Notes under the pieces: model-generated
Databases searched by the model: none
What the model was told of the DNA's origin: nothing
What the model saw: only the letters and a program-made list of their open reading frames with translations
Made by a program: the position numbers and the translations under genes
Assembly (NCBI GenBank): GCA_017614995.1
Contig: JAGAAX010000062.1
Span: 1 to 64,000, forward strand
Reading direction: 5' to 3'
Length of the DNA stretch: 64,000 nucleotides
Source of the DNA: Spirochaetaceae bacterium
GTDB taxonomy: Bacteria > Spirochaetota > Spirochaetia > Treponematales > Treponemataceae
Part shown: piece by piece, positions 1 to 64,000 of the stretch
Numbering within the stretch: position 1 is the first letter of the stretch
Layout of the letters: every line of letters starts with the position of its first letter

Positions 1-98
1 ATTCCAAAAACAAAGATTATTCGGCGAAAAGTGTCGATTTTGCATTCGCAAAATCTCAAGAAGCAGCAAATTCATCTGGAATATTGAATATTCCATCT

Positions 99-320
99 GG
101 AATGGGGCTTTTCCGTGACAGAATGAGGTGATTTTGTCATGGAAAAAGAATATTCCATCAAGAATGGAGTGTTTCCGTGACAGAATGGACTGTTTCTGTC
201 ATGGAATGAAGCTTTTTCGTGACAGAATGAGGTGATTCTGTCATAGAAAAAGTATATTCTATCAAGAATGGACTGTTTCCGTGACAGAATATGTTCATTC
301 TGTCAGAGAATGAGGTCATT
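99..320. repeat. 104-bp tandem duplication containing four inverted repeats
   Basis: Two tandem copies with a period of 104 bp (about 104-207 and 208-311) plus the start of a third. Each copy carries two stem-loops of the form TGACAGAAT-N6-ATTCTGTCA, at 116-139, 178-201, 220-243 and 282-305. The third and fourth have perfect 9-bp stems; the first has one mismatch; the second pairs over 8 bp. Spacing between them alternates 62 and 42 bp. Shorter TTCCAT/ATGGA palindromes lie between them. No coding frame fits. Function unknown: it could be a protein-binding array or an expanding palindromic repeat. Confidence 0.85.
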
Positions 321-368
321 CCATGAAGAATTTGAAACTCTTACAAGTTTTCCTTTTATATAAAGCCC

Positions 369-510
369 GGTAGTTTTCGTAAGAAAACTACGCGTTTTGC
401 CAGATAACGCTAAGTTTGTAGATTAACCCAAACGCAAAACGCACTTGCAGGGTGCGCAAATTTAGCAAAATTATAAAACACAACCCAAAATGCGCACCCG
501 TTACGTTTAT
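369..510. repeat. dispersed two-hairpin element, copy 1
   Basis: First hairpin TAGTTTTC-gtaa-GAAAACTA at 371-390. Second, GCGTTTTGC (392-400) pairs with GCAAAACGC (434-442) across a 33-nt loop that begins CAGATAA. A further pair GGGTGCGC/GCGCACCC brackets about 452-500. The same two-hairpin layout recurs at 2786-2861 and 41018-41101. Together with the upstream array it fills the gene-free stretch 1-515; no gene is seen there. Confidence 0.7.
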
Positions 511-515
511 CGGTT

Positions 516-1328
516 TCAGGTTTTACGAAATACCCAGATTACGTTTTTGGCGCTGCCTTCGGCGCTTTCTTTGTTGTAACCGCCGTAAATGTTCACTACA
601 TCAAAGCCGCAAAGCTCAGCCAGGTACAGCATTTCCTGGCGGTAAGTCTGCCGCATTTTAAGCGGGCGCACACGCTCTGCTATCACGTTTCCACTGTCAT
701 CAAGCGTCTCAAACTTCCAGTTGCCGGACATAATCTGCGTGTACGGATCGTAAGAAATTGCGTTATAGATTTTTTCGCGCTGTCCCTGCCTGTTCACATA
801 TTCAAGCCTGAGCGAATAATCTGTGTCTTTTGTGTTCATCTGCTGCGCCTGAAAAACCGGATGCGGGTCAAACGTATTCAGCGTAAGAATGCCGCCTTTC
901 ACAAGATTCTTGCGGATATTCAAAAGCGCAGCACGCTGAAGTTCAGGCGTTGTAAGATGCATGAAGCCGCTTCTTGCAATAATTGCAAGCGAATACTTTT
1001 TTGGGCTTTGAAACTCTGTCATGTTAGCCGGAAAAATATTCAGCTTAAAGCCAGACGCGCAGGCTTTTTCAGCACAGACTTTGCACATAGACTCAGACAA
1101 ATCTGTGCCGTCAGCCATAATTCCATGTTCAGCAAGATAAAGCAGCACTGCACCGGTTCCGCAGGCTATGTCGATAACTCCGTCTTTTCCATATTCCCGT
1201 GCCAAATCAAGATAAAAATCCTGAAATCCTTTGTGATTGTCCTCGTTCTGGTACATGACTTTAAGATACAAATCGTAGTTTTCGGCTACGTCCTCAAAGT
1301 CATGCAAATCCTGCGGTGTTCTATTCAT
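516..1328 (-). CDS. class I SAM-dependent methyltransferase
   Basis: A 270-residue protein with the Rossmann-type AdoMet-binding motif I (IDIACGTG, residues 52-59) followed by an acidic motif around TDLSES, the usual layout of small-molecule class I methyltransferases. The substrate cannot be told from sequence. The start at 1328 is chosen because GGAGGACAA sits just upstream; an earlier in-frame ATG at 1367 lacks such a site. It lies 57 bp downstream of an XRE regulator on the same strand and may be co-transcribed with it. The C-terminal third is typical of family members acting on small metabolites, but that assignment is inference. The gene begins its last codons next to the repeat-rich region at the window's left edge. 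Confidence 0.85.
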   Translation of the reverse strand: MNRTPQDLHDFEDVAENYDLYLKVMYQNEDNHKGFQDFYLDLAREYGKDGVIDIACGTGAVLLYLAEHGIMADGTDLSESMCKVCAEKACASGFKLNIFPANMTEFQSPKKYSLAIIARSGFMHLTTPELQRAALLNIRKNLVKGGILTLNTFDPHPVFQAQQMNTKDTDYSLRLEYVNRQGQREKIYNAISYDPYTQIMSGNWKFETLDDSGNVIAERVRPLKMRQTYRQEMLYLAELCGFDVVNIYGGYNKESAEGSAKNVIWVFRKT

Positions 1329-1385
1329 GGTTTGTCCTCCAACATGGAAATATTCTACATAAAGCAAATGCAGCTTGCATTAAAT

Positions 1386-2528
1386 TCATTCTTTAATTAG
1401 CTTTTCAAATTCTTCAAAATCTTTGCCGCCACACCAGCTTTTAAGCTGACCGAGCATAAAAGCTTTTTTTGATTCAGCAAATTCCTTTGTGTAATTGTTC
1501 ATATTTCGCGCGGCTTTTTCACCAAATTCGCTGACGGCAGAAGTTTCCGACTTGTTTATGATATTATCGCAGAAGTCAACATACTCTGAAATTTTCTGCA
1601 TCAGATTTTTCCATACAGCGGCGGCTTCTTTTGGTTTTCCGTTTCTAAGATAAGCAGCGGCAAGATATTTCACCGTATCGCGGTAAAAGCCCTGACAATG
1701 AGCCCTCATCTTTTCGTGCTTCATAAACTGTTCCATTACATTGAGCGCCCACTCACAATAAGAAACAGTCTCTTCAAGTGGAAATTTCCACATATAGCCT
1801 TCTGCACCGTACACAAACTGCTTGTTTACAGCGCGTACAAAATTCTGAAGATTGTCCCTTACAGATGCCTTCCAACCGTCCAAACCTTTTTCGACATACG
1901 CATAATAAGAATTGATTGTTTCCTGAAGCATATTATTGCTTATAGACGGCAGCTTATTGATATGCTCGCGTCCTTTCGCATATTCCTTGTTGTGCCAATA
2001 AATCCATGCGAGGGCATAATGGCATTTATCGACAAGCTCTAAATCATTTGAATATCTGAATATATACAAAGACCTGTTTTCAGCCGCTTTTATATAAGCG
2101 CGCCATTTTTCAGCTTCTTCATCAGAAAGATTTTCCGTACTGAAAAAGCGGCTCATGTGTGCAACAGACTGCACATAGCGCATATGAATCCCATAATTAA
2201 ACGGATTCTCCTCGCATTTTTCGGCAAGAAAATCAGCAGCAGCAAGTGCACCTTCTTTCTGGCTGCCGTTGTCGCGGAGCGAATCAGCCTCGAAAATGAT
2301 TTTTCGCGCCAAGTCTCTGTCATAGTCATCGGTATCAATGCCAAAAAGTGAATCTATGCTTACATTCAAGGCTTTTGCAAGCGGAACAATCTGAGCCGTA
2401 TCAGGCAGCCCCGCTTCGCTTTCCCATTTGCTTACAGCCTGGCTTGTAACGCACAACCGGCTGGCAAGCTCCTCCTGTGTAAGCCCCAGTTTTTTTCTGA
2501 AAATTTTTATGTTGTTTCCCAAAGACAT
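1386..2528 (-). CDS. XRE-family helix-turn-helix regulator with long helical C-terminus
   Basis: A 380-residue protein. Residues 1-60 form a Cro/C1-type helix-turn-helix (LGLTQEELASRL ... SQAVSKWE), the DNA-binding domain of XRE regulators. The remaining ~310 residues are helical, rich in aromatic residues and Ala, and read like a TPR-type ligand- or peptide-sensing domain, though no repeat is sharp enough to be sure. The start at 2528 is preceded by GGAGAAAAC; longer frames reach 2570 without a better site. It precedes the methyltransferase at 516-1328, so it may control that gene. Its HTH closely resembles the one at the start of the FliM-like fusion at 4564-5886. No signal peptide or membrane segment. 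Confidence 0.85.
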   Translation of the reverse strand: MSLGNNIKIFRKKLGLTQEELASRLCVTSQAVSKWESEAGLPDTAQIVPLAKALNVSIDSLFGIDTDDYDRDLARKIIFEADSLRDNGSQKEGALAAADFLAEKCEENPFNYGIHMRYVQSVAHMSRFFSTENLSDEEAEKWRAYIKAAENRSLYIFRYSNDLELVDKCHYALAWIYWHNKEYAKGREHINKLPSISNNMLQETINSYYAYVEKGLDGWKASVRDNLQNFVRAVNKQFVYGAEGYMWKFPLEETVSYCEWALNVMEQFMKHEKMRAHCQGFYRDTVKYLAAAYLRNGKPKEAAAVWKNLMQKISEYVDFCDNIINKSETSAVSEFGEKAARNMNNYTKEFAESKKAFMLGQLKSWCGGKDFEEFEKLIKE

Positions 2529-3103
2529 AGTTTTCTCCATTGCGCGCTTTGCTTTTATTGTTGCGGTCAACTTCTATAATATATCTCACTACAGAAAAAT
2601 TTCCTAACAATTTATTTTTGAGAATAATCCAACGGAAAGTTGAATTTTGCAGAACCATTTCCGGAATCACTCATAGTTTCAGCATGAAACCAGTATAGAA
2701 ACTGTACCATGTAAGAACCTGCTCTCGGCGAATTCCGGGAACACATCCAGACAGTGCTACACATCTAGTACAACTAGTGTTCCCCCAAGTTTTCGCAAGC
2801 GAAAACTTGCAGAGGTTTGCCAGATAAGTCTTATTCTATTGGTTTTGCCCAAACGCAAACCCGGCAGGTTCTTGTTGGTGCATATCGATATAGATTGTAT
2901 TTTTCTGGCGGAAAGTAGTGACTGGCGGACGCGAACTGCCTCGTGGGAGCGAGCGAAAGCGAGTCTAACCACCAATTATCCCACGCGAGCAGTGAGACGG
3001 ACGCAAGAAACGGATTTCCGCCAAGCAAAATCTCATTTCAATGCCTTTCATGCTGAAGCGTGCGGACTTACCGCGCGATGTTTTTTATGCTAAAATCTTG
3101 ATT
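2529..3103. other. intergenic region built of nested palindromes, no gene seen
   Basis: No credible coding frame. Two nested palindromic blocks occupy it. The first, 2713-2873, is bounded by AAGAACCTGC/GCAGGTTCTT and contains GGGAACAC/GTGTTCCC, the 11-bp hairpin CAAGTTTTCGC/GCGAAAACTTG (2786-2809) and GGTTTGC/GCAAACC (2814-2861). The second, 2907-3022, is bounded by GGCGGAAA/TTTCCGCC. Part of the first block is a copy of the two-hairpin element also seen at 369-442 and 41018-41101. Confidence 0.7.
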
Positions 3104-3697
3104 ATGATTTACGATATAACGCAGCCGCTTTTTGAATGTGCGGTTTACCCGGGCGATTCAAGACCAGAAAAGCAGATTTTGCAGCGCATAGATAAAGGCG
3201 ACATCTGCAACCTTACCGGCTTTTCTATGTGCGCACATAACGGAACTCATGTAGACGCGCCGTATCATTTTATAAACAGCGGAAAGAGCATCGACAAGGT
3301 TAATCTTGAAAAGTTCATCGGCTATGCTTATGTTGAAACGCACAACGGCAATGTTACGGCAGAAGACGCAGCAGCCATTCTTGAGCGCGCCAAAAAAGCA
3401 GGCAGCGGCGCAGAAAAGAAAATCCTCATTAAAGGCGATGCAACACTAACTCTTGAAGCCGCAAAAGTTTTTGCCGCCGCCAGAATCGACCTTATCGGCA
3501 ACGAATCGCAGACAGTCGGGCCGTTAAACGAACCGATGGCTGTTCATCTTGAGCTGCTCGGCGCAGAGGTTGTTCTTCTTGAAGGCATAAGGCTTGGTGT
3601 TGTACCAGACGGTGTGTATTTTCTTAATTGCGCGCCGCTTAACCTTACAGATACAGACGGCGCTCCATGCAGAGCTGTGCTAATCAGCAAAGATTGA
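3104..3697 (+). CDS. cyclase-family protein (kynurenine formamidase-like hydrolase)
   Basis: A 197-residue protein of the cyclase/KynB superfamily, metal-dependent amidohydrolase-like enzymes. The family's metal-binding signature H-N-G-T-H-V-D-A-P-Y-H is present at about residues 46-56, following the conserved opening (DITQPLFECAVYPGD). The length of about 200 residues is normal. The true substrate is unknown; family members hydrolyse N-formylkynurenine, isatin or other amides, and there are no tryptophan-catabolism genes nearby. The start at 3104 matches the family N-terminus, although no clear Shine-Dalgarno site precedes it; TAAAAT lies 11 bp upstream, so the message may have a very short leader. 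It stands alone on the plus strand and runs convergently toward the TraX-like gene. Confidence 0.85.
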   Translation: MIYDITQPLFECAVYPGDSRPEKQILQRIDKGDICNLTGFSMCAHNGTHVDAPYHFINSGKSIDKVNLEKFIGYAYVETHNGNVTAEDAAAILERAKKAGSGAEKKILIKGDATLTLEAAKVFAAARIDLIGNESQTVGPLNEPMAVHLELLGAEVVLLEGIRLGVVPDGVYFLNCAPLNLTDTDGAPCRAVLISKD

Positions 3698-3726
3698 AAC
3701 AAAGCAGCCACATAGCTTTGCACAGC

Positions 3727-4524
3727 TTATTGCCCGCCGACTATAACGCCGACGTTCCCATGAAGGTAAAGTCTCAAAAGTCCAATCAGAACAAGATGAA
3801 GCGGGTAATAAATATAGAAAAACCATTTCATGCCTTTCCATTTGCCGCGCTGACCGTTGTAGTTTGCCATAAAAGGCCAGACAATTATTACGCCAAGCTG
3901 AACGAATGCATAAACTTTGTCGATGGCAAAAAACCAGACAATCGAATACATCAGCACGCAGAGCATCATCGCAAGAATCTGCTTTTTTAAGTTGCCGTAG
4001 TTGTCGTTAATGTAGACAATCGAAAGAACGGCGATTGAGCTCCAGTCAGACGGAAAGCAGACTGCGCAGATTAATATGAACAGCACTGTCTTAAGCCAGC
4101 GCGGCCAGCTGCTGCATTTTTCGCCTTTGAACATATAAAGCGCAACTACTGCCCACGCAAGCGGCCACATTACACTAGTCTGATTGAAAGCGCCTGTCTT
4201 GAACGGCACAAACGGAATGCCGAAGCAGAAATTGTACGCAAAATGCGAGAGTATCGCAAATATAAAAAGTCTTGAAGCATATTTTTTCACATCATGTGTG
4301 TAATGAAAGCCTTCAACAATCATAAACCACATGGTTGGCGCGGTCAGTCTGCCGATTATGTGAAGCAGAATAATCCACCATTCGTAGTGGTAGCCCGGCC
4401 AGATTACACTTGTAAGGTGGTCAATTGTCATTGCGGTTATCGCAAACAGCTTAAGATGATTTCCGTTAAAACCCTGAAATTTTTTCTGATTTGCTTTTGG
4501 TGAAATTTCGTTTTCCATAGCCAT
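3727..4524 (-). CDS. TraX-family polytopic membrane protein
   Basis: A 265-residue integral membrane protein with about seven hydrophobic helices. After a short basic cytoplasmic lead it begins GNHLKLFAITAMTIDHLT and ends with the family's hallmark YYPLHLVLIGLLR, both typical of TraX. The founding member acetylates F-pilin, but most chromosomal homologues in gut bacteria have no conjugation genes nearby, and none are seen here, so an acyltransferase-like role on an unknown acceptor is inference. It is separated from the HTH-FliM-like gene upstream by 39 bp on the same strand, and converges with the cyclase gene with 29 bp between stops. Confidence 0.85.
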   Translation of the reverse strand: MAMENEISPKANQKKFQGFNGNHLKLFAITAMTIDHLTSVIWPGYHYEWWIILLHIIGRLTAPTMWFMIVEGFHYTHDVKKYASRLFIFAILSHFAYNFCFGIPFVPFKTGAFNQTSVMWPLAWAVVALYMFKGEKCSSWPRWLKTVLFILICAVCFPSDWSSIAVLSIVYINDNYGNLKKQILAMMLCVLMYSIVWFFAIDKVYAFVQLGVIIVWPFMANYNGQRGKWKGMKWFFYIYYPLHLVLIGLLRLYLHGNVGVIVGGQ

Positions 4525-4563
4525 ATCTTATTTCAAAAACAGGTGCTGATGCAACAGATCAGT

Positions 4564-5886
4564 TTAAGCGTTGATTTCAGTAATTCTTATACCGAATTTG
4601 TCATCAACAACAACGATTTCGCCATAAGCAATAATTTTGCCGTTTTTAATAACAGGGCTCGGATAACCGGCGTAAGTATTCAATTCAAGAAGAATCTTTT
4701 TGTGAATACTGCTGATTTCTTCCTCTGTATGGCAGCACGCGCCAAGCTGAATTGAAATATAATCTTCGTTTTCGTCGTAGCAAATGTCCGGCACGTCAGG
4801 CTCATCAAGAATGCGCATTCCGAATTTCTCATCCATAACGACAATTTCGCCATTGTGAATTACTCGGTTTTTATAAACAAGATTCAGAGGGTCATAATAC
4901 TTTTTGTCAAAAACAAGAATTTTGCCTGGTTCAAGCTTTACATTATCCGGGTTGAATCTTCCGAATTCAACAAACAGATTGTTCGCAATTTTCTTTGCAT
5001 TAATTTCACTTAAATACTGAAGCTCCGGCTCTTTCCAGTTAAAACCGAAAAAGCCAAGCGAACGGAGATTATCCATAAAAAAGTCGCTGAGCTGAATATT
5101 CATCACGCCTTCCGTTTCACCTACACGGAGGCTGTAAGAAACAAGACAGCACATCTGGTCGCGGCGCTGGTTCATTGTTGAGGGGTTAAATTTTGCTTCA
5201 CTGAAATTTTTAACTATCACAAGCCGCTGCTGTTCGGGCACATTTGCAAATTTTTCAGCGAATGCCTCATTCAACAATTTGATAAAATCCTTAATATAGA
5301 ATTCCCGCATAACATCAAGGTCAAAAGCCGTAATCAGCGGAAACTCTTTTGGGTTCTGCTTAATCAGAGCTTTGCCAATTTCCGGGTCAACCTCTACGAC
5401 AAAGCCTGAATCATTATAGCTGTAATCAAAAATAAAACATGAATGCGGAATGGAACGCTGAAATTCAGAATTTGTAAGCTGGTCAACGCCTGTTACAGAA
5501 ATCTGGCAGTTCTCGTTACGGCGGCCCGCAAAGTTTGCCTCAAGCTTCTGGCACAAATCAATAAAGAATGTAGAAACAGCTATGAAATCTTCGCGGCTCC
5601 ATTTATCAGGTCTTGTAAAATCATAATGCTTTATCGTTTTATCAGGGTAATCGGTGGCAAGCGTTGTGCATGACGGCGGAAATTCTCCGCTCATAATGTT
5701 CTCAACAGCAACATCAAGTGCATGGGCAAGCGCCGGAATAATTGAAACATCAGGGCAGCCGTCACCACATTCCCATTTGCTTACAGCCTTATCAGAGATG
5801 TTTATCTGTTCTGCAAGCTGCTTTTGAGTCAAGCCTTTTTTGGTTCTAAGTGCACTGATTAATCTGCCTGTCTTAATTGCATTCAT
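4564..5886 (-). CDS. XRE helix-turn-helix fused to FliM-like switch domain and two SpoA (FliN-like) domains
   Basis: A 440-residue fusion. Residues 1-67 are an XRE-type HTH (KGLTQKQLAEQI ... KAVSKWE). Residues 86-155 match the FliM core opening: HYDFTRPDKWS at 87-97, then VDQLTNSEFQRSIP at 134-147, like YDFxRPxKxS and DQLTxxEFxRS in FliM. Residues 160-285 correspond to the FliM middle domain. Two SpoA domains follow: about 295-359, with GEIVVMDEKFGMRI, and about 375-437, with GEIVVVDDKFGIRI, the latter closest to FliN. The CheY-binding N-terminal peptide of true FliM is absent, its place taken by the HTH. Start supported by GGGAG 6 bp upstream. No flagellar operon surrounds it. Could be a transcription factor using a switch-like oligomerisation scaffold; function unknown. 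Confidence 0.85.
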   Translation of the reverse strand: MNAIKTGRLISALRTKKGLTQKQLAEQINISDKAVSKWECGDGCPDVSIIPALAHALDVAVENIMSGEFPPSCTTLATDYPDKTIKHYDFTRPDKWSREDFIAVSTFFIDLCQKLEANFAGRRNENCQISVTGVDQLTNSEFQRSIPHSCFIFDYSYNDSGFVVEVDPEIGKALIKQNPKEFPLITAFDLDVMREFYIKDFIKLLNEAFAEKFANVPEQQRLVIVKNFSEAKFNPSTMNQRRDQMCCLVSYSLRVGETEGVMNIQLSDFFMDNLRSLGFFGFNWKEPELQYLSEINAKKIANNLFVEFGRFNPDNVKLEPGKILVFDKKYYDPLNLVYKNRVIHNGEIVVMDEKFGMRILDEPDVPDICYDENEDYISIQLGACCHTEEEISSIHKKILLELNTYAGYPSPVIKNGKIIAYGEIVVVDDKFGIRITEINA

Positions 5887-5939
5887 GTGATTCTCCCAAC
5901 GCTGCCGGCGTGTTCTAAAATTTGAACACGCCTTTTTTG

Positions 5940-6401
5940 TTACGCTGCCGTCATGTTCACAATTTTTTCGATTGTGCAGTACGGCAATTCCAAGTGAATA
6001 TGCTTTCCATTAAGTTCAAAACAAACATTAAGCGTTACAAGACTGCCGATGTCGTTTTTAAAGCTTGCCGGGTCAGATTCCTTTATAAGCTTTTTCAGTT
6101 TATCAGAAATTTCAAGCATATCTGCTTCGCTGCCCTTTTCACCTGCAATTTTGCAGATATTTGCAATTTCTTTAACCTGCAAGTCCTTGTACTCGTCCAT
6201 CCATTCGCGGTCACAAATGTTATCAACAAAAGCTTTGTGCACGTTTCTAATAAAGAACATATTCACGCTGTTATAAGCTTCCGGCGTATATTCCGCCAAT
6301 GCACCTTCGTATGGAAATACAACAAGCTTTTTTCCTTCCAGCAGTTTTGCGCCGGCAGGAAGTTTTTCCAAAATGTTTCCATTCTCGTCTCTAGTCATCA
6401 T
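5940..6401 (-). CDS. hypothetical protein, possible FliM-middle-domain relative
   Basis: A 153-residue soluble acidic protein, 53 bp upstream of and co-directional with the HTH-FliM fusion, so probably in the same transcript. I do not recognise a named family. Its last ~40 residues (SLVTLNVCFELNGKHIHLEL then PYCTIEKIV) resemble the end of the FliM middle domain, where a strand of the type VTFEV...G is followed by NICIPY.TLEPI. That makes a second switch-like partner plausible but unproven. The start is preceded by AGGAG with a 6-bp gap; a second ATG follows at once. No signal peptide, no membrane segment. Confidence 0.7.
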   Translation of the reverse strand: MMTRDENGNILEKLPAGAKLLEGKKLVVFPYEGALAEYTPEAYNSVNMFFIRNVHKAFVDNICDREWMDEYKDLQVKEIANICKIAGEKGSEADMLEISDKLKKLIKESDPASFKNDIGSLVTLNVCFELNGKHIHLELPYCTIEKIVNMTAA

Positions 6402-6587
6402 ATTCTACTCCTAATTGCGGTATTGCAAGCCTGGCCAGCCTTGTGATTTTAGTATCATACGCTTTCACAAAAAAAATCACCCGACAGCCAGTGGAATTAA
6501 GTAGAATTCATGGTAGAATCAAGAATTTTTATACGCTTTCACTGCTAATTCTACCAGAAGTAGTAATGAAAGCGCAGCACCTTTTGT

Positions 6588-7499
6588 TTATCTGTCATCA
6601 AGTTCGATATAATCGTCCTGAGCGAGAGACTGACCTTCAAGAGGATTGCCGAATTCCTTGCAGAGCTCTTCATATAATAATCTTGCAGTTTTGTCTGTAT
6701 AAACTCTTCTCATACAGCTTTCTTCGTATGCACACTGACAGAGTGTTCTCTTAAAGTTGTCATCAAATAGATATTTCAGGAAAACACCATGTTTGCCAAT
6801 AAAATCATTTTTACCAAGAATTTCAAAAAATCTTTGAAGTTGGATTCTGTTACAACGGACATAGCATTCATAAAAATCATTATTACAAGAATTGTAGCTC
6901 TCTAAGCTGTTTGTATCCACATTTTTGGCATAGTCACTGTAATTGTATTCAATACAGCAAGGCAGAAAGTCTATAACTTCCTCACCATCACATAGCCTTT
7001 TTTCATTAGAGTTCCATCTTTTTTTACCCTCTTCAAGGTAATCTTCCCAATGAGCTTTTGAAACCTGCTTCCATGAAGCATGACACTCCTGCATGTCGCA
7101 GATGACTCCGTCTTTTCCTCTTGAAATGAAAGAATACTCAATAAAATCACAGTCAAGGTTTTCGTGACGGATAAACTGCTCCGTAAATTCTTTGCCTAAG
7201 CGCCAGCAGATTTTTTCACGAAGCAGATTTACAACATTTCTGTAGGAATAATCGTACGCGTCTGACCATTTTTCGTAAAAACACATAAGATTAACCATGA
7301 GCACAAGATAACAGCTATCACCCTCTTTTTTTGTATAAATCTGAGAGAGAAAACAGCTTGATGGCAGCTCATCAGGGACAAGATGTTCCTGTAACTGACC
7401 ACATAGTTCTTCCGGGATTTCTATTGTCAAACGAAAGCTAAGAATTAGCGGGTTTGAACGTCCTTCTTCTATGTGGTCATAGCGGTACAAAATGCCCAT
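6588..7499 (-). CDS. hypothetical protein encoded behind rtcB
   Basis: A 303-residue soluble protein that I do not recognise. It is rich in Cys, Tyr, Glu and Asn, with a cysteine-rich central stretch (CCIEYNYSDY ... YNSCNNDFYECYVRCNR) and a Cys-containing helix near the C-terminus (CQCAYEESC). It has no signal peptide or membrane helix. It begins 19 bp after the rtcB stop on the same strand, so it is very likely co-transcribed with the RNA ligase; a role in RNA repair is inferred from that position only. It is not archease and not the release factor PrfH, the usual rtcB partners. Confidence 0.75.
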   Translation of the reverse strand: MGILYRYDHIEEGRSNPLILSFRLTIEIPEELCGQLQEHLVPDELPSSCFLSQIYTKKEGDSCYLVLMVNLMCFYEKWSDAYDYSYRNVVNLLREKICWRLGKEFTEQFIRHENLDCDFIEYSFISRGKDGVICDMQECHASWKQVSKAHWEDYLEEGKKRWNSNEKRLCDGEEVIDFLPCCIEYNYSDYAKNVDTNSLESYNSCNNDFYECYVRCNRIQLQRFFEILGKNDFIGKHGVFLKYLFDDNFKRTLCQCAYEESCMRRVYTDKTARLLYEELCKEFGNPLEGQSLAQDDYIELDDR

Positions 7500-7518
7500 T
7501 CGGTTCTCCTGATTCAGA

Positions 7519-8736
7519 TTACTGCGCTGAGGATGCCTTAAAATTATACACCGGTTTTATGCGTTTTACTACTTCAACCGTAGGCTCAATTTTTTCCAAA
7601 ATCTGCTCCATTGGCTTGTAAGCCATAGGCGACTCGTCTATTGTGGAAGCGACTACACTCGATGAATAAATACCTTCCATTTGCTTTTGGTATTCTTCCA
7701 GTGAGAACATTTCCTTTGCTTCGCCGCGCTTGTAAAGCCGCCCTGCTCCGTGCGGTGCAGAACAGTTCCAGTCAGAATTGCCTTTGCCAATGCATATCAA
7801 AGAACCGTCGCGCATATTCATCGGAATTATTACACGCTCGCCCTTTTGTGCAGAAATTGCCCCCTTGCGCAGAATCTTGTTTTTTATGTCGATGTAATTG
7901 TGAATTGTAGAAAATTCTTCCAATACATCCTGCTTTTTAACTTCAAGCCCTGTTTTAATCACGTCAAGCATAGCGCTACGGTTCAGAGCAGCATATTTTT
8001 GAGCCAGTTCCATATCGTGCAGATAATGCGACAAATCATCGCCCTCTACATACGAAAGTTCTGTACTGCATGGAGCGTGGTCAATTTCTGCAAGGGCAGC
8101 TTCAAGCTCAGCTTCCCTGCCCTCATTCTTGAGTTTGGTAATAATTGAACCGCGTTCCATTGTTCTGGCTTTTGTGTATTTGATGGCAATGTCCTGATAG
8201 TAATCACATACCTCTTTGCCCAAATGCCTTGAACCAGAGTGAATTACAAAATAAAAGTTGCCGTCATCATCACGGTCAGCTTCTATAAAGTGATTTCCAC
8301 CACCGAGCGAACCAAGCTGGAACTTTGCATTCTTTACATCAACAGAAGCAATAAACGCATTCCAGTCGATCTCTTTTGTAAATCTGTGCTCACGTGTTCT
8401 TCCACTTTTGCCAGACGGAATTTCGTTATGGATTATCTGGTCAAGCTTTTCGAGAAGTTCCTGCAATGGAATTTTGGTAAAGTCCTTTTTTACGACAAGT
8501 ACATCAACTCCACAACCAATGTCTATACCCACAAGGTTTGGCACGATTTTTCCCTGAACAGTCATAGTTGTACCAACAGTGCAGCCTTTTCCGGCATGTA
8601 CATCTGGCATAATGCGCACTGACATATTGCGGCTCCAAACCATGTTCATCATCTGAAGAATTTGGGCATAAGCATCTGAATCGACATCATCTGTGAAAAC
8701 TTTTGCAATGTTATAGCGTCCCTGAATTTCTATCAT
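7519..8736 (-). CDS. rtcB: RtcB-type RNA-splicing ligase
   Basis: A 405-residue enzyme of normal RtcB length. RtcB joins 2',3'-cyclic phosphate or 3'-phosphate RNA ends to 5'-hydroxyl ends with GTP and Mn2+. The diagnostic motifs are all present: DVHAGKGCTVG near 46-56, GIDIGCG at 70-76 with the metal-binding Cys, GSLGGGNHFIE, HSGSRHLG and CSAPHGAGR, the last containing the His that is guanylylated. It is followed at 19 bp by a hypothetical gene on the same strand, probably an operon. It likely repairs tRNA or rRNA cut by ribotoxins, which fits a genome carrying several toxin-antitoxin pairs, though that link is inference. Confidence 0.95.
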   Translation of the reverse strand: MIEIQGRYNIAKVFTDDVDSDAYAQILQMMNMVWSRNMSVRIMPDVHAGKGCTVGTTMTVQGKIVPNLVGIDIGCGVDVLVVKKDFTKIPLQELLEKLDQIIHNEIPSGKSGRTREHRFTKEIDWNAFIASVDVKNAKFQLGSLGGGNHFIEADRDDDGNFYFVIHSGSRHLGKEVCDYYQDIAIKYTKARTMERGSIITKLKNEGREAELEAALAEIDHAPCSTELSYVEGDDLSHYLHDMELAQKYAALNRSAMLDVIKTGLEVKKQDVLEEFSTIHNYIDIKNKILRKGAISAQKGERVIIPMNMRDGSLICIGKGNSDWNCSAPHGAGRLYKRGEAKEMFSLEEYQKQMEGIYSSSVVASTIDESPMAYKPMEQILEKIEPTVEVVKRIKPVYNFKASSAQ

Positions 8737-8807
8737 ACCGGCGCCTCCCTTTTAAAGTGATAGACCAAATTCCCATATTCTCAGAACAAAAACAATAAAG
8801 CTGTAGT

Positions 8808-9398
8808 TTAATCTTTTGTTTCACAACTTAGCCGCTCCGAATATGCCTTTTTCAGCTTCAATTTATAAAGCAAGCCTCTTGGCTGGAACGCTGTAACAAC
8901 TTTTTCTTCCGCTGAAAGAAGCACATATACTCCTACTTCATCAGCAATATTTCCAGTAAAACCATATTTTTGGGCAAAGTCATGTCCATCTGGATAATAA
9001 CACCAAACGTGCTGCTCTTTTAGGCATTTTCTAATTTTTTCTCTATCTGCATATCCACTGAGTAAGCCGCTGATACGAAGATCACCTAAATCATCAAAAA
9101 GGCAGCAAACAAAATCAGCCTTTTTGTTCACCAGAAAAAGCCATCTGCTATCCTTAACTTTATATTCATAAAGCTCATTACCAAAATCCTGTACTGGATA
9201 GGAACACTCAGAAAAATACCTATAAAACTTAAGAGAGTCATATTCATCAAACATTGCGTGTTTATAAGCAATTACATCTGGATCAAATTCATAATCCTCA
9301 TAAGACACATCAAAAGGCGGAATAATTTTTGTCTGATCAAATTGTGATGATTTAGATTTGTTTAGAAAGCTAAAAATCTTTTCTTTCAGCCATTTCAT
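8808..9398 (-). CDS. hypothetical protein
   Basis: A 196-residue soluble protein of unrecognised family. It starts with a basic amphipathic helix (MKWLKEKIFSFLNKSK) and has a central alpha/beta region with many aromatic residues (HVWCYYPDGHDF). There is no clear signal peptide. It lies 60 bp downstream of the DUF3841 gene on the same strand, so it may be the last gene of the unit that starts at 12256. ATG at 9398 is preceded by AAGGAAAAG. Nothing in sequence points to an enzymatic activity. Confidence 0.7.
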   Translation of the reverse strand: MKWLKEKIFSFLNKSKSSQFDQTKIIPPFDVSYEDYEFDPDVIAYKHAMFDEYDSLKFYRYFSECSYPVQDFGNELYEYKVKDSRWLFLVNKKADFVCCLFDDLGDLRISGLLSGYADREKIRKCLKEQHVWCYYPDGHDFAQKYGFTGNIADEVGVYVLLSAEEKVVTAFQPRGLLYKLKLKKAYSERLSCETKD

Positions 9399-9458
9399 AG
9401 TCTTTTCCTTATTTGTTGCAAAAGAATGAAATATAGCACATAGACAAACTATATATCA

Positions 9459-10007
9459 CTATTTAGCCTTAAAAAACCGTACATTGCGCACATTTGCCAG
9501 TTCTAGTTTCCAGTATACTCCCTGAATCGGAGAATCCCCAAATTCTGTAAAAATCTTTTGCCATGTCTGTAATTTTGCCTCATGCTGTTTTTCGAGAGGT
9601 AGCTTCTTAAACTCATCATAATATCTATCCCAGTCTTCTTCGGGCAGCACAGGATAACCGCTCAAGATACAGCACCACGAATCAAAATTGCTCAACAGCA
9701 CAGAGGATTCCGGCAGTTCAAGCTCAACACAGACGCAACTTGTTCCTCTTGGAGCATGACCGGATTGGCGTAAATCAGGTTTTACCATTAACGAGCTGTA
9801 TCTGTACCAGCCCCAAAAAGGATAAGCCGCTCCATCAGGTCGCCTTATTCCGCGCAGATCCATCTGCTCTACCATCCAGTCATAAAGCGGAACAAACTCT
9901 TTAAGGATAAAATCATCGTCATCGTAAACAGAACCATCATTGATGAGAACTTTTTCGGCAAGAAGCTTTTCATATGTGTCAACAGGCATAATTGTATACA
10001 GTGTCAT
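9459..10007 (-). CDS. DUF3841 family protein
   Basis: A 182-residue soluble protein matching the DUF3841 family layout: a start of the type MTLYTIMPVDTYEKLL, the central PFWGWYRYSS segment and conserved tryptophans near the end (QTWQKIF, GVYWKLELANV). The family is widespread in Firmicutes and gut bacteria and has no established function. It starts 2 bp past the stop of a 62-codon frame, and its GGAAG ribosome site lies inside that frame, which suggests translational coupling. Confidence 0.8.
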   Translation of the reverse strand: MTLYTIMPVDTYEKLLAEKVLINDGSVYDDDDFILKEFVPLYDWMVEQMDLRGIRRPDGAAYPFWGWYRYSSLMVKPDLRQSGHAPRGTSCVCVELELPESSVLLSNFDSWCCILSGYPVLPEEDWDRYYDEFKKLPLEKQHEAKLQTWQKIFTEFGDSPIQGVYWKLELANVRNVRFFKAK

Positions 10008-10008
10008 T

Positions 10009-10197
10009 TTAAAGTACTTCCGCCATTTTTTTCACATAACTACAGATTTTATCAACTGCACCGTTATAATCAGAACAGCCGGTTATTAGGAGAACAGCAC
10101 GATAATCTGTGGCGGCTTTTTGCCTGTAACCGCTCTCCAAAAAGTCAAATCCAAAAGTACCGCCGCAATACAGCTTGAATAAATTATACAAGATCAT
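10009..10197 (-). CDS. small hypothetical protein, possibly the remnant of a larger gene
   Basis: A 62-codon frame squeezed between the TPR gene (stop at 10200) and the DUF3841 gene (start at 10007). Its ATG follows the TPR stop by 2 bp with no Shine-Dalgarno site, so expression would depend on re-initiation. The C-terminal 50 residues (YRQKAATDYRAVLLITGCSD and onward) look protein-like, as if they were the end of a longer ancestral product. No family recognised. Real but minor, or a decaying fragment. Confidence 0.4.
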   Translation of the reverse strand: MILYNLFKLYCGGTFGFDFLESGYRQKAATDYRAVLLITGCSDYNGAVDKICSYVKKMAEVL

Positions 10198-10199
10198 TG

Positions 10200-11405
10200 T
10201 TATTCTTTGTTTTTGGCAGCATCAAGCAATTCCTGCGCCTTTATAAGATATTCCATTCCTTGCAGCATATCGCCTTTTGCTGTCAGAATTACACCTATAT
10301 CTTTGTAAGAAAGCGCAACTTCTGGATGATTTTCTCCATAAATGATTTTGCGTATTTCAAGAGCTTTTTCAAAATATGTCAAAGCGTCATCATAATTTTT
10401 CATATCTGCCAGAGTAAATCCAATACTTGAATAAGAATCTGCAACATCAATATTATTCTCTCCGGATATAACCTTATATATTTCAGCAGCCTGCTTATAA
10501 CAATTCAGAGCCTGCTCATGTTTTTCCAAGTTGCTAAATGCAGTACCCATATTAAAATATGTTATTGCAACACCTTCATGATTTTCTCCGTATATTGATT
10601 TCCGTATTCCGAGAGCTGTCTCATAATATTCAAGAGCCTGTTCATGTTTTTCTAGTCTTGCCAAGCACCGGCCTATATTATTGCAAGAAGTTGCAATCTG
10701 CGGATGTTTTTCTCCGTACACAGCTTTATATATTTTTAAAGCTGTCTCATAATAAGGCAATGCATGATTATAGTCTCTAATATCAAACAAAAGATTACCC
10801 AGATTAGAGTATGAATATGCTAAATCAGGTTGATTTTCTCCGAATAACGCTTTCTGAACTTCAATTGATTTTTCGTAATATATAATGAACTGCTCGTAAT
10901 CGCCTTTAGAATAATAAACATAACTTATATTTCTATACACAGCCTTTACAAGAGGATTCTCATCGGTATTCAATGGTTTTCTTAATTCAAGCACTTTGTT
11001 ATAATTTTCCAAAGCCTGATTAAAGTCTTTTGTAGCAAAGAATACATCACCTATACTGGCATATATAACCTCAACAAACGGATTCCCAGGACTGTACACC
11101 ATATTATATACTTCAAGAGACTTCCTATAAGCCGTTAAAGACTGATCATAATTTCCAACCCTATAATATGTCTTTCCAATACAAAAATATGAAGCGGCTA
11201 CATTCTCGTTCCGCTCGCCATATTTAGCCTTAAATGCATCAAGTGCCTTTCCGTAATATAAAAGGGCATTATCATAATCGCTCTGCTCAAAATATTCATC
11301 ACCTTTAGTATAATAAGATTCCCCATAATTCGAATTGTCATTTTGAGCATACAAAAAAAGTGAAGACAAAATACAAATAAAAGAAATAATTATCGTCTTT
11401 TTCAT
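10200..11405 (-). CDS. exported kinesin-light-chain-type TPR repeat protein
   Basis: A 401-residue protein with a signal peptide (residues 1-20, basic MKK then a hydrophobic core ending LYAQ) followed by about eight TPR units with a 42-residue period. The period of 42 and the motif A(L/E)xYYxKALEIRKxxxGExHPxVAxSYxNIG mark the kinesin-light-chain/NPHP3 subtype common in bacterial signalling and conflict proteins. The repeats form a peptide-binding superhelix, predicted in the periplasm or outside the cell. A GGAG site precedes the ATG. It lies downstream of a broken lipoprotein gene and a YbjN-like gene, probably one transcript. Partner unknown. Confidence 0.85.
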   Translation of the reverse strand: MKKTIIISFICILSSLFLYAQNDNSNYGESYYTKGDEYFEQSDYDNALLYYGKALDAFKAKYGERNENVAASYFCIGKTYYRVGNYDQSLTAYRKSLEVYNMVYSPGNPFVEVIYASIGDVFFATKDFNQALENYNKVLELRKPLNTDENPLVKAVYRNISYVYYSKGDYEQFIIYYEKSIEVQKALFGENQPDLAYSYSNLGNLLFDIRDYNHALPYYETALKIYKAVYGEKHPQIATSCNNIGRCLARLEKHEQALEYYETALGIRKSIYGENHEGVAITYFNMGTAFSNLEKHEQALNCYKQAAEIYKVISGENNIDVADSYSSIGFTLADMKNYDDALTYFEKALEIRKIIYGENHPEVALSYKDIGVILTAKGDMLQGMEYLIKAQELLDAAKNKE

Positions 11406-11492
11406 AGTTTTCTCCTCAAGACTGATTTTCTATATATTTATATACAGCTCGTTATCAATCCCCTTAAAAGGCAAAACATTCTAACAGGCTTC

Positions 11493-11735
11493 TTATTTGC
11501 GTGTAAAAACATAAGGGAATCTACTAGATGTTACATCACGACCGTTCTCTATACTCTTTGTTATAGTCAAAGTTGTAGTAGTTAAAGTATATTCCAGACT
11601 ACAATTCCAACCTTTGTCAGGACGAATATAAGATATGCTGTTACCAGATAATGTATAAGGTATGGACTGCGTACCTCAGCTTATAAGCAGAGTGATTATA
11701 ATAATAATTCCTAATATCTTGCTAATATTCCTCAT
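11493..11735 (-). pseudogene. small lipoprotein gene with TGA at the lipobox cysteine
   Basis: A frame of 80 codons interrupted once. It reads MRNISKILGIIIIITLLIS, then TGA (11676-11678), then GTQSIPYTLSGNSISYI and onward to a normal TAA. The TGA stands exactly where a lipoprotein needs Cys (LLIS-C-GT), so a TGC or TGT has probably changed to TGA. The downstream part is beta-rich with paired YTLSGN/YTLTTTTLTI strands, like small lipocalin-type lipoproteins. AAGGA precedes the ATG. It lies between the YbjN-like gene and the TPR gene on the same strand. A sequencing error or rare readthrough cannot be excluded. Confidence 0.65.
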
Positions 11736-11791
11736 TCTTGGTGTTCCTTTTCAGAAATAATTCATATAGATTTTAAACCGTATAACCAGCA

Positions 11792-12256
11792 CTAAATAGC
11801 ATCTTCTTCATGCAAATAATTTCTAAAAATATCTGCAAGTCTAAAAAGCCAGTTTACAGTTGCATTAAAATTTTCTGAATTTACACCACCGTCAAAGCTT
11901 AAATAATAGTTCAGTTTAATTGATGATTTATAAGCATAGGCTGTGGTAAAGATCTTATCTGAATTCCAATAATTCAATATCTTAAATAATCTTGCATCAG
12001 AAATACTGTCAGCTTTCTTCCAGCTTGTGGTAAACTCAATTATAAAACGCTCTTTATCTACTCCGATTAAATAGTTTATACCGTCATTCTTTATTACCAA
12101 ATCACCTTCGTCAGAAATAGACGAATTTTCATAAAATTCTTTATTTAGTATTTCTTTCAACGATTTTTCAGAAACCTGAGATTTTTCCAAATCTTTTGAA
12201 AAAATGGGACTAATCACCAGCAAAGCCAAAACGATGAAAAAACAGATCTTCTTCAT
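11792..12256 (-). CDS. exported YbjN-domain protein
   Basis: A 154-residue protein with a signal peptide (MKKICFFIVLALLVISPIFS) and a YbjN-like domain, recognised by DLVIKNDGINYLIGVD and the closing LSFDGGVNSENFNATVNWL. YbjN domains have a type III secretion chaperone-like fold and are usually cytosolic, so an exported version is unusual. First gene of the minus-strand run 12256 to 8808; a sigma-70 promoter lies 77 bp upstream. Function unknown. Confidence 0.8.
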   Translation of the reverse strand: MKKICFFIVLALLVISPIFSKDLEKSQVSEKSLKEILNKEFYENSSISDEGDLVIKNDGINYLIGVDKERFIIEFTTSWKKADSISDARLFKILNYWNSDKIFTTAYAYKSSIKLNYYLSFDGGVNSENFNATVNWLFRLADIFRNYLHEEDAI

Positions 12257-12332
12257 ATAACACTCCTCTTTCAGATACGGCGTACTATCAGATTAAAATA
12301 TGATATCTGATAAATACTTGTTATTCTTCAAC

Positions 12333-12362
12333 ATTCTACTATTGCTTTTAAGAAGATGTCAA
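12333..12362 (-). promoter_or_regulatory. sigma-70 promoter of the YbjN/TPR gene run
   Basis: On the minus strand TTGACA (12362-12357), an 18-bp spacer, and TAGAAT (12338-12333). It shares the flanking blocks GAGAAATTTGACAT and CAATAGTAGAATGTTG with the promoter at 18370-18399, well beyond the hexamers. The remainder of 12363-12528 holds nothing recognisable. Confidence 0.75.
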
Positions 12363-12526
12363 ATTTCTCTACGTGTTTATAGCAATTTTTACAATAACAA
12401 ACACTTGACGCAGGTTATATCACAATATGTTATTAACAAATCGATAACTGTCACTTTTACCATAAAATTTGAAATATGAATTATTACTGTTTTTAATGCA
12501 GCTAGTGATTTACGGCGCATAATTGT

Positions 12527-12535
12527 GCTATAATA
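12527..12535 (+). promoter_or_regulatory. extended -10 promoter of the AAA-ATPase gene
   Basis: TGCTATAAT is an extended -10 (TGnTATAAT) 20 bp upstream of the chosen ATG at 12556; no good -35 is visible. It sits inside the longer in-frame extension of the gene, which argues for the downstream start with AGAGGG as ribosome site. Confidence 0.6.
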
Positions 12536-12555
12536 TCTCGCAGAGGGCATTTATT

Positions 12556-14130
12556 ATGGGAATCTACCTAAATCCAGACAACGAGAATTTCAAAGCAACG
12601 CTCACGCGGAAAATTTATGTTGATAAGACAATGATGATTGCTATAATCAATGAGTTTATGGCAACAGACAACAAATATCTGTGCGTTTCCCGTCCGCGCC
12701 GCTTTGGGAAAACAATTGCCGGTAATATGCTTTCAGCATATTTTTCAAAAGGTGCCGATTCACGTGCGCTTTTTACACCTTATAAAATTGCCTCTGATCC
12801 AGGCTTTGAAAGCAACCTGAACAAGCTGAATGTAATAAAAATTGACATAAACAGTGAATACCGCAATACATTAAATACAGAAAATCTTATCTTGGAACTT
12901 ACAAAAACAATTCGTGCAGAATTTTCAAATCAGTTTTCTGATATTGAATTTACTGAAACTGATTCGCTTTCCCATTGTATTTTAAAAGTTTATGCTGCTA
13001 AAAAAGAACGTTTTGTAATCATAATGGATGAATACGATGTTCTTGTCCGCGAGAATGTAAGTGAAGACCTTTTTAATCAATATCTGAATTTTCTAAACGG
13101 CCTTTTTAAGAGCGATACAGTACGTCCTGCAATTGCGCTGGCTTATCTGACAGGGATACTTCCGGTTGTACGCGACAGAATCCAGTCAAAACTGAATAAT
13201 TTCTATGAATATACGGTTTTGGATGCAAGGGAACTTGCACCGTTCATCGGCTTTACTTCTGAAGAAGTGAAGGCTTTGTGTAAAAAACATAATGTGGATT
13301 ATGAGGAATGTAAGCGCTGGTATGACGGTTATAAGCAGCATGGTTTTGAGATTTACAATCCTGAATCTGTGGTCTTGTCTATAGGAACAAAATCTTTTGA
13401 AAGTTTCTGGGGCAAGACTTCTACTTATGCCGTAATCAGCGACCGTATTCAACAGAATTTTGACGGCATGAAAGACGATGTCATAAAGATGCTTTCCGGT
13501 GAAAGCGTGGATGTAAATGTAACCCGCTATACCAATACTATGACAGGATTTTTAAGTAAAGACGATGCCTTTACTTATCTTCTTCATCTAGGCTATCTTT
13601 CGTATGACAGAAACGAAAAAACATGCCGAATTCCTAATAAAGAAGTTCATCTTGAATGGGAAAGTGCAGTTTCGGTTATAGACGAATATTCCGTCACAGA
13701 CAGAATTATCAAATCTTCAAAGCATCTGCTTGCACAGACATTAAAGCTTGACGCTGATGCCGTTGCAAAATCTCTTGATGAAAGTCATATACACGTAACA
13801 AGCAACCGCAGCTATAATAATGAAGATGCGCTTCAATCAGCTGTTTATCTTTCATACATTTATGCGCTTAACAAATACACAATCATAAAGGAAATGACAA
13901 CAGGCAAAGGTTATGCCGATGTAGTGTTTATTCCATTTGTGCCGGATATTCCTGCAATGATTATTGAACTTAAGCGTAACGGCAGTACCGAAAGCGCACT
14001 TAATCAAATCCGCGAAAAGAAATATTTTGACAGCATGACTCATTACAAAGGCAATCTGCTTTTTATCGGCGTGAACTATGATGAAAAATCAAAGACCCAT
14101 ACCTGCAAAATTGAGCAGATGATAATGTAA
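12556..14130 (+). CDS. AAA-ATPase-like protein with C-terminal PD-(D/E)XK nuclease-like domain
   Basis: A 524-residue protein of the AAA-ATPase_like plus PDDEXK_9 family, very common in gut bacteria and often in many copies. The N-terminal ATPase has the family P-loop RPRRFGKT at about 47-54 and a Walker B-like IIMDEYDVL. The C-terminus has the nuclease-like core (GKGYADVVFIP then IIELKR), with Asp and the ExK pair in place. The family has been discussed as mobile or conflict-associated, but its activity is not established. The start at 12556 is used because the promoter -10 lies upstream of it and AGAGGG precedes it. The zinc-ribbon gene at 14132 follows with 1 bp between them. Confidence 0.9.
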   Translation: MGIYLNPDNENFKATLTRKIYVDKTMMIAIINEFMATDNKYLCVSRPRRFGKTIAGNMLSAYFSKGADSRALFTPYKIASDPGFESNLNKLNVIKIDINSEYRNTLNTENLILELTKTIRAEFSNQFSDIEFTETDSLSHCILKVYAAKKERFVIIMDEYDVLVRENVSEDLFNQYLNFLNGLFKSDTVRPAIALAYLTGILPVVRDRIQSKLNNFYEYTVLDARELAPFIGFTSEEVKALCKKHNVDYEECKRWYDGYKQHGFEIYNPESVVLSIGTKSFESFWGKTSTYAVISDRIQQNFDGMKDDVIKMLSGESVDVNVTRYTNTMTGFLSKDDAFTYLLHLGYLSYDRNEKTCRIPNKEVHLEWESAVSVIDEYSVTDRIIKSSKHLLAQTLKLDADAVAKSLDESHIHVTSNRSYNNEDALQSAVYLSYIYALNKYTIIKEMTTGKGYADVVFIPFVPDIPAMIIELKRNGSTESALNQIREKKYFDSMTHYKGNLLFIGVNYDEKSKTHTCKIEQMIM

Positions 14131-14131
14131 T

Positions 14132-14407
14132 ATGGAAACAACGAACACAATTTTTTCAGAAGAAGATTTGTTTGCAGCTCACAGGTACAGTCTTTCAAAT
14201 TATGATATGCTGTCTCAAGATAAAATCTGCGGCTGCTTTTATTGCTGCAAAACTTTTGAGCCTGCCAAAATAACAGAATGGGTAAATGATAAAAAAGGCA
14301 AAACAGCTATATGCCCGTTTTGCGGAATTGATTCTGTGATTGGAGAATCTTCCGGTTTCCCAATCACAGAAGAGTTTCTAAAAGCTATGAAACAACGCTG
14401 GTTTTAA
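14132..14407 (+). CDS. small zinc-ribbon-like cytoplasmic protein
   Basis: A 91-residue protein with two Cys clusters, CGCFYCCKTF near 33-42 and CPFCGIDSVIG near 64-74, which would form a zinc ribbon. It matches a small family annotated only as cytoplasmic protein in many gut bacteria, with the conserved ending SGFPITEEFLKAM. The start follows the AAA-ATPase stop by a single base, so translation is probably coupled. Its stop codon overlaps the stop of the convergent gene: the palindrome TTTTAAAA at 14402-14409 supplies TAA to both strands. Confidence 0.8.
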   Translation: METTNTIFSEEDLFAAHRYSLSNYDMLSQDKICGCFYCCKTFEPAKITEWVNDKKGKTAICPFCGIDSVIGESSGFPITEEFLKAMKQRWF

Positions 14408-15156
14408 AACTCCCGGATTGCACAAACAGCACTGCCGTAACTCTTGCCGCAGAAGAAATACATTTTGCATGCATAGTGAGAATTGAAAGCATACTGAGTC
14501 GATGACCAGAACCATACATTCGAAAACTTATCAGACAAACTGCAGAGTGCACACACAGCATCAATCATTTCTCTCTGATCATACACTTTTTCCAGTTCAG
14601 TTTTACTCGGAAGATACCAACCTTTAGCATACATTCCTGGCAAAGCGTTTGCGATGCCGTAATTCTTTGCATAATAAAATGCAGGATAATTTGCCGCAAC
14701 GCTTGTATCATCTGTAAAATGCTGGTCTTTCGTAGGATGTACTGTAAGCCAATTTCCTATTTTAGCAAGATTCTGACTGCCGTTTTTCACATTCTCTTGA
14801 ATTGTGTCTATATTTTTATTAGAAGCTTCTGCCAGGGGTGAACACCATTGCACATTGGTAGATGAGCGTTTCAAACCTACTCCAAGAGTTCTGTTTATTT
14901 CATTGTCACTACAGTCGATTCCTGAATAAAAAATATATGCAACTACGGCATTTCTCTGTTTTGATGTTAATGTATTTACAAGAGCAAGCGGTGTTGCACT
15001 TCCATCACTAAATACAATATCTCCAACCTCTTTTGGTTCTTCCGGTGCTTTTGTACCAAAATACGATGTAGTCATGCCGATACCGGCTGCGTTTACAATC
15101 AACAAAAATAATTCAATAAATACAACAAGCGCTGTTCTCATTTGACTTTTCATCAT
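14404..15156 (-). CDS. membrane-anchored DUF1566-like (Lcl C-terminal) protein
   Basis: A 250-residue protein with one N-terminal hydrophobic helix (about 8-30) that serves as signal anchor, and a C-terminal Lcl/DUF1566-like domain. The domain is recognised by KGWYLPSKTELEKVY, the VWFWSSTQ motif and the closing AVCAIREF, all typical of the large Treponema family of such proteins. The fold is related to fibrinogen- and C-type-lectin-like ectodomains, so a surface recognition role is plausible but not shown. Downstream of, but separate from, the TIR pair. GGAG stands 8 bp upstream of the first of two adjacent ATGs; an extended -10 lies at 15183-15188. Confidence 0.8.
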   Translation of the reverse strand: MMKSQMRTALVVFIELFLLIVNAAGIGMTTSYFGTKAPEEPKEVGDIVFSDGSATPLALVNTLTSKQRNAVVAYIFYSGIDCSDNEINRTLGVGLKRSSTNVQWCSPLAEASNKNIDTIQENVKNGSQNLAKIGNWLTVHPTKDQHFTDDTSVAANYPAFYYAKNYGIANALPGMYAKGWYLPSKTELEKVYDQREMIDAVCALCSLSDKFSNVWFWSSTQYAFNSHYACKMYFFCGKSYGSAVCAIREF

Positions 15157-15182
15157 TTAACAGACTCCTTTATTTATGCTGA

Positions 15183-15190
15183 ATTATATC
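15183..15190 (-). promoter_or_regulatory. extended -10 promoter of the DUF1566-like gene
   Basis: On the minus strand TGATATAAT, an extended -10 (TATAAT at 15188-15183), about 27 bp upstream of the ATG at 15156. No strong -35. It separates this gene from the TIR pair upstream. Confidence 0.5.
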
Positions 15191-15235
15191 ACTGTTTTGA
15201 TTTTCTTACCTTATTTTTTTCACGGAATGTTGTTA

Positions 15236-16432
15236 TTATATTCCACTATCCAGCAGGCTTTGAATCTCGTCAAGATTTTTTTTGTCATGCTCAAACATTA
15301 TCTGTATTTGAGTTTTTGACGTTTCCCAGTAAACCGAAGTGGATGGTATAAAACTATCAATTAAAAAATTCTGGAGCATGTAAGTACCATCTTTTGATTT
15401 TGCATTATAATCAACATTTGAAAGCAAAAGGTTAATGTAATGAGCTTTATACAGCTCTGTTATCTGCACTTCCTTTACCAGATCTGTATAGATAACTTCC
15501 CATGGTTTTTGAAAGCTATAATTCTGCGGCTGATTTTTGTTCTTAGCTTTTTGCAAAATCAATTCAAGCCTGTCTTTGAATTTGCTTTTGTACTCTTTTT
15601 CAAAATCGACAAAACCAGAAAAATTAGCTCCTGTGATATCTTTTAAAAGCTTAGAATTATCAAGTTTTTTCAGAGTTTCAGCATCTGACTCAATATAAAT
15701 TTTGGTATTATTAAAATCATCTATTGCTTTTTGAATATCTTCCAGAGAGCCGACAGAAGCAGTTATATAGTCATCAGCTTTTTTATACAAAGACAGCAGA
15801 TTTTTAAAATATGTCTTGTCTTGATACAAGCCGTTTCCCACTGAGAATGTAAAATAATTTATTGCTGTATCAACTTCTTCTTTTTCGCTGTCAAAACAAG
15901 GATATTTTATCAGAGCATTTATCGCAAAAAATACAAATCCTATAAAAACCAATATACTAAATATGGCGGCTGTATATAAAAAAGACTTTGTTCTTGCATC
16001 AAATTTTCTATGTGAGTTTAAAAAGAAAGTATCAAGCCTGTCCATTATGCCGTCAAAACATTGCGGAACAGCATTATCCGGCAAACCGTTTCTGTTGGCT
16101 AAGTCTTTTATAGAATCATCAAGTTCTGATGACGATGGGAAAATAACACCTCTAGTAATAATGGGAACAACGTTTTTTGTATCAAGAGCAATTTTAAGCT
16201 TTTGAATGTATGTGTCATTCTCCGACTGCTTTTTCCATGCGTTTTGTGTAAGAACCGGTATAAAATCTATAGATTCTTCTAATTTTTGATTCAGCGCTAT
16301 ACTTGATAATTCACATTCAGAATCCACATCAAGAAAAACAGAATAACGTTTTTTCTCCAACGCTTCTTTTATATTCTGTGCAATATCTTTTCCGTCTTTT
16401 CTGCAAAGAATGTATACTTGATTTTTCTTCAT
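15236..16432 (-). CDS. membrane-anchored degenerate TIR-domain protein
   Basis: A 398-residue protein. Residues 4-135 have the TIR fold pattern: QVYILCRKDG for the first strand, YSVFLDVDS for the BB-loop region, FIPVLTQNAW for strand C. The W-x3-E segment that supplies the catalytic Glu in NAD-cleaving TIRs reads YIQKLKIALD and has no Glu, so the domain is probably inactive. A membrane helix follows at 151-175 with basic residues before it, so the TIR is predicted cytosolic and the ~220-residue coiled C-terminus periplasmic. Its ATG follows the stop of the upstream TIR gene in TAATATG, so the two are translationally coupled and likely form a complex. Confidence 0.85.
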   Translation of the reverse strand: MKKNQVYILCRKDGKDIAQNIKEALEKKRYSVFLDVDSECELSSIALNQKLEESIDFIPVLTQNAWKKQSENDTYIQKLKIALDTKNVVPIITRGVIFPSSSELDDSIKDLANRNGLPDNAVPQCFDGIMDRLDTFFLNSHRKFDARTKSFLYTAAIFSILVFIGFVFFAINALIKYPCFDSEKEEVDTAINYFTFSVGNGLYQDKTYFKNLLSLYKKADDYITASVGSLEDIQKAIDDFNNTKIYIESDAETLKKLDNSKLLKDITGANFSGFVDFEKEYKSKFKDRLELILQKAKNKNQPQNYSFQKPWEVIYTDLVKEVQITELYKAHYINLLLSNVDYNAKSKDGTYMLQNFLIDSFIPSTSVYWETSKTQIQIMFEHDKKNLDEIQSLLDSGI

Positions 16433-16433
16433 A

Positions 16434-18260
16434 TTATTTTCCTGTTAAAGGCATCAGCTGTAATCCAAGTCTGCCACTACATGTGATATTTTTAAGTTCC
16501 AAAGTTTTTCCAGTATTTTGCAATACCTGCAATGTTGTCGTTTTTCCTGCACGTAATTCTGCGAATTCATCAAAATTTGAAAAGGTTTTGTTATCAACAG
16601 AAATAATAATATCACCCAAATTAAAAAATTTTTGATATTCAGAATCACCTTGAAAAGCTGTTACAAACAGTATACCGTTATAATTTACAGTCTTATATAT
16701 ATTCCTAAAAAGAGAAAAATTTTTATTTATAAGGGAAATACCATCTATAAAATCAGGATATTTTTCTTCCATGACAGCTAAATCATATTCAGCAATATCA
16801 TAGAACTTATTTGAATATGCTGCATTCGCCTTATTGAACAAAGTATGCTCATTATCATCTTCAGCATAGGTTAAAACTTGTTTTACCTGATAGCGTGTTA
16901 CAGCCACATTTAAGCGTTTTTTTGTACGTTCCTGTTTTTGTTCAGATTTTTCTTTCTGTCTTTTTAGCCATTCACGAGCTTCTTCTTCTGAAAGCCCTGT
17001 ATCCAGCAAACTATTAAGAACCTCGTCCGAAACAAAAGAATCAAAGCTGTCTACTTCGCTATTGACCTTACTCTGCATTTCATAAACATTTTCTTCTGCT
17101 TCAGAGATTAAATCTTTGAACAATGCTTCAATTTCTTTATTTGAGAGCCACTTGTAATCGGCAAAATCATAAAGTTTATATTTTGGCAAAATATTGTTTT
17201 TGAATTCAATAAAAGGCTCATACTTTTTTGAAATCGGATTGGTTATTACATTTACAAAAAGAAGCGTCTGGTCTTTGAGTGAAAGAATTTCATTTTTTAA
17301 GTAAATAAAATGCTCTTTATTTGATGGAATAATCTGGTTATCAGGCTCGGTTTCATAATAGAACGGTTCAGCAAAGTTCGATATATTTGTTATTATAAAT
17401 TTTTTTAAGGTACCAAAATCAGAATTCAAAAACAAGACATCTTCTTTGCTGAAATTTGAATCTGTAAGTTTTTCAGCAATCTCTGGATTAAGTGCATAAT
17501 CTTCTGTTTTTAAAAGATTCAGATACCCATACAAATTTTCAAATTTTTCAACAGGAACAGATAAGTCTGCAATAGAATAATTTTCTGAAGCATATAAACA
17601 AGAATCAAGAACATCTGTATAATCAACCAAAACTTTATCCATAGCTGAAAGATTTGAATCGATATAGCTTAAAACTTCTTCTATTAAAATCTCGTCATCT
17701 TTTGACTTAGGAAATTTCTGTTTTGCCTTTATAACAACGGTACTTACAATAAAAGAAATTAAAGCTACAAAAGCGACAGCCGCTAAAACCGGCAGCACTC
17801 TGTTAGTTATAATCTCAAATTTGTGGCAAGGTGCTTTTAAAATTCTCTTAAAACCGTTAAGCAAAATCGGAACATCATCAAGATTTTCATATTCTATCTT
17901 TTCAATTTCACTTGTATTAAGAAACTGGCAACTTTCTGGAAGATTTTCAGGAAAGTCAAAATCTTTGTTTACAAGGGCAATAAAATGTTTATTTTTTGAA
18001 TGTGCATATTCAATTTCGCGCCTTACCCAGTCGTCATCATTTACACAACGGTCAAGACAGTTTTTTGAAAGAACCAGAATATAGTCAGAGCTGCTGTCTA
18101 TAGCCTGTAAAAGATGCTCATTAAAATCGCCAGAACCTAATCCTTCAATATCCAAAAAAGCATGATAATGTGCTTTTACCAATGTATCCCGCAGCTTTTT
18201 TGCAACAAACTCTCCGCCGTCACGACGATAACTGATAAAAACTTCTGATTTGTTTTTCAT
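16434..18260 (-). CDS. membrane TIR-domain protein with C-terminal PDZ-like domain
   Basis: A 608-residue protein. TIR domain at 5-135: EVFISYRRDGG, BB loop FLDIEGLGSGDF, strand SDYILVLSKN, and the catalytic-site motif W78-V-R-R-E82. E82 is where NADase TIRs carry their essential Glu, so NAD cleavage is possible. A membrane helix spans about 155-177. A long helical segment with a charged coiled coil (about 425-455, EEEAREWLKRQKEKSEQKQE) leads to a PDZ-like domain at about 525-608 (GDIIISVDNKTFSNFDEF). With the TIR inside, the PDZ part would be periplasmic. First gene of the TIR pair; a strong promoter lies at 18370-18399. Confidence 0.9.
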   Translation of the reverse strand: MKNKSEVFISYRRDGGEFVAKKLRDTLVKAHYHAFLDIEGLGSGDFNEHLLQAIDSSSDYILVLSKNCLDRCVNDDDWVRREIEYAHSKNKHFIALVNKDFDFPENLPESCQFLNTSEIEKIEYENLDDVPILLNGFKRILKAPCHKFEIITNRVLPVLAAVAFVALISFIVSTVVIKAKQKFPKSKDDEILIEEVLSYIDSNLSAMDKVLVDYTDVLDSCLYASENYSIADLSVPVEKFENLYGYLNLLKTEDYALNPEIAEKLTDSNFSKEDVLFLNSDFGTLKKFIITNISNFAEPFYYETEPDNQIIPSNKEHFIYLKNEILSLKDQTLLFVNVITNPISKKYEPFIEFKNNILPKYKLYDFADYKWLSNKEIEALFKDLISEAEENVYEMQSKVNSEVDSFDSFVSDEVLNSLLDTGLSEEEAREWLKRQKEKSEQKQERTKKRLNVAVTRYQVKQVLTYAEDDNEHTLFNKANAAYSNKFYDIAEYDLAVMEEKYPDFIDGISLINKNFSLFRNIYKTVNYNGILFVTAFQGDSEYQKFFNLGDIIISVDNKTFSNFDEFAELRAGKTTTLQVLQNTGKTLELKNITCSGRLGLQLMPLTGK

Positions 18261-18369
18261 TGTCCTTCTCCCTCTAAATTATTCCATCTCTTTACAGCAT
18301 ACGATGAATCATTTGTATCAGCAATCAAAAAAATACACATGAAACCTGCAAACACTTGATATTAACAAC

Positions 18370-18399
18370 ATTCTACTATTGGTATTATAAATATGTCAA
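18370..18399 (-). promoter_or_regulatory. sigma-70 promoter of the TIR pair
   Basis: On the minus strand TTGACA (18399-18394), 18-bp spacer, TAGAAT (18375-18370). It is nearly a copy of the promoter at 12333-12362, including upstream GAGAAATT and downstream GTTG. It lies about 110 bp upstream of the TIR gene start, and back to back with the plus-strand promoter at 18446-18473. Nothing else is recognisable in 18261-18636. Confidence 0.75.
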
Positions 18400-18445
18400 A
18401 TTTCTCCAGCGAGTCATTCCTTATTTTACAAATAAAAAATAATTC

Positions 18446-18473
18446 TTGACATTTCTGAATGCTAAGATATACT
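18446..18473 (+). promoter_or_regulatory. sigma-70 promoter of the NYN-LOTUS gene
   Basis: TTGACA (18446-18451), 16-bp spacer, TATACT (18468-18473). The leader to the ATG at 18637 would be about 155 nt and ends in AGGAG. Confidence 0.6.
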
Positions 18474-18636
18474 AGAATTTAGATTGTAACAGAGGCAGGT
18501 ATTGTTTTTGTTACTAACGTTCTTTGACAGAATCATGACTTCAAGAGAAATCATGTACATATCACACTGTATCAGCAAAACTATATAAGAACAGCTTATA
18601 TACTAATAATACATAAAACATTTTACAGGAGATTTT

Positions 18637-19590
18637 ATGGAACAATTAACAAGAATACAGTTCGTAGCTGATGGAAGCTACGGAAGAAAAATATACAGCT
18701 ATTTGTCCGAAGGCATTGACCTAATAACGTACTCAATTCACTGGGACAAACTACTGGAATATGTCTCTTCTACAATCGAAAAGATTGACAACAGAAGAAG
18801 CATATTCACCAAAAAAGTTTTCTTCATAGGCTCAAATCCCGAATATGATGAAGCGAATATGGACTATTATCGTTCGCTCGAAAGTGCAGGAATCCAGCGT
18901 ATCTCGTTTCCATTGCGTTCAACTCAGAATAAAGACGGAAAATCAGCCTATAAAGAAGATGCCGTTGACACATCACTCGTCTTCAGCGTAGCAAAAGATT
19001 TTTACACTTCAAAAATAGAAGACCGCTTTGACTGGCTTGTACTTTTGGCAGGTGACGGCGACCTTGTACCTTTAGTACAGGGGCTTGCAACCGAAGGTGT
19101 CCGCACACTCGTAATCTACTTTGATTTTTCAACACCTTTTGGAACAACACGTGCCTCACAAGGGCTTCTCGAATCAGCCCATAAGGTAATCAGCCTTGAA
19201 AATCTGTTCAGGGAACGGGTAGATCCAGATGCAAAAGCTGTTTTCTCTCAAAAAGAAAAACTTAACAGCATAAATAACGAGACTTTTCAGCGCGTAAAAA
19301 ACGCTATTATAGAAGCCAGTGCTTATGATTATCTTAACTCACTTACATCAAGCGACATAGAACGCGCAATAGAGCTGAATACGCGAAAAGACCCTGAAGG
19401 CTGGGTGCTTGTAGCACAGATTGGCAAGCAGCTAGAAATGCAGCTTGGTGCAAAACTGCCTTATGGTGTAAAGCTACGTACCGAAATCGAAAAATACCCT
19501 GAAAAATTCGAAACGAAGGAAGTTCCTGCGTACAGCGTACGGCTCAAACAAGTACAACTAAAGAAAAGAATTACTGCAAAAAAGAAATAA
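18637..19590 (+). CDS. NYN-domain (LabA/DUF88) protein with C-terminal LOTUS-like domain
   Basis: A 317-residue protein. The first ~190 residues are a NYN domain, a PIN-like RNase fold, with the acidic residues expected for metal binding: D12 in VADGSYG, D111 in DAVDTSLV, and D140/D142 in LLAGDGDLVPLV. Residues about 255-300 (GWVLVAQIGKQLEMQL ... EIEKYPEKFE) match a LOTUS/OST-HTH RNA-binding winged helix, the usual partner of NYN in LabA-type proteins. The tail is strongly basic. Together these point to an RNA-binding RNase. Divergent from the TIR pair with a shared promoter region; an HU-like gene follows 228 bp downstream. ATG supported by AGGAG. Confidence 0.85.
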   Translation: MEQLTRIQFVADGSYGRKIYSYLSEGIDLITYSIHWDKLLEYVSSTIEKIDNRRSIFTKKVFFIGSNPEYDEANMDYYRSLESAGIQRISFPLRSTQNKDGKSAYKEDAVDTSLVFSVAKDFYTSKIEDRFDWLVLLAGDGDLVPLVQGLATEGVRTLVIYFDFSTPFGTTRASQGLLESAHKVISLENLFRERVDPDAKAVFSQKEKLNSINNETFQRVKNAIIEASAYDYLNSLTSSDIERAIELNTRKDPEGWVLVAQIGKQLEMQLGAKLPYGVKLRTEIEKYPEKFETKEVPAYSVRLKQVQLKKRITAKKK

Positions 19591-19611
19591 TAGCTTATTT
19601 TAATATTTTTT

Positions 19612-19773
19612 AAGGAGGAGTAGCCCATTATGATTTGATTAAGCCCCTGCACGCCGGCAGGTAAAACCAGGCGAACCTGAACCATTGTATACGAATACGA
19701 TGCTTCAGTAGAACGACATATCGAGCAAGGCAGTTTATATAGAGAATATATTCGAGTCCTTGAAGCCCGCTGA
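19612..19773 (+). pseudogene. probable gene remnant between NYN and HU-like genes
   Basis: A strong ribosome site AAGGAGGAG (19612-19620) is followed by ATGATTTGA (Met-Ile-stop, 19630-19638). In one frame VAHYDLIKPLHAGR can be read before a stop. In another frame, 19684-19773 gives 29 protein-like residues beginning IVYEYDASVERHIEQGSLY and ending in TGA. The pattern fits a short gene broken by frameshifts. It also contains small palindromes (GTATACGAATAC, GAATATATTC). No family recognised. Confidence 0.35.
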
Positions 19774-19797
19774 ATAATAGTTTATTCAGTACAAAAT
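19774..19797. other. hairpin upstream of the HU-like gene
   Basis: CTGAATAA (overlapping the end of the remnant) pairs perfectly with TTATTCAG across a 3- to 4-nt loop, about 20 bp before the ribosome site of the HU-like gene. There is no U-tract, so it is more likely a leader stem or processing site than a terminator. Confidence 0.4.
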
Positions 19798-19818
19798 GAA
19801 ATTTATTGAGGTGTTAAT

Positions 19819-20598
19819 ATGAACATCAATACACTTTCAACAGAAAAAATCGATTACAAATCGGTTAGTCTACCAATCGCTCTTTATCCGAATGCAATGC
19901 GGCGCAAAGCAGACGGAAAACAGACATATTATGCCAGAGCTATCAACCGTAGCAAGCTTTATATGGAAGATATAGCGAGCGACATGGTTGTAGCCGGTGT
20001 AAATAACGGTCTCTCTAAAGAGCAGATTGTTGCTATATGGAACAATATCAACAGTGCAGTTTTTGACCGTGTTGCAAACAGCAACATTGTTGATTGCGGA
20101 CTTGGTGTTTTTGGTGCAAAACTGAACGGCACTTTTGAAACAGAAAGTGACAGCTTTAATCACGAAAAGCACAGCATTGATATTGGCTTCCATTCAAGCA
20201 AAGCTGTAAGAAAACAGCTTAAAGATCTTCAGGTTGTTATTCGGCAGGGTAACACAATCCGTCCGCAGATTTCAGATGTATACGATTTGGAATCTGGCGG
20301 TGATGAAAGCCTGACTAAAGGTGGTTTTCTTGAAATTGCCGGTTCAAATCTTTCCATACAGGGCGAAGACGCTTCTGTTGGTTTGTATTTTGAAAACGTT
20401 GATGACGACTCTAAGACAGTCAAACTTGACAGCTCAAAAATGGGCATTAATTCAACAAGCAGACTTGCCTGTGTTGTTCCAACAACGCTTACAGCCGGCA
20501 ATTACAAGATTCGGGTAGTAACACAGTTTACAAAAACAAAAAATCTACGCAAAGAGCCTGTGGAATTTATGTTTGACAAACTGTTTACCGTTGAGTAA
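19819..20598 (+). CDS. HU/IHF-like DNA-binding protein with DUF4469 domain
   Basis: A 259-residue protein. Residues about 15-125 match the HU-like DNA-binding domain found in Bacteroides and spirochaete proteins (NRSKLYMEDIASDMV ... CGLGVFGAKLNGTF). Residues about 160-258 match DUF4469, an Ig-like domain (GGFLEIAGSNLSIQGED). The combination suggests a nucleoid- or DNA-structure-binding protein, though no member has a settled role. Gene starts after GAGGTGTTAAT. A clear terminator follows at 20636-20665. Confidence 0.8.
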   Translation: MNINTLSTEKIDYKSVSLPIALYPNAMRRKADGKQTYYARAINRSKLYMEDIASDMVVAGVNNGLSKEQIVAIWNNINSAVFDRVANSNIVDCGLGVFGAKLNGTFETESDSFNHEKHSIDIGFHSSKAVRKQLKDLQVVIRQGNTIRPQISDVYDLESGGDESLTKGGFLEIAGSNLSIQGEDASVGLYFENVDDDSKTVKLDSSKMGINSTSRLACVVPTTLTAGNYKIRVVTQFTKTKNLRKEPVEFMFDKLFTVE

Positions 20599-20605
20599 AA
20601 ACAAG

Positions 20606-20665
20606 CCTGTTATGTATTGCTCATAACAGACACTTCCCGCAGCGCAACCCCTGCGGGATTTTTTT
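20606..20665 (+). terminator. double hairpin ending in an intrinsic terminator
   Basis: First hairpin CTGTTATG/CATAACAG at about 20607-20630, then CCCGCAG-cgcaaccc-CTGCGGG followed by a seven-T tract (20636-20665). Ends transcription of the HU-like gene. Confidence 0.85.
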
Positions 20666-20696
20666 GCATGCAGCAAGTAATATTCCATGCATACAG

Positions 20697-20850
20697 CTTA
20701 TTGCAAATTTGCATATTGCCGATTGCGTCCGTACTATAAGCAATATGCACAAACGCAACCGGCTTATTGCAAAGCTGCATATTGCCGATTGCGTCCGTAC
20801 TACAAGCAATATGCACAATTGCAACCGACTTATTGCTTGTACGCAAACGG
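20697..20850. repeat. 66-bp tandem repeat with internal GCATATTGC/GCAATATGC palindrome
   Basis: Two full units (20697-20762 and 20763-20828) and a partial third from 20829. Each unit contains GCATATTGC and its exact complement GCAATATGC 20 bp apart, plus CGATTGCGTCCGTACTA. It lies just upstream of the VapBC-like pair and fills the gene-free stretch 20666-20925. No coding frame is convincing. Possibly a binding array or expanding palindrome. Confidence 0.8.
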
Positions 20851-20925
20851 CAAGAATAGTCTTTATTTCCTGATAAAATGTATGTTATAATTAAAATATC
20901 AAAACTTAAAGATAGAGGTAGGCAA

Positions 20926-21159
20926 ATGCTTGTTTTACCAGCATACTACGACGGCAATTCCGTAAAAACTGTAGATGATTATAAATTCTCAAAAAATCAA
21001 AAGCTGATGATTACAGTTTTAGATGAAACCGAAGAGAAAGAATTAAATGGGCTAAAATCTTTACGCGGCAGTCTTTCAAAATATGCCAACCCGGATTTGA
21101 TTAAAAACGAAAAAACAGCATGGAGCAAGGCTATGGGAGAAAAGCATGGTTTACGCTGA
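20926..21159 (+). CDS. antitoxin of a VapBC-like pair
   Basis: A 77-residue protein beginning MLVLPAYYDGNSVKTVDD, the opening typical of small AbrB-like or DUF-type antitoxins partnered with PIN toxins (an N-terminal strand pair, then QKLMITVLDE). The C-terminal SLRGSLSKYANPDLI is the expected toxin-binding tail. Its last 14 bp overlap the start of the PIN toxin gene. The start at 20926 is supported by AGGTAGG 6 bp upstream; the longer frame from 20878 lacks this. It would neutralise the RNase and repress its own promoter. Confidence 0.8.
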   Translation: MLVLPAYYDGNSVKTVDDYKFSKNQKLMITVLDETEEKELNGLKSLRGSLSKYANPDLIKNEKTAWSKAMGEKHGLR

Positions 21160-21505
21160 TGCTAATTGCCTTTTACGTTTCATTCTGAATGACAATCAAG
21201 AAATGGCAGATTATACAGAAAATCTTTTGAACACGCAGGAAGTTTATTTATTGCATGAAGTTCTTTGTGAGATGGTGTATGTACTGAGGAGTGTTTATCA
21301 GACAAAAAGAAAAGATATAAACAACAAACTTTCTGCTTTGCTTGATTATTTAACAATAAATGATTCTGATATTATGAAAAAGGCATTGCAGTTCTATGAA
21401 GAGACAAGCCTTGATTTTGTAGATTGTATTCTCCTTTCATATTTCAAAACTAACAGTATTCAGATAGCAACTTTTGATAAGAAACTTAAGAATAAACTGA
21501 AATAA
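21146..21505 (+). CDS. PIN-domain RNase toxin (VapC-like)
   Basis: A 119-residue PIN-domain protein, normal for VapC. The acidic metal-binding residues are all in place: D5 (VYADANCLLRF), E42 (LCEMVYVL), D93 (LDFVDCIL) and D111 (ATFDKKL). It would be a Mg2+-dependent RNase acting on tRNA or mRNA, held in check by the antitoxin encoded immediately upstream with a 14-bp overlap. It converges with the caspase operon, whose last stop is 17 bp away. Confidence 0.85.
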   Translation: MVYADANCLLRFILNDNQEMADYTENLLNTQEVYLLHEVLCEMVYVLRSVYQTKRKDINNKLSALLDYLTINDSDIMKKALQFYEETSLDFVDCILLSYFKTNSIQIATFDKKLKNKLK

Positions 21506-21522
21506 TAACAAATTTCAAAGAG

Positions 21523-24500
21523 TTATGGTCTTAAAACAGGATTTTTATTCTCTACTGTTTGGATGATTTGAACTGATTCTAAAATCAAACCTGAAGCACC
21601 TTTGTTCACATGTTCTGTAGGCGAGTTATCAACTATAACCCAATCTTCGACAGGAGATTTTTTCCAAATACTCTGTCGATATCCATTTTCTTTACTTATT
21701 TGAGAAACTTCCTGACCTACATAATATATCAAACCGTCAAGTCCAATCTGCCCTTTTTTTAACAAATCTGCATTTCCATTAAGACCGTCAAGTACAGCAT
21801 GGGTAAAAAGTCCATGATTTAAAGAATCGTATTCAACTGAATACTGAATATCTGAAGATGATGAAATAACTGAAATACCTGTATTATCATTTGTGAACCT
21901 TTCAAAAACGAAATCATCTATAATAGAACCAGATTGACATGTATCGAGAAGTAGTAAGACATTTTTTGCCTGAATTTTAGAAAATATCTCGCCAAAGAAA
22001 TCTTTTGAAAATCCTTTGTTGCAAAGTTCTTCTACAGAATTACTTTGTAAATCGGCTGGAATAAAATAATAATCACCATCTTGCATTGTTCCATGACCAG
22101 AAAGGAAAAATACAAATACATCTTCCGGCTTAATTTTTGAAGACAAATTGTCAAATATAGATGAAATATTAGATTTTGTTACATTTTTATCTGTTATTAC
22201 TGAGACAGATATATCTTTATACATTGAGCCACTTTTGTTTTTAAAAAAATCTGCTATAGACTCAGCATCAGGAACAGCCCATTTTAACGAAGTGAAATCT
22301 TTTGATTTATACTCATTAATACCCACCGATAGCACATACAAATTTGGTTGATTTGTTTTTCCAAACCAAGTAATCTTAATTTCAGCAGGTTGGCTTTTTA
22401 TTTTCCCAGAAGCATCATAGGCAAATGCCTGAATTATATTTTCACCATTCTCTAAAACTACATCGCAAGAAATAGTAGACGTTTTTCCATATGAACACGT
22501 TTTTTCAATCAAGTATGAACGTCCATTAATTGAAATATGTATACTACCAATACCACCACCAGTATCTTTTACAATACAATTTAGTTTTACAGTTCTTTTT
22601 TTTGATACAGAATCTTTTTGCAGAAAACTTATATTAGGAGCCAGAATTTTTTCCAGAAACATCTTTTGTTTCAAAATAAGTGCTTGTTTATCATCAATAT
22701 TACTTTTTCCAGAAAGTCTTTCCATAACGATATCCGGTCTGTAAAGTACTTTATACATCTGCGACAATTCAATTACTTTCATTCTATCTACAATGTGAAT
22801 AAATTTATTTATACCAGTCTCGCTGCCCATAAAAAATCCGTCAGGTGTATAAGTTATCCAATCACCATCTTTATTTCCTATTGTGCAAGTTAAAAGTTCT
22901 CCTGTTTCAACAGAAAAGCATTTTAATATACCACCTGCATCTCTACAAATAAAATGCTTATCATCATTTACAAAATAATATTCCCCTGCTTCTCCTGTTT
23001 TGAATACTCTTAATAATTTTTCTGTTTCAAAGTCAAAAAGCTGAACCTCGTTTCTCCCATTTCCTAATGCAAAATATTTATTATTATTGGAAAAGACTCC
23101 TCTTCCACAGCCACTAAAATGCTTTATTTCATTCCAAGTCGCTGTATCATAAATCACATAATCCCCTGCTTTGGCATGATTCTGTCTTGCCATATAAGAG
23201 TCATCAGAAGAAACAGTAATAAAGTAATCTTTTGTTTTAATTAATATTCCTTTTCTAAAATCCATTATATATGATTTTTCATGATACGAATCAGAAATTA
23301 TAAAATTACCTTTTGGACTTATATATTCCGTAAAACACAATCCAGCATCTGCTTCATAGTAGCCAAGATATTCCTTTTTTTGCAAATTATAAATATGAAT
23401 ATCATTGCCATCCCTGATAGCAGTCATTTCTGTATTTGAATTCTCTATCAATACAGGGAGACCTGAAATTTCATTTAGTTGAAATTGTTGAATTTCATCA
23501 GGGGTTGAAAAAAGACGAACAACCAGTTCCTTTTTATTATCATTCGAAATTACATCAAAAATACCGTCCCTTGAAATTGAATATAAAGTAACTGCTTCCC
23601 AGTTATTAAGCATTTGTATTGGTTTCATTGTACTTACATCAAAGAAAGAACCGCCAGCCCCATCATACAGAATATTTAATTCAGGTATATACTGAATAGA
23701 ATTCAGTTCTGAGGCACCTTTAATTTTCCCAATTATACTTCCATCCTGAATTGAGCGTATTTCTATATCTCTATAACATCCAACAGTGTAGGTATCTTTA
23801 TTTTGAAAAGCAATTCTGTCAGACAGAAACGTCTGTTTCTTTTCAAATACAGTTGTTTTATTTGTCAGATAGTCCCAAATAGTAATGTTGTTATCGTCAT
23901 AATGCAGAAGAAAAAGAAAATTCTCATAGGGATAAAACTTTATATCATACAAAACTTTTTCACCACTTATCGAATTAATTATTTTTCCTGTTGAAATATC
24001 AACAACAGAAATGCGCTGTCGTCTATCTGATGTTTTATCTTCTAAAGTATAATAATATGCCAAATATTTCCCATCATAAGAAATATCAAGTTTGGAAGAA
24101 TGATTTTCAACTTGTATAGTTTTATCAATCTCTTTAGATTCAATATTCCAGAATACTACTGTATTTTTTACACCATCTTTGCCAGACTTACTTGTTATAG
24201 TTGCAATCGTCTTTGAATCTGGAGAAAATTTAAGCTCGTAAAATAGGCTGAAATCTCTTTTTCCATCAAGAATAAAAAGTCTTTCCTTCGTTTTGGAATC
24301 ATAAATACTTATTTTTTTACCATGCTGTTCCGCAACTGCCAGGTATTTATTATTCGGGGAACATGCAACATATAAGCTTCCATCTCTTCGATCAGAATCA
24401 TTTAAATCTATTTCCAATTCATACTCTTTACCTGTAGCAAATTCTAATACTACAGGTTTCATACCTTTATTGATATACAAACAGGCACTTCCATCCGGGT

Positions 24501-24807
24501 ATAAATCTGCATTATTTTCTTCAGACTTAAATTTTGTTATACTTTTTAATAATAAGCCTGTTGAAACTTCATATATACGAATATTCTCTTCATCTGCACA
24601 AAAAAGATATTTATTATCAATGCTATATTTTAAAATTGTTACACTTCCTGTAACTCCTTCTTGCACTACAAATTCTGGTACATTTTCTTTAGCATTATTT
24701 TTTAAGGAAAGTTCCATCATTTTTTTAGGAGCTATCGGGAAAAGTGCTGGATAAAAAAGATTCTCAACAAAAAAACATAGTACAAAAAGTATTATTATTT
24801 TTTTCAT
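21523..24807 (-). CDS. exported WD40 beta-propeller protein with C-terminal caspase (peptidase C14) domain
   Basis: A 1094-residue protein. A signal peptide or anchor occupies 1-25. Residues about 40-690 are WD40-like blades (for example LKYSIDNKYLFCADEENIRIYE). An Ig-like strand set at about 770-845 (GENIIQAFAYDASG) links to a caspase-type domain at about 850-1065. The catalytic dyad is intact: His905 in FLSGHGT and Cys957 in LLLDTCQSG, with VGINEYKSKDFTSLKWAVPD as the first strand. The ATG at 24807 has GGGAG 5 bp upstream; the frame extends to 24819. Last gene of the eight-gene operon, 17 bp behind the exported unknown protein. Predicted outside the cytoplasm, unusual for a caspase-like protease. 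Confidence 0.9.
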   Translation of the reverse strand: MKKIIILFVLCFFVENLFYPALFPIAPKKMMELSLKNNAKENVPEFVVQEGVTGSVTILKYSIDNKYLFCADEENIRIYEVSTGLLLKSITKFKSEENNADLYPDGSACLYINKGMKPVVLEFATGKEYELEIDLNDSDRRDGSLYVACSPNNKYLAVAEQHGKKISIYDSKTKERLFILDGKRDFSLFYELKFSPDSKTIATITSKSGKDGVKNTVVFWNIESKEIDKTIQVENHSSKLDISYDGKYLAYYYTLEDKTSDRRQRISVVDISTGKIINSISGEKVLYDIKFYPYENFLFLLHYDDNNITIWDYLTNKTTVFEKKQTFLSDRIAFQNKDTYTVGCYRDIEIRSIQDGSIIGKIKGASELNSIQYIPELNILYDGAGGSFFDVSTMKPIQMLNNWEAVTLYSISRDGIFDVISNDNKKELVVRLFSTPDEIQQFQLNEISGLPVLIENSNTEMTAIRDGNDIHIYNLQKKEYLGYYEADAGLCFTEYISPKGNFIISDSYHEKSYIMDFRKGILIKTKDYFITVSSDDSYMARQNHAKAGDYVIYDTATWNEIKHFSGCGRGVFSNNNKYFALGNGRNEVQLFDFETEKLLRVFKTGEAGEYYFVNDDKHFICRDAGGILKCFSVETGELLTCTIGNKDGDWITYTPDGFFMGSETGINKFIHIVDRMKVIELSQMYKVLYRPDIVMERLSGKSNIDDKQALILKQKMFLEKILAPNISFLQKDSVSKKRTVKLNCIVKDTGGGIGSIHISINGRSYLIEKTCSYGKTSTISCDVVLENGENIIQAFAYDASGKIKSQPAEIKITWFGKTNQPNLYVLSVGINEYKSKDFTSLKWAVPDAESIADFFKNKSGSMYKDISVSVITDKNVTKSNISSIFDNLSSKIKPEDVFVFFLSGHGTMQDGDYYFIPADLQSNSVEELCNKGFSKDFFGEIFSKIQAKNVLLLLDTCQSGSIIDDFVFERFTNDNTGISVISSSSDIQYSVEYDSLNHGLFTHAVLDGLNGNADLLKKGQIGLDGLIYYVGQEVSQISKENGYRQSIWKKSPVEDWVIVDNSPTEHVNKGASGLILESVQIIQTVENKNPVLRP

Positions 24808-24824
24808 AAAAACTCCCAATAAAA

Positions 24825-25490
24825 CTAATCTGTAAATAAACTAAAAGATACATTTGCCATTGTTCTGTTTCGTATTTGAATCATATATGGTTTTGAATTT
24901 TGAGGTATAAAACTTATAATATCATTTTCTTTTCCTTCTACCGTAATCTTTCCAGACGCATCGTAAATACTAATATCAAATTTCACTTCATTTAAAACTT
25001 TGACATAAATTTGAGCTTTTTTTCCTTCTATAAAAGGGATTTTATAAGAGTTACATCCATCATTTCCATATATAAAGCTGTCTATGCTTTTCGGTCCCTG
25101 TAATGCACCTTTTTTCTTAGAAAGCTTACCTTCTATTTTCTTTATCCATTTATCAAAAGTAGAATCTTTGCCTATTAAATATAGTGCATCAGAAAAAATC
25201 GAATTTGGCGACAACGAAAAATTGTCTTCCACTGTTGTTTTAGAAATAGTTCCTGCACGATGCTCTTCAATATCGAAATGTTTAATATTTACATCTGCAA
25301 GAATTTCGACAGCCTCTAATAAAGCTTGTGGAGATTCCATCTCATAACCATATTGTGCAAGATCATTTGCAAGTTTTATTTTTAGAAGAGAATTCGTACT
25401 ATAAGAATTTGTATTTTTTTCTTCGGAAAATACCGAAGCTATACAAATAAACATTAGAAAAAAAATACAGTGATAAAAATACTTGCTCAT
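24825..25490 (-). CDS. exported hypothetical protein
   Basis: A 221-residue protein with a signal peptide (1-22, ending IASVFSEE). The middle is helical; the last ~80 residues are beta-rich (VKFDISIYDASGKITVEG ... IQIRN), like bacterial pre-peptidase C-terminal or PPC-type domains that stabilise exported proteases. Given that it lies directly upstream of the WD40-caspase gene (17 bp), a chaperone or inhibitor role for that protease is possible but is only inference. No family recognised. Confidence 0.75.
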   Translation of the reverse strand: MSKYFYHCIFFLMFICIASVFSEEKNTNSYSTNSLLKIKLANDLAQYGYEMESPQALLEAVEILADVNIKHFDIEEHRAGTISKTTVEDNFSLSPNSIFSDALYLIGKDSTFDKWIKKIEGKLSKKKGALQGPKSIDSFIYGNDGCNSYKIPFIEGKKAQIYVKVLNEVKFDISIYDASGKITVEGKENDIISFIPQNSKPYMIQIRNRTMANVSFSLFTD

Positions 25491-25513
25491 ACAAATGTCT
25501 CCTTATATTTTTC

Positions 25514-27949
25514 TCAGTCATTATCCAAAGGTAATGTAAGTATAATATTATCATATTTATCAAGATAGAAAATGTCAAATTTTCCTTTTTCATTTTCTTT
25601 TGAATAAAATCTAACAATTTGCTTATTGAAAGCATAATTTCCATCTTTCGAATAATATGCACCTTCTGTAAGATATGTATCATCAAGGTTTTGACAACCT
25701 ACATAGTAAGCATAATTATCATTGGGAGCTGTGAATTCTCCATTTTTATCCTTAAATGATTCATATAAACGAAGACTGCTTGGAGAGAATAAAGAAATAT
25801 ATTCAGAAAAACCAAGATTTACACTATCTGACAGATTGCCCTGTTCAGAAAAAAATTGAGCAAAATATAACATACCATCATTAGTATAAGAAAAACAAGC
25901 TGTAGAAAAACCGTCTTTATCTGAATATTTTCCATCCTTATAATGAGATATTATCTTATTAGATCCAGAATATTTTATTTGAGTTGTTAATGTTTCGCCA
26001 TTGGCATTCTCATGGATTTCTGCAGATAACCTACCATATAAATCATATTCATTCATGATTTTTTCTTGGATAGGATAATCTGAAATTCTTTCTATCATAT
26101 TGCAATAAAAAGATTCTTCGTCTTGATATTCATAGTTTACAGAACAAAGCTTTTCTCCAAGCTGTGAAAAATATATTTTTTTTATTGGAGATTGGTAATT
26201 GGATAAATGAGTCATTTCTTCATGAACAGATGTTATTTTTTGGATTAATAAATCATTCTCATATTCTATTATTGTTTTTGGAACGCCCTTCTCTGTATTT
26301 TCAAAAAAATACTTTTTAACAATTTCTGATTTATTAATAAATGGGTTGTCATTTTTTTTACGAAACAATTGTTCTGTTAAATATTTTTTCTCATCATACT
26401 TGTTTTGAACAGAATATGCGGAACAACTAAGCGCATTAAGTGGTTTATTATCAGCATCAAAAAAAGATATAGAGCAAATTATTTCACCATTATTATCATC
26501 CCATAAAATTTTAGAAGCAGAATAATTACGCACAGGATTCAGAGAAGGACAATTTGTTTTGTCAACAAAACAAATTCCCGCTAAATTATGAGAGTTGTAA
26601 AAGTATTGTTTTTTATAAATATCAGATAATGACGGTATATATGAATAAAGATAAGTCTGTGACGCGATACGTCCCATATCATCATATTCATTTATAACAC
26701 CTTTTATACCATTTCTGTCTGAAACAGCTTGATTATTTTTATTATTGAAAAAAACTTTCTTCTCAAAACCATTCTCATCATAAAATGCTGTACAACGAAA
26801 AATTGCACCACTCTCATTGAATATTTTTTCTTCAGGTGTTTTAAAATCAGCTCTTTCTGCATTATCACTTTCTACAATATCTGAAAAAAATAAACAGGCA
26901 TCAGAAAGTATATTGTTTGAAAGACTCTTTTCAATTTCATCATCTGAATTATAATAAAACTCAATTCTTGAATTATGATTATTCTTTTCCCATACATACT
27001 TTAGTTTAACAATACATGATTTTTTTATATCAGATTCAAAATCATTATCCAAAAAAATACAACTAGCCTCATTTAATGCCCATTTTTCTTTATGCGCAGT
27101 GGGGAAAAAAGCATTTTTATATGAATAAAAGGCAATACTAGGAAAATTATGTTTTTCAGTCCAAAAAGCATAGGAAGAAGGAATTCCAGATGAATTAGCG
27201 TAAACAAGTTTTATAGGCCGCAAGAAACGGGTTGTTATTTCATAATGAAAAGGAATGGAAGAAATTTGATTTCTTCGTAGAGGATAAATTCCTTCTGGAA
27301 TTCCCCAACGGCTAATATAATCAGCATAATATCTAGTATGAGGTGTAATATACCAGATAACAAGACCGATAAAACAAGCTGTCAACGTACCTATTACACT
27401 CCAAACCGCTGTTATTCTATTTTTACGAACTTTTTCACGCTTGTAGATTTCATCAAATTTTACATCAAGCAGGTTTGCAAGAACACCGACAAAAGCCTTC
27501 CACTTGCCGTCACGAAGTACGCTTACACCGTTTATTGTATCTTTACCGCTGTCACCGAATAGGCTCGGAACATAGCAGTTGTTCAAACTCTCGCGTTCTA
27601 TTTCACCTTCAATAATATAAGGAATTATGTCATTGAAGGAATGTCCTAGTAAAAGGAAGTTTTTTACTTCAAGTTCAACATAAGGTGATTTTGCAGAATT
27701 TGGAGAGCAGATTACTATAAGTTTTTTGGAATCAGCAAGTTCCCGGCTCAAGGCATTTTCTACAGTATCACCAGGCACAATATCACCTTGGTCAAGAAAA
27801 ACATGGATTTTTTCAGGAATCTCCTCATACTGCTTTTGTAAAACAGCCGGAAGTTTATAGCGTTCAAGCTTTTTCCAGAGAGCCTTTGCAACTTTCTCAT
27901 CTTTTGAGCTGTAACTTATAAATGCAGAATAAGTGTAATCTTTAGCCAT
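25514..27949 (-). CDS. membrane TIR protein with large YD-like ectodomain
   Basis: An 811-residue protein. TIR domain at 5-170: YSAFISYSSKDEKV, BB-loop region HVFLDQGD, KKLIVICSPNSAKS, and SPYVELEV with Glu94 at the catalytic position. One membrane helix at about 180-200 with a strongly basic flank before it (KREKVRKNR), so the TIR is cytosolic and the ~600-residue remainder periplasmic. That part holds degenerate YD/RHS-like strands (NEYDDMGRIASQT, NEYDLYGRLSAEI). It is 3 bp behind the paralogous 1255-residue TIR protein and 23 bp ahead of the exported unknown gene. NADase activity would depend on Glu94; the ligand of the ectodomain is unknown. Confidence 0.9.
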   Translation of the reverse strand: MAKDYTYSAFISYSSKDEKVAKALWKKLERYKLPAVLQKQYEEIPEKIHVFLDQGDIVPGDTVENALSRELADSKKLIVICSPNSAKSPYVELEVKNFLLLGHSFNDIIPYIIEGEIERESLNNCYVPSLFGDSGKDTINGVSVLRDGKWKAFVGVLANLLDVKFDEIYKREKVRKNRITAVWSVIGTLTACFIGLVIWYITPHTRYYADYISRWGIPEGIYPLRRNQISSIPFHYEITTRFLRPIKLVYANSSGIPSSYAFWTEKHNFPSIAFYSYKNAFFPTAHKEKWALNEASCIFLDNDFESDIKKSCIVKLKYVWEKNNHNSRIEFYYNSDDEIEKSLSNNILSDACLFFSDIVESDNAERADFKTPEEKIFNESGAIFRCTAFYDENGFEKKVFFNNKNNQAVSDRNGIKGVINEYDDMGRIASQTYLYSYIPSLSDIYKKQYFYNSHNLAGICFVDKTNCPSLNPVRNYSASKILWDDNNGEIICSISFFDADNKPLNALSCSAYSVQNKYDEKKYLTEQLFRKKNDNPFINKSEIVKKYFFENTEKGVPKTIIEYENDLLIQKITSVHEEMTHLSNYQSPIKKIYFSQLGEKLCSVNYEYQDEESFYCNMIERISDYPIQEKIMNEYDLYGRLSAEIHENANGETLTTQIKYSGSNKIISHYKDGKYSDKDGFSTACFSYTNDGMLYFAQFFSEQGNLSDSVNLGFSEYISLFSPSSLRLYESFKDKNGEFTAPNDNYAYYVGCQNLDDTYLTEGAYYSKDGNYAFNKQIVRFYSKENEKGKFDIFYLDKYDNIILTLPLDND

Positions 27950-27952
27950 ATT

Positions 27953-30900
27953 TCATTTCCAAAAATTCGTGAAATAAGCATTATTCAAATCCAACTTCTT
28001 TAACTGTACAATAATAGGTTGATTCAGCAACTTTTCATATTTTGAATCTATGTAATCTATTCTCTCTTTTGAAAAATATACTTCATAACACCTATCATCT
28101 TCTATACGTAGATATAAAAAACCATAAGGCTGCTGATACTCATATAATGTATGAAAATTCTGAGATTCTACTATTTTAAAATTATTACCAAATTTTTCTT
28201 TTATTTCATCAAAAGTCATCTCAAATATAGGGATATCTATTTTTCCTTTGTAATCATTTCGAATATTTATTAATTGTAAATATGTATAAAAATATATGTC
28301 CAAAGTTATGTAAAAAACACCGCCACCATAATTCATAGTATCAAAAGAAGTTTCACCAGTAAAAAATGGCATTCGCTTTTTTATAACATCATTTTCTGCT
28401 ATTGAATTTAATCCATTAATCATTCCAAGTTTTAACGAAACATAACAATGATCCAATATGTCAGTCTTTTCCTCAACATCATTATACAATTCATCATGTA
28501 TCGGATTCCAATTTCCATCTTCATATAACAATTCATATTTATTTCCAGTATCATATCTGATTATTTCGCGGGTCGGATTCCAATTTCCACATTCATATAA
28601 CTTTTCTATTGAATAGCCATCATAAAACTCATTTTCTTTTACACGATTGCCATCTATATAAAGGGTTTCTCTTTTATATCCATCATTCTTAATCCAAATC
28701 TCCCGAACACGTTCTCCATTATCATAAAAAGTTTCCAGTTTGTTACCATCAGAAAAATTACTTATTGTATGAATGAGTTCCTCGTCTTCAAACAATTCCT
28801 CACTCTTATATCCATCATTAGAATTATAAATCTCTCGAACACGTTTCCCATCTTCATAAAACAGCTCTTTTGTGTACCCATCGGCAAAACAACTTATTGT
28901 ATGTACAATATTTCCATTCTCATAGAATATATCTCGCTCTTGACCATCTTGCAAAAGTAAATGAAGTACATAAGTATCTTTTTTTGAATCATATTTCCAT
29001 TCTAATTGATTACCTAATTCAGCATTTTTATCATAAAAAGTTTTTTTAATAAGATTTTTATGGGTATCATATTCATAATAAACAATTGCATAATAATGGA
29101 ATTCCCAAATATCCGCTAATTCAATTATTTCACTAAGCTGAGCATGGCGTAGAGTTTCATCAAAAAATTCTTCTTTGATTATTTGCCCATACTCATTGTA
29201 TTCATAACAGACCTGTGCATAGTTATCTCCACATTTTGTCAGCCTATTATTTTTATCAAAATAGCTTATTTTTGTTACATTATTATTATCATCATATTCT
29301 CTTTTTATTATGCAGAATGGATCTAATGGCTCTTTTTTTGAATTATACCGTTTTTGATAGATTTCATTACCTTTGTCATCATATTCATATTCTATATATG
29401 CATATCCATACGAAGTATCACAAAGCTTTTGTTTTTCAGAATCACTATAATAAGCAGAAGATATACAATTACCAAATTTATCATATTTATGTTCAGAAAC
29501 AGCAAAGCCATACCAAATAATTACAGGTTTGTTATCTATATCAAAATATGATACACCTATTTTATTACCATAAGCGTCAAAATCAATTTTTTTAGAAAAA
29601 TGCCCAAATTTGGTAAGAGCAGGCTTTCTATTTCTATCAAAATTCTTTTCCTCAACAATGTTTCCTAACTTATCATATTCATATGTAGTAATTGCTATAT
29701 TTTCCCAACTTTCTTTTAACGTTTTGAAATCAGTGTCAAAATAACGGACTTCTTTAACCTCGTTTTCATCGTTATAAAGAAACTCAGCTTTTGCGAATTC
29801 TCCTGACCCAAGAACCGGTAATCCATTTTGATCAAAAAAACATTCAAATTCTATAAAACCTTTGTCATTATAGGATATTGTTGCCTTGTGCCATCCTGAG
29901 TCACCATAATCGACAGGTTTTTCATCGCTATCATAACAGGAACTTTCTATGCAATTGCCATATAAATCAAATAGCCTTTTAGAAATAGCAAATCCATCTT
30001 CATTCAAACATAAAACATTGTTTTCATCATAATAATATCTTGTAATAATATTTACATTCTCATTTTTATCATAACTAACTTTTTCGATAGCATATTTATC
30101 ACTATTACAGATATACCCACCATTTTTATCATGAAAAGAAGTAGATATACGGCGCCCCAAATCGTCATATTCATATTCTATATAAGCAATTCCTTCATAA
30201 TTGGGATATATAGCACCAGAGTCATCACAAAATGTTTCTCTAATTAAATTTCCATTTTGATACTCATAAACTGTTACTATAGCACCATTCCAATCTCGTA
30301 TCGGTTTCCCATCTGAATTTACATACATTAATTTACAGATATTAAAATTATCATCATATTCATAAAAGTATCCAGCCATTCCATCTTTTAGTGGCTGTCT
30401 ATAAAATAGAACCTCATTATTCGTAATGCTACTATCATTTCTGTATCCTAAATACCAAGTTTGTACAGGTCTTCCCAGTTCATCCAAAACAAATTCCACA
30501 CCTGCTGTACCATCTTTATCCTTTGCAGGATGCTCAGCTCCATGAGATCCAAAAAACAGTTCTCTAACAACATAACCCGCTTCATTGCGTTCAAATTTTT
30601 TAGATTTTATATTTGCAGTTCCACCCTCAGCATTTACTGCTTCAAGCCATGATAAATCTGCATTAAAGCTGGTAGGACTGCCAGTAGCACTTTTAAAATC
30701 TATGACAGATCCCTGCTGCTCATAGACATTTCTTACTATAATAGTATTATTTGCATTTTTAAGTATACGCGCCTGTAACAACCCTGTTGATCCGTTATAT
30801 TCAAATTCTGACAATAATTCTTTAGAATTCTTGACACTATTTACAGGTATGATTCTTTTTAATTTTCCATCTATATAATCAAAACGATAATACTTTTCTC

Positions 30901-31720
30901 TACCTTTTAGCTCTTCCTCTAACAATTTACCTAAACCGGTAAATTCTATATCTGTTCCATTTTTCTTTTGTACAGCCCTTTCAACATAATCCACAAAATA
31001 TTCATGATAAACATGAAATTTCTTAAAATAAATAGTCAGACCAGCACTAAGCATTACTACAAAACATGCAGCAGCGGTAAACAATCTTGTATAGGCTTTT
31101 CTTTTTTGAGCTTTTTTGTTCCAATCCCATAGATCATCTATAGTAAGTCCTAGCATTTTTGCAACAATATGGACTATTGCTTTTTCTTCTAAATCATCTT
31201 CGTCTGGAATACCTAACTTACGCTTTATCGATTTTCCAAAAGTAATTTTTTTCTTAGGATTTTTTCGTATATCTATTCCTAAAAGTTCATCACCGCCAGG
31301 CAATGATAAAAGAGCCGGACAAAAACATTCTTCTTCGGAATTAGAGGCATGAGGTTCACCTCCTACAATAACAGGAATTATGAATTCTGCTCTGCCAATA
31401 TCAACAAAATGCTGAACTTCGTTATTTACCCAGTGTTTGTTTTCATCGTTAGGTTTGGCAGAATTTGGAGAACACAAAACTATAAGAAACTTTGAGTGTT
31501 CCAGTTCCGAATGGAGCGTTCCCTGCAACATTCCCGTTGTAAGGTTTGTAGCATCGCGAAAAATCGGGCGGACATTATCAGGCAAGAGAGGATTTGCCTT
31601 GCGGATTACACTAGGCAACTTGTATTCGGTAAGCTTTTTTTGGATACGTTTTGCATATTCTTCATCTTCATGACTGTAGCTGATGAAAGCGTAATACTTA
31701 AAATTGACGTTCGATTCCAT
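27953..31720 (-). CDS. giant membrane TIR protein with YD- and MORN-like repeat ectodomain
   Basis: A 1255-residue protein, the largest in the window. TIR domain at 8-200: YYAFISYSHEDEEYAKRIQ, RPIFRDATN, KFLIVLCSPNSAKP and W97-V-N-N-E101, with Glu101 at the NADase catalytic position. One membrane helix at 211-231 preceded by KKAQKRKAYTR. From about 290 to 950 the ectodomain repeats units of the type YEYDxxGNxxxxxYYDxxxKP every ~30-36 residues, similar to YD/RHS repeats; from about 985 to 1110 shorter MORN-like units follow (YEDGKRVREIYNSNDGY). Same operon as the other conflict genes, 28 bp after the TrkA-N-like/RyR gene. The layout resembles a receptor: repeats outside, TIR inside. Confidence 0.9.
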   Translation of the reverse strand: MESNVNFKYYAFISYSHEDEEYAKRIQKKLTEYKLPSVIRKANPLLPDNVRPIFRDATNLTTGMLQGTLHSELEHSKFLIVLCSPNSAKPNDENKHWVNNEVQHFVDIGRAEFIIPVIVGGEPHASNSEEECFCPALLSLPGGDELLGIDIRKNPKKKITFGKSIKRKLGIPDEDDLEEKAIVHIVAKMLGLTIDDLWDWNKKAQKRKAYTRLFTAAACFVVMLSAGLTIYFKKFHVYHEYFVDYVERAVQKKNGTDIEFTGLGKLLEEELKGREKYYRFDYIDGKLKRIIPVNSVKNSKELLSEFEYNGSTGLLQARILKNANNTIIVRNVYEQQGSVIDFKSATGSPTSFNADLSWLEAVNAEGGTANIKSKKFERNEAGYVVRELFFGSHGAEHPAKDKDGTAGVEFVLDELGRPVQTWYLGYRNDSSITNNEVLFYRQPLKDGMAGYFYEYDDNFNICKLMYVNSDGKPIRDWNGAIVTVYEYQNGNLIRETFCDDSGAIYPNYEGIAYIEYEYDDLGRRISTSFHDKNGGYICNSDKYAIEKVSYDKNENVNIITRYYYDENNVLCLNEDGFAISKRLFDLYGNCIESSCYDSDEKPVDYGDSGWHKATISYNDKGFIEFECFFDQNGLPVLGSGEFAKAEFLYNDENEVKEVRYFDTDFKTLKESWENIAITTYEYDKLGNIVEEKNFDRNRKPALTKFGHFSKKIDFDAYGNKIGVSYFDIDNKPVIIWYGFAVSEHKYDKFGNCISSAYYSDSEKQKLCDTSYGYAYIEYEYDDKGNEIYQKRYNSKKEPLDPFCIIKREYDDNNNVTKISYFDKNNRLTKCGDNYAQVCYEYNEYGQIIKEEFFDETLRHAQLSEIIELADIWEFHYYAIVYYEYDTHKNLIKKTFYDKNAELGNQLEWKYDSKKDTYVLHLLLQDGQERDIFYENGNIVHTISCFADGYTKELFYEDGKRVREIYNSNDGYKSEELFEDEELIHTISNFSDGNKLETFYDNGERVREIWIKNDGYKRETLYIDGNRVKENEFYDGYSIEKLYECGNWNPTREIIRYDTGNKYELLYEDGNWNPIHDELYNDVEEKTDILDHCYVSLKLGMINGLNSIAENDVIKKRMPFFTGETSFDTMNYGGGVFYITLDIYFYTYLQLINIRNDYKGKIDIPIFEMTFDEIKEKFGNNFKIVESQNFHTLYEYQQPYGFLYLRIEDDRCYEVYFSKERIDYIDSKYEKLLNQPIIVQLKKLDLNNAYFTNFWK

Positions 31721-31748
31721 AAAAAAATCCTTTCCGCGATTTCTATTT

Positions 31749-33854
31749 TTACTCTCTCTCTACCAGCAAAAACTTTGTGCCTGCAATGTTGCCGGGGTTG
31801 TTCTTTTGGCATCCGATTATGGACGGAATCTCGCGGATAAACACTTCATCATAGATTTTAAAATTGCCGTATTCTTTTTCTAAAGCGCCTAAGTCTTTCC
31901 ATGTACACAGACAGCCATGCATACGAGCCAGAACATATTTGTGTTTTTTCTTTTTACCCAATAATTCTCTGTAAATAAAAGTTTCTTCCAGAGTAGGACT
32001 TTTCCAACCTTCAGTAAAATGAAAAGCACACCATCTTTCATGTTCAACTTGCTGCAGTTTTTCCATTTTTTCTTTGTCATTGATATTCTTTGCAAATATT
32101 GCGAGAGCATTTTCTGTCTCTTTTATCTGTTCTTGAGAAGGTTCACCGTCACAAGGCTTTAACTCAAGCCCCATAAGAAACAGCTTATTTTTGATATGCA
32201 CAGCAGCAGCTCTGTTAGAAGATTTATCAAATTCGCTTGAATTGCAGCCAAAAACAGCACTCTCTTTTGTTTCATAAACAGACGAATTAACTTCTTTGCT
32301 ATATGCGGCATGACAGTTTATTGCTATTTTTTCTATAGGCGAATCTACTATAAGGTTATACGAATATATTTCGCTGTCATAGCCAAAAGAGTACAGGCCG
32401 TATGAAAACCCATCCGCAGCAGAAAGAGTGTCTACCCTGTCTGCCATTTTTGAATCTGCTATTCTTACCGCAATAAAAGGCTTAAAATTAAAGTCACCAG
32501 AATTGCGGATATAGAACACGCGGAGATAAATCGCAAGTTTTAAGTTTTCTTCATCATTGCCAGTATCAATTACTATGTAGTTTGGTTTTGGCAATTTATT
32601 TAGCAAAAGTTCACCCAGCTCTGACGACTGCAAATCTACATTATAAAAGTTAAGGTTATAGTTTTGTGCAAATAAATCCTTGCAATCACGTTCCATCAAA
32701 GTTTTGTATGCCTCTGCCCTGCTATCCACATAGGCAAGCGAAACTTTGTATGAATCATCAAGAACAGAAGCCCAAATAGCATTTCTAAAGAACTCTTTTG
32801 CATAAAATCCGCCACCAAATACTGCAACTGAAAGCAATTTGTTTTCTTCATCAATAATGCCTTTTTCGCAAAATGATTTTTCAAAAAGAAGATTGTAAAC
32901 GCTCGATTTTACAGAATCTACCAAAATAACGTTTATTTTCTTCTGACTGGTTTTAGAGATTAATTCAGAACCAAAAAGAGTTGACTTCATAAACAGAAAG
33001 ACTTTTACATTAGGAAGAAAGTCTTTATTAAAAGAATCATAAAATTCTATAAGACGTTTGGTACTGTCAAGATTTTTGTTATCGTCCTCTGAAATCTCAA
33101 AATAATACTTTTTTTTGTTTCCAAGCGAATAACTCAAAACCAAATCACGTTCATTTTCTGAAAGCAGAACAAAATGGTTTCGGTCTGCCCTTTCTGAAAA
33201 TTCACCTGAAACATTGCCGCAGTTGCAAAAAACTATAAGTGCCTTGCGTTTTTCATTTGCATAAATATCTTCTGCAAGAAGCAGTGCTTTTTCGTTTAAT
33301 TCAGAAAAATAATACACATCTTTTATACGCCGTTTAAAATGATAAGAAAGGAAATACCACAGTGCCTTTATATAAGAAACAAGGAAACCGCCAAATATAA
33401 GCGGAGACACAAATGAAAGAAGCAGCATGAATATGCCAAAAGGCATACCAAGCCACCAAGGGAAAATAAAGGAAGAAGCAAAAAGAGAGGGATACTTTAA
33501 GACAAACGCACCCATTTTAGGCGCATAAATCAAGCCATAAATAATGGAAAAAGGCAGCTTCTTCTCTGATTTTATTTCAAATTCTGTACTATGAATAAGA
33601 ATGAAAGGGGCTTTATCCCATTTGGAAGGATCGTCAGATTTTACAACAGGAGTTTCGCCTTCTGCTGTATAAGCATTACCATAATAAAACAGACATGAAA
33701 GCATTATAAAATCAGTAAACACAATACCCAACAGGAGTATTTTCAAGGCAGATTTAAGATTTCTGTGCCGTCTGAAAGCTATAAAAATAGTAAGAGCAAA
33801 TACAACTATGGCTGCGCCAAAAATAAACCAAGGTAAAACTAAGATTTCTTTCAT
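31749..33854 (-). CDS. membrane protein with TrkA-N-like Rossmann region and C-terminal RyR domain
   Basis: A 701-residue protein. It begins with two membrane helices (5-27 and 37-58) and has two further hydrophobic stretches at about 115-170. Residues 190-560 look like one or two Rossmann-type nucleotide-binding units (KALIVFCNCGNVSG; LLSVAVFGGGFYAKEFF), as in TrkA-N proteins. The last ~100 residues match a bacterial RyR domain: VEHERWCAFHFTEGWK followed by HKYVLARMHGCLCTWKDLG. Bacterial RyR domains have been linked by comparative genomics to nucleotide-based conflict systems. Together with TIR NADases in the same operon, sensing of an NAD-derived nucleotide is an attractive inference. 28 bp ahead of the large TIR gene. 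Confidence 0.8.
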   Translation of the reverse strand: MKEILVLPWFIFGAAIVVFALTIFIAFRRHRNLKSALKILLLGIVFTDFIMLSCLFYYGNAYTAEGETPVVKSDDPSKWDKAPFILIHSTEFEIKSEKKLPFSIIYGLIYAPKMGAFVLKYPSLFASSFIFPWWLGMPFGIFMLLLSFVSPLIFGGFLVSYIKALWYFLSYHFKRRIKDVYYFSELNEKALLLAEDIYANEKRKALIVFCNCGNVSGEFSERADRNHFVLLSENERDLVLSYSLGNKKKYYFEISEDDNKNLDSTKRLIEFYDSFNKDFLPNVKVFLFMKSTLFGSELISKTSQKKINVILVDSVKSSVYNLLFEKSFCEKGIIDEENKLLSVAVFGGGFYAKEFFRNAIWASVLDDSYKVSLAYVDSRAEAYKTLMERDCKDLFAQNYNLNFYNVDLQSSELGELLLNKLPKPNYIVIDTGNDEENLKLAIYLRVFYIRNSGDFNFKPFIAVRIADSKMADRVDTLSAADGFSYGLYSFGYDSEIYSYNLIVDSPIEKIAINCHAAYSKEVNSSVYETKESAVFGCNSSEFDKSSNRAAAVHIKNKLFLMGLELKPCDGEPSQEQIKETENALAIFAKNINDKEKMEKLQQVEHERWCAFHFTEGWKSPTLEETFIYRELLGKKKKHKYVLARMHGCLCTWKDLGALEKEYGNFKIYDEVFIREIPSIIGCQKNNPGNIAGTKFLLVERE

Positions 33855-33867
33855 TCTATTTCTTCCT

Positions 33868-35379
33868 TTATTTTCCTATTTTTATTGTAAACGGTCCCTG
33901 TTCCATATCAGCTTTTATTGATAAAGAATATTCTTTGGATTCGGTGTCATCATCATAAAGATATATCAGTTTAAGCTTTGAATTTTTAGGTACAGTAAGA
34001 ACGGCTTTTCCATTATCAGTTATCTTATAGACATCATAAACAAATTCATTGCTGCACCATAAATCGTAAAAACCTACTATATCGTCAGTCAAAAACTGGC
34101 GCAATTCTTTGCGCTTTGTCACACTCCGCAATTTATATGCGAGGTCTCTGTCTATTGATATTTTCTCCAGAACTTCATCAATATTATATTTCCACAAGAG
34201 CTCAATAATATCCCACATGCGTTTAAATAGACTTTCTTTTTCAATGTAGTCCTCTAAGTAACCTTTTGTTATATCATCTCTAAAAACAACAAGCAGACCG
34301 TTTCTGACAGACTTATTTGTCTTTTCTTTATGAACCAGTTGAACAGAAACAAAGACTTCATCCTTGTACTTTTCTGTACTTGGGTCTGATTTTATCCAAT
34401 CAAATGAATAGGCAGGCAGGTTAACTTCAGGGTAAATATATTTTGTATATGCAAATGCTTCATTCCAATAGGTATTCGGCTGCGCAATAGCAACCGGTCT
34501 TGAGGGATTGGACTGGTTATCCCATGTATTTATACCGATAAGTTTGTCTTTATAAAAAAGCCCGCCGCCACTGTTGCCGTTTGAAATCCAGCTTGTATGA
34601 AGAATATTTGAAGTTGACTCATCTTCGAAGCCCAATAACTCGCCGGAAGTTTTTGAAGAACGGTTCGGATCTCCGACGCCGGGAAAACCGATAGACCTAA
34701 CCTTTTTCTCAAGATATTCATATTCGAATGGATTTGAGAGTCTTGAATAAGGAAGATTGAGTTTGTCATCACATTTCTTGCCGATAACAGGAACTTGTTT
34801 TTCATTCATTGAAGCTTCATTTACAATTTTCAGAACCGCCCTGTCACGTATATAATCATCGTAATCAGAATCCCACATTATTTTCTCAGCAATATATGCG
34901 AGTCTCTGTTTTTCATCATTCTTCTTAAGACGCTCTACATCACAAAGCCCGACAAACATATGATCAGGATACTGATTGACAAGAACATATTTCACAGTTT
35001 TTCCTGATTTTCCTATGAGCGGTTTTCCGGCAGGATTTTTCTTAATTTTAATTTCAGGCTCTAAATATGCACCGAAAACATGAGCATTTGTTATGATAAG
35101 TCCCTGGGCTGTAACGATTACACCTGTACCGACAGAAACCAAATCATCTTCTTCTAAAAGAACCTCTGCCCCGCCAAAATCAGGTTTGCCATTAACGGTT
35201 TTAAACTTGTAATCATCAGCCAGCCCTTCAACAGTATAAACTTTTAAAAGGCTTGAGAGCTTTACAACAGAAGCTACAGTTTCCTCTGAAATCCAATCTG
35301 AAGATTTGGTTTCGCCAGAAACTACGGCTATATTCAGGATAAGGAACAGGAGAATTATTAAAACAGGCTTATTTTTCAT
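33868..35379 (-). CDS. exported trypsin-like serine protease
   Basis: A 503-residue protein with a signal peptide (1-22) and a chymotrypsin/HtrA-type protease domain at about 80-300. The catalytic triad is intact: His100 in ITNAHV, Asp179 in RDRAVLKI and Ser270 in NGNSGGG. The ~200-residue C-terminal part has no PDZ domain and ends in a beta-rich segment (SLSIKADMEQGPFTIKIG). Its start overlaps the end of the upstream membrane gene by 11 bp, and the RyR-containing gene follows 13 bp later. Predicted in the periplasm or outside. A second protease, the caspase-like protein, is made from the same transcript. Confidence 0.9.
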   Translation of the reverse strand: MKNKPVLIILLFLILNIAVVSGETKSSDWISEETVASVVKLSSLLKVYTVEGLADDYKFKTVNGKPDFGGAEVLLEEDDLVSVGTGVIVTAQGLIITNAHVFGAYLEPEIKIKKNPAGKPLIGKSGKTVKYVLVNQYPDHMFVGLCDVERLKKNDEKQRLAYIAEKIMWDSDYDDYIRDRAVLKIVNEASMNEKQVPVIGKKCDDKLNLPYSRLSNPFEYEYLEKKVRSIGFPGVGDPNRSSKTSGELLGFEDESTSNILHTSWISNGNSGGGLFYKDKLIGINTWDNQSNPSRPVAIAQPNTYWNEAFAYTKYIYPEVNLPAYSFDWIKSDPSTEKYKDEVFVSVQLVHKEKTNKSVRNGLLVVFRDDITKGYLEDYIEKESLFKRMWDIIELLWKYNIDEVLEKISIDRDLAYKLRSVTKRKELRQFLTDDIVGFYDLWCSNEFVYDVYKITDNGKAVLTVPKNSKLKLIYLYDDDTESKEYSLSIKADMEQGPFTIKIGK

Positions 35380-36679
35380 TTTCTTTCCTCATTGTTGTTA
35401 CAAGTTTTCGTATAAGTTTCTCGTTTCTCAGCTCAGAGCGCGTTTCGTTAGCCGCAGTTTTGCTTTCCATCTGAATTTTCACAACATCAGAATTTTTGAT
35501 AAGAACATATGAATTATCTTTTAGTTTATGAACTTCCCAGCATTTAAGAATATATGTATTATCTCCGGTTGGCAGCAGTAGTCCCTGTGAGTCAACAAAA
35601 GAAATATAAACACACATCTCTTTATCTGAAAATTCCTGATACGAATCATCATCTGCATCTACCTTTTCAAAAAGAGAAGCAATAGATTTTTTGTTTTTTA
35701 TCTCGTTGAAATCTGCCGGCAGCTCAAAAGACCAGTTTCCGTCATTTGAAAAAAATCTTACAGTCTTATTCAACTGACACTGAAAAACAAAACAGTAAGT
35801 TATAATTGCTATAATTAGTACAATTCCATAAATTTTGTAGAAAACAGGATTTTTCTGTGCCAATTCATGTTCTTTTGAGATGTTTTTGGCAATAAAGACA
35901 GCGTTAATTATATAAACAATGATAGTAAGTACAAACGGAACTGCAAAACGCAATATGTCAAATTGAGCAAGCCTTATATTTTTGTCTATAACCGAATCCA
36001 AAAAGAAATCAAGCAAAAAAATAACAAGCATAACAATAATGGAAACAATCATATAAAAAAGCTTTTTTACATTTCTCAATTTATAAACCAAAAAACCAGA
36101 CAAAGCACATACAGATGAACAAATCAACAGCCTCACTATCAAAATTTGAATCAGATACCTTACATTCAATGATTCAAAAGCAAGAACTTCATTTAAAAAA
36201 ATTGCACAGCCGATTCCTATTCCTGTAAAACCTCCATAAATCATGCTGTCAATGAATTCATCAAAAGAAGCAAGCCTGAAAACATATAAATCAAAAACTA
36301 TATATATAGAAAGAATTGGCAAAAGTACAAATTTTAAAAGCCAAAAATGCGGCACTTCCGGCTGAACCGCAGAAGCAAATATTCTGTCAAAAATTGAAAG
36401 CATAAAAAAATGAATAAACAATGCAGAACAGAAAGTGTGTAAAATTGATTTACATGGTTCTTTCTTAATCTTATCCATATTCCAATAAGTAAAAATCCAG
36501 AACGAAGCCATAAAAATCATTATCATGAAAAGAATAAAACAGCTTGAAAAATTAGAATTTTCAAGTTCAATTGTACAGATTTTTGTAAAACTCAGTACAT
36601 AAAAAACTACAGCAAGAATAAGTGATGCAATTGCCGCACTTATGACCTTTTTTGAAACATTATCAACAGAATCTTCCAT
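35369..36679 (-). CDS. polytopic membrane protein, possibly PrsW-like
   Basis: A 436-residue protein with about eight membrane helices in its first 320 residues and a soluble C-terminal domain of ~115 residues (NGDWSFEL-type opening NDGNWSFELPADFNEI). One segment, FDEFIDSMIYGGFTGIGIG, resembles the conserved IDGxVYGxxxGLGF region of PrsW-type intramembrane proteases, but the paired glutamates of that family are not clear, so protease activity is not claimed. It sits 2 bp behind the small RyR gene and overlaps the trypsin gene by 11 bp. Confidence 0.7.
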   Translation of the reverse strand: MEDSVDNVSKKVISAAIASLILAVVFYVLSFTKICTIELENSNFSSCFILFMIMIFMASFWIFTYWNMDKIKKEPCKSILHTFCSALFIHFFMLSIFDRIFASAVQPEVPHFWLLKFVLLPILSIYIVFDLYVFRLASFDEFIDSMIYGGFTGIGIGCAIFLNEVLAFESLNVRYLIQILIVRLLICSSVCALSGFLVYKLRNVKKLFYMIVSIIVMLVIFLLDFFLDSVIDKNIRLAQFDILRFAVPFVLTIIVYIINAVFIAKNISKEHELAQKNPVFYKIYGIVLIIAIITYCFVFQCQLNKTVRFFSNDGNWSFELPADFNEIKNKKSIASLFEKVDADDDSYQEFSDKEMCVYISFVDSQGLLLPTGDNTYILKCWEVHKLKDNSYVLIKNSDVVKIQMESKTAANETRSELRNEKLIRKLVTTMRKENEK

Positions 36680-36681
36680 AA

Positions 36682-36939
36682 TTATGTCGTCCTTGAAATT
36701 GAATAACCAAGCGCAGTTAATGCATTTATAACAGTCCTGGCAGTTTCTTTGTCGTATTCCTTTTCACTCTCTGGAAGTTCTGCATAAGGAACAATACAGG
36801 GAGTTGTCTTCTTTGTATCATTGCGCTCTTTGCCGTATGACCAACCGTCATTTATCCGCTTTTTCATCCAAGCAATATGAACTTGTTCAGCCAATTTTTC
36901 CAATAAATTTTCAAAGTCTGGGAAATCTTTTGAATTCAT
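36682..36939 (-). CDS. stand-alone RyR-domain protein
   Basis: An 85-residue protein that is essentially one RyR domain: AEQVHIAWMKKRINDGWSYG, then TPCIVPYAELPESEKEYD and a closing helix. This matches the bacterial single-RyR proteins very well. RyR repeats of animal ryanodine receptors share this fold; bacterial copies often sit beside nucleotide-signalling and conflict genes. First gene of the operon that ends with the caspase protein at 21523; AAGGTG lies 11 bp upstream of the ATG. Cytosolic; ligand unknown. Confidence 0.88.
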   Translation of the reverse strand: MNSKDFPDFENLLEKLAEQVHIAWMKKRINDGWSYGKERNDTKKTTPCIVPYAELPESEKEYDKETARTVINALTALGYSISRTT

Positions 36940-36974
36940 CTATAATATAGCACCTTACTTTGACAGTATATTAA

Positions 36975-37004
36975 ATACTAAGTTCATTTTAACTGTTACG
37001 TCAA
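36975..37004 (-). promoter_or_regulatory. candidate promoter of the eight-gene TIR/caspase operon
   Basis: On the minus strand TTGACG (37004-36999), 18-bp spacer, TAGTAT (36980-36975), giving a leader of about 30 nt that contains AAGGTG. The -10 is a 4/6 match only. It is back to back with the esterase gene at 37101. Confidence 0.4.
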
Positions 37005-37100
37005 GGAATATTTTCCGTCCAAAAATATGCATTTTTAAACATATCCAAAACGGCAAAAGCAGTTTATACTTTTTTTAACGCTAAAAAGTAGGAGCTGAAA

Positions 37101-38012
37101 ATGCAAAAAATTGGGTTTATTCTTTTAATTGTGGAGCTGGTGTTTTCAAGCTGTTTTATAAGCTGCGCTTCAACAGCTGAAAAATCTGAAAAAAGCGGCG
37201 CAAGCAAAGTTTCTTCTATTATACAGGAGCCGTCTGCTTCAATTGAAAATCTTGTGATTGACCAGACAAAGTACGCTGATTCAGCTAAAAGCGGAATTGC
37301 AAGAGAAAGATACACATGCACTTACAAAGGCACAGAGCGGAGCTTTATTCTCTGCCGTGCGCCGCAGTTTGCACCAAAATATCTGATTATAATGCTTCAT
37401 GGCTACGGCAACAGCGGCGAAAGCTTTATGAACGAAATTGCGCTCGACGAAAAGGCTGTAAAAGAAGGCTTTGTGCTGCTTTTTGTTGACGGCATACCTG
37501 ACCCAGATGACAAGGCTTCTGCCAGCGGCTGGAATTCAGGCTTAAAAGATTCTTCAAAAGACGATTTAGGCTTTCTAAAAGCTCTTTCAAAAACTTTTCA
37601 GGCTGAATATTCAATTTCAAGGGAGCAGACTTTTGCAGCCGGCTTCAGCAACGGCGCATTTATGATTCACAGGCTGGCAGTTGAAGCTTCTGAACAATTT
37701 GCAGCGCTTGCAAGTGTTGCAGGCTTTTTGCCGGAATCTGTCTGGAACAGACGCCCGGAAAGCATTTCAGCGGCTTTTCTTCAGATTAACGGCACAAAAG
37801 ACAACGTCGTGCCGATGAACACGACTGGCACAGCAAAATACAATAAGAATCCGGCAATTGAAGACGTAATTGAATATTACAAAAACGCCTGTCCAAATCC
37901 TGACAGAGTAAAGCATATCATAATTGACGGCGGACGCCACTCATGGCCGGAAGAAAGATTCTGCGGCTTTGATGTTGACCAGGTGATTATAGACTTTTTC
38001 TTAAGCCGCTAG
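37101..38012 (+). CDS. lipoprotein esterase of the PHB-depolymerase/feruloyl-esterase type
   Basis: A 303-residue alpha/beta hydrolase. The N-terminus is a lipoprotein-type signal with cysteines at 18 and 22 (VFSSC and FISC). The hydrolase has the oxyanion region LHGYGNSGESF, the nucleophile elbow GFSNGAF, an Asp candidate in NGTKDNVVP and the catalytic His in GGRHSWP. This matches the LpqC/poly(3-hydroxybutyrate) depolymerase-like family, which in gut bacteria usually acts as carbohydrate esterase. Likely surface- or periplasm-anchored. TAGGAG lies 6 bp upstream of the ATG. Single gene, divergent from the TIR/caspase operon. Confidence 0.88.
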   Translation: MQKIGFILLIVELVFSSCFISCASTAEKSEKSGASKVSSIIQEPSASIENLVIDQTKYADSAKSGIARERYTCTYKGTERSFILCRAPQFAPKYLIIMLHGYGNSGESFMNEIALDEKAVKEGFVLLFVDGIPDPDDKASASGWNSGLKDSSKDDLGFLKALSKTFQAEYSISREQTFAAGFSNGAFMIHRLAVEASEQFAALASVAGFLPESVWNRRPESISAAFLQINGTKDNVVPMNTTGTAKYNKNPAIEDVIEYYKNACPNPDRVKHIIIDGGRHSWPEERFCGFDVDQVIIDFFLSR

Positions 38013-38037
38013 CACTGTTTTTCAGACAAGTCAATTA

Positions 38038-38155
38038 AATAGCTCGAATATCGAGTTTTCAGAATTGCGGTGGCTGAGCGTAGTCGAAGCCACAATTGGT
38101 AAATCGGTTATTTCGACTTCGCTCAACAACCGATTTCCGCTAAAAAGCACGAATT
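38038..38155. repeat. palindromic intergenic repeat cluster
   Basis: Three palindromes in a row: CTCGAATATCGAG (about 38042-38054), GTGGCTGAGCGTAGTCGAAGCCAC in two arms near 38070-38093, and AAATCGGTT/AACCGATTT around the core TTCGACTTCGCTCA (38101-38136). The GAGCGTAGTCGAAG/CTTCGCTCA core is a common type of dispersed bacterial intergenic repeat. Not coding. Confidence 0.6.
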
Positions 38156-38206
38156 TTAAAAAACTCAAAATTGGGGGTAAATAACAGATAAATGACAAAA
38201 TTTTAG

Positions 38207-38234
38207 TTGACTGTCAAAATAATTGCTGTATAAT
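38207..38234 (+). promoter_or_regulatory. sigma-70 promoter of the flotillin gene
   Basis: TTGACT (38207-38212), 16-bp spacer, TATAAT (38229-38234); start codon at 38271 with GTGAGGGA as ribosome site. Confidence 0.75.
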
Positions 38235-38270
38235 AAACCGTAATAAAGTAAATTAAAGTGAGGGACAATC

Positions 38271-39758
38271 ATGACATCGATTATTGCACTAATCGTAGTA
38301 GTAATTCTTTTCTTATTCTTCTTGATTTCTTACAAGAAAGTACCCAAAAACAGAATCGGCATCCGCGTCGGTCCGTTCGGCTCAAAGACAGTAACAGGTA
38401 AAGCTATCTTTGTAATTCCGTTCTTACAGCGGATTGACTACATGACGCTTGAAAACATTCAGGTTGATTTTGTCTCAAAAGATTCAATACCGACACAGGA
38501 CGCCATCAACATCAAAGTTGACGCAGTTGCAAATATTGCTGTTTCGCAAGACCCTGAAACAATGAAACGTGCCGCCGCAAAGTTTATCGGCTATTCGACC
38601 GGCGACATTGCTCAAGTTGTTACGCCTGTTCTTGAAGGTAACATCCGCGAAATTATCTCGCAGATTAAGCTCAAAGATTTGATTCAGGGCGACAAGAAAG
38701 TTCTTTCTGAAAAAGTTGTAGAAAACGTAAAACCGAATCTCTTTGACCTTGGTCTTGAGCTTACAACATTCAATATTCAGAATTTTAAAGACGACAACGG
38801 AGTAATCAATAACCTCGGTATTGAAAACACTGTTGCCATTTCTAAAGATGCCGCAAAAGCAAAAGCCGCCGCCGAAGCAGAAGTGAAGATTGCACAGGCT
38901 CAGGCTGATAAAGACGCAAACGATGCGCGCGTTGCCGCCGAGCTCGAAATAGCCCAGAAGCAGAACGAGCTTGCAATCAAAAAAGCGTCACTCCAGCTTC
39001 AGGCTGACACAGAAGCCGCAAAGGCAGAGGCCGCAAAAGGCATTGAAACTGAAAATCAGCGCAAGGTGCTCGAAATAAAGGCGGCCGAAGCCAACATCGC
39101 AAAGCAGGAAAAGCAGATTGAAATTCAGGAAAAGGAAGTTTCAATCAAAGAAAAGGCTCTTGACGCAGAAGTTAAGAAAACCGCCGAAGCGCAGAAATAT
39201 GCCGCACAGCAAAAAGCCGATGCTGAATTGTACTCGCGCCAGAAACAGGCTGAAGCAGAAGCCTTTGAAATGCAGCGACAGGCTGAGGCAGAAGCTTTTC
39301 AGCGCCAGAAAAAGGCAGAAGCCGAAAAAGTTGCAATGGAAAACGAAGCCGCCGGTAAAAAAGCTATTGCCGAAGCCGTTCAGGCTCAGGGTGAAGCAGA
39401 AGCTGCCGCAATTAAGGCAAAGCTTGTTGCAGAAGCAGACGGTATGCGCGAAAAGGCTGAGGCGCTCAAACAGTACGGTGACGCCGCAAAACAGCAGATG
39501 CAGCTTGATGCGCTCAAAGTCTACTTTGAGCAGCTTCCGAAAATTGCTGAAGCTTCGGGCAAGGCTTATCAGAACGTCGATAAGATTTACATGTACGGCG
39601 GCGATTCTTCAAAGCTGACAAAAGATATAATGACAAACATAACCCAAGTTTCAGAGAGCTTAGGCGAAACATTGGGCTTAGACTTGAAATCTGTTCTCGG
39701 CAAATTAATCGAAAATAAAATAGAAGGCAAAGCCGAAAAAACGCCGGATAAAAAATAA
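38271..39758 (+). CDS. flotillin-like SPFH-domain protein
   Basis: A 495-residue protein: an N-terminal membrane helix (3-22), an SPFH/band-7 domain at about 25-205 (KVPKNRIGIRVGPFG), then a long Ala/Glu/Lys-rich coiled coil (about 205-420) with EA repeats (QAEAEAFEMQ, QAEAEAFQRQ) and a short flotillin C-terminal domain. Flotillins organise membrane microdomains and oligomerise through these coils. Length is normal. No NfeD gene is adjacent, unlike many bacterial flotillin operons. Monocistronic, with its own promoter. Confidence 0.92.
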   Translation: MTSIIALIVVVILFLFFLISYKKVPKNRIGIRVGPFGSKTVTGKAIFVIPFLQRIDYMTLENIQVDFVSKDSIPTQDAINIKVDAVANIAVSQDPETMKRAAAKFIGYSTGDIAQVVTPVLEGNIREIISQIKLKDLIQGDKKVLSEKVVENVKPNLFDLGLELTTFNIQNFKDDNGVINNLGIENTVAISKDAAKAKAAAEAEVKIAQAQADKDANDARVAAELEIAQKQNELAIKKASLQLQADTEAAKAEAAKGIETENQRKVLEIKAAEANIAKQEKQIEIQEKEVSIKEKALDAEVKKTAEAQKYAAQQKADAELYSRQKQAEAEAFEMQRQAEAEAFQRQKKAEAEKVAMENEAAGKKAIAEAVQAQGEAEAAAIKAKLVAEADGMREKAEALKQYGDAAKQQMQLDALKVYFEQLPKIAEASGKAYQNVDKIYMYGGDSSKLTKDIMTNITQVSESLGETLGLDLKSVLGKLIENKIEGKAEKTPDKK

Positions 39759-40163
39759 GTGGATTTTTGGCACTTGGAAGTGCCACAAACTTAGGGGCAC
39801 GACACCGCTCTACTTCGGAAGCGGCGGTTTCTTGCCCCTAAAACCCCATTCTTCCTCAGCACCGTTCAAGGGGGTTTCCCCTTGAAAATCCCCTTTCTCT
39901 GTCCAAGTCTGTCATTTCCGCGCTTGACGCGGGAATCTTTTTTTGGCTGTTGAACACAGGCTGTCGGTTTTTGAGCTACAAAGACTGTCTGTTTTTGCTC
40001 TGCAAAAACAGACCCTTTTCGCCAAATAGGCTTTATTTATAGAATAAGTTACTGCGAAAAGAGTTTCGCCGATTGAACTTTGTTTGAAGAACAAGCTATT
40101 GCGAAAAGAGACCTTAAAAATTCCCGTTTCGATGTTTTTGTTTCAAGCTGGTAAATATCGTTA
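39759..40163. other. intergenic region with several hairpins
   Basis: No gene seen. GGCACTT-gg-AAGTGCC at 39769-39784 follows the flotillin stop and may help end its transcript. TAGGGGCA/TGCCCCTA (39792-39840) encloses CCGCT/AGCGG in a larger cruciform-like hairpin. CCGCG-cttga-CGCGG followed by T-rich sequence lies near 39918-39944 and looks terminator-like. The rest is unremarkable. Confidence 0.55.
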
Positions 40164-40192
40164 TTGACGGCACAATATATATATTGTACATT
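40164..40192 (+). promoter_or_regulatory. hicAB promoter with a 16-bp palindromic operator
   Basis: TTGACG (40164-40169), 17-bp spacer, TACATT (40187-40192). The spacer contains the perfect palindrome ACAATATATATATTGT (40172-40187), a likely site for the HTH of HicB. The ATG at 40199 is 6 bp beyond the -10, so the message may be leaderless. Confidence 0.7.
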
Positions 40193-40198
40193 ATTGAT

Positions 40199-40420
40199 AT
40201 GGGAATGACGGCAAAACAAGTAATGAAAATACTGAAAAATAACGGTTGGAAGCTGGCAAGAATAAACAGCTCTCACCATATCTTTGTAAAAGAAGGTTTT
40301 GACCGTCCTGTACCTGTTCCATTCCATAAAGGGAAAGATGATAATCTCGGCGATTTTGCAAAGGATATTTTGAGAGAAGCAAATATAGACCCAAAGACAT
40401 TAAAGGAGATACAGAAATGA
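40199..40420 (+). CDS. hicA: HicA-type mRNA interferase toxin
   Basis: A 73-residue HicA toxin with the dsRNA-binding-like fold and the active-site segment RINSSHHIFVK, where the His is catalytic, and the GDFAKDILREA ending usual for the family. It cleaves mRNA independently of the ribosome. An ATG two codons later (40205) is also possible. It is translationally coupled to hicB through ATGA at 40417-40420. Promoter and operator directly upstream. Confidence 0.9.
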   Translation: MGMTAKQVMKILKNNGWKLARINSSHHIFVKEGFDRPVPVPFHKGKDDNLGDFAKDILREANIDPKTLKEIQK

Positions 40421-40815
40421 TTTACAACTGCGATATAACGGAAAAAGATGGAAAATTTATTGCCCAATTCCCCGATATGACAAACGTTCTTACTTACGGT
40501 TCTTCTTTAGAAGAAGCTCTCGAAATGGCAAAAGATGCTCTTGATGGTGTTCTGTCTGTTGATATTGAAAACGGTTTCCCCATTCCCCCTTCAAAATATA
40601 CCGGCGGTTATCCTGTGGAAGTTTCTCCGAAAGTCGCCTTTGTCATTGAACTGAGAAAGGCTCGAGCAGAAAAATCACTGAAAGAAGTTGCCGAAAAAGC
40701 CGGAATGACCTATCAGCAATATCAGCGGTTAGAAAATCCCCGCAAGACAAACCCAACTTTGGAAACACTCTATAAATTGCAGAAAGTTTTCAACCACCCT
40801 TTTTTGGCATTATAA
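40417..40815 (+). CDS. hicB: HicB-type antitoxin with HTH
   Basis: A 132-residue HicB antitoxin. The N-terminal half is the partial RNase H-like HicB fold (YNCDITEKDGKFIAQFPD). The C-terminal half is a helix-turn-helix (KSLKEVAEKAGMTYQQYQRL), the DNA-binding module expected to sit on the palindrome at 40172-40187. Overlaps hicA by 4 bp. Confidence 0.92.
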   Translation: MIYNCDITEKDGKFIAQFPDMTNVLTYGSSLEEALEMAKDALDGVLSVDIENGFPIPPSKYTGGYPVEVSPKVAFVIELRKARAEKSLKEVAEKAGMTYQQYQRLENPRKTNPTLETLYKLQKVFNHPFLAL

Positions 40816-40851
40816 GTCGTTTTCAATTAAAACTTAAATCTTCGCCTTTGC

Positions 40852-41101
40852 AGTAGTGCGCCGATTTTTCCCTATTTACAAGTTTCCGCAAGAAAGTCTA
40901 AGAAAACAGCTTTGTACAAGTTCTCTCAAGTTTTGTGCTTTGCACAAAACTTGTAGTGGTGCGCCGATTTTTCTATAAATTCCTAAATTTTTTAAATAGT
41001 CCTTTCTGCTCCATTTACAAGTTTCCGCATACCGGAAACTTGGTCGTTTCGCTAGGAAAACTTAAAGATTTTGGTTAATCCAAAGGCGAAACACCTTGAC
41101 C
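40852..41101. repeat. direct repeats, a 12-bp hairpin and two-hairpin element copy 3
   Basis: This gene-free stretch (40816-41147) holds two copies of GTAGTG(GT)GCGCCGATTTTTC (about 40852 and 40952), two copies of TTTACAAGTTTCCGCA (about 40876 and 41015), the perfect hairpin CAAGTTTTGTGC-ttt-GCACAAAACTTG (40927-40953), and the third copy of the two-hairpin element: CAAGTTTCCG/CGGAAACTTG (41018-41042), then GTTTCGC/GCGAAAC (41046-41092) across a 33-nt loop. Confidence 0.7.
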
Positions 41102-41147
41102 TTTCCGTTGCGTAAACCTTTAGACTTAGCCATAATAGAGGTGAAAC

Positions 41148-42347
41148 ATGAAATATACAGTTGGTGAATTGGCGCGGAAAACAGGGCTTACTACAAGGAC
41201 TATCCGCTTTTATGACGAAAAGGGCATTCTTACGCCTTGCGGCTATGCTGAAAACGGCTACAGACTTTATAATCTGAAAAGCATTGAAACACTTGAGAAA
41301 ATTCTTCTATTGAAATTCTTAGGTTTTTCAATTGAAGAAATCGGAACGCTCATCAAAAGCCAGGATGAAACCCTTGCCGCTTCTCTTAAAAAGCAGGAAG
41401 AAATTCTTCTTGAGAAAAAAAATCATATCGAAAGGCTTATACAGGCAGTTCAGCTTGCAGGAAGCAAAGCACAGGAAACGGCAGATACAGATTCTTGGGC
41501 ACTTTTGAAAGACATTGTGGACATGACGAAGAACCGCGAACTTATCGATACGCAGTATCAGACTGACGAAAATCTGAACAAGCGCATTTCGATTCACGCT
41601 TATAGCACAGCTAAGACAGAGTGGTTTCAATGGCTTTTTGAGAAAATTCAGCTTAAAGCGGGAATGAAAATTCTTGAAATCGGCTGCGGCAACGCCCTTT
41701 TCTGGAAAAACGTTGCGGATAAACTGCCGTCAAATCTTGAGATTCATCTTACAGATTATTCTCTCGGAATGCTTGAAAAGGCAAAGCTTGTGGCAGACGA
41801 AATTTGCAGAAAATATCCTGAAAAGAATCTGAAATTCGTTTTTCAGCAGAAAGATGCGACAGCTTTTTCTTACCCCACCGGCGGTTTTGACCGAATAATG
41901 GCAAATCACTGTCTTTATCATTTTGAAAAATCTTCGAGGCCGGGGCTTTACCGCAAAATTGCAGAACTTCTCAAAGACGACGGCATTTTTTCATGCACTT
42001 TAATCGGCAGAACGCACATCAGGGAACTTTTGCAGTTGACTGCAAGATACTTTCCGGAAATCAAGTTTATGACCGGCGAATTTGACATACTGCTTGAGAC
42101 TGCATCAGACGAGCTTAAGGATTTTTTCAAAGTCAATTCGGTTGAGGAGCACGAAAATGACCTGCTCGTGCCGGATGAAGAGGTTGTGTTCAATTATGTC
42201 AGCTCTTTTTCTGAAGAAGCGGCTGAAACACTGAACGCACACCGCGAAATGTTTTTGCAGGCTATCCGCGACGAGATGAACGACAACGGCGACATGTTCA
42301 TCCACAAATCGACCGGCATTGTAATGTGTACAAAACTTAAAAAGTGA
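41148..42347 (+). CDS. MerR-family regulator fused to a SAM-dependent methyltransferase
   Basis: A 399-residue fusion. Residues 1-70 are a MerR winged helix (YTVGELARKTGLTTRTIRFYDEKG). A dimerising coiled coil follows at about 75-110. From about 150 a class I methyltransferase begins, with motif I LEIGCGNA at 176-183 and post-motif LTDYSLGML. MerR-methyltransferase fusions occur in Firmicutes and some spirochaetes; the methylated substrate is unknown, but it is likely the inducing compound or a related toxin. GAGGTG stands upstream of the ATG. Converges with the thi operon, with 5 bp between stops. Confidence 0.88.
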   Translation: MKYTVGELARKTGLTTRTIRFYDEKGILTPCGYAENGYRLYNLKSIETLEKILLLKFLGFSIEEIGTLIKSQDETLAASLKKQEEILLEKKNHIERLIQAVQLAGSKAQETADTDSWALLKDIVDMTKNRELIDTQYQTDENLNKRISIHAYSTAKTEWFQWLFEKIQLKAGMKILEIGCGNALFWKNVADKLPSNLEIHLTDYSLGMLEKAKLVADEICRKYPEKNLKFVFQQKDATAFSYPTGGFDRIMANHCLYHFEKSSRPGLYRKIAELLKDDGIFSCTLIGRTHIRELLQLTARYFPEIKFMTGEFDILLETASDELKDFFKVNSVEEHENDLLVPDEEVVFNYVSSFSEEAAETLNAHREMFLQAIRDEMNDNGDMFIHKSTGIVMCTKLKK

Positions 42348-42352
42348 AATCA

Positions 42353-42985
42353 TCAATGCCGGAAAAGCGAGAATGTTGTATTATCTTCTATATTATAAGC
42401 GTATTTGCTTTCGGCAAAAAGCCCGGAAACAAAGCTTTTCTGCAGGAGATAATACACATTCAAGTCGCCGCCGGCTCTTTTCCATGCGGCTTCGTGCGTG
42501 TCGCTAAGCTTTTTCCAGACAATTTTTGAAGCGCTCTGTGCTACAATTTCTTTGGTCTGTTCATCAACCATGCCGTCAAGCACAAAATCATTATAGATTC
42601 CAAAAGCCTGTTTTGCGTCCGAAACAGAAGAAATCTGCATGTCTTTACCGGCCTGAAAGCACGAATTTGCAAGCGCCTCAAGAAAGCCCGCGTTCATTTT
42701 GAGCAGTTCTGTAACAGCAAATGCAAACCTGTTTTCTGCTGTCTTTGTATACATCGAAAGAAACTGCATCGGAGCGGAAACATCAACAACCTGAGCAAAT
42801 TCGCCCTCAGGTATACCGCCACAATTCATGTCGATATAGTCCATAAGTGTTGCGTTGCCGCACTGCACACCGTAAAAGCCTATCTGGTTTGCAATGCTCC
42901 CTAAAAGCTTAATCTTGTTGAAGTGTCCGATTAACTCGCTTGATTCTGTCAGCTTCGGGTCAATTCCATTTGTTTCAGCATTCAT
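42353..42985 (-). CDS. hypothetical protein at the end of the thiamine transport operon
   Basis: A 210-residue soluble, mostly helical protein I do not recognise. It overlaps the end of thiQ by 11 bp and is therefore under TPP-riboswitch control. Conserved-looking segments include NQIGFYGVQCGNATLMDYID and SNSCFQAGKDMQ-like helices. No signal peptide or membrane helix. The start at 42985 gives the natural 4th-gene overlap; a longer frame reaches 43012. A role in thiamin or pyrimidine salvage is possible only by position. Confidence 0.75.
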   Translation of the reverse strand: MNAETNGIDPKLTESSELIGHFNKIKLLGSIANQIGFYGVQCGNATLMDYIDMNCGGIPEGEFAQVVDVSAPMQFLSMYTKTAENRFAFAVTELLKMNAGFLEALANSCFQAGKDMQISSVSDAKQAFGIYNDFVLDGMVDEQTKEIVAQSASKIVWKKLSDTHEAAWKRAGGDLNVYYLLQKSFVSGLFAESKYAYNIEDNTTFSLFRH

Positions 42986-43667
42986 AGTTTTCTTCCAGCA
43001 TTTTTTCATCAAAGTCTTTAGGCTCGCCTGCCCAGAAAATTTTTCCGTCTTTTATAAGAATTATTCTGTCACTTACGGTTTTAGCCTCGTTAATGTCATG
43101 CGTAACCATAATTCCGGTAAAACCAAAAGTTTTTTGAAGTTCTCTTATAAGCTGTGCAAGCTTTTTGCGAAGCGGCGCATCTAAAGCAGACAAAGGCTCG
43201 TCAAAAAGCACAAGCTTCGGTTTCATTATCAAAGTGCGCGCAAGAGAAACACGCTGCGCCTCTCCGCCGGAAAGTGTATCCGGGTAGCGTTTCTCAAAAC
43301 CTTCAAGCCCAAAATCTTTAAGAAAAGTTGAAGCTTCAGAGCGGGCAGCTTTTTTGTTCATTCCATTTGAAACCAAGCCATAAGCAATATTATCTTCAAC
43401 ACGCAGATGACTGAACAGTGTGTTTTTCTGAAAAACCATGCCGATTCTGCGCTTTGCAGGCTTTTCGCCGGTTATATCAATTCCGTCCAAGACAATTTTC
43501 TGATTTTTGCCCGGCTTGTCCAAGCCGCAGATAAGGCGCAGCACTGTAGATTTGCCGCTTCCGCTCGGCCCGACAATCGAAGTCATTGTGCCCTTTTCAC
43601 ATTCAAAAGAAACATCAACTGTAACGCTGTCAAAAGATTCATGTAAGTTTTCCGCTGAAAAATACAC
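42975..43667 (-). CDS. thiQ: thiamine ABC transporter ATP-binding protein
   Basis: A 230-residue ABC ATPase: Walker A GPSGSGKST at 33-41, Q-loop MVFQKNTLF, signature LSGGEAQR at 132-139, Walker B LVLFDEPLSALD and H-loop VTHDINEA. It energises the permease encoded 2 bp upstream. Assignment as thiamine (or thiamine phosphate) rather than Fe3+ or spermidine uptake follows from the TPP riboswitch that heads the operon. Confidence 0.9.
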   Translation of the reverse strand: MYFSAENLHESFDSVTVDVSFECEKGTMTSIVGPSGSGKSTVLRLICGLDKPGKNQKIVLDGIDITGEKPAKRRIGMVFQKNTLFSHLRVEDNIAYGLVSNGMNKKAARSEASTFLKDFGLEGFEKRYPDTLSGGEAQRVSLARTLIMKPKLVLFDEPLSALDAPLRKKLAQLIRELQKTFGFTGIMVTHDINEAKTVSDRIILIKDGKIFWAGEPKDFDEKMLEENYEC

Positions 43668-43669
43668 CG

Positions 43670-45160
43670 CTAACCTCTCTTGTTTTTCAATTTAAAGTTG
43701 AAGCTGCTGAGCGCAAAGAAAACAGCGCACAATACGCCCAAAATTACACCGGCGGCACAGGCTTCGTTAAATCTATATGCACCTGCAAACCTGTAGCAAA
43801 AAAGTGACAATGTATCAAATTTTGGAATTGCAAGCACCAAAGGCAGCGTAGTATCGCCTGCACTTAGCGCGAACGAAAAGCAGAACGCATTCAATATGCC
43901 TGTGCTGCATACTGGCAGTATAAGTCTGATTAATGTGTCAAATCTGTTTCTTGAAATGAGCGCCGCGCAGTCCAAAGTTTCGTCAGGTATTTTTTCGACA
44001 AACGGGTAAATTATTCTGAAAGCCAGCGGCCATGACAAAAAACTTTGGGCAAGCACAAGACTTGCGGGCGTGCCGCGGCGGATTATCAAAGTTATAAGCA
44101 CACCGACAACTACACTTGAAATTGACATAGGCAGCATCGGAACAATTTTCAAGATTATATTGGGTTTTTCGTTTTTGTTTTCTGAAAAGCGCAGGACAAC
44201 AGCATACAAAAAGCCTAGAACAGTACAAAGGATGCCGGTGCAAGTTCCAACAATAATTGAAGATTTAAGCGAAGGCAAAAAGCTTTTTGTTTTGAGAATC
44301 TGCCTGAAAGTTTCAAGCGTAAATTTGCTGCCGGTCTTTAGAGATGTAAATGCGTTAAAGACAATGCCGGCGAGCGGCAGCAGAAAAAACACAAAGATTA
44401 GCAAAAACAGCAGGATAAAGCCTGCTGTTTCGGCAAAACCTTTTACAGCTTTTCTTTCGTTGAGGCAGGCAGTGTCAAGCTTTTTTACACGCGAAGCGTT
44501 CCGTTCAATAAGACTGTACAATAAAGTCATTGCGCAGAGAATAAACGTTTCTGTTATTGCAAGATATGCGACATTGTGAAAGTCTAATGTGCCTCTGGCT
44601 GACTTGTAGATTTCAACTTCAAGTGTTGTGTTGCCTATGCCGCCGAAAAGCAGCACCAGAATAAAGCTTAAAAAGCAGTAAATAAACACAAGCATACTTG
44701 AAGAAACTATAGACGGAATAAGCTGAAAAACTGTGACGGTTCTAAAAACGCGCGCCTCTGATGCGCCAAGAAGCCTTGCGCTTTCCGCAGTTTCAGAGGG
44801 CAGACGCTCCCATACGTCGCTGACATTTTTCATTATAATCGGAAAATTATAAAAGCCATGGGCGATTACAAGCCCGGCGAATGAGTAGAGAATTTTCACA
44901 GGCGGTTTTTCAAGTCCAAAAACGGACATCAAAAAGTGGTTAAGACCGCCGTTCAAGCCGAGAAAAGTGACATAGCCCAGGGCAATAATCAAGGGCGGCA
45001 CACAAAATGGAACAGACGACAGCGAGAGAAGAAACTTTCTGCCTGCAAATTTTCTGCGTCCGCAAAAAAACGCGGCAGAAAGCCCTATAAGCAAAGCTAA
45101 TAATGTAGAACATGCTGCCTGAATGAATGTAAACCAGACAACATGCAATAAGCGCAGCAT
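43670..45160 (-). CDS. thiP: thiamine ABC transporter permease
   Basis: A 496-residue membrane protein with about twelve helices in two homologous halves, the duplicated BPD_transp arrangement of ThiP/FbpB permeases. Each half has an EAA-type coupling loop: SARLLGASEARVFRTV in the first, LDCAALISRNRFDTLI in the second. It starts 1 bp after thiB ends and thiQ follows 2 bp later. Confidence 0.9.
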   Translation of the reverse strand: MLRLLHVVWFTFIQAACSTLLALLIGLSAAFFCGRRKFAGRKFLLSLSSVPFCVPPLIIALGYVTFLGLNGGLNHFLMSVFGLEKPPVKILYSFAGLVIAHGFYNFPIIMKNVSDVWERLPSETAESARLLGASEARVFRTVTVFQLIPSIVSSSMLVFIYCFLSFILVLLFGGIGNTTLEVEIYKSARGTLDFHNVAYLAITETFILCAMTLLYSLIERNASRVKKLDTACLNERKAVKGFAETAGFILLFLLIFVFFLLPLAGIVFNAFTSLKTGSKFTLETFRQILKTKSFLPSLKSSIIVGTCTGILCTVLGFLYAVVLRFSENKNEKPNIILKIVPMLPMSISSVVVGVLITLIIRRGTPASLVLAQSFLSWPLAFRIIYPFVEKIPDETLDCAALISRNRFDTLIRLILPVCSTGILNAFCFSFALSAGDTTLPLVLAIPKFDTLSLFCYRFAGAYRFNEACAAGVILGVLCAVFFALSSFNFKLKNKRG

Positions 45161-45161
45161 T

Positions 45162-46193
45162 TTAGTTTTCCAAAATCTTCATGATTTCGTCTACAGTCTT
45201 ATCAAGAACGTCCGGGTCAACCGCCAGTGTTTTTGACGGAACCGGCGCAGCCTGCTCATAACATGCAGGAAGAGCAACGGCTTTGTTCACCGGATTCATC
45301 CACTGCGTCAGCGGCATAACAGACTGGGCTTCTTCTGAAATCAGAAAGTCTATGAACATTTCTGCGCCCTTTCTGTTTTTTGCGCCCTTCAATATGCCTG
45401 CGCCTTCAACCTGAACCGGATGCCCCTGCTCAAAAACCGGCGCAATGTAGCGGTCAGTGTTGTCGTACTCGATGTGGCTTGCAGGGCTTGTTGTATAGCT
45501 TATAACAAGCGGTGCTTCACCTTTTTTGAAAAGCCCGTAGCCTGAGCTCCAGCCCGGTGCCATTGTAAGAATATTCGGTTTAAGAGCCTTCCAATAATCT
45601 GCGGTTTTATCGCCGTAAATTGCGGCTGTCCAAGTCACAAAGCCAAGCCCCGGAGTTGATGTTCGCGGATCCATCAAAATGATTTTCTTCTCATAAACAG
45701 GGTTAAGCAAATCTTCAAGACTTTTCGGACAAGGAACATCAGAAAGCGTATCGTAAATCATTGCAAAGTGGCTGTAATCGTAGGGCGTAAGCGTCCAGTT
45801 TTTGCCAAGCTGAAGCCTGATTTCGTCTGAAATGATTTTGTCTGCGTCAGCCGGTTTGTAAGATGCAAGAATTCCGGCTTCTTCTGCTTTTTTCGCGATA
45901 TTGTTGTCAAGCCCGAGAATTACATCAGCCTGAACGTCATTTTTTTCTAAAACAGCGCGGCTCAAAACTTGAACAGCATCGCCGCAGTCAACAAATGTAA
46001 GCTCAAGCCCCGTCTTTTCTTCAAACAGCTTTTCGATTTCTGGCCCTGCGCCCCACTCGCTTACAAAGCTGTCGTAAGTGTAGACAACAACTTCTTTTAA
46101 GCGGCTTTCGTCAGCAGCTTTTTTAGAGCAGCCCGAAAAAACTGCCAGAATCAATAAAAAAAATGGAATTAATTTAATAGAAGATTTTAACAT
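45162..46193 (-). CDS. thiB: thiamine-binding lipoprotein of ABC transporter
   Basis: A 343-residue solute-binding protein with a lipoprotein signal (lipobox FSGC, Cys22). VVVYTYDSFVSEWGAGPEIEK and the later VISYTTSPASH are typical of the ThiB/TbpA family that binds thiamine and its phosphates. The start at 46193 is placed just after the TPP riboswitch, whose GGAGGGA element is close to the ribosome site; the frame itself extends to 46313 through the riboswitch. Confidence 0.92.
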   Translation of the reverse strand: MLKSSIKLIPFFLLILAVFSGCSKKAADESRLKEVVVYTYDSFVSEWGAGPEIEKLFEEKTGLELTFVDCGDAVQVLSRAVLEKNDVQADVILGLDNNIAKKAEEAGILASYKPADADKIISDEIRLQLGKNWTLTPYDYSHFAMIYDTLSDVPCPKSLEDLLNPVYEKKIILMDPRTSTPGLGFVTWTAAIYGDKTADYWKALKPNILTMAPGWSSGYGLFKKGEAPLVISYTTSPASHIEYDNTDRYIAPVFEQGHPVQVEGAGILKGAKNRKGAEMFIDFLISEEAQSVMPLTQWMNPVNKAVALPACYEQAAPVPSKTLAVDPDVLDKTVDEIMKILEN

Positions 46194-46196
46194 TAT

Positions 46197-46284
46197 CTTC
46201 CCTCCGTCGGCATTACCCGGATCAGGTTGGAATTCTGTACAGAATTCTAAGGGTATAATCTCAGCCGTAAAAACAGCACCCCAA
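46197..46284 (-). promoter_or_regulatory. TPP riboswitch (THI element)
   Basis: Read on the minus strand it has every consensus piece in order: GGGGTGCT, GCTGAGATTATACCC, a variable stem (GAATTCTGTACAGAATTC, itself palindromic), ACCTGATCCGGGTAATGCCG and GGAGGGA just before the thiB start. It binds thiamine pyrophosphate and represses thiBPQ, probably at translation initiation because the aptamer end abuts the ATG. Confidence 0.96.
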
Positions 46285-46362
46285 TATGTTAAATCAAAAT
46301 AGCACAAACGCAAATTGTGTGCAATTGCAGAGGAGCATGGATTGTTCCGCCTTTATGAAAGC

Positions 46363-47652
46363 TTACTGAATTGTTACGCGGTTTCTGCCGTTTGTTTTGG
46401 CTTCATACATAGCGCGGTCTACTCTGTCAAAGACACCCTTTGCATTGTCGCCGGGCTTTACTTCTGTAAGACCAATGCTGCATGTAAGACTGCCAATCTG
46501 CTCAAAATCATTTTCTGATATTTTTTGCCTAAGCTGCTCAGCTATCTGCTTTGCTTCTTCAAATTCCAAACCATAGCAGACGCATACAAATTCTTCGCCG
46601 CCCCATCTGCCAATTTTAATGTCATAAGACGCAAGAAAATCTACGACAAAAGCCGCAAACTGTTTGAGCACTATATCGCCGACAGAATGACCGAATTTAT
46701 CGTTTACGCGCTTGAAATAATCTATATCAAGCATCATAAGAGTAATATGTATGCCTTTTGTTTTGAAAACTTCTATTGCATTGCTTATCTCTGTTTCGAT
46801 TCTTCCATGGTTGAAAACTGAAGTAAGCGCATCTTTTGAAGCCAAATCTTCATATTTTTTGAGTGTCTCAAATAATTTAATGGAATTTTCGTGAATATCC
46901 TGAACCATAAAGACAAATCTGAAATCATCTTCGTTGGTTGTGTCTGTGCGGCTGAAAATAAGCTTGACCCAGATAAACACACCGTTTAAGTTTTTCATCT
47001 GGCAGTCAAAAGATGAAGTCCGTCCGGGCAGCAGATTTTTCTTAAGATATCCGGGATCGGTACGCTCCAAAAACAGATTCTGGTCTTCGGGCCATATCAT
47101 CTTTACAATCATCATGCGCCAGCTTGTATAAGCGACGGTGTAATTCATCGGGTTGCTAGAAAGTTCAGTTATATTAATGCTGTATGAAACATCTTTTATC
47201 AAATCGACATACATCGAAAAAAGATAGGTGTTCTGTATTGCGTCAAGCTTTCTGTCTGTCAAAAATTCGCGGAGATATTCGCTGTTGTCAAGCTCATCAA
47301 GAATGAACATATACTTGCAGCTCATATCGTCAATAGGATAAATAGATATCTGAATCAGATGGATTTCATCCTCAAAGTTCAGCTTAATACGGTCTACATA
47401 TTTTCCTTTAAACTGACCTATCATAGGAATAAAGACATGATAATCATCTGCAATTTTGTCTGATTTATCGCTAAAATGAAACCATAATTTTTCTACAAGA
47501 TTTTTATAGCTTCCGTCTGCATCAAGAAATTTCTCAAAAAGACCTTCCTGCTTTACAGTGTGATAGCTGTCATTCTGTGCGTCAACAATAATTATTGCGT
47601 CTACCGTTTCATAGAATAAATTAGAAACATATTCCTTTGTGTATTCAGTCAT
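46363..47652 (-). CDS. diguanylate cyclase with N-terminal sensory region
   Basis: A 429-residue protein. About 265 residues precede a GGDEF domain and include a PAS-like region (DLIKDVSYSINITELSSN ... FDCQMKNLNGVFIWVKLI). The GGDEF domain has SKDALTSVFNHGRIETEI, the active motif GGEEF at 351-355 and the usual closing AMYEAKTNGRNRV, so it should make cyclic di-GMP from two GTP. The RxxD product-inhibition site is not present before GGEEF. No membrane helix. Single gene, upstream of the thi operon on the same strand. Confidence 0.92.
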   Translation of the reverse strand: MTEYTKEYVSNLFYETVDAIIIVDAQNDSYHTVKQEGLFEKFLDADGSYKNLVEKLWFHFSDKSDKIADDYHVFIPMIGQFKGKYVDRIKLNFEDEIHLIQISIYPIDDMSCKYMFILDELDNSEYLREFLTDRKLDAIQNTYLFSMYVDLIKDVSYSINITELSSNPMNYTVAYTSWRMMIVKMIWPEDQNLFLERTDPGYLKKNLLPGRTSSFDCQMKNLNGVFIWVKLIFSRTDTTNEDDFRFVFMVQDIHENSIKLFETLKKYEDLASKDALTSVFNHGRIETEISNAIEVFKTKGIHITLMMLDIDYFKRVNDKFGHSVGDIVLKQFAAFVVDFLASYDIKIGRWGGEEFVCVCYGLEFEEAKQIAEQLRQKISENDFEQIGSLTCSIGLTEVKPGDNAKGVFDRVDRAMYEAKTNGRNRVTIQ

Positions 47653-47733
47653 ATCCCTAATATTATTACACCTAGTTTGTCAACTTGCAATAATTATTTT
47701 GCCCTTTGAGGTTCATTTTTCTATGTGAAATTC

Positions 47734-48858
47734 CTACATTCTGACTATCTCGTACTGGCGTGAACCAAGCCCGATTTTTTCAGCGTGTTCAAGCGTTTCT
47801 TTCCATCTTATGTTCGGGTTTGAATCAAGAAAGTGGTCGTTGTGCTTATGCCAGCCCGGCTTTGCAAGATTGTCTGAAAGCTGGGAATTCGGCATCGGGT
47901 CAGACTTAAGACATGCGTCTACACAAGCCTGATCTAGCGCAACCGGGTCAAAAGAAGCGAACATGCCGACATCGGGCAGAATAGGCGCATCGTTTTCACC
48001 ATGACAGTCGCAGTTAGGCGAAATATCGCAGACAAGGCTTATGTGAAAGCTTGGTCTGCCGTCAACAACAGCTTTTGTGTATTCGGCAATTTTGCAGCCG
48101 AGAATCTCGTTTGCATTTCCGTTCGGATTGTAGATAGCGTCAAAAGAACATGCGCCAATGCAGCGGCCGCAGCCCTTGCAAATTTCCTGATTTATAAAAG
48201 CTTTTCCGGAATCATAAGAGATTGCGTCAGAACCACATTCTTTTGAGCAGCGCTTGCAGTTTTTGCAAAGCTCCTGGTTTACGACAGGCTTTCCATGATT
48301 GTGCTGGTGCATTTTACCGGCGCGGCTGCCGCCACCCATGCCGAGGTTCTTGAGCGCACCGCCAAAGCCGGTTGCTTCATGTCCTTTAAAGTGAGTGAGC
48401 GAAATAACGATGTCAGCGTCCATTAGAGCGCGCCCGATGTAAGCTTCTTTGCAGTATTCGCCGCCGTTGACCGGCACAATCACATCGTCTGTGCCGCGGA
48501 GTCCGTCCGCAATAATAACGTGGCAGCCGGTTGTAAGCTCATTAAAGCCGTTTTCCTGCGCGCAGCTTATATGGTCAAGGGCATTTTTTCTTGAGCCGGG
48601 GTACAGTGTGTTGCAGTCTGTAAGAAAGGGTTTGCCGCCACATTCCTTTACGATGTCGGCAACAGCCTTTGCATAATTCGGACGGAGATAAGCGACATTG
48701 CCAAGCTCGCCGAAATGCATTTTTATGGCAACAAACTTGTTCTGCATATCAATTGAAGTTATGCCTGCCTGACGGCAAAGGCGTTTCAGCTTTTCGGGCA
48801 TACTCATGCCGTTATACTTTGTCCTGAAATCTGTAAAAAATACCTTTGATTTTTCCAT
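47734..48858 (-). CDS. DUF362-family protein with two 4Fe-4S clusters
   Basis: A 374-residue protein. The DUF362 part (ITSIDMQNKFVAIKMHFGE, THFKGHEATGFGGALKNLG) is interrupted by a ferredoxin insert with CKNCKRCSKEC and CKGCGRCIGAC, which bind two 4Fe-4S clusters. The family is common in anaerobes; electron-transfer or cofactor roles have been proposed but not settled. No membrane helix or signal peptide. GGAG lies upstream. Its neighbours are a diguanylate cyclase and the metQ terminator, and give no functional clue. Confidence 0.9.
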   Translation of the reverse strand: MEKSKVFFTDFRTKYNGMSMPEKLKRLCRQAGITSIDMQNKFVAIKMHFGELGNVAYLRPNYAKAVADIVKECGGKPFLTDCNTLYPGSRKNALDHISCAQENGFNELTTGCHVIIADGLRGTDDVIVPVNGGEYCKEAYIGRALMDADIVISLTHFKGHEATGFGGALKNLGMGGGSRAGKMHQHNHGKPVVNQELCKNCKRCSKECGSDAISYDSGKAFINQEICKGCGRCIGACSFDAIYNPNGNANEILGCKIAEYTKAVVDGRPSFHISLVCDISPNCDCHGENDAPILPDVGMFASFDPVALDQACVDACLKSDPMPNSQLSDNLAKPGWHKHNDHFLDSNPNIRWKETLEHAEKIGLGSRQYEIVRM

Positions 48859-48956
48859 ATCGTGGCGCTCCTTGTTTCTAATTGTAGAACGGTTTTTAAA
48901 AATTGGCTAGAAGAAAATTACCGCGCCGCAAGCCACACTGCACAGACAGCGCAGAA

Positions 48957-49001
48957 AACAAAAAAGAGGCTGCCCAAAGTTTTCAGGCAGCCTCTTTTTG
49001 T
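48957..49001 (-). terminator. intrinsic terminator of metQ
   Basis: AAAAAGAGGCTGCC/GGCAGCCTCTTTTT, a 13- to 14-bp stem with an 11-nt loop and T-tracts on both sides, so it can act in both directions. It lies 34 bp beyond the metQ stop. Confidence 0.92.
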
Positions 49002-49034
49002 GAGCTAAAATAGATTGTTCAGTTGTTTTTCAAA

Positions 49035-49814
49035 TTAGAATACGGCTACAACTTCGCCGTTTGGATATTTTTCTGAAAGATATTTCTTAACCTTGTCAGA
49101 CTGCAAAGCCTTTACAAGAGCTTTGATTTCTTCTCTGTTTTCGTTACCGGCTTTTACAGCAATAATGTTTACATAAGGAGAAGAAGAGCCTTCAACAAAA
49201 AGACCGTCTTTCTTTGCGCTCAAACCGGCAGGAAGAGCGTAGTTGCCGTTGATAACAGCACCTCCGACATCGTTGAGAGTTCTCGGCAATGTTGCAGCGT
49301 CAATTTCTTTGAACTTGAGCTTGAGCGGGTTCTTTACAATATCGATTGGTGTTGCATTGATTCCAACACCAGCTTTCAAAGTGATAAGACCTGCTTCCTG
49401 CAAAAGAAGAAGTGCACGTGCTTCGTTTGTAGGGTCGTTAGGAATGGCAATAACTGACTTCTTTTTGATGTCGCTTATTGACTTGAACTTGTTTGAATAA
49501 AGGGCAAAAGGCTCAACATGAATGCCGCCGGCATTAACAAGGTGAAAGCCCTTCTCTTTATTGAAAGATTCCATGTAAGGAATGTGCTGGTCGTAGTTTG
49601 CGTCAATATCACCTGCTTCGAGAACTTCGTTCAAAGTCGGGTAATCTGTCATCTCGATAACCTGAAGGTCAATGCCCTGTGCTTTGAGGTCATCTTTAAT
49701 CAGGTTGAGAATATCTGCATGAGGTTCTGGAGTTGCACCAACTTTAAGAACTTTCTGTGCAAATACTGATGCAGCAAGAAGCAAAACTGCTGCAATAGCA
49801 ATAATCTTTTTCAT
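49035..49814 (-). CDS. metQ: methionine-binding protein MetQ (NlpA family), not lipidated
   Basis: A 259-residue NlpA/MetQ solute-binding protein (LKVGATPEPHADILN, NYDQHIPYMESF, NDPTNEARALLLLQ). It binds methionine for the metNI transporter. Unlike most MetQ proteins it has an ordinary signal peptide (ending SVFAQK) with no Cys for lipid attachment, so it is predicted to be a free periplasmic protein. It has its own promoter at 49879-49907, in addition to any readthrough from metNI. Confidence 0.92.
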   Translation of the reverse strand: MKKIIAIAAVLLLAASVFAQKVLKVGATPEPHADILNLIKDDLKAQGIDLQVIEMTDYPTLNEVLEAGDIDANYDQHIPYMESFNKEKGFHLVNAGGIHVEPFALYSNKFKSISDIKKKSVIAIPNDPTNEARALLLLQEAGLITLKAGVGINATPIDIVKNPLKLKFKEIDAATLPRTLNDVGGAVINGNYALPAGLSAKKDGLFVEGSSSPYVNIIAVKAGNENREEIKALVKALQSDKVKKYLSEKYPNGEVVAVF

Positions 49815-49878
49815 AGTTTTTCTCCTATAAATATTGTATTCTACTTCAGTAGTAACCTACTGGGTTAGTATGTAATAT

Positions 49879-49907
49879 GATATACATCTTATTTAAAAAG
49901 ATGTCAA
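49879..49907 (-). promoter_or_regulatory. sigma-70 promoter of metQ
   Basis: On the minus strand TTGACA (49907-49902), 17-bp spacer, TATATC (49884-49879). It lies directly after the metI stop; the leader carries the hairpin CAGTAG-gtta-CTACTG. A separate promoter would let the binding protein be made in excess of the membrane parts. Confidence 0.7.
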
Positions 49908-50561
49908 CTACCTTTTTGAAAGCATTTTATTTGTTATCTTTGTTCCGGTAAACTGAATAAGCGCAACCATAATGATAATTACGATAACGGCAGAAATCAT
50001 TATGTCTGTGCGGAATCTCTGGTAGCCGTAGCGGATTGCGAGGTCGCCCAAACCGCCGCCGCCCAAAGTGCCAGCCATAGCAGAATAGCTTACAAGGTTG
50101 ATGACTGTAAGCGTAATGCCCGAAACAACAGACGGCATAGATTCCGGCACTAAAACCTTGTAGATTATCTGCCAGTTTGTAGAACCCATTGCACGCGCAG
50201 CCTGCACTACTCCAGGGTCAACCTCGTTGAGCGCGGTTTCTGTAATTCTTGCCACAAAAGGCGCGGCGGCTATAGACAGCGGAATGATTGTAGCAAGTGT
50301 GCCGACAGCAGTACCCAAAATGAGGCGCGTAAGCGGCAGAAGCACAATCATCAAAATTACAAACGGGAACGAGCGCAGTACATCTATAATGCGGCTCAAC
50401 ACGAGATTAAAGCCGGCTTTCGGCGTAATTCCGTATTTGTTTGTAATGTTTAGAAGAACACCGAGCGGAAAACCGATTAAAACCGCAAAAAACGTAGAAC
50501 AAAAAACCATCAAAAGTGTCTCTAATGTCGAAGTTCCGACTAAAACTAAAATCTGCTGCAT
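49908..50561 (-). CDS. metI: methionine ABC transporter permease
   Basis: A 217-residue membrane protein with five helices and the coupling loop (AARAMGSTNWQIIYKVLVPE) typical of MetI. It forms the channel with MetN. 9 bp after metN on the same strand, 93 bp ahead of metQ. Confidence 0.93.
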   Translation of the reverse strand: MQQILVLVGTSTLETLLMVFCSTFFAVLIGFPLGVLLNITNKYGITPKAGFNLVLSRIIDVLRSFPFVILMIVLLPLTRLILGTAVGTLATIIPLSIAAAPFVARITETALNEVDPGVVQAARAMGSTNWQIIYKVLVPESMPSVVSGITLTVINLVSYSAMAGTLGGGGLGDLAIRYGYQRFRTDIMISAVIVIIIMVALIQFTGTKITNKMLSKR

Positions 50562-50570
50562 TCTGTCCTC

Positions 50571-51596
50571 CTATTTTTTCTGTACACGCACGTTATTTTC
50601 TGAAAGCCATGCAACCGCCTTAGCGACGGCAGATTCTTCACCTGAAATATCGGCTTCCATATAGCCAACGTCCTCGTCAGGCAGATGCGCAATGCCGGCG
50701 GCAAGAATATTGAAGCACACATCAAATTCTTTTGCCATTCTGCACAAAACAGGCTCGCCGGTCGCGCTTCCCAAAAAGTGAAGTAGATACGAGCCCTTCT
50801 TTTCAGTCCACTTTACAATGCCGTCTTTAGCATCAGATGAACTAAGCGAAATATTTTTGATAAAATCGCGGGTTGTCTCTGTCTTTGGATTTGTAAAAAT
50901 ATCTTTGACTTTGCCACATTCAACTACGCGGCCGTTCTCAATTACGGCAACACTCTCGCATGCGTCGCGCACAACTTCCATCTGGTGCGTAATCATTACA
51001 ACAGTGAGATTCATCTTCTGCTGAATCTCTTTTATAAGACTTAGAATCTGCTGCGTTGTGTTCGGGTCAAGCGCGCTCGTAGCTTCATCACAGAAAAGAA
51101 TCTCCGGCTCTGCGGCAAGTGCGCGCGCAATTGCCACGCGCTGCTTCTGACCGCCGCTCAAAGTGCTTATCGGCGCGTTCTCGCGGTCACTGAGCCCGAC
51201 AAGCGCAAGCATTTCTTTAACTTTGGCAGCAATTTTTTCTTTTGGAACACCGGCAATCTCAAGCGGATAAGCCACGTTTTTTCCGGCTGTACGGGAAGAA
51301 AAGAGATTGAAATTCTGAAAAATCATGCCGATTTTGCGCCGTTCGGCAATCAGCTCTTTTTTAGGCAGATTGTCCACGCGCTTGTCGCCGTAAAAGACTT
51401 TGCCAGAGTCCGGCTTTTCAAGCATACTTACAAGCCGCACAAGAGAGCTTTTGCCTGCGCCGCTTTTTCCGATTATGCCGAAAACCGTATTTTCCGGAAT
51501 ATCGAGAGAAACGCCGTCAACAGCATGAATTACCTGCTTCTGTCCGTTATCTACAGAATCATAAGATTTATTTAAATTCTCAAGTTTAATTTGCAT
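50571..51596 (-). CDS. metN: methionine ABC transporter ATP-binding protein
   Basis: A 341-residue ATPase: Walker A GKSGAGKSS at 43-51, signature LSGGQKQRVAIARAL, Walker B EILFCDEATSALD, and a C-terminal NIL domain (about 265-338) that binds methionine and inhibits transport when the amino acid is plentiful. First gene of metNIQ. No Shine-Dalgarno site or SAM riboswitch is visible before its ATG; two palindromes lie in the divergent region upstream. Confidence 0.93.
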   Translation of the reverse strand: MQIKLENLNKSYDSVDNGQKQVIHAVDGVSLDIPENTVFGIIGKSGAGKSSLVRLVSMLEKPDSGKVFYGDKRVDNLPKKELIAERRKIGMIFQNFNLFSSRTAGKNVAYPLEIAGVPKEKIAAKVKEMLALVGLSDRENAPISTLSGGQKQRVAIARALAAEPEILFCDEATSALDPNTTQQILSLIKEIQQKMNLTVVMITHQMEVVRDACESVAVIENGRVVECGKVKDIFTNPKTETTRDFIKNISLSSSDAKDGIVKWTEKKGSYLLHFLGSATGEPVLCRMAKEFDVCFNILAAGIAHLPDEDVGYMEADISGEESAVAKAVAWLSENNVRVQKK

Positions 51597-51652
51597 AGGC
51601 TAATAATGCTGTTTATGGGAATTTTTTTCAATCCTTTTTCAGCTAAGAATCA

Positions 51653-51681
51653 TTTGCGCGCAAAAAAAATGTACATTTTTT
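51653..51681. promoter_or_regulatory. two abutting perfect palindromes between metN and a PNPOx-like gene
   Basis: TTTGCGCGCAAA (51653-51664) runs straight into AAAAAATGTACATTTTTT (51664-51681). They lie in the divergent promoter region and look like operators for dimeric regulators, possibly of the methionine genes. Confidence 0.55.
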
Positions 51682-51702
51682 CCTATAAACTTAGTAGATT
51701 TG

Positions 51703-51711
51703 TGATATAAT
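51703..51711 (+). promoter_or_regulatory. extended -10 promoter of the PNPOx-like gene
   Basis: TGATATAAT (TGnTATAAT form; TATAAT at 51706-51711); no good -35. The transcript would start near 51718 and carry the 150-nt hairpin-rich leader. Confidence 0.55.
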
Positions 51712-51725
51712 CTACGATAAGGAGT

Positions 51726-51871
51726 TAGGATAAAAAGCCGTCTAAAATGTCGCCGGCTTTTTATCCTACAAGTTTGCGTTGCAAACTTGCTTATCAACTG
51801 CCACTTCTCATTACATTGCGAAGTGGCTTAAAAAGTCAATCGATTGTTGAAACAATCCTCTTGACTTTTTA
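51726..51871 (+). promoter_or_regulatory. leader with four consecutive hairpins
   Basis: Stem 1: TAGGATAAAAAGCCG with CGGCTTTTTATCCTA, 15 bp (51726-51740/51754-51768). Stem 2: CAAGTTTGC-gtt-GCAAACTTG (51769-51789). Stem 3: GCCACTTC/GAAGTGGC (51800-51827). Stem 4: TAAAAAGTCAA/TTGACTTTTTA (51829-51871) with an inner GATTGT/ACAATC; it ends in a T-tract right before the ribosome site and looks like an attenuator. Confidence 0.65.
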
Positions 51872-51882
51872 TGGAGGAAAAC

Positions 51883-52281
51883 ATGAAAGAAGTTTTTGAC
51901 TTTATAAAAAAATGCGGAACTTATTATCTTGCAACAGTTGAAGGCGACCAGCCGAGAGTGCGTCCGTTCGGCACAATAGACATTTTTGAGGACAAGCTCT
52001 ACATTCAGACCGGCAAATCAAAGCCTGTCTCAAAACAGATTGGAGTAAACCCAAAAGTTGAATTGAGCTGCTTTGACGGCGCAACCGGCGTATGGCTCAG
52101 ACTTGCCGGCGAGCTTGTAAACGACGACAGAGTTGAAGCCAAAAAGCACATGCTCGACAACTACCCTCATCTTCGCAGCATGTATAATGAAAACGACAGC
52201 AACTCTCAGGTTCTTTACTTTAAAAATGCCACAGCTACTTTTGCAAGCCTCGGCGGCGCACCAAAAGTTGTAAAGTTCTAA
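51883..52281 (+). CDS. pyridoxamine 5'-phosphate oxidase-like (split beta-barrel flavin) protein
   Basis: A 132-residue protein of the PNPOx-like family (YYLATVEGDQPRVRPFGTID ... KPVSKQI). Such short members bind FMN or F420 and act as general flavin oxidoreductases; true PNPOx activity is not implied. GGAGG 5 bp before the ATG at 51883 favours this start over one four codons upstream. It follows the hairpin array and is followed by a terminator. Confidence 0.85.
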   Translation: MKEVFDFIKKCGTYYLATVEGDQPRVRPFGTIDIFEDKLYIQTGKSKPVSKQIGVNPKVELSCFDGATGVWLRLAGELVNDDRVEAKKHMLDNYPHLRSMYNENDSNSQVLYFKNATATFASLGGAPKVVKF

Positions 52282-52298
52282 GCATCTTTTGCACAACG

Positions 52299-52352
52299 GA
52301 ATCTTCTATTGAAAATCTTTGCGTATTTACGCATTTATTTAATAGAAGATTC
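52299..52352. terminator. long hairpin terminator between convergent genes
   Basis: GAATCTTCTATT (52299-52310) pairs perfectly with AATAGAAGATTC (52341-52352), enclosing TGCGTA/TACGCA. Followed by T-rich sequence on the plus strand. It separates the convergent PNPOx-like and helicase genes. Confidence 0.7.
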
Positions 52353-52387
52353 TTATTTCTCCTGTATTACAAACAGTCAAACAATAA

Positions 52388-55273
52388 TTATTTTTCAGGA
52401 GAAAACCCTTTTGAAATTTCTTTTTCTGAAGCAGGTTCTGGAGAAAGTCCATTCATCCGATAATAATCTTCATTCCAGATGATATTGTTGCAACCTTTTC
52501 CATCATATGAATAGTTCGTACATCCCAAAAAAAATCTACCATCTTTTTGTCTTTTTGCAATCAAATATCCATCACACTTGTCGCATTTTTGTACGGCGAG
52601 CTTTCCTGCTTCAATTTTATTTGTCATAAAGTCACAAATTTCAGGATCATTCATACAAATCCATAAATTTAAACCATATGCTGGCTTAATTTTCCTTTGC
52701 AAAGGATAACCACACATTGGACAAAATCTTTTAAAAGCTGTACCACTTTTTATATCTTCACTCCAATCACCTTTGAGAACAACATTCTTATAATCATGCT
52801 TTATTTCTAATAAGAATTCAGATGGATTTTGTTCTGGAGCAATAAAATAAACACGATTTTTAGTACGCGTCATAGCAACATAAAAAAGGCGGCGTTCTTC
52901 AGCAGATTCTATTGAATCATCTCGTTTGACTACATAATTCAAAACAGGATCATCTTCGATTTTAGACGGAAACCCATAAGTTTCATTTTTTCCATTTATT
53001 ATAATAATATTATCATATCCTAGCCCCTTTGATGCATGAGCTGTCATAAATGTTATTTTGAGTTCTGGATACTTTAAACATTTTATTTTACTTCCCAAAT
53101 TTTTATATTCAAAAAGACTGGAATGTTCCAAATTTTTTCCGTCAAATCCGAAACGTCCTAACAACAAAATCTCTTGTTTTTTTGAATCTTTTCCTTCCTG
53201 GTTATTGAATTCAACAATTTGTCCTAAAGCTGCCTCTACAGCTTTAGCAAAATTATATAATGCTCCACTTTCCTTTTTTGCGTTTTTTTCTTTTTTAGTT
53301 GCATCATAAGTATAAATAATTACAGGGTCTTTTATGGTTTTTGGAGATTTAAGGCTTTTTTGAATTTGTGCTGTATTCTTTTGAATGAAATTGCCTGCTA
53401 TATCTATAACTTCTTGTGAATTTCGATAAGTCTTTGTAATTTTTAGAAGTTCGGCATATCCCATGATTTTTTCAAACTGAGTAAATAATGTAATATCAGA
53501 ACCACTAAAAGCATAAATAGATTGCCAGTCATCACCAACTGCGATTATTTTAGCAGATGTAACATCATGTAATGCACCAACCAAATCAAAGCGTTGACGA
53601 GAAATATCTTGATATTCATCAACAATGATATATTTAAAATCAATTTGTTGTTTCAGTGTTTTTGATTCTTTCAATAATTTTGCAGATTTATTTATCATGT
53701 CAGAAAAATCAATTGCATTATATTTATGCAAATATCTCTCATATTCAAGATAACATTCTTTACAAATTCTAAGAAATAATTTTGTACGGACATTATTAGA
53801 TTGTGTTAACCATTCATCAAATTTTTCAACTTCATAACCATTAGTCTTAAAATTTGAAATAAATCTGTCAACAAGATTTATTAATTTTCGTATATACCGA
53901 CTTCCGTCTTGATTTGAAATTTTCTGCATAACTTCTTTATTGTCACGAGGATTCAAAACAAAGCCAGCCCATTCCAATTGTTTTCGTAAATGTTCAAGCA
54001 TCGGAATACCATCATCAAATTCTGAAAAAGTATAAAGAAGCGTTGTCCCATGTTTCTTGTGCAAAGCTACTTTGTCATGTACAGCTTTTTTATATTTTTC
54101 AAGTTCTTCCTGAGAATAACGATTTGAATCACCTGATTGGGTTATTCCAAAATGTTCAATGTATGCATCTTTTCCATTCTGATGAATTATAAAATCTGGT
54201 GTATAAGGCTTTTTTGAATTTTCAATATTGAACTTATATCGTGGTTCATATTCATAATCGATATTATTTAGATACAAAAAGTTGGCAATTCTAACTTCTT
54301 CATACGAACGTAAAATTTCATTTTGGATAGTACGATGTTCTTTCTGTCTATTATTCTTTATTTCAATATTATAATTAACTTCGCCAATCTCACTTTTTAT
54401 TGTAGAAAAATTTGAATTGGCTAGTTTTACATATAATTCTTTTTTATCTTTTGCCTGAACAGGAGCATCAAAATAAGTAGCAAAAAATTGTATTAAATCA
54501 TCAACAAGTTTATGATTCTGCAAGACTGAATCACGAAAATAATCTTCAAGTACAAAATAAAGTTTATCACTTGAAACAATATTTAATTTTTCTTCTGAAT
54601 CTTTATGAAGAATTGCATTCCCTGTTGAATGAAAAGTCGTAATTGGGCAATCAATTTTCAACTGTTTATTGATTTTTTCTTTAAGTTCACCGACAGCTTT
54701 ATTTGTAAATGAAACAACAAGTATTTCCTGCGGTTTGATATTCTGCTTTTCAACAAGATATTTTACTTTTGCAGCAACTGTTGTAGTTTTGCCAGCTCCA
54801 GCTCCTGCAATTACAAGACAATAATCTTCATCTGTCAAAACAACCTTACGTTGATCTTCATCGAGCATGATATTGCTGTCAATTTCATCCAAAATTGTAT
54901 CAAGATATACTTTTTCTGATTCAAGTTTTTGTGAAATAAAAATTTTATTATGGTTGGCAACAAGGTTTTCTATATTTGAATATCTTTCTAAAACGGAAAG
55001 AATTGACTCTGATAGAATTCCATTTTTCTTAGAAAAATCATCAAGAAGTTCATCTTCTTTTAATTTTTTGAAATATGAAACTGTTTCTATATACAATTCA
55101 AATTCTTTGAGATAATCACTTTTCGGAATATAAGCATCATTAGAAAGAAGATTGTCAATAAATTCATTTAATCGACATATCTTCTGCAAATTAGGATTAT
55201 CTGATAAAGAGTTAGAATCCAAAGTTGAGAGTTTGTTAGATTCTTTTCCAAAAATTCTGCTAAGAATAGACAT
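52388..55273 (-). CDS. UvrD/Rep-type helicase (HelIV-like) with embedded nuclease-like domain and zinc fingers
   Basis: A 961-residue superfamily 1 helicase. Walker A AGAGAGKTTT at 156-165; Walker B IIVDEYQDISRQR; motif VGDDWQSIYAFSGSD; C-terminal motif VTMTAHASKGLGYD-like TAHASKGLGYD and FYVAMTRTKN. Between the helicase halves, about 315-430, a PD-(D/E)XK-like element occurs (RSYEEVRIANFLY, EYEP, PYTPDFII, AYIEHFGI). The last ~90 residues carry two topoisomerase-type zinc fingers (CPMCGYPL ... CDKCDGYL ... CNNIIW). It unwinds DNA; the nuclease-like insert suggests repair or phage-DNA processing. The gene is AT-richer than its neighbours, which hints at later acquisition. Confidence 0.88.
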   Translation of the reverse strand: MSILSRIFGKESNKLSTLDSNSLSDNPNLQKICRLNEFIDNLLSNDAYIPKSDYLKEFELYIETVSYFKKLKEDELLDDFSKKNGILSESILSVLERYSNIENLVANHNKIFISQKLESEKVYLDTILDEIDSNIMLDEDQRKVVLTDEDYCLVIAGAGAGKTTTVAAKVKYLVEKQNIKPQEILVVSFTNKAVGELKEKINKQLKIDCPITTFHSTGNAILHKDSEEKLNIVSSDKLYFVLEDYFRDSVLQNHKLVDDLIQFFATYFDAPVQAKDKKELYVKLANSNFSTIKSEIGEVNYNIEIKNNRQKEHRTIQNEILRSYEEVRIANFLYLNNIDYEYEPRYKFNIENSKKPYTPDFIIHQNGKDAYIEHFGITQSGDSNRYSQEELEKYKKAVHDKVALHKKHGTTLLYTFSEFDDGIPMLEHLRKQLEWAGFVLNPRDNKEVMQKISNQDGSRYIRKLINLVDRFISNFKTNGYEVEKFDEWLTQSNNVRTKLFLRICKECYLEYERYLHKYNAIDFSDMINKSAKLLKESKTLKQQIDFKYIIVDEYQDISRQRFDLVGALHDVTSAKIIAVGDDWQSIYAFSGSDITLFTQFEKIMGYAELLKITKTYRNSQEVIDIAGNFIQKNTAQIQKSLKSPKTIKDPVIIYTYDATKKEKNAKKESGALYNFAKAVEAALGQIVEFNNQEGKDSKKQEILLLGRFGFDGKNLEHSSLFEYKNLGSKIKCLKYPELKITFMTAHASKGLGYDNIIIINGKNETYGFPSKIEDDPVLNYVVKRDDSIESAEERRLFYVAMTRTKNRVYFIAPEQNPSEFLLEIKHDYKNVVLKGDWSEDIKSGTAFKRFCPMCGYPLQRKIKPAYGLNLWICMNDPEICDFMTNKIEAGKLAVQKCDKCDGYLIAKRQKDGRFFLGCTNYSYDGKGCNNIIWNEDYYRMNGLSPEPASEKEISKGFSPEK

Positions 55274-55397
55274 TAAAGAGCCCTAGCCAATGATATAGTA
55301 TTTTAACATATGAATAATTTTTTTTGAAGAAGGTTTGTAAATTCAACATTTTGAATAACATCAAAAACATCAGCTTTAAAAACACCGCTAATAGCGC

Positions 55398-55403
55398 TAT
55401 AAT
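55398..55403 (+). promoter_or_regulatory. candidate -10 of the glycosyltransferase gene
   Basis: TATAAT 28 bp before the ATG at 55432, with only a weak -35 (TTTAAA, 17 bp upstream). It supports the start at 55432 rather than the frame opening at 55324. Confidence 0.45.
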
Positions 55404-55431
55404 CAAGAAAACGTCCGGAGTGCATGAGTAT

Positions 55432-56631
55432 ATGAAAATAGCATTATTCACAATGGGAACGCGGGGCGATGTTCAGCCTTATATTTATCTTGCAAAAGCC
55501 TTGAACAAGAACGGGCACACCACAACTATCGGCTCACACCCGTGCTGGAGGAAACTTGTGGAAGAGGCCGGTGTCAATTTTGCGCCGATCGGGCCGGATA
55601 TTGATATTGAACTTGAAACTTCTATTATCCGCGGAAAAAATTCAAATGCTGTTATAAGCCTTCTGAAAACAATGAACTTTGTTTTCAAAATTATTGAAAA
55701 TTCTTCCAATGAAATATACGAAAATTGCAAAGGCAACGACTTAATTATTGTTTCACATTCACAGATGGGTGCAGCAGAAGCCGAAGCTCTGAAAATTCCG
55801 GCGGTAAATGTAACGCTTCAGACAGAGATGATTCCGCGCAAATTGAAAGAGCCGACTTTCGGGGAAAAAATGTTCAATTTTTTTGTCAGCCCTAAAATCA
55901 CAAAGCCGTACAACAAGATAAGAAAGCTCTACAACCTGCCGATGCTCAAGAATTCTTCTGAACTTATTTCAGGCAGAATCAATCTTATTCCTGTCAGCAA
56001 ATATGTAATAGAACGCAATAAATATTGGGAAGACAAAAACATACTTACAGGCTACTGGTACGAAGATGCTGCTTATGAGCCGCCTGCCGAACTTGCGGAA
56101 TTCCTTGCAAATGGCGAAAAGCCCATTATTCTTGCGCTTGGTGCAATGTCTTTTGAAGAAAAAGCCGACAAAGCAAAACTGGATTTATTCGTGAATGCAT
56201 TCAAAAAAACTGGAAAACGCGCAATCATTCAAGGTTTTCAGAAAACTATTAAAGATTATCAACTTCCAGACACAATGATTGCATGCGGTTCAGTTCCGCA
56301 TAGCTGGCTTTTCAAGCAAGGTTACGCCGCAATTCATCACTGCGGTTTTGGCACTGCGTCTGCCGCCATGATTTACGGCATTCCTTCCATTCCTGTGCCG
56401 TTCATTCTTGACCAGACGGGCTTTGCAATGCAGCTTGAACAAAAAAATGTTGCCGTAAAGCAGATTAAGTCAAAAGACTTAAGCGAAGAACGGCTTATAG
56501 AAGCCATCAAAGAGCTTGATGCAAATTATGAGACTTTATCGCAGGCGTCAAAAGCTTTGTCCGAAAAGCTTCAGTCAGAGTACGGTCTTGAAACAGCCGT
56601 CACCATGATTGAAAAGTGCATTCAAGCCTGA
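55432..56631 (+). CDS. UGT-type (GT1) glycosyltransferase
   Basis: A 399-residue GT-B fold enzyme. The N-terminus MKIALFTMGTRGDVQPYIYL and the nucleotide-sugar site HHCGFGTASAAMIYGIPSIP near residue 305 mark the MGT/UGT family that glycosylates lipids, sterols or macrolides. DQ in FILDQTGFA is the usual sugar-contacting pair. Start chosen at 55432, where the family begins. Acceptor unknown. Divergent from the helicase. Confidence 0.9.
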   Translation: MKIALFTMGTRGDVQPYIYLAKALNKNGHTTTIGSHPCWRKLVEEAGVNFAPIGPDIDIELETSIIRGKNSNAVISLLKTMNFVFKIIENSSNEIYENCKGNDLIIVSHSQMGAAEAEALKIPAVNVTLQTEMIPRKLKEPTFGEKMFNFFVSPKITKPYNKIRKLYNLPMLKNSSELISGRINLIPVSKYVIERNKYWEDKNILTGYWYEDAAYEPPAELAEFLANGEKPIILALGAMSFEEKADKAKLDLFVNAFKKTGKRAIIQGFQKTIKDYQLPDTMIACGSVPHSWLFKQGYAAIHHCGFGTASAAMIYGIPSIPVPFILDQTGFAMQLEQKNVAVKQIKSKDLSEERLIEAIKELDANYETLSQASKALSEKLQSEYGLETAVTMIEKCIQA

Positions 56632-56637
56632 TTAGAG

Positions 56638-56666
56638 TTGACAAAAGCGTTATAAAGCAATATTTT
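56638..56666 (+). promoter_or_regulatory. sigma-70 promoter of mgtE
   Basis: TTGACA (56638-56643), 17-bp spacer, TATTTT (56661-56666). Transcription would begin near 56673 and run through the structured leader. Confidence 0.75.
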
Positions 56667-56702
56667 CTAAACGAAAGTTTTTCTTATTTATCTTGTCTTT
56701 TT

Positions 56703-56816
56703 AGGAGGAAGCTTTGTCCGATAGCAGTACGTGCAGCCCGTATTTATGTCAAAATGGAATTAAGCTTTCTCCTGGTCTTAATTTCTAGCATTTCTTGACC
56801 ATACGGGTTCCTTTTT
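56703..56816 (+). promoter_or_regulatory. mgtE leader with mutually exclusive stems (attenuator; possibly M-box-like)
   Basis: AGGAGGAAGCTT (56703-56714) can pair over 12 bp (one G-U) with AAGCTTTCTCCT (56762-56773). CCCGTAT (56737-56743) plus GTCAA (56748-56752) can pair with TTGAC (56795-56799) and ATACGGG (56801-56807), followed at once by TTCCTTTTT. The two pairings interleave and cannot coexist: the second is terminator-like, the first would be the antiterminator. GCCCGTATTTATGTC and GACCATACGGGT recall the core of Mg2+ M-box riboswitches, but the rest of that consensus is missing. Confidence 0.6.
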
Positions 56817-56852
56817 AATTATTCTCACATTTTTCAATTAAAGGACTTATTT

Positions 56853-58232
56853 ATGGTAGATTTGAAAGTTACATTTGAAAAAACTCTTGATAAATTATTG
56901 GAAGAAAAAAAATACCTGACCGTCAAAAATATTCTTGCGACAATGGCAGGCGAGGACGTTGCAGCAATTATTCAGGAACTGCCCGAAAAGACAGGCCCGC
57001 TCATCTTCAGACTGCTGCCAAAAGAAATTGCGTCAGACGCTTTTATCGAAATGGAAAGCGACTATCAGGAAAAGCTTATAAAGGGCTTTTCTGACTCGGA
57101 ACTGACTGAAATTCTTGACGAGCTTTATGTAAACGAGGCGGTTGATATTGTCGAAGAAATGCCCGCCAATGTCGTTGAGCGCATTCTCTCGCATGTTGAT
57201 TCAGAAAAGCGCAAGGCCATAAACCAGATTCTGCAATACCCGGAAAATTCTGCCGGTTCAATAATGACCACAGAATACATTTCGCTAAGGCTCGGCACAA
57301 CAGTCGGTCAGGCGATAAGCCTTATCCGAAAAAACGGAATTGACAAAAAGTCTTTTTACACATGCTACGTTACAAAAGACAAAAAGCTTATCGGGCGTCT
57401 TTCGGTCAAAGACCTGCTGCTCTCTAAAGACGACGACATGCTGATTGACGACATAATGAAGACCAACGTTATCTCGGTGAATACGCACGCTGACCAGGAA
57501 GAAGTTGCGCAAATCTTTTCAAAGTATAACTTTATGGCTCTTCCTGTTGTCGATAAAGAAGAGCGCATGGTCGGTATCATTACATTTGACGACGCTATCG
57601 AAGTTATTGAGGACGTAAACACAGAAGACATCGAAATCATGGGTGGTATGACCCCGAGCGACAAGACTTACCTGCGCGCAAGTCCGTTCAACCTGTTCAA
57701 GCACAGAATCGGCTGGCTCATGCTTTTGATGGTCAGTGCAACTTTTACAGGCATAATCATCACAAATTTTGAGAACGCGCTCGCAATTCAGGTTGTGCTT
57801 ACGGCGTTTATCCCGATGCTTATGGACACAGGCGGAAATTCAGGCTCGCAGTCATCAGTAACTGTAATCCGCTCAATCTCGTTGGGCGAGCTTGATTTCA
57901 GCGATTTAGGTGCTGTTATATGGAAGGAAATTAGAACAGCGTTTTTGTGCGGCGTATGTCTTGCGGCTGTCTGCTTTGCAAAGCTCATGCTTATAGACAG
58001 GTTTCTGCTCGGCAACGAGGACGTAACACTGCCGGTCTGCGCGGTTGTCTGCTTTACGATGTGCGTCACTGTGCTTGTGGCAAAGGTAATCGGCTGTACA
58101 CTGCCGCTCTGCGCTAAAAAGCTCGGCTTTGACCCGGCTGTAATGGCGAGCCCTTTCATCACCACAATCGTAGACGCGCTTTCGCTTCTTGTATATTTCA
58201 GTATTGCAAAGGCATTGCTTGGTTTAGGCTGA
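56853..58232 (+). CDS. mgtE: magnesium transporter MgtE
   Basis: A 459-residue Mg2+ channel/transporter: N domain (1-135, helical superhelix), two CBS domains (about 140-265, including VAQIFSKYNFMALPVVDKE) that sense cytosolic Mg2+, and five membrane helices (about 290-455) with the pore signature DTGGNSGSQSS. Normal length and order. AAAGGA before the ATG. It stands behind a promoter and the structured leader at 56703-56816, so its expression is likely controlled by Mg2+ or another signal. Confidence 0.95.
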   Translation: MVDLKVTFEKTLDKLLEEKKYLTVKNILATMAGEDVAAIIQELPEKTGPLIFRLLPKEIASDAFIEMESDYQEKLIKGFSDSELTEILDELYVNEAVDIVEEMPANVVERILSHVDSEKRKAINQILQYPENSAGSIMTTEYISLRLGTTVGQAISLIRKNGIDKKSFYTCYVTKDKKLIGRLSVKDLLLSKDDDMLIDDIMKTNVISVNTHADQEEVAQIFSKYNFMALPVVDKEERMVGIITFDDAIEVIEDVNTEDIEIMGGMTPSDKTYLRASPFNLFKHRIGWLMLLMVSATFTGIIITNFENALAIQVVLTAFIPMLMDTGGNSGSQSSVTVIRSISLGELDFSDLGAVIWKEIRTAFLCGVCLAAVCFAKLMLIDRFLLGNEDVTLPVCAVVCFTMCVTVLVAKVIGCTLPLCAKKLGFDPAVMASPFITTIVDALSLLVYFSIAKALLGLG

Positions 58233-58257
58233 ACGCACTGTGGCGCGTGCTTTGAGA

Positions 58258-58291
58258 TTGTAAACCTTGTTATTGACATTTAAGTTTACAA
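58258..58291 (+). promoter_or_regulatory. BirA operator and promoter of bioYMN
   Basis: TTGTAAACC (58258-58266), 16 bp, AGTTTACAA (58283-58291) is the canonical biotin-repressor site (TTGTAAACC-N16-GGTTTACAA with one change). TTGACA (58274-58279) lies inside it and TAAATT follows after 18 bp, so a bound repressor would cover the promoter. BirA itself is encoded at 60397-61410. Confidence 0.88.
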
Positions 58292-58308
58292 TATGCTAAA
58301 TTCCACGC

Positions 58309-58935
58309 ATGAAAAACACGAAAACTCTAAAAATCGCTTTTATCGCAATGTTTGCGGCAATAATCTCTTTCAGCGGATTTATCAAGATTCCGCTCGGGCC
58401 AATTCCTATTGTGCTTCAGAATGTGTTCTGCATTCTTTGCGCTGTTCTTCTCGGCGGAATTTCTGCCGGTGCGCCGGTGCTTCTATTCCTTATGGCAGGC
58501 TTAATCGGGCTGCCGGTTTATTCTGGCGGAACAAGCGGAATCGCTGTCTGGGCAGGGCCTACAGGCGGCTTTCTCTTCGGTTATCTGTTTGGCGCAGTTG
58601 TGGCAGGCTTAATTGCAGGCAAGCCGGGCGTATTTGAAAAAAAGCTTTCGGCGGCGCTTGTGCTTAAAATTACAGCCGCCGTTCTTGCCGGAATGGTAAT
58701 CTTGTATATTCCGGGCGTACTTCACTTTGCAAAGTGGGCTGAAATTTACTCGAAAGTTCCCGAAGGAAAAAGCGTAATCGCCTACACGCTCGCCGCCTGC
58801 GTCATTCCGTATATTCCGGGCGATTTAATCAAATGCGCCATCGCAATTCCGGTTGCATTAAAAGTGCGCCCTGTTCTTGCGCAATATTTATACGCTGATG
58901 CAAAACCGGAAGCTTCAAATGATAAAGATAAATAA
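58309..58935 (+). CDS. bioY: biotin ECF transporter substrate-binding component BioY
   Basis: A 208-residue membrane protein with six helices and the BioY signature IPLGPIPIVLQNVF, then AVLLGGISAGAPVLLFL and GPTGGFLFGY. It binds biotin with high affinity. It is followed by the ATPase and T-component genes: the bioM ATG lies inside the end of bioY (17-bp overlap). Confidence 0.95.
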   Translation: MKNTKTLKIAFIAMFAAIISFSGFIKIPLGPIPIVLQNVFCILCAVLLGGISAGAPVLLFLMAGLIGLPVYSGGTSGIAVWAGPTGGFLFGYLFGAVVAGLIAGKPGVFEKKLSAALVLKITAAVLAGMVILYIPGVLHFAKWAEIYSKVPEGKSVIAYTLAACVIPYIPGDLIKCAIAIPVALKVRPVLAQYLYADAKPEASNDKDK

Positions 58936-59635
58936 CCTGAACAAAAGTTTTGTCACCGCCGAAGGCAGACATGAAGTGCTTAAAAACGTCTCTCTTTCCA
59001 TTCTAGACGGAAGCTGCACGATAATCGGCGGCGAGAACGGTTCAGGCAAAAGCGTTTTAATGTCTATAATTGCAGGGCTAGAAGAAGCAGATTCCGGCAA
59101 GATTGAATGTAAAGGCCGCCCGGGGCTTGTGTTTCAAGAAGCCGAGACGCAGATTCTCGGCGAGACACCGCGCGAGGACATTGCTTTCGGGCCGAAAAAC
59201 CTCGGTTTTAAGCCTGAACAGACAAAAAATGCTGTTAATGACGCGCTTTTAAAGACCGGGCTTGCAGCTAAGGCAGACTACCCTTCACGCTTTTTGTCGG
59301 GCGGCGAAAAACGCAGGCTTGCCGTTGCGTGCATGATTGCGATGAATCTGCCGGTTATAATTCTTGATGAGCCTTATGCAAACCTTGACTACACAGGCGT
59401 AAGGCAGGTGAACGCGCTTATAAAAACGCTCAAAGCTGACGGCAAAACAGTTGTAATTCTTACGCACGAAATAGAAAAGTGCCTTGCGCTTGCTGATGAT
59501 TTTATAGTTCTGTTCCGCGGCGAGATTGTCTTTCAGGGCAAGCCGGAAACTGCATTGAGCCAAAACCTTGAACAATGGAACATACGCAATCCGCTTAATT
59601 CTTATAGGGAATTAAAAGACCTTGTCTGGGAATAA
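58919..59635 (+). CDS. bioM: biotin ECF transporter ATPase BioM
   Basis: A 238-residue ECF-type ATPase: Walker A GGENGSGKS at 37-45, Q-loop LVFQEAETQ, signature LSGGEKRR, Walker B VIILDEPYANLD. The Q-loop and LSGGEKRR are typical of BioM/CbiO. ATG at 58919 follows GGAAG; the frame extends further upstream inside bioY. Confidence 0.92.
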   Translation: MIKINNLNKSFVTAEGRHEVLKNVSLSILDGSCTIIGGENGSGKSVLMSIIAGLEEADSGKIECKGRPGLVFQEAETQILGETPREDIAFGPKNLGFKPEQTKNAVNDALLKTGLAAKADYPSRFLSGGEKRRLAVACMIAMNLPVIILDEPYANLDYTGVRQVNALIKTLKADGKTVVILTHEIEKCLALADDFIVLFRGEIVFQGKPETALSQNLEQWNIRNPLNSYRELKDLVWE

Positions 59636-59655
59636 TCTGAAACAGGCAGAAACTG

Positions 59656-60327
59656 ATGAAGCAGAAATATTCGCTATTTGCATATAAAAACGGAAACTCT
59701 TTTTTGCACAAATGCCCCGCATGGATAAAGCTGCTTTTCATTCCGACAGCAGGCATTCTGCTTCTTCTGGCGAAGTGGCAGTTTGTGCCCGCCGCAATTT
59801 TCTGCCTTTCGGTCTTGGGCTTTATGGTGAAAATTTCTGCGCGCGAACAGTTTTGCGACTTAAAGCCAATTTTCTTTTATGCGGTGCTGCTTTTTGTGTT
59901 TGAGCTTTTTATGCTAGATTACAAAAGCTTTAGCGCATTAAAAGCTTCATTTGCCGAAGTCTTTTCGTGGCAAAACCAAAAAGAGACGGTTTTCTTTCTA
60001 TTAAAATTGACCGCCGTAATGCAGTGTGCATCGCTTCTTTTTAAAACTTCAACTTCACTTGAAGTCCGCGAAGGCATTTTTTTGATTGAAACTAAAATCA
60101 GAGCCGCTCTTCATCTGAAAAATGCAAACACTTTTTCGGAAATGCTTTTTATGTTTTTGAACTTTATCCCGATGATTGCGGTTATCTGGGCGCAGCTTAA
60201 AAGAGCGTGGCTTGCGCGCGGCGGAAAAAACAGCATAAAAATGTATGTGTCGCTTCTTCCGGTGCTGTTTTTCGTCTCAATGGAAAAAGCCTGGAACATG
60301 TCGCGCGCAATCAGCATCAGAAAGTAG
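59656..60327 (+). CDS. bioN: biotin ECF transporter T component BioN
   Basis: A 223-residue EcfT-type membrane protein with four to five helices. The coupling motifs for the ATPase are AWLARGG and the helix around it (IWAQLKRAWLARGG). It is 20 bp after bioM. Together, BioYMN form a dedicated biotin importer regulated by BirA. Confidence 0.88.
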   Translation: MKQKYSLFAYKNGNSFLHKCPAWIKLLFIPTAGILLLLAKWQFVPAAIFCLSVLGFMVKISAREQFCDLKPIFFYAVLLFVFELFMLDYKSFSALKASFAEVFSWQNQKETVFFLLKLTAVMQCASLLFKTSTSLEVREGIFLIETKIRAALHLKNANTFSEMLFMFLNFIPMIAVIWAQLKRAWLARGGKNSIKMYVSLLPVLFFVSMEKAWNMSRAISIRK

Positions 60328-60344
60328 CAGCGCAAGACGGCAGA

Positions 60345-60402
60345 CCCTGAAACAAGTTCAGGGTGACCGCATGTCATTCCGAACTTGTTTCGGAATCTAC
60401 TG
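60345..60402. repeat. two adjacent palindromes between bioN and birA
   Basis: ACCCTGAA-acaag-TTCAGGGT and ATTCCGAA-cttgt-TTCGGAAT, back to back between convergent genes. This GTCATTCCGAACTTGTTTCGG-type sequence is a dispersed intergenic repeat in many bacteria and may serve as a weak bidirectional terminator. Confidence 0.6.
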
Positions 60403-61410
60403 AAAGCTATCTTTATGCAGCGAAACTTCGCCGGAGCAGAGTGTCTTTTGGGTTCCGTCTTGAAGCTCAACTACAAGACCGGCGTTGTCGTCTATGCCGA
60501 TAACTTTTGCCTCGTAAACGCCTTTTGCATCATCAATAATCGGGTGAACCTGAACGGTTGTGCCGGTCAAAAAAGATAAAGACTGATATTCATGCATTAC
60601 GGCTTTAGGGTTTTCGCCGAAAATGCTTAAGACTTCGCCGGCGACTTCTGCCGCAAACTGACAGCGCGAAACAGGCGGTTTTCCGTCTTCAAGAATAGAG
60701 CCTGCAACTTTTGCGACATCTTCAGGGAACTGTGATGAGCCGCCTGTGATGTTTATGCCGATTCCAATTGAAGCCGCATCAATTGCAGAAGTTTCAAAAT
60801 TGACAAAGCCTTCGGTGAGAATACCGACGATTTTTTTGCCGTTCAGATAAATATCGTTTATCCACTTTATTTTGGGTTCAACATTATAAAGACGCTGAAT
60901 AACCCTGCACACAGCAACCGCCGCAAACGCTGTTATTTTCGCGGGGTCGGCATTATGCTCTTTTGGAATATGTATAACCGTCAGATAAATTCCGGTCTTT
61001 TCCGGCGAGCAGAATGTGCGCCCAAGACGGCCCCGCCCCTGCGTCTGCGTTTCTGCAACAATTATGTGATTGTCCAGTTTGAGCCTGTCACCGTCAGCAA
61101 GCAGCCGCTTTGCATGTGAGAGCGTAGAATCTATTGTTTTAAAGCATTCTACAGTTGCAGAACTCAAGTTCGGGTAGCTTGAAACAAGAAACGCTTTTAA
61201 TGCGTCAGCTGTCAAAACATCAGATTCGCCGTTATAGACGTAGCCGCCGTTGGTTGTGCCTTCTATGCAGAAGCCCTCTTCTCTAAGCGACTTTACAGCT
61301 TTCCAGATTGCAGCCCGGCTTACGTTGCAGTTTTCAGCAAGTTTTTCGCCGGAAACAACAGTTCCCTTTGATTGATTCAAAACATTAAAAACATTTTCTT
61401 TTGTTGTCAT
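60397..61410 (-). CDS. birA: bifunctional biotin ligase/biotin operon repressor
   Basis: A 337-residue protein: N-terminal winged HTH (1-65, SGEKLAENCNVSRAAIWKAV), then the biotin protein ligase domain with GRGRLGRTF for biotinyl-AMP binding and KWINDIYLNGKKIVGIL around the catalytic Lys, and a C-terminal SH3-like domain. It biotinylates carboxylases and, with an HTH, represses bioYMN through the operator at 58258-58291. It converges with bioN. Confidence 0.95.
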   Translation of the reverse strand: MTTKENVFNVLNQSKGTVVSGEKLAENCNVSRAAIWKAVKSLREEGFCIEGTTNGGYVYNGESDVLTADALKAFLVSSYPNLSSATVECFKTIDSTLSHAKRLLADGDRLKLDNHIIVAETQTQGRGRLGRTFCSPEKTGIYLTVIHIPKEHNADPAKITAFAAVAVCRVIQRLYNVEPKIKWINDIYLNGKKIVGILTEGFVNFETSAIDAASIGIGINITGGSSQFPEDVAKVAGSILEDGKPPVSRCQFAAEVAGEVLSIFGENPKAVMHEYQSLSFLTGTTVQVHPIIDDAKGVYEAKVIGIDDNAGLVVELQDGTQKTLCSGEVSLHKDSFQ

Positions 61411-61500
61411 AAGCCGATTATACGCTAAAGCCCGAAAAAATTCAGCTATAAAATAAGCGGGTTCATATGTAGTTTATGAAAATGCAGGCTGAGATTTTTC

Positions 61501-61529
61501 TTGACAGTGTACACAGCTCAATATACATT
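61501..61529 (+). promoter_or_regulatory. brnTA promoter
   Basis: TTGACA (61501-61506), 17-bp spacer, TACATT (61524-61529). The spacer holds GTGTACAC, a short palindrome that may bind BrnA. The layout, with a very short leader, mirrors the hicAB promoter. Confidence 0.7.
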
Positions 61530-61545
61530 ATCAATGAGAATACTA

Positions 61546-61833
61546 ATGACATTTGAATGGGACGCTGACAAAGAGAAATATAACATCAAAAAACATGACG
61601 GCATCACTTTCCGCATGGCAGCAAAAGTCTTTTCAGATAAGAAACGAATTGAAAAATATGATGCACTTCACTCGTCATTTGATGAAGACAGGTGGAATGT
61701 AATCGGAATGGTGGAAAAAGTTCTTTTTGTAGTCTATACAGAGATTACAAATGACAGAATAAGAATTATCTCGGCAAGAGCAGCAGAAAAGGAGGAAATC
61801 GATGAGTACTTTAGTGACTATGACCTTAGATGA
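61546..61833 (+). CDS. brnT: BrnT-type RNase toxin
   Basis: A 95-residue BrnT toxin (MTFEWDADKEKYNIKKHDGI, then FDEDRWNVIGMV and VVYTE...RIISARAA), a small RelE-like mRNA cleaving enzyme. The family start MxFEWDxxK fits ATG 61546; an ATG at 61534 is also possible. The promoter lies upstream of both. It overlaps brnA by 32 bp. Confidence 0.88.
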   Translation: MTFEWDADKEKYNIKKHDGITFRMAAKVFSDKKRIEKYDALHSSFDEDRWNVIGMVEKVLFVVYTEITNDRIRIISARAAEKEEIDEYFSDYDLR

Positions 61834-62125
61834 GGTTGAGCGCACACCACTTACAGCAGAAGAAATCCAGACAATCAGAAAAGCCTCCGAAAAAGCTGCT
61901 GCAGGCAATGTTACCTATGATCCAGACTGCCCCAAGCAGACAAAAGAGGAACTTGCACAGTTCGAACCCTGGTATGAAGCTCACCCTGACTGGTACAAGC
62001 CAAAGAAAACTGATATTCACATAAAAATAGACACCGACGTACTGGAATGGTATAAAGCACAGGGCAAAGGCTATCAGACAAAAATGAATGCCGTACTCCG
62101 CAAATACGCTTTTGGCTTGAAATAA
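61802..62125 (+). CDS. brnA: BrnA-type antitoxin
   Basis: A 107-residue antitoxin with a C-terminal ribbon-helix-helix (KTDIHIKIDTDVLEWYKAQG then YQTKMNAVLRKYA), which binds DNA as a dimer and autoregulates the operon. The N-terminal part wraps the toxin. Overlaps brnT by 32 bp, a normal arrangement. Confidence 0.88.
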   Translation: MSTLVTMTLDEVERTPLTAEEIQTIRKASEKAAAGNVTYDPDCPKQTKEELAQFEPWYEAHPDWYKPKKTDIHIKIDTDVLEWYKAQGKGYQTKMNAVLRKYAFGLK

Positions 62126-62239
62126 ACATTAGCGCACGAACCATCTCACATTTAATAGAAAATATTAAACTACTACTTTATTCAAAAACAAAGAGTAATT
62201 TATTATTATCAGACAAAATTGATTTTCAGGAGGCTGTCT

Positions 62240-63004
62240 ATGATAACCAAAAATGAATTTCCAGTTATGGAATATGATGATGACAAAGACGCAGTTGTAA
62301 ATCCGTTCAAATGGAACCTTGAGCCATTTTCTACAGATAAGCTTATTATTACTTTTTTTCCTGATGTCATTGACGATTTGATGAAAAACAATCAGCTTGA
62401 GCTGGAACGCAACTTTGGCGGTGAAAACCCTGTTTACGTTTATCGCTTTAAAGACCAGCCCGATATTATGATAACTCTGGGCTATGTAGGCTGCCCTGCC
62501 TGTGCCGGAAACCTCGAAGTATTTGCGGCTTGCGGCGCAAAAAAGGTTATGTTCTGTGGCGGCGGCGGTGTTCTTGATAAGACCATAAAAGTCGGCGAGC
62601 TTTTGGTTGTTGAAGGCGCAATCCGAGATGAGGGCTTTTCTTACAAATACTTAGAGCCTTCGCGCTACATCTTTACAGACAAAGACATTACAAAGAAAAT
62701 CACCTCATATCTTGAAAAACATAAGATTCCGTACATCACCGGAATCACATGGACTACAGACGCGATGTTCCGCGAGACAAAAGCGCTTGTTGAGCAGCGC
62801 AAGAGCGAAGGCGCAAAAATTGTTGAGATGGAGCAGTCTGGCTGCATTGCAATGGCCCAGTACCGCGACTTTGATTACGGCGCAATCATCTATGGCGGCG
62901 ACGATGTTTCTCAGGAAGAATGGAACACAAGATCCTGGGATAAGCGGAAAGGCATACGCTACAACCTTGTAATGCTTTGCCGCGAACTTGTAAAAGAGTT
63001 TTAG
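62240..63004 (+). CDS. nucleoside phosphorylase (uridine phosphorylase-like)
   Basis: A 254-residue PNP/UDP-family phosphorylase: MITLGYVGCPACAGNLEVF, FCGGGGVLDKTIKVGELLVVEGAI, DEGFSYKYL, then WTTDAMFRE and VEMEQSG with the Glu that binds the ribose. It splits nucleosides with phosphate; uridine phosphorylase is closest, but the base is not certain. GGAGG 8 bp before the ATG at 62240 sets the start. Confidence 0.88.
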   Translation: MITKNEFPVMEYDDDKDAVVNPFKWNLEPFSTDKLIITFFPDVIDDLMKNNQLELERNFGGENPVYVYRFKDQPDIMITLGYVGCPACAGNLEVFAACGAKKVMFCGGGGVLDKTIKVGELLVVEGAIRDEGFSYKYLEPSRYIFTDKDITKKITSYLEKHKIPYITGITWTTDAMFRETKALVEQRKSEGAKIVEMEQSGCIAMAQYRDFDYGAIIYGGDDVSQEEWNTRSWDKRKGIRYNLVMLCRELVKEF

Positions 63005-63040
63005 CGAATCGCGCGCCGGATTGGAGCCGCACGAATAAGC

Positions 63041-64000
63041 TTAGACCGGGTACTCGCCGCTGAAACAGCCTTTGCACCAGCCTTCAAGGCACCTGCCTGT
63101 TTCAGCCGGGCAGCATGAACGCAGAGCCTTTATCATGCCTTCAAGCGAGATAAAGGCAAGTGAGTCTGCACCAATCTCTTTGCGGATTTCCTCAAGTTCA
63201 TGCGTGCTCGAAATAAGCTCGTTCTTGCTCGGTGTGTCTATGCCGAGGTAGCACGGAAACTTTACTGGCGGCGAACTGACGCGGAAATGAACTTCTTTTG
63301 CCCCTGCCCTGCGCAAAATCTGCACAAGGCGGCGGCTTGTAGTTCCGCGCACAATCGAATCATCAATTACGATTACGCGCTTGCCTTCAAGATCGCTTCT
63401 GATTGCGTTTAGCTTTACAAACACCATGTTTTCGCGCTCTTTCTGCGTCGGCGCAATAAATGTGCGCCCGATATATTTGTTTTTGATAATTCCCATGCCA
63501 TAAGGTATGCCGCTTGCTCTGGCATAACCCTGCGCCGCGCCAAGTCCACTGTCAGGCACACCGATTACAACGTCTGCATTCACAGATGATTCTTCTGCAA
63601 GCACTTCGCCCATGCGGTAGCGCGCCTCTTGAACAGAGATGCCGTCAATCACAGAATCAGGGCGGGCAAAATAGACATACTCAAAAATGCAGGTCTGCTT
63701 TTCAGGTTTTTCTTCAGGCTGAATTGAACGAAGTCCGCCGCGGTTTATTACAACAATTTCGCCCGGTTCAACATCGCGCAAAAACTGTCCGTTCACAGAA
63801 TCAATTGCGCAAGATTCCGAAGTAAGAATATAACCGCTTTCAACTTTTCCAAGGCACAGCGGACGGATTCCGTTAGGGTCACGCACGCCGATGAGCATAC
63901 TCTCGGTCATAATGCAAAGGGCAAAAGAGCCTTTTATCATTCGGACTGCCTGAACTACTGCATCAACAAAGCGTTTTTGATTTTCGGTTTTTGAGAAATT
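63041..64000 (-). CDS. purF: amidophosphoribosyltransferase, N-terminus outside the window
   Basis: The 319 codons visible are the C-terminal two thirds of PurF, the first enzyme of purine synthesis (PRPP plus glutamine to phosphoribosylamine). DPNGIRPLCLG belongs to the glutaminase half; the PRPP-binding loop is VIVIDDSIVRGTTSR; the end carries the Cys-rich CLEGWCKGCFSGEYPV. The frame remains open to 64000, so the start and catalytic Cys lie beyond the window edge. Convergent with the phosphorylase gene, both in nucleotide metabolism. Confidence 0.95.
   Translation of the reverse strand, partial: NFSKTENQKRFVDAVVQAVRMIKGSFALCIMTESMLIGVRDPNGIRPLCLGKVESGYILTSESCAIDSVNGQFLRDVEPGEIVVINRGGLRSIQPEEKPEKQTCIFEYVYFARPDSVIDGISVQEARYRMGEVLAEESSVNADVVIGVPDSGLGAAQGYARASGIPYGMGIIKNKYIGRTFIAPTQKERENMVFVKLNAIRSDLEGKRVIVIDDSIVRGTTSRRLVQILRRAGAKEVHFRVSSPPVKFPCYLGIDTPSKNELISSTHELEEIRKEIGADSLAFISLEGMIKALRSCCPAETGRCLEGWCKGCFSGEYPV

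Follow-up and report, generated by a model that had tools for sequence, protein, structure and literature searches.

What would a DNA-binding helix-turn-helix (HTH) be doing in front of a flagellar switch protein? This question is raised by one gene in the window, the stretch of 64,000 nucleotides analysed here from a contig of a Spirochaetaceae bacterium, in which the preliminary description had placed an XRE HTH joined to a FliM middle domain and two SpoA domains. We have examined whether such a fusion is genuine, how far it has spread, which rotor features it has kept and what lies upstream of it, and we weigh below what the protein may do.

Architecture, authenticity and spread of the fusion

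A single unbroken ORF of 440 aa lies at the position given in the preliminary description (Table 1), and all the domains named there were confirmed above their Pfam cut-offs: HTH_3 at residues 11-60 (46.3 bits against 23), FliM at residues 88-271 (34.0 against 27) and FliMN_C/SpoA in two stretches (58.2 against 23.8). The NCBIfam model TIGR02480 (fliN) was matched at 86.3 bits, its cut-off being 84.05, and the SctQ profile TIGR02551 at 41.2 bits, under its cut-off of 100.8. Homology to FliM/SpoA, on which the description had staked its reading, was detected by profile comparison. With hhalign, residues 81-362 of a 28-fusion profile could be aligned to a profile built from 14 true FliM of treponemes (99.6%, E 9.6e-24), these alignments holding 28 of the 31 fetched fusions (A1) and 14 of the 18 true FliM (A4). 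Against solved structures the same fusion profile matched FliM (best E 6e-18), FliN (6e-14) and the P22 C2 repressor (1e-7). By its profiles the fusion is a member of the Cro/C1-type HTH regulators, and both SpoA domains of the window copy match the SpoA of FliY. Sequence profiles are the basis of the domain order given here, because the AlphaFold2 model made from three sequences had a mean pLDDT of only 29.9.

Table 1. Coordinates of the fusion gene, its domains and its upstream elements in the window
Feature	Position	Strand	Evidence
HTH-FliM-SpoA-SpoA fusion gene, 440 aa	4564..5886	-	ORF, Pfam, NCBIfam, profile comparisons
Second SpoA (FliN-type) domain, residues 377-438	4573..4758	-	Pfam
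First SpoA (FliN-type) domain, about residues 303-360	4807..4980	-	Pfam; matches FliY SpoA
FliM middle domain, residues 88-271, lacking the GGxG loop	5074..5625	-	Pfam, alignment
Linker, residues 68-87, without CheY/FlhG-binding motif in the window copy	5626..5685	-	Alignment
XRE-type helix-turn-helix, residues 1-67	5686..5886	-	Pfam HTH_3; P22 C2 and 434 repressor matches
153-aa ORF between operator and fusion, 53 bp ahead of the fusion	5940..6401	-	ORF; among fetched loci only in near relatives
-10-like hexamer GATACT, 18-bp spacer	6451..6456	-	Sequence
-35-like hexamer GTGATT	6475..6480	-	Sequence
Composite putative operator, half-site plus core dyad at -35, YTCTAC-N15-GTCGGGTKAC, 1 mismatch	6476..6506	-	Pattern search
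Two TTCTAC half-sites, direct repeat, 12 bp apart	6501..6518	-	Sole TTCTACYN{5,14}TTCTAC match in own genome

It had been considered that two separate genes were joined by a sequencing error. This is excluded by two MAG records that hold the fusion at 97% identity, one of them isolate RUG14308 (RUG presumably standing for rumen genomes), by full-length copies in many genomes and by the pattern of codon changes. In fact, the window copy differs from that of a near relative (L169) by 54 synonymous and 16 non-synonymous codon changes and from L170 with a dN of 0.011 and a dS of 0.218; the fusion gene has therefore been kept by selection. A phage or plasmid origin was rejected as well, since tblastn with part of the FliM/SpoA region retrieved no phage record and a single plasmid record, which was a Bacillus fliM. 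In the 80 viral loci listed, matches were limited to the HTH end (query residues 1-126 at most).

The survey across genomes that had been proposed revealed a family, present in 43 of 274 Treponemataceae genomes when broken or split copies (G050, G165, G173, G221, G226) are counted. Identity to the window copy is 97% in two genomes of the same genus and otherwise about 35-51%, over 3 genera; the carriers are some gut and rumen spirochaetes. In a phylum-wide draw of 392 genomes, 12 gave a match at E <= 1e-20, all of them being the window's own genome or members of the same family. Gene order around the fusions, clustered without naming the neighbours, is common to close relatives only, and a conserved partner gene was not found.

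Common origin and lost rotor features

In a tree of the FliM core and the first SpoA domain the 28 fusions form one clade (support 98/95), to which two HTH-less FliM-SpoA-SpoA proteins (L067, L068) stand as sister, followed by six more HTH-less proteins and then by the true FliM of the motor. The tree, which carries a long-branch warning, took in 28 of the 31 fetched fusions, 8 of the 9 HTH-less proteins and 11 of the 18 fetched true FliM; left out were the fusions L051 (broken), L053 (no start) and L056 (very like L045), and the HTH-less L069. With HTH-less proteins as the sister group, the HTH was joined to a tandem-SpoA paralogue and not directly to the motor FliM. The fusions have a common origin, probably a single event in which one of these HTH-less proteins, after leaving the rotor, acquired an XRE HTH as found in stand-alone XRE regulators of 192-202 aa.

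Judged from their sequences, the HTH-less FliM-SpoA-SpoA proteins are a separate switch-protein family in treponemes. Most of those in the tree (L066, L070-L074, L067, L068) carry one EIDxLL-type motif, and L067 and L068 carry two. At L069 (710-3160, plus strand) an 816-aa ORF holds UPF0227, FliM, two SpoA, FliG_M and FliG_C in frame, that is a FliM-FliN-FliG chain, whose start is perhaps placed too far upstream.

The GGxG loop of FliM contacts FliG. It was observed in 13 of 14 true FliM, in none of the 28 fusions and in none of the 9 HTH-less proteins, so that both groups have lost the known FliG contact. The EIDxLL motif at the FliM N-terminus, by which CheY is bound, occurs in 14/14 true FliM, 7/9 HTH-less proteins and 2/28 fusions, and is absent in the window copy as a CheY/FlhG-binding motif. 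On both of these tested features the fusion falls outside functional FliM as far as sequence can tell. Thus the claim that the protein follows FliM closely stands for the match over residues 81-362, yet not for the FliG-contacting loop nor for the SpoA domains with their likeness to FliY. Similarly, the HTH was said to replace the CheY-binding tail, which describes the window copy but not the family: two fusions (L063, L064) retain LTASEIEQLL/ITASEIEQLL between the HTH and the FliM part, and many copies of group a, to which the window copy belongs, show a remnant, LSQDVSG. The N-terminal motif would then still have been there when the HTH was added. For a CheC-like signal, which had also been suggested, no support was found. 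The active-site signature of the CheC/CheX/FliY phosphatases is [DS]xxxExxN, and a loose form of this pattern, sought irrespective of position, occurs in 4/28 fusions.

The genomes that carry the fusion look flagellated, with FliG_C in 43/43 and flagellin in 42/43, and the relatives retain a true FliM and a FliY in addition to the fusion; in the whole family of 274 genomes, FlhA is found in 260 and a FliM-type match in 249. The genome's true fliM, with which a comparison had been proposed, was not found in the window's own assembly, and the fliM-region DNA of a relative gave no match there either (a search without positive control). FliG and four flagellin matches are present in this assembly and its two nearest relatives have fliM, so that an assembly gap is the likely and simple reason; for the same FliG and flagellin matches, loss of the flagellum with the fusion as its last remnant, which the missing fliM and the truncated FlhA had suggested, was rejected.

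Some further flagellar remains and extras were noticed. FlhA is represented in the window's own assembly by a C-terminal piece only, a 483-aa ORF (L076, 9690-11141, contig C16) with in-frame stops upstream, which is either a degenerate gene copy or a cytoplasmic domain standing on its own. There are also additional small FliG_C proteins (L105-L124; 230-304 aa), up to several per genome, and those in G050 (C6) and G232 (C299) have an HTH-less FliM paralogue at a distance of about 10-15 kb. An HTH-fused FliG was not visible in the first 150 residues of the short FliG_C proteins inspected, and none of the four that were scanned had an HTH match.

Half-site array and promoter of the fusion genes

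Promoters of the fusion genes share an array made of at least one TTCTAC half-site, in direct repeat, followed by a core dyad, CTACG-N4-GTCGG or similar, that leads into GT(T/G)ACA, with a TATAAT-like hexamer 17-18 bp further on. In the window the array spans 6476-6518, ahead of the 153-aa ORF. The composite site (half-site and core dyad) was scored within 700 bp upstream, with ten shuffles as control. It was found with 0-2 mismatches in 29 of the 31 fetched fusion loci and with 3 in the other two (L038, L053), while the best matches of all nine HTH-less paralogues had 5-7 mismatches; the lowest score in the shuffles was 3, reached at two loci (L043, L069). Eight further fusion loci gave 0-2 mismatches in seven cases, and the eighth (L033) also carries the composite site, bearing in mind that promoters travel with the fusion gene and the loci are not fully independent.

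Searching whole genomes (24 carriers and 6 non-carriers) placed all 17 exact matches and 7 of the 8 one-mismatch matches upstream of fusions, and 23 of the 24 carriers have a composite match there. The remaining matches, mostly with two mismatches, were as rare as in the reversed-pattern control, and no second target emerged in these 30 genomes, array matches outside the fusion genes being no commoner than in that control. Moreover, 23 TTCTAC pairs were counted in 1.15 Mb, all upstream of fusion genes, against 1.8 expected in all. The broader TTCTACYN{5,14}TTCTAC search gave chance-level matches elsewhere in other genomes, and only the fusion promoters stood out. A self-limited switch could explain why no further target appeared, and so could targets bearing a single site, which these searches cannot tell from chance.

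Spacing within the array is regular and differs between two groups of fusions. In group b, TCTAC half-sites stand at -20 (11/11), -40/-41 (11/11), -61/-62 (5/11) and -82 (2/11) relative to the core, repeating every 20-21 bp or two helical turns; in group a they stand at -20/-21 (17/17) and -32/-33 (16/17), giving the 12 bp of the window's group. The -35/-10 spacer is 17 or 18 bp, and at least four of six TATAAT positions match in 32/35 loci, against about 21% of random positions; L037 and L038, with a spacer longer by one base, are not part of the group-a promoter consensus. The core dyad is centred some 7 bp ahead of the -35 hexamer, a position compatible with class-II-type activation or repression.

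The 153-aa ORF and the fusion likely form one operon. It was asked whether this ORF is a FliM fragment, as its residues 119-149 resemble FliM 201-231 by eye; hhalign points to the same segment but with a probability of 6.3%, so that the likeness has no statistical support. A second, separate HTH stretch adjoins the fusion at L054 (after the fusion) and at L033 (679-882), in genomes G210 and G188.

The array can be compared with what precedes stand-alone XRE genes that share this type of HTH, such as those of 202-aa proteins (L155-L158) whose HTH is about 50-59% identical to that of the fusion. Among eight loci having this HTH type with another C-terminal part, a TCTACG-N4-CGT-type dyad was seen by eye near the start in seven, and TTCTAC within 250 bp upstream in none. 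The core dyad is therefore tied to the type of HTH, and the upstream repeats accompany the fusion to FliM/SpoA.

Possible roles of the fusion and its relation to known systems

Taking sequence, promoters and relatives together, the fusion is probably a transcription factor acting on its own promoter, with cooperative, array-type DNA binding through the switch scaffold. Its XRE HTH would recognize the CTAC half-sites, its FliM middle domain together with the two SpoA domains would provide oligomerization, and several copies would sit side by side on the half-site array that ends at -35, with a signal perhaps acting on the FliM/SpoA part. We infer that the protein binds the array, that its SpoA/FliM part makes this binding cooperative and that it thereby regulates its own expression. 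For binding as more than a dimer owing to the switch module, the chief argument is the presence of the upstream repeats at fusions and their absence at stand-alone XRE genes. Of the earlier ideas, a repurposed oligomerization scaffold fits best, given the tandem half-sites at fusions only, the loss of the FliG loop and the SctQ-like SpoA pair; the wider interpretation is partly supported as a whole, and is borne out by the domains where it joins a DNA-binding HTH to a FliM/FliN scaffold. According to PMC4832279, the tandem SpoA1-SpoA2 of SctQ/Spa33 forms an intramolecular pseudodimer and elongated arrays. Perhaps, and here we are doubtful, the fusion even polymerizes along DNA by contacts of the C-ring type, SpoA pseudodimers stacking so that each HTH reads the next half-site, and in motif-bearing copies CheY-P or FlhG at the EIDxLL peptide would control the polymer. 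If this is true, it would be a new class of mechanism, a motor switch turned into a genetic switch.

Other explanations deserve to be weighed against cooperative autoregulation. Some other regulator that acts on the fusion promoter, such as a stand-alone XRE protein, may be the one that uses the array. A related possibility is that the switch part is mere stable filler or a solubility or dimer module, an ordinary XRE dimer occupying the core dyad and the upstream repeats serving another factor. XRE regulators usually act as dimers, and the core dyad beside the -35 is the one also seen at stand-alone XRE genes; we nevertheless regard this as improbable, for the upstream half-sites, present at fusion genes only, equal the core in conservation, and the FliM/SpoA core itself has conserved residues (e.g. 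D135, N139, E141, E307, G309, R310). That the protein joins the C-ring as a minor subunit, its HTH only setting its own level, would suit the full FliM and FliN-type layout in organisms with flagella, but is hardly credible with the FliG-contacting loop missing throughout and true FliM and FliY retained in relatives.

A link of motor assembly (also proposed at the outset) or chemotaxis to transcription is conceivable, since the carriers look flagellated and two copies retain the CheY/FlhG motif. In its full form the FliM part would bind CheY-P, FlhG or FliY, switching DNA occupancy, so that the state of the motor sets transcription. The motif found in most HTH-less sisters and in two fusions speaks for this, as does FlhG, which elsewhere binds the FliM N-terminus and controls FlrA/FleQ, linking FliM to flagellar gene transcription in polar flagellates (PMC12826062). 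Yet the motif is gone in 26/28 fusions, including the window copy, and the GGxG loop in all; neighbourhoods, clustered without naming their genes, are common to close relatives only, and no flagellar target promoter was found. On balance we think such coupling unlikely.

We know of no characterised transcription factor built on a flagellar switch scaffold. If autoregulation through this scaffold is true, the fusion would be the first one known, a rotor part turned gene regulator, and the predicted binding site makes the idea testable with a single protein and a DNA fragment of 80 bp. Flagellar gene control in spirochaetes is poorly understood, and the fusion is a candidate for connecting switch-type proteins to transcription in these bacteria. 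No description of an HTH-FliM fusion was found in the literature, including the available parts of PMC4832279, PMC12826062 and PMC6978683, subscription papers and preprints being outside this scope; the nearest printed idea found there is FlhG linking FliM and FlrA/FleQ (PMC12826062).

Compared with known systems, the fusion appears as an XRE regulator whose effector module has no precedent in the literature covered. It resembles FliM in the middle domain and first C-terminal SpoA, including YDFxRPD and VDQLTxxEFxRSIP, and is unlike it in having an HTH in front, a second SpoA behind, no GGxG, no EIDxLL (window copy) and a place outside the flagellar operon. With SctQ/Spa33, the FliM-FliN-like fusion of the injectisome C-ring, it shares the tandem SpoA1-SpoA2 in one chain, whereas here a FliM middle domain precedes the pair, an HTH is added and TIGR02551 stays under its cut-off. 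Stand-alone Cro/C1-type XRE regulators (L155-L158) have the same HTH type and the same core dyad by the -35, and the fusion differs from them by a flagellar switch module as its effector part and by the extra upstream half-sites. Finally, in the FlhG-FlrA/FleQ system the link is a separate ATPase, whereas in the fusion predicted DNA binding and the switch scaffold are united in one chain.

Follow-up and report, generated by a model that had tools for sequence, protein, structure and literature searches.

Phage RyR-domain proteins (RyDEP) bind or cleave the 2′/3′cADPR made by TIR proteins, with RyDEP homologues acting as glycosidases or sponges (PMC13232231); phage RyR binding of TIR-made cADPR was first shown in 2026. 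DUF4062 is a TIR-like NADase domain whose characterised protein makes plain ADP-ribose, and Swarozyc/DUF4062 proteins are described as stand-alone NAD+ depleters with no mention of a RyR, channel or transmembrane partner (PMC13174449). Type IV Thoeris combines a TIR protein with a caspase-like protease. Here we describe a bacterial operon in which TIR proteins are encoded beside a membrane RCK-RyR protein, a pairing for which we found no description in the open-access literature searched; the 2015 Burroughs nucleotide-centred survey, which lay outside that search, may mention RyR or TrkA-N neighbours.

An eight-gene operon on a genomic island

The window, i.e., the whole stretch of 64,000 nucleotides that was analysed, is positions 1 to 64,000 of the forward strand of contig JAGAAX010000062.1 (Spirochaetaceae bacterium, assembly GCA_017614995.1). 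Eight ORFs, all encoded in the same direction on the minus strand, make up the operon, running from 36939 down to 21523 with intergenic spacings, in transcription order, of +2, -11, +13, +28, +3, +23 and +5 bp. Its genes and surroundings are as follows.

36965..37004, minus strand: promoter-like sites, e.g. TTGACG-18-TAGTAT, just 5′ of the first gene (consensus scan only)
36682..36939, minus strand: RyR85, first gene, a stand-alone cytosolic RyR (R12/PF02026) domain of 85 aa
35369..36679, minus strand: TM436, a remote, degenerate PrsW-like membrane protein with about nine TM segments and a soluble C-terminus
33868..35379, minus strand: Tryp503, an exported trypsin/HtrA-like protease (H100/D179/S270)
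31749..33854, minus strand: RCK-RyR (TrkRyR701, 701 aa), in which TM segments are followed by two RCK/TrkA-N-like domains and, at the C-terminus, a RyR domain
27953..31720, minus strand: TIRb, 1255 aa, TIR-TM with a long ectodomain of YD-like repeats, and with the catalytic Glu
25514..27949, minus strand: TIRa, TIR-TM-ectodomain, 811 aa, catalytic Glu94
24825..25490, minus strand: Exp221, an exported protein of unknown function, helical at its N-terminus and with a predicted beta-sandwich at its C-terminus
21523..24819, minus strand: Casp1098, an exported WD40-Peptidase_C14 (caspase) protein (H909/C961)
16434..18260, minus strand: TIRpdz, a further island TIR-TM protein with Glu present, a neighbour outside the operon
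15236..16432, minus strand: TIRc, a further island TIR-TM protein without the catalytic Glu, also a neighbour outside the operon
6563..37037, no strand: genomic island of 30.5 kb containing the operon, with an empty site in congener G006

An earlier note, made without database searches, had reported eight co-directional genes with 2–28 bp gaps or an 11-bp overlap and intact catalytic residues in the trypsin, caspase and TIR proteins; the ORF coordinates and the residues bear out both claims. The listed Casp1098 start is TTG, and an ATG lies four codons in (24807), which is the likelier start and leaves a spacing of about 17 bp. The gene set is likely more than a chance assembly, and co-transcription is inferred. 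Across the region, the consensus scan returned promoter-like sites at a count near chance level, and terminator-like sites were not above chance (6 found vs 6.6 expected).

At the empty site, L072 joins the sequence equivalent to window positions 4616-6562 to that of 37037-38000. The island has a GC of 0.339 vs 0.424 in both flanks, and the RCK-RyR/TIR cassette has been exchanged at an exact gene border. Taken from sequence alone, the island, its low GC and the cassette exchange point to what is likely a conflict-type accessory locus.

TIR, RyR and protease components

Both operon TIR proteins match Pfam TIR_2 (E 3e-14 and 1e-9). With ThsB_TIR/TIR_2 matches, the Glu present and an effector gene adjacent, they meet the criterion for a Thoeris-type TIR, and the catalytic Glu is kept in all properly aligned TIR partners of RCK-RyR, these two included. 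Between close relatives, the TIR and TM portions are 84-86% identical vs only 27-38% for the ectodomains, a receptor-like pattern. TIRa has a full-length relative (43% identity) in L061, and all four TIRs of the window's own genome lie inside the island.

The locus resembles Thoeris in placing a TIR NADase gene with a gene for a protein that has a plausible ADP-ribose-signal pocket, and in its island location. It differs in having a membrane RCK-RyR protein as its predicted reader in place of SIR2-SLOG or Macro-TM, and in that the TIRs are TM receptors with ectodomains, to which exported proteases are added. Pfam searches of the eight proteins returned no SIR2, SLOG or Macro domain, so the effector is not of ThsA type and Thoeris membership fails; the sole NCBIfam Thoeris match was far below its cut-off (16 vs 220). 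No CD-NTase or Pycsar cyclase was found among the eight proteins, which excludes CBASS and Pycsar membership, and none of them met an anti-phage family model at its own cut-off. The earlier claim that the operon matches none of Thoeris, CBASS and Pycsar therefore holds for membership; its logic is nonetheless Thoeris-like.

RCK-RyR had been described as a TrkA-N-like/RyR membrane protein, and this held through family-level support: in the window copy, the TrkA-N-like and RyR regions each fall below the Pfam threshold, while among 14 homologues TrkA_N is matched in six (best 1.4e-5), a Slo-like RCK in three and RyR in five. Outside that set of figures, the TrkA_N match of L074 reaches 6e-15. 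Searched against the PDB, the family profile detected RyR and did not detect RCK. The RyR pocket motif is present in all aligned homologues, and most of the invariant residues of the protein fall within this pocket. H605, W608, H646 and D669 are the equivalents of RyDEP H75, W78, H100 and D117, through which RyDEP binds TIR-made cADPR. Wherever an aligned RCK-RyR has a TIR or DUF4062 gene beside it, the H/W/H/D set is conserved; the L014 homologue, the only one beside a nucleotide cyclase, has N at the second His. As in RCK-gated channels (BK/Slo, MthK, Kch, CASTOR), the RCK-like domains directly follow TM segments. Unlike those channels, the protein has an added RyR domain, and its pore is unproven; no TVGYG K+ selectivity-filter motif was found in it, so channel activity is a guess. 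AlphaFold run on the single sequence, without a deep alignment, gave an unusable model (pLDDT 39).

RyR85 matches Pfam RyR (E 5e-25), and its profile matches are to 3nrt and animal RyR1-3; R12 repeats were the only match, with no ryanodine receptor pore or activation domain found. Its pocket keeps H21, W24 and D63, with T46 replacing RyDEP H100, so the R12 ligand-residue criterion, i.e., RyDEP equivalents, is met with all four residues in RCK-RyR and as H/W/T/D in RyR85. These proteins share the RyR/R12 family with RyDEP and differ in being bacterial and co-operonic with TIRs, with the RyR domain of RCK-RyR fused to a TM-RCK-RCK unit; they are not read as evasion proteins. RyR85 as a phage-type anti-defence RyR is not favoured on its own because it is operon-borne with TIRs, and it survives only within the sponge alternative considered below. 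Only a few close relatives have RyR85.

Tryp503 matches Pfam Trypsin (E 9e-10), and its H100/D179/S270 triad is invariant in nine of nine homologues, which meets the trypsin/HtrA triad criterion. The TM436 gene always lies directly upstream of the trypsin gene, and the pair is present in 9/9 loci. TM436 aligns to a PrsW protein by hhalign, and three of its nine homologues match PrsW-protease (best 2.3e-4); the EExxK catalytic motif is absent from all nine, so PrsW membership is not met. In four genomes (L058, L060, L062 and L063) the trypsin pair occurs with no TIR or RCK-RyR nearby and may therefore have a separate job, and we regard Tryp503 and TM436 as a separable pair outside the widest core.

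Casp1098 matches Pfam Peptidase_C14 (E 2e-16) and WD40, and it meets the caspase criterion with a His/Cys dyad in SGHG (H909) and DTCQSG (C961). Its residues 1-23 form an N-terminal signal or hydrophobic segment, so the protein is predicted to be exported and should lie beyond the direct reach of a cytosolic signal. Like type IV Thoeris, the locus holds a TIR and a caspase-family protease; unlike it, the protease begins with a signal sequence, has WD40 repeats and, given its predicted export, does not meet the criterion for a cytosolic caspase. The proposal that the exported proteases are effectors or processing enzymes was thus supported in part: since a cytosolic nucleotide cannot directly activate exported proteases, processing or sensing in an outer arm is likelier than a direct effector role. 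Exp221 has a 48% homologue at the equivalent operon position in L061, and its model, made from the protein alone, is of low confidence (pLDDT 54).

Pairing of TIR and RCK-RyR genes across genomes

The widest core is a TIR or DUF4062 gene adjoining an RCK-RyR gene, and it was found in four phyla. Ten genomes have both an RCK-RyR gene and at least one TIR scoring above the Pfam cut-off. In all ten, a TIR is found no more than 5 kb from RCK-RyR, and 15 of their 23 TIR ORFs fall within that distance. Chance clustering is rejected (rough product P 2e-20, a value that assumes uniform gene placement and ignores any defence-island effect). The pairing recurs on a Butyrivibrio plasmid, and DUF4062 proteins hold the TIR position in three kinds of locus, being found there in L030, Arcobacter and Sinorhizobium.

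The order TM protein, trypsin, RCK/RyR, TIR-TM, Exp221 is preserved, at 28-48% identity, in a diverged locus of another genus. This locus ends in two exported TPR-CHAT (caspase-fold) proteases vs the exported WD40-caspase of the window; TPR-CHAT proteases occupy the caspase position in L065, and different caspase-fold proteases thus fill this position across loci. In L009, caspase and Exp221 are both absent. The earlier note would have been refuted by homologues scattered without co-occurrence; a check across genomes did not refute it, and it did correct the eight-gene set to a widespread core of TIR and RCK-RyR only.

The distribution is patchy (9/393 phylum genomes by profile). Phage carriage of the operon is unsupported because no RCK-RyR or trypsin relative was found in viral contigs. 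Only one ‘phage’ record, MT835673, contains RCK-RyR, and it is an unverified scaffold from faeces.

A putative TIR-to-RyR circuit and its alternatives

On balance we lean towards the operon being an island-borne TIR-to-RyR signalling circuit, most likely defensive; the signal, the channel activity and the anti-phage role are inferred, and there are no biochemical, expression or phage data. In this view, the TIR-TM-ectodomain proteins would be receptors with, as their topology suggests, the diversified part periplasmic and the TIR cytosolic. When they detect a threat at the envelope, the TIRs would cleave NAD+ to an ADP-ribose-type product, e.g. a cADPR isomer, an inference that rests on TIR family membership and on the conserved Glu. 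This product would bind the RyR domain of RCK-RyR (inferred from the conserved pocket and the genomic pairing). Binding may then shift the channel-like membrane part and leave the cell depolarised or arrested, which is the weakest step. RyR85 may buffer or clear the signal. The exported trypsin, with its degenerate PrsW-like partner, and the caspase-fold protease would work in the periplasm, where they could process or sense the receptor ectodomains or serve as executioners. The idea that TIR-made NAD products are read by the RyR proteins, already raised in the earlier note, is supported by the pairing, the pocket and the phage RyR biochemistry, with function still inferred.

The alternative that survives best, and remains possible, is that the circuit serves envelope-stress or cell-surface sensing, with the exported proteases and ectodomains monitoring the periplasm and TIR/RCK-RyR adjusting ion balance without killing. 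Three exported proteins, the PrsW-like partner and the HtrA-like protease fit this, as does an L032 TIR that has a chemotaxis signalling domain. Against it, the patchiness, the island with its empty site and the cassette exchange fit conflict genes better than housekeeping ones, and a housekeeping role is rejected as the main explanation because of the patchiness and the empty site.

We consider it unlikely that NAD+ depletion is the sole means by which the TIRs cause killing or arrest, with the RyR proteins serving, like phage RyDEP, as safeguards and not effectors by sequestering or hydrolysing the product. The glycosidase or sponge activity of RyDEP homologues, the H/D dyad retained in RyR85 and the plain ADP-ribose made by the characterised DUF4062 protein speak for it; however, a sponge role is improbable for a membrane protein of 700 aa that has two RCK domains, and most loci with RCK-RyR have no RyR85. 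Defence-island aggregation, in which the TIR/RCK-RyR pair, the trypsin pair and the caspase are chance neighbours with no common function, is suggested by the solitary trypsin pairs and by L009, and is likewise improbable given the tight gene spacing and the recurrence of the whole order, Exp221 and caspase-fold protease included, in another genus.

A bolder form of the signalling-circuit reading, which we offer only as a possibility, is a bacterial receptor-to-channel relay in which ectodomain receptors produce, through their cytosolic TIRs, a cADPR signal that opens an RCK channel via its RyR domain, with an extracytoplasmic protease cascade upstream, as a prokaryotic counterpart, and possibly the source, of Toll-type sensing and cADPR-RyR gating. 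The operon TIRs share the ectodomain-TM-TIR plan of animal Toll-like receptors in reversed order, and RCK-RyR, as in animal cADPR-RyR calcium signalling, places a RyR domain on a protein of the membrane; neither a homologous ectodomain nor a RyR pore is present, and the likeness is one of analogy only.

In animals, whether cADPR acts directly on the R12 domains of ryanodine receptors is a long-standing open question. With a TIR and a membrane RyR protein in one bacterial operon, the pairing found across four phyla and the ligand pocket the best-conserved part, TIR-to-RyR signalling becomes testable in a simple system, and the operon would allow a test of whether such signalling is ancient. If the signalling-circuit reading is true, TIR immunity would gain, beyond its known outputs, a membrane channel-like reader and an exported protease arm.

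Composition and setting of the operon

The operon lies in a 3.05-Mb genome, and the closest named relative for its locus is a rumen Treponema MAG. It reads as follows:
36939 to 21523, minus strand: RyR85 (stand-alone RyR), TM436 (membrane protein), trypsin, RCK-RyR (TM segments, two RCK/TrkA-N-like domains and a C-terminal RyR), TIRb, TIRa, Exp221, WD40-caspase.

Successive spacings across the eight genes are +2, -11, +13, +28, +3, +23 and +5 bp. The domain calls that the earlier note made from sequence alone were upheld with one qualification, the 701-aa membrane protein (RCK-RyR), where divergence of the window copy puts both the TrkA-N/RCK and the RyR region beyond Pfam's reach. Of 14 homologues, six show TrkA_N, three a Slo-like RCK and five RyR, and RyR was detected at the C-terminus of RCK-RyR by PDB profile search. 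Catalytic residues are intact in the window caspase, in both TIRa and TIRb, and in the trypsin (9/9 homologues). Export signals are predicted on three of the proteins: the trypsin, Exp221 and the caspase. TM436 bears a remote similarity to a PrsW-type membrane protein minus its catalytic Glu pair and could possibly anchor the trypsin.

In the congener G006, sequence equivalent to window 4616-6562 runs straight into that of 37037-38000; the 30.5-kb island between them is missing there and has a GC of 0.339 versus 0.424 in both flanks. Insertion in the window's lineage is more probable than loss, though unproven. On the caspase side of the operon is a plus-strand pair of small genes (20878-21505, 14-bp overlap; 93 aa, without a Pfam match, and a PIN-like 119 aa) that by eye resembles a toxin-antitoxin module. 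The island also holds an RtcB-like RNA ligase (7519-8736).

Conservation and exchange in relatives

Treponema sp. RGIG8034 (L009) keeps RyR-TM436-trypsin-RCK/RyR-TIR-TIR, the first four being 58-77% identical; this locus lacks Exp221 and the caspase. There, an RtcB-like RNA ligase joined to an Hsp70-like domain lies immediately after the operon (L009 20053-21939), and an Hsp70-like TM ATPase is found just upstream. In L010, a congener that shares the window's neighbouring esterase and flotillin genes, RyR85, TM436 and trypsin are 91% identical to the window's, and nucleotide similarity ends at 33853, the RCK-RyR start codon, beyond which come an RCK-RyR only ~29% identical and a different TIR, so RCK-RyR and TIR have apparently been exchanged together. 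This congener's TIR gene (L010 313-1755) is 93% identical to TIRb over its first 87 bp and divergent beyond, a mosaic exchange.

In another genus (L061/L065) the order is TM436 (28% identity), trypsin (44%), RCK-RyR (30%), TIR-TM (43%, full length), Exp221 (48%) and two exported TPR-CHAT proteins (CHAT matches, E 2e-53 and 7e-50). Both CHAT and Peptidase_C14 belong to the caspase fold, and thus an exported caspase-fold protease holds the last position here and in the window. L059 reads TM436-trypsin-RCK/RyR-TerB-TIR-TM-propeller. TM436 and trypsin invariably occur together (9/9 loci); four genomes have them without TIR or RCK-RyR nearby, and three of these four have no TIR genome-wide by Pfam. 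An exported ~146-aa CarboxypepD_reg-like protein together with a radical SAM/SPASM enzyme forms a cassette (L061 7306-8849, L065 7464-9010, L062 7407-8941, L063 4135-5970) that brackets the operon in L061 and, in L062 and L063, lies next to TM436-trypsin.

Pairing of a predicted NADase with RCK-RyR and its putative ligand pocket

The most widespread core of the operon is a predicted NADase (TIR or DUF4062) with RCK-RyR. A TIR gene adjoins RCK-RyR, or is one gene off, in the window, L009-L013, L031-L033, L059, L061 and a Butyrivibrio fibrisolvens plasmid, and DUF4062, a TIR-like NADase (PMC13174449), takes its place in L030, Arcobacter and Sinorhizobium. Instead of TIR, a TPR-S/nucleotide cyclase (L014, pair at 8065-11826) or a PrsW protease (L034) adjoins RCK-RyR, and L038 shows no obvious partner beside it. 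All four TIRs of the window's own genome are inside the island. All ten genomes that have both an RCK-RyR gene and a TIR passing Pfam's cut-off carry a TIR ≤5 kb from RCK-RyR (15/23 TIR ORFs in total), for which the product of chances under uniform placement is ~2e-20, a rough guide only that disregards the general clustering of defence genes. G372 has only two TIR matches, both sub-cut-off and distant from its RCK-RyR-like gene.

The phage protein RyDEP cleaves TIR-made 2'/3'cADPR, which homologues sequester; the residues concerned are H75, W78, H100 and D117 (PMC13232231). We aligned its sequence (GenBank MN234187) with RCK-RyR and RyR85 proteins; every aligned RCK-RyR adjoining TIR or DUF4062 has all four equivalents (the Sinorhizobium protein was checked for the EHxRW motif alone). 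Among the aligned RCK-RyR homologues only that of L014, with the cyclase neighbour, lacks the second His, N replacing H100, which suggests a different ligand. RyR85 and three relatives have H, W, T and D. Four of the seven invariant columns in the 14-member RCK-RyR alignment form the EH.RW pocket motif, making the ligand site the RCK-RyR feature best kept by selection.

Receptor-like TIRs and proposed mechanism

TIRa and TIRb have a single TM segment after TIR, and from this topology their C-terminal 600-1000 residues are expected to be periplasmic. TIRa matches the two L009 TIRs at 84-85% over TIR+TM versus 36-38% and 28-31% in the ectodomain's two parts, and the L009 paralogues show the same contrast with each other; a constant output with a varied outer part is the pattern expected of receptors. 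TIR partners at other loci carry beta-propellers or, in one, a chemotaxis signalling domain. The latter is a 2120-aa TIR-TM protein adjoining RCK-RyR (L032 1704-8066), its methyl-accepting domain C-terminal. A second TIR-TM pair in the island (15236-18260, 1 bp apart) comprises TIRpdz, which retains the catalytic Glu and matches PDZ weakly at its C-terminus, and TIRc, without the Glu, conceivably an active/pseudo-enzyme pair.

Composition, conserved order, TIR/RCK-RyR pairing, pocket conservation and island location are shown; the signalling steps are inferred. Judging from their families, the TIRs would cleave NAD+ and RyR would bind an ADP-ribose-type product. Less firmly, RCK-RyR may give a channel-like output (TM segments plus RCK; a filter motif was not found in it), RyR85 may clear the signal, the exported proteins may form an outer protease arm, and the role may be defence against phages. 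Since they carry export signals, the trypsin, Exp221 and caspase should not be directly switchable by a cytosolic nucleotide, and would fit better as receptor-ectodomain processors or as executioners reached after a membrane event. We lean slightly towards this TIR-to-RyR mechanism as a whole.

The working logic is like that of Thoeris, whose defining effector was searched for in the operon and not found, and for that reason we do not file it there; it belongs to neither CBASS nor Pycsar. The open-access literature searched holds no description of a TIR/RCK-RyR pair; non-open papers were not covered. We conclude that the operon is a real, conserved variant of TIR-based NAD+ signalling, with NAD+ cleavage and RyR binding inferred from families, that has a RyR protein of the membrane as its proposed reader and exported proteases as a proposed outer arm, and is, within reach of that search, undescribed.

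What the first reader, a model, noticed from the sequence alone, without database searches (positions are those of the whole stretch)
25514..31720. Two Toll-receptor-like proteins: cytosolic TIR, one membrane helix, large repeat ectodomain
Both TIR proteins have a single membrane helix with basic residues on its N-terminal side, which predicts TIR inside and the 600- to 1000-residue remainder outside the cytoplasm. The larger one shows YD/RHS-like units about every 30-36 residues followed by MORN-like units. Most characterised bacterial TIR defence proteins are soluble. A repeat ectodomain coupled to a cytosolic TIR is functionally reminiscent of Toll receptors, with the order reversed along the chain.
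Basis: partly seen in the sequence, partly recalled or inferred. Interest (0 to 1): 0.75.

Follow-up and report, generated by a model that had tools for sequence, protein, structure and literature searches.

The report
Membrane-spanning bacterial TIR receptors with repeat ectodomains
A rumen-type Treponema carries, in one operon, two immune-type TIR proteins that appear to span the inner membrane (TIR inside, a fast-evolving Rhs/MORN-type repeat domain outside), next to a membrane protein with TrkA and ryanodine-receptor-like domains, which suggests a bacterial sense-outside, signal-inside system that could be tested directly.

Summary
Both ORFs carry an N-terminal TIR domain, one strong membrane helix preceded by basic residues, and a remainder of about 609 or 1,023 residues. 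In the larger protein the remainder is a ~32-residue YD/Rhs-like hairpin array followed by a 22-residue MORN-like array; the AlphaFold model resembles Rhs/teneurin cores and MORN/OspA sheets. The receptor reading is strengthened. Against two Treponema homologues the cytosolic half is 86-89% identical, then identity falls at the membrane to 22-43%, although synonymous sites are saturated. The upstream companion gene encodes a membrane protein with TrkA_N/RyR-like domains; it sits beside a TIR gene in seven of eight genomes with a full-length copy and was swapped together with the TIR in a sister species whose flanks are 89% identical. Trypsin and caspase-fold proteases in the operon have signal peptides. 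Two corrections: the topology is teneurin-like (type II), not Toll-like, with no LRRs; and the repeats are not always outside, because one close relative has lost the membrane helix and other repeat proteins have none. Best explanation: an envelope-sensing TIR conflict or defence system signalling through an NAD-derived messenger. The function is inferred.

The parts
27953..31720 (-). TIR-A, 1255 aa: TIR - membrane helix - YD/Rhs-like array - MORN-like array - C-terminal ~170 aa
31355..31687 (-). TIR domain of TIR-A (residues 12-122), with the WxxxE motif (WVNNE) of catalytic bacterial TIRs
   Evidence: motif read from the sequence
31025..31093 (-). Membrane helix of TIR-A (residues 210-232)
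28916..30379 (-). YD/Rhs-like beta-hairpin array of TIR-A (about residues 448-935, period ~32)
28484..28993 (-). MORN-like array of TIR-A (about residues 910-1079, period 22)
25514..27949 (-). TIR-B, 811 aa: TIR - membrane helix - juxtamembrane module - divergent YD-like remainder
27581..27922 (-). TIR domain of TIR-B (YVELE at the WxxxE position)
27344..27412 (-). Membrane helix of TIR-B (residues 180-202)
27020..27334 (-). Conserved juxtamembrane module of TIR-B (RYYADYISRWGIPEGI...), shared with spirochaete, Prevotellaceae and Oscillospiraceae TIR proteins
31749..33854 (-). Companion, 701 aa: 2-4 membrane helices, TrkA_N-like Rossmann region(s), C-terminal RyR-like domain
33868..35379 (-). 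Trypsin/HtrA-like serine protease with signal peptide; GNSGGG serine motif present
35369..36679 (-). 436-aa polytopic membrane protein (8 predicted helices), unknown
36682..36939 (-). Stand-alone RyR domain, 85 aa, the only PF02026 match in the genome
24825..25490 (-). 221-aa protein with signal peptide; 48% identical homologue at the same place in G177
21523..24819 (-). WD40-caspase (Peptidase_C14) with N-terminal hydrophobic signal; replaced by a signal-bearing TPR-CHAT protease in G177

Best explanation
The two genes encode type II single-pass membrane TIR proteins: the TIR domain in the cytoplasm, the Rhs/MORN-type repeat domain in the periplasm. They are the sensor/transducer of an eight-gene envelope-associated conflict (probably anti-phage or anti-competitor) operon. 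Proposed action: the repeat domain, perhaps after cleavage by or contact with the secreted trypsin/caspase-fold proteases, detects something in the envelope; this clusters the TIR domains, which cleave NAD+ and either deplete it or make a cyclic-ADP-ribose-type messenger; the neighbouring membrane protein with TrkA_N-like and RyR-like domains, and the stand-alone RyR protein, read that messenger and act at the membrane. Shown by computation: gene order, TIR family, a single helix with inside-positive charge, repeat fold class, TrkA_N/RyR relationship of the companion, acceleration outside the membrane, co-replacement. Inferred: NADase activity, messenger, ligand, role of the proteases, defence role.
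For: Topology. TIR family and catalytic motif. Repeat fold: best Foldseek hits are Rhs cores, then Tc BC components, teneurins and OspA (E down to 2e-22, but TM-scores only ~0.2); VIA-align Z 8-9 to Rhs cores for TIR-A residues ~464-944 and Z ~10 to MORN1/OspA for ~880-1080. Ectodomain acceleration: TIR-B v two homologues of a buffalo-rumen Treponema: residues 1-180 86-89% identical (dN 0.10-0.11, pS 0.69-0.72), residues 204-811 29-40% (dN 0.58-0.85, pS 0.50-0.60); the homologues' own pair behaves alike, while the companion (80% in its soluble part) and trypsin (65%) from the same genomes do not. Companion: full-length in 8 of the 16 genomes searched, once per genome, seven times beside a TIR gene and once (G217) beside a YD-repeat protein cut off by the contig end; the family profile hits RyR structures (E 1e-4); the Brachyspira-like counterpart has TrkA_N above cut-off. 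Co-replacement: G001 is 89% identical in DNA from 38040 to 33853, which is the companion's start; the companion is then only 32% identical in protein and the TIR only 53% at best, except for 87 bp at the TIR start that stay 93% identical. Spirochaete loci with the helix carry the secreted trypsin (window, G001, G268, G177); G188, G019 and G039, with companion but TIRs lacking the helix, do not.
Against: No experiment. The topology comes from hydrophobicity and charge alone. Helix-less relatives show that the repeats can be cytoplasmic. dN/dS outside does not exceed 1 and those alignments are at 27-40% identity, so relaxed constraint is not excluded. G177 and the window have about equally conserved TIR and ectodomain, so acceleration is not universal. 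The companion's AlphaFold model is poor (pLDDT 48). A caspase with a signal peptide cannot meet a cytosolic messenger directly. The A2 profile was built from TIR-linked loci, so its linkage tally is partly ascertained. PADLOC finds no complete known system.
Confidence: 0.5

Rival explanations
1. The repeat domain is a structural or assembly scaffold rather than a ligand receptor. It holds TIR proteins and partners together at the membrane and works equally well in either compartment; triggering comes from inside the cell.
For: Repeats occur without a membrane helix in a TIR homologue (L049), in zinc-ribbon proteins (L050, L052) and in L146. Open hairpin ribbons of MORN type are often scaffolds in eukaryotes (established knowledge).
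Against: The sharp change of evolutionary rate sits at the membrane helix. Loss of the helix in G188 goes with absence of the secreted trypsin. A scaffold would be expected to be more conserved than this relative to the catalytic part.
Confidence: 0.22
2. It is an envelope-stress or housekeeping signalling system: the HtrA-like protease and caspase-fold protease sense misfolded envelope proteins and the TIR proteins relay this inside, with no role in biological conflict.
For: The trypsin-like protein matches HtrA/DegS-type models in its N-terminal half, and the operon is chromosomal and in a conserved position in sister species.
Against: The companion and TIR genes are swapped between sister species whose flanks are 89% identical, and content around them differs between genomes, which is typical of conflict loci. 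Occurrence is patchy: the TIR-B ectodomain is in 2 of 245 family genomes, the juxtamembrane module in 6 of 344 phylum genomes.
Confidence: 0.18
3. The repeat part is an Rhs-type polymorphic toxin carrier tethered by a TIR-bearing anchor, used in contact-dependent killing.
For: The fold resembles Rhs cores, and Rhs/YD proteins of bacteria are mostly toxin carriers (PMC3482391, PMC13018210).
Against: The end of the array is MORN-like followed by a short C-terminal part; no toxin domain, self-cleaving protease signature or immunity gene was recognised by Pfam, NCBIfam or PADLOC. The N-terminus is a cytosolic TIR rather than a secretion signal.
Confidence: 0.06

Closest known systems
Toll / Toll-like receptors
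   Same: Cytosolic TIR, one membrane helix, large repeat ectodomain (predicted here).
   Different: No leucine-rich repeats, reversed chain order (TIR at the N-terminus), TIR of the bacterial TIR_2/ThsB type with a catalytic-type WxxxE motif, no adaptor or transcriptional pathway known.
Teneurins and bacterial teneurin-like/Rhs YD-repeat proteins
   Same: Teneurins are single-pass proteins with a cytosolic N-terminus and a YD-repeat extracellular fold (PMC6428715, PMC5851990); Rhs cores and teneurins are among the top structural matches.
   Different: A TIR domain inside, an open hairpin ribbon ending in MORN-like units in the model, no recognised toxin tip, no closed shell with confident geometry (TM-scores ~0.2).
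Thoeris systems (types I-IV)
   Same: ThsB-like TIR above the Pfam cut-off; TIR plus neighbouring candidate effectors; a caspase-like protease is the effector of type IV (stated in PMC12847820, citing Rousset 2025).
   Different: TIR is membrane-spanning with an ectodomain; no SIR2-SLOG or macro-TM effector; the caspase here bears a signal peptide; the usual neighbour is a TrkA_N/RyR-like membrane protein.
NTP-dependent and peptidase-rich conflict systems (Kaur 2020, PMC7159879; DGR-diversified sensors, PMC10907252)
   Same: Same toolkit of TIR, caspase/CHAT and trypsin domains, partly extracytoplasmic sensors.
   Different: No MoxR/vWA/STAND NTPase core here; a find-in-text returned no RyR in PMC7159879; the sensor is an Rhs/MORN array rather than a lectin.

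Membership tests
TIR domain proteins (PF13676) | Score above the Pfam gathering cut-off | tested here: met
   53.9 and 39.3 bits v 28
Catalytic bacterial TIR NADases | WxxxE-type catalytic glutamate | tested here: met
   WVNNE / YVELE, aligned with YVEYE and WCNEE in homologues
Catalytic bacterial TIR NADases | NAD+ cleavage activity | not testable with these tools
   needs an enzyme assay
Toll/TLR | Cytosolic TIR and a single membrane helix | tested here: met
   prediction only
Toll/TLR | Leucine-rich-repeat ectodomain at the N-terminus, TIR at the C-terminus | tested here: not met
   no LRR match; TIR is N-terminal
Thoeris | ThsB-type TIR | tested here: met
   PF08937 24.3 and 26.3 bits v 21.2
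Thoeris | Cognate cytosolic ThsA-type effector (SIR2-SLOG, macro-TM or cytosolic caspase) | tested here: not met
   no such neighbour in Pfam/PADLOC/NCBIfam scans; the caspase has an N-terminal signal segment
Rhs/YD-repeat proteins | RHS_repeat/YD sequence model above cut-off | tested here: not met
   14.3 bits v 22 and 13.2 v 15.8 for TIR-A; the helix-less homologue in L049 reaches 22.4 v 22
Rhs/YD-repeat proteins | Rhs/teneurin hairpin-spiral fold | tested here: inconclusive
   top Foldseek hits, VIA Z 8-9 over ~300 residues, but TM-score ~0.2 and mean pLDDT 62
MORN-repeat proteins | MORN sequence model above cut-off | tested here: not met
   no MORN hit at E<1; fold Z ~10 to MORN1 structures for residues ~880-1080
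TrkA_N-RyR membrane proteins (companion) | RyR-like domain and TrkA_N-like Rossmann domain | tested here: inconclusive
   RyR structures hit at E 1e-4 and weaker; TrkA_N weak in Treponema (best 0.03), above cut-off in the Brachyspira-like counterpart (1.6e-7)

The most novel reading that the evidence does not exclude
A previously undescribed class of bacterial transmembrane TIR immune receptors whose Rhs/MORN ectodomains diversify between strains, and whose TIR-made NAD-derived messenger is read by a membrane protein with a ryanodine-receptor-like domain: a bacterial counterpart of both Toll-type outside sensing and cADPR/ryanodine-receptor signalling.
Probability: 0.22. Interest if true: 0.9.

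Novelty: new variant of a known kind. Interest (0 to 1): 0.62.

Why it matters
Most characterised bacterial TIR immune proteins sense threats from inside the cell. A TIR protein with an outside domain that changes about five to eight times faster in protein sequence than its inside half would give bacteria an outside sensor analogous in layout to animal receptors. The recurrent partnership with a TrkA_N/RyR-like membrane protein makes a concrete, testable pair: does a TIR product bind and gate an RyR-type domain? How cADPR acts on ryanodine receptors has long been debated in animals as well (own knowledge).

Tried and rejected
Recent gene conversion as the cause of the step at the membrane: rejected, synonymous sites are saturated in the conserved half too. 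Domain swap with a different history of ectodomain and TIR half: trees and AU tests on five sequences give no significant conflict, so I do not claim it for TIR-B. Phage or plasmid carriage: no tblastn match for the TIR-B ectodomain in the plasmid collection or for TIR-A in the phage collection. Fold of the companion: AlphaFold model too poor to search. My recollection that the juxtamembrane motif is very widespread: not borne out, 1 of 345 genomes in the Prevotellaceae locus's phylum and 2 of 348 in the Oscillospiraceae locus's phylum, query genomes included. A key comparative paper on nucleotide-centric conflict systems (NAR 2015, recalled from memory) was not held, so prior mention of TIR-RyR pairs cannot be excluded. 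Literature searches for TIR with YD/RHS/MORN repeats or RyR found no matching system. Helix prediction is my reimplementation of a published scale from memory, not DeepTMHMM or TMHMM.
Full report
What was checked. Both TIRs pass Pfam cut-offs. Each has one strong helix after the TIR with basic residues before it; the charge bias holds in 19 of 20 relatives from Treponema, a Brachyspira-like family, Prevotellaceae and Oscillospiraceae. The predictor is a reimplementation from memory, so the helix positions should be rerun with a standard tool. The organism is inferred from its relatives: two of them, named in the public records, are rumen/omasum Treponema.

Repeats. In TIR-A the motif count, spacing and autocorrelation support a ~32-residue YD-like array followed by a 22-residue array. 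AlphaFold on the remainder (mean pLDDT 62; about 75-90 in most of the YD repeats) gives a long run of two-stranded hairpins. Foldseek's first hits are Rhs cores, then Tc BC components, teneurins and OspA, and VIA-align puts Rhs cores on model residues ~225-705 and MORN1/OspA on ~640-840 (add 239 for protein numbering). Global TM-scores are low, so this is a fold class, not a close match.

A buffalo-rumen Treponema (L133, G268) has two TIR-B homologues at the same operon position. Residues 1-180 are 86-89% identical to TIR-B; from residue ~204 identity falls to 41-43% and then 22-38%. DNA similarity stops at 27286-27287, about codon 221, in both. Synonymous divergence is saturated in the conserved half (pS 0.69-0.72), so the conservation reflects constraint, and nonsynonymous divergence is about 5-8 times greater outside (dN 0.58-0.85 v 0.10-0.11). 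dN/dS outside stays below 1 and the alignments are poor, so this is fast evolution, not proof of positive selection. Against the more distant G177 the two halves are about equally conserved.

Companion and cassette exchange. The 701-aa protein has 2-4 helices and a soluble part whose family profile hits RyR structures (E 1e-4) and weakly TrkA_N. The counterpart beside the Brachyspira-like TIR genes has TrkA_N above cut-off and a faint match to the Treponema family. A full-length copy was found once in each of eight genomes: seven times next to a TIR gene and once (G217) next to a YD-repeat protein whose N-terminus is cut off by the contig end. The profile was built from such loci, so this shows absence of unlinked full-length copies rather than an unbiased linkage rate. 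In the sister species G001 (L026) DNA is 89% identical up to 33853, i.e. to the start of the companion, then unrelated at DNA level except for 87 bp at the TIR start (93%) and short weak matches; the companion is 32% and the TIR half at most 53% identical in protein while flanking dS is only 0.25. Companion and TIR were therefore exchanged together, which argues that they work together.

Which side are the repeats on? Four Treponema-family loci with the helix also have the signal-bearing trypsin (window, G001, G268, G177), and the window and G177 share a signal-bearing 221-aa protein and a caspase-fold protease (WD40-C14 in one, TPR-CHAT in the other). Spirochaete loci with the companion but TIRs lacking the helix (G188, G019, G039) lack the trypsin homologue. 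In G188 the nearest relative of TIR-A keeps TIR, juxtamembrane module and repeats but has a clean deletion of the helix. Helix-less repeat proteins also occur in L050, L052 and L146, while zinc-ribbon proteins with the helix exist beside them. So the outside location is well supported for these two proteins, but the repeat is a portable module, not inherently an outside domain.

Mechanism. Shown by computation: architecture, family memberships, rate step, co-exchange. Established knowledge: bacterial TIR domains cleave NAD+ and some make cADPR isomers or His-ADPR that activate effectors, including a caspase-like one in type IV Thoeris (PMC12847820). Inferred: outside trigger, TIR clustering, messenger read by the RyR-like proteins, membrane-level effect. 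The signal-bearing caspase cannot simply be the type IV effector; it may act on the ectodomains instead.

Verdict. Ordinary in toolkit, unusual in arrangement. 14 of 77 TIR_2 loci examined have a helix right after the TIR, 10 of them with this juxtamembrane module or its divergent form (the sample is enriched by earlier module searches). The juxtamembrane module is patchy: 6 of 344 genomes of the phylum. I file it as a new variant of TIR-based conflict systems, teneurin-like in topology, and rate the Toll analogy as a layout resemblance only.

Noticed in passing
window 15236-16432 and 16434-18260 (-): Two more TIR-helix proteins (398 and 608 aa). The 608-aa one has a weak PDZ-like C-terminus (PF17820, E 0.095); the 398-aa one lacks the WxxxE glutamate (YIQKLK), suggesting an inactive TIR partner.
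   Followed up: partly
window 10200-11405 and 11792-12256 (-): TPR protein and YbjN-like protein, both with signal-type N-termini; the TPR protein resembles the TPR part of the TPR-CHAT protease of G177, and YbjN is joined to MORN-like repeats in L053.
   Followed up: partly
L133 versus window 8800-25500: In G268 the homologues of window genes 7519-8736 and 6588-7499 lie directly after the TIR genes, so the ~17 kb between (221-aa, caspase, NYN, further TIRs and others) is a variable stretch.
   Followed up: partly
L132 (G270, Prevotellaceae), 1928-12273: Five TIR-domain genes within ~11 kb, one of them TIR-helix-YD with three further C-terminal helices.
   Followed up: no
L127 4704-11066: A 2,120-aa TIR-helix protein of a Brachyspira-like genome with a second strong helix at 1788-1810.
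   Followed up: no
L126, L128, L129: In the Brachyspira-like family a 214-aa gene (sigma-70 region 2-like in L129) sits between the TrkA_N companion and the TIR-helix-YD gene.
   Followed up: partly
L050 and L052: Families of zinc-ribbon proteins with YD-like repeats, some with a helix between and some without, in other genomes of the Treponema family.
   Followed up: partly
window 52388-55273 (-): UvrD-type helicase in a strong AT-rich dip (29% GC against ~42% around), possibly acquired.
   Followed up: no
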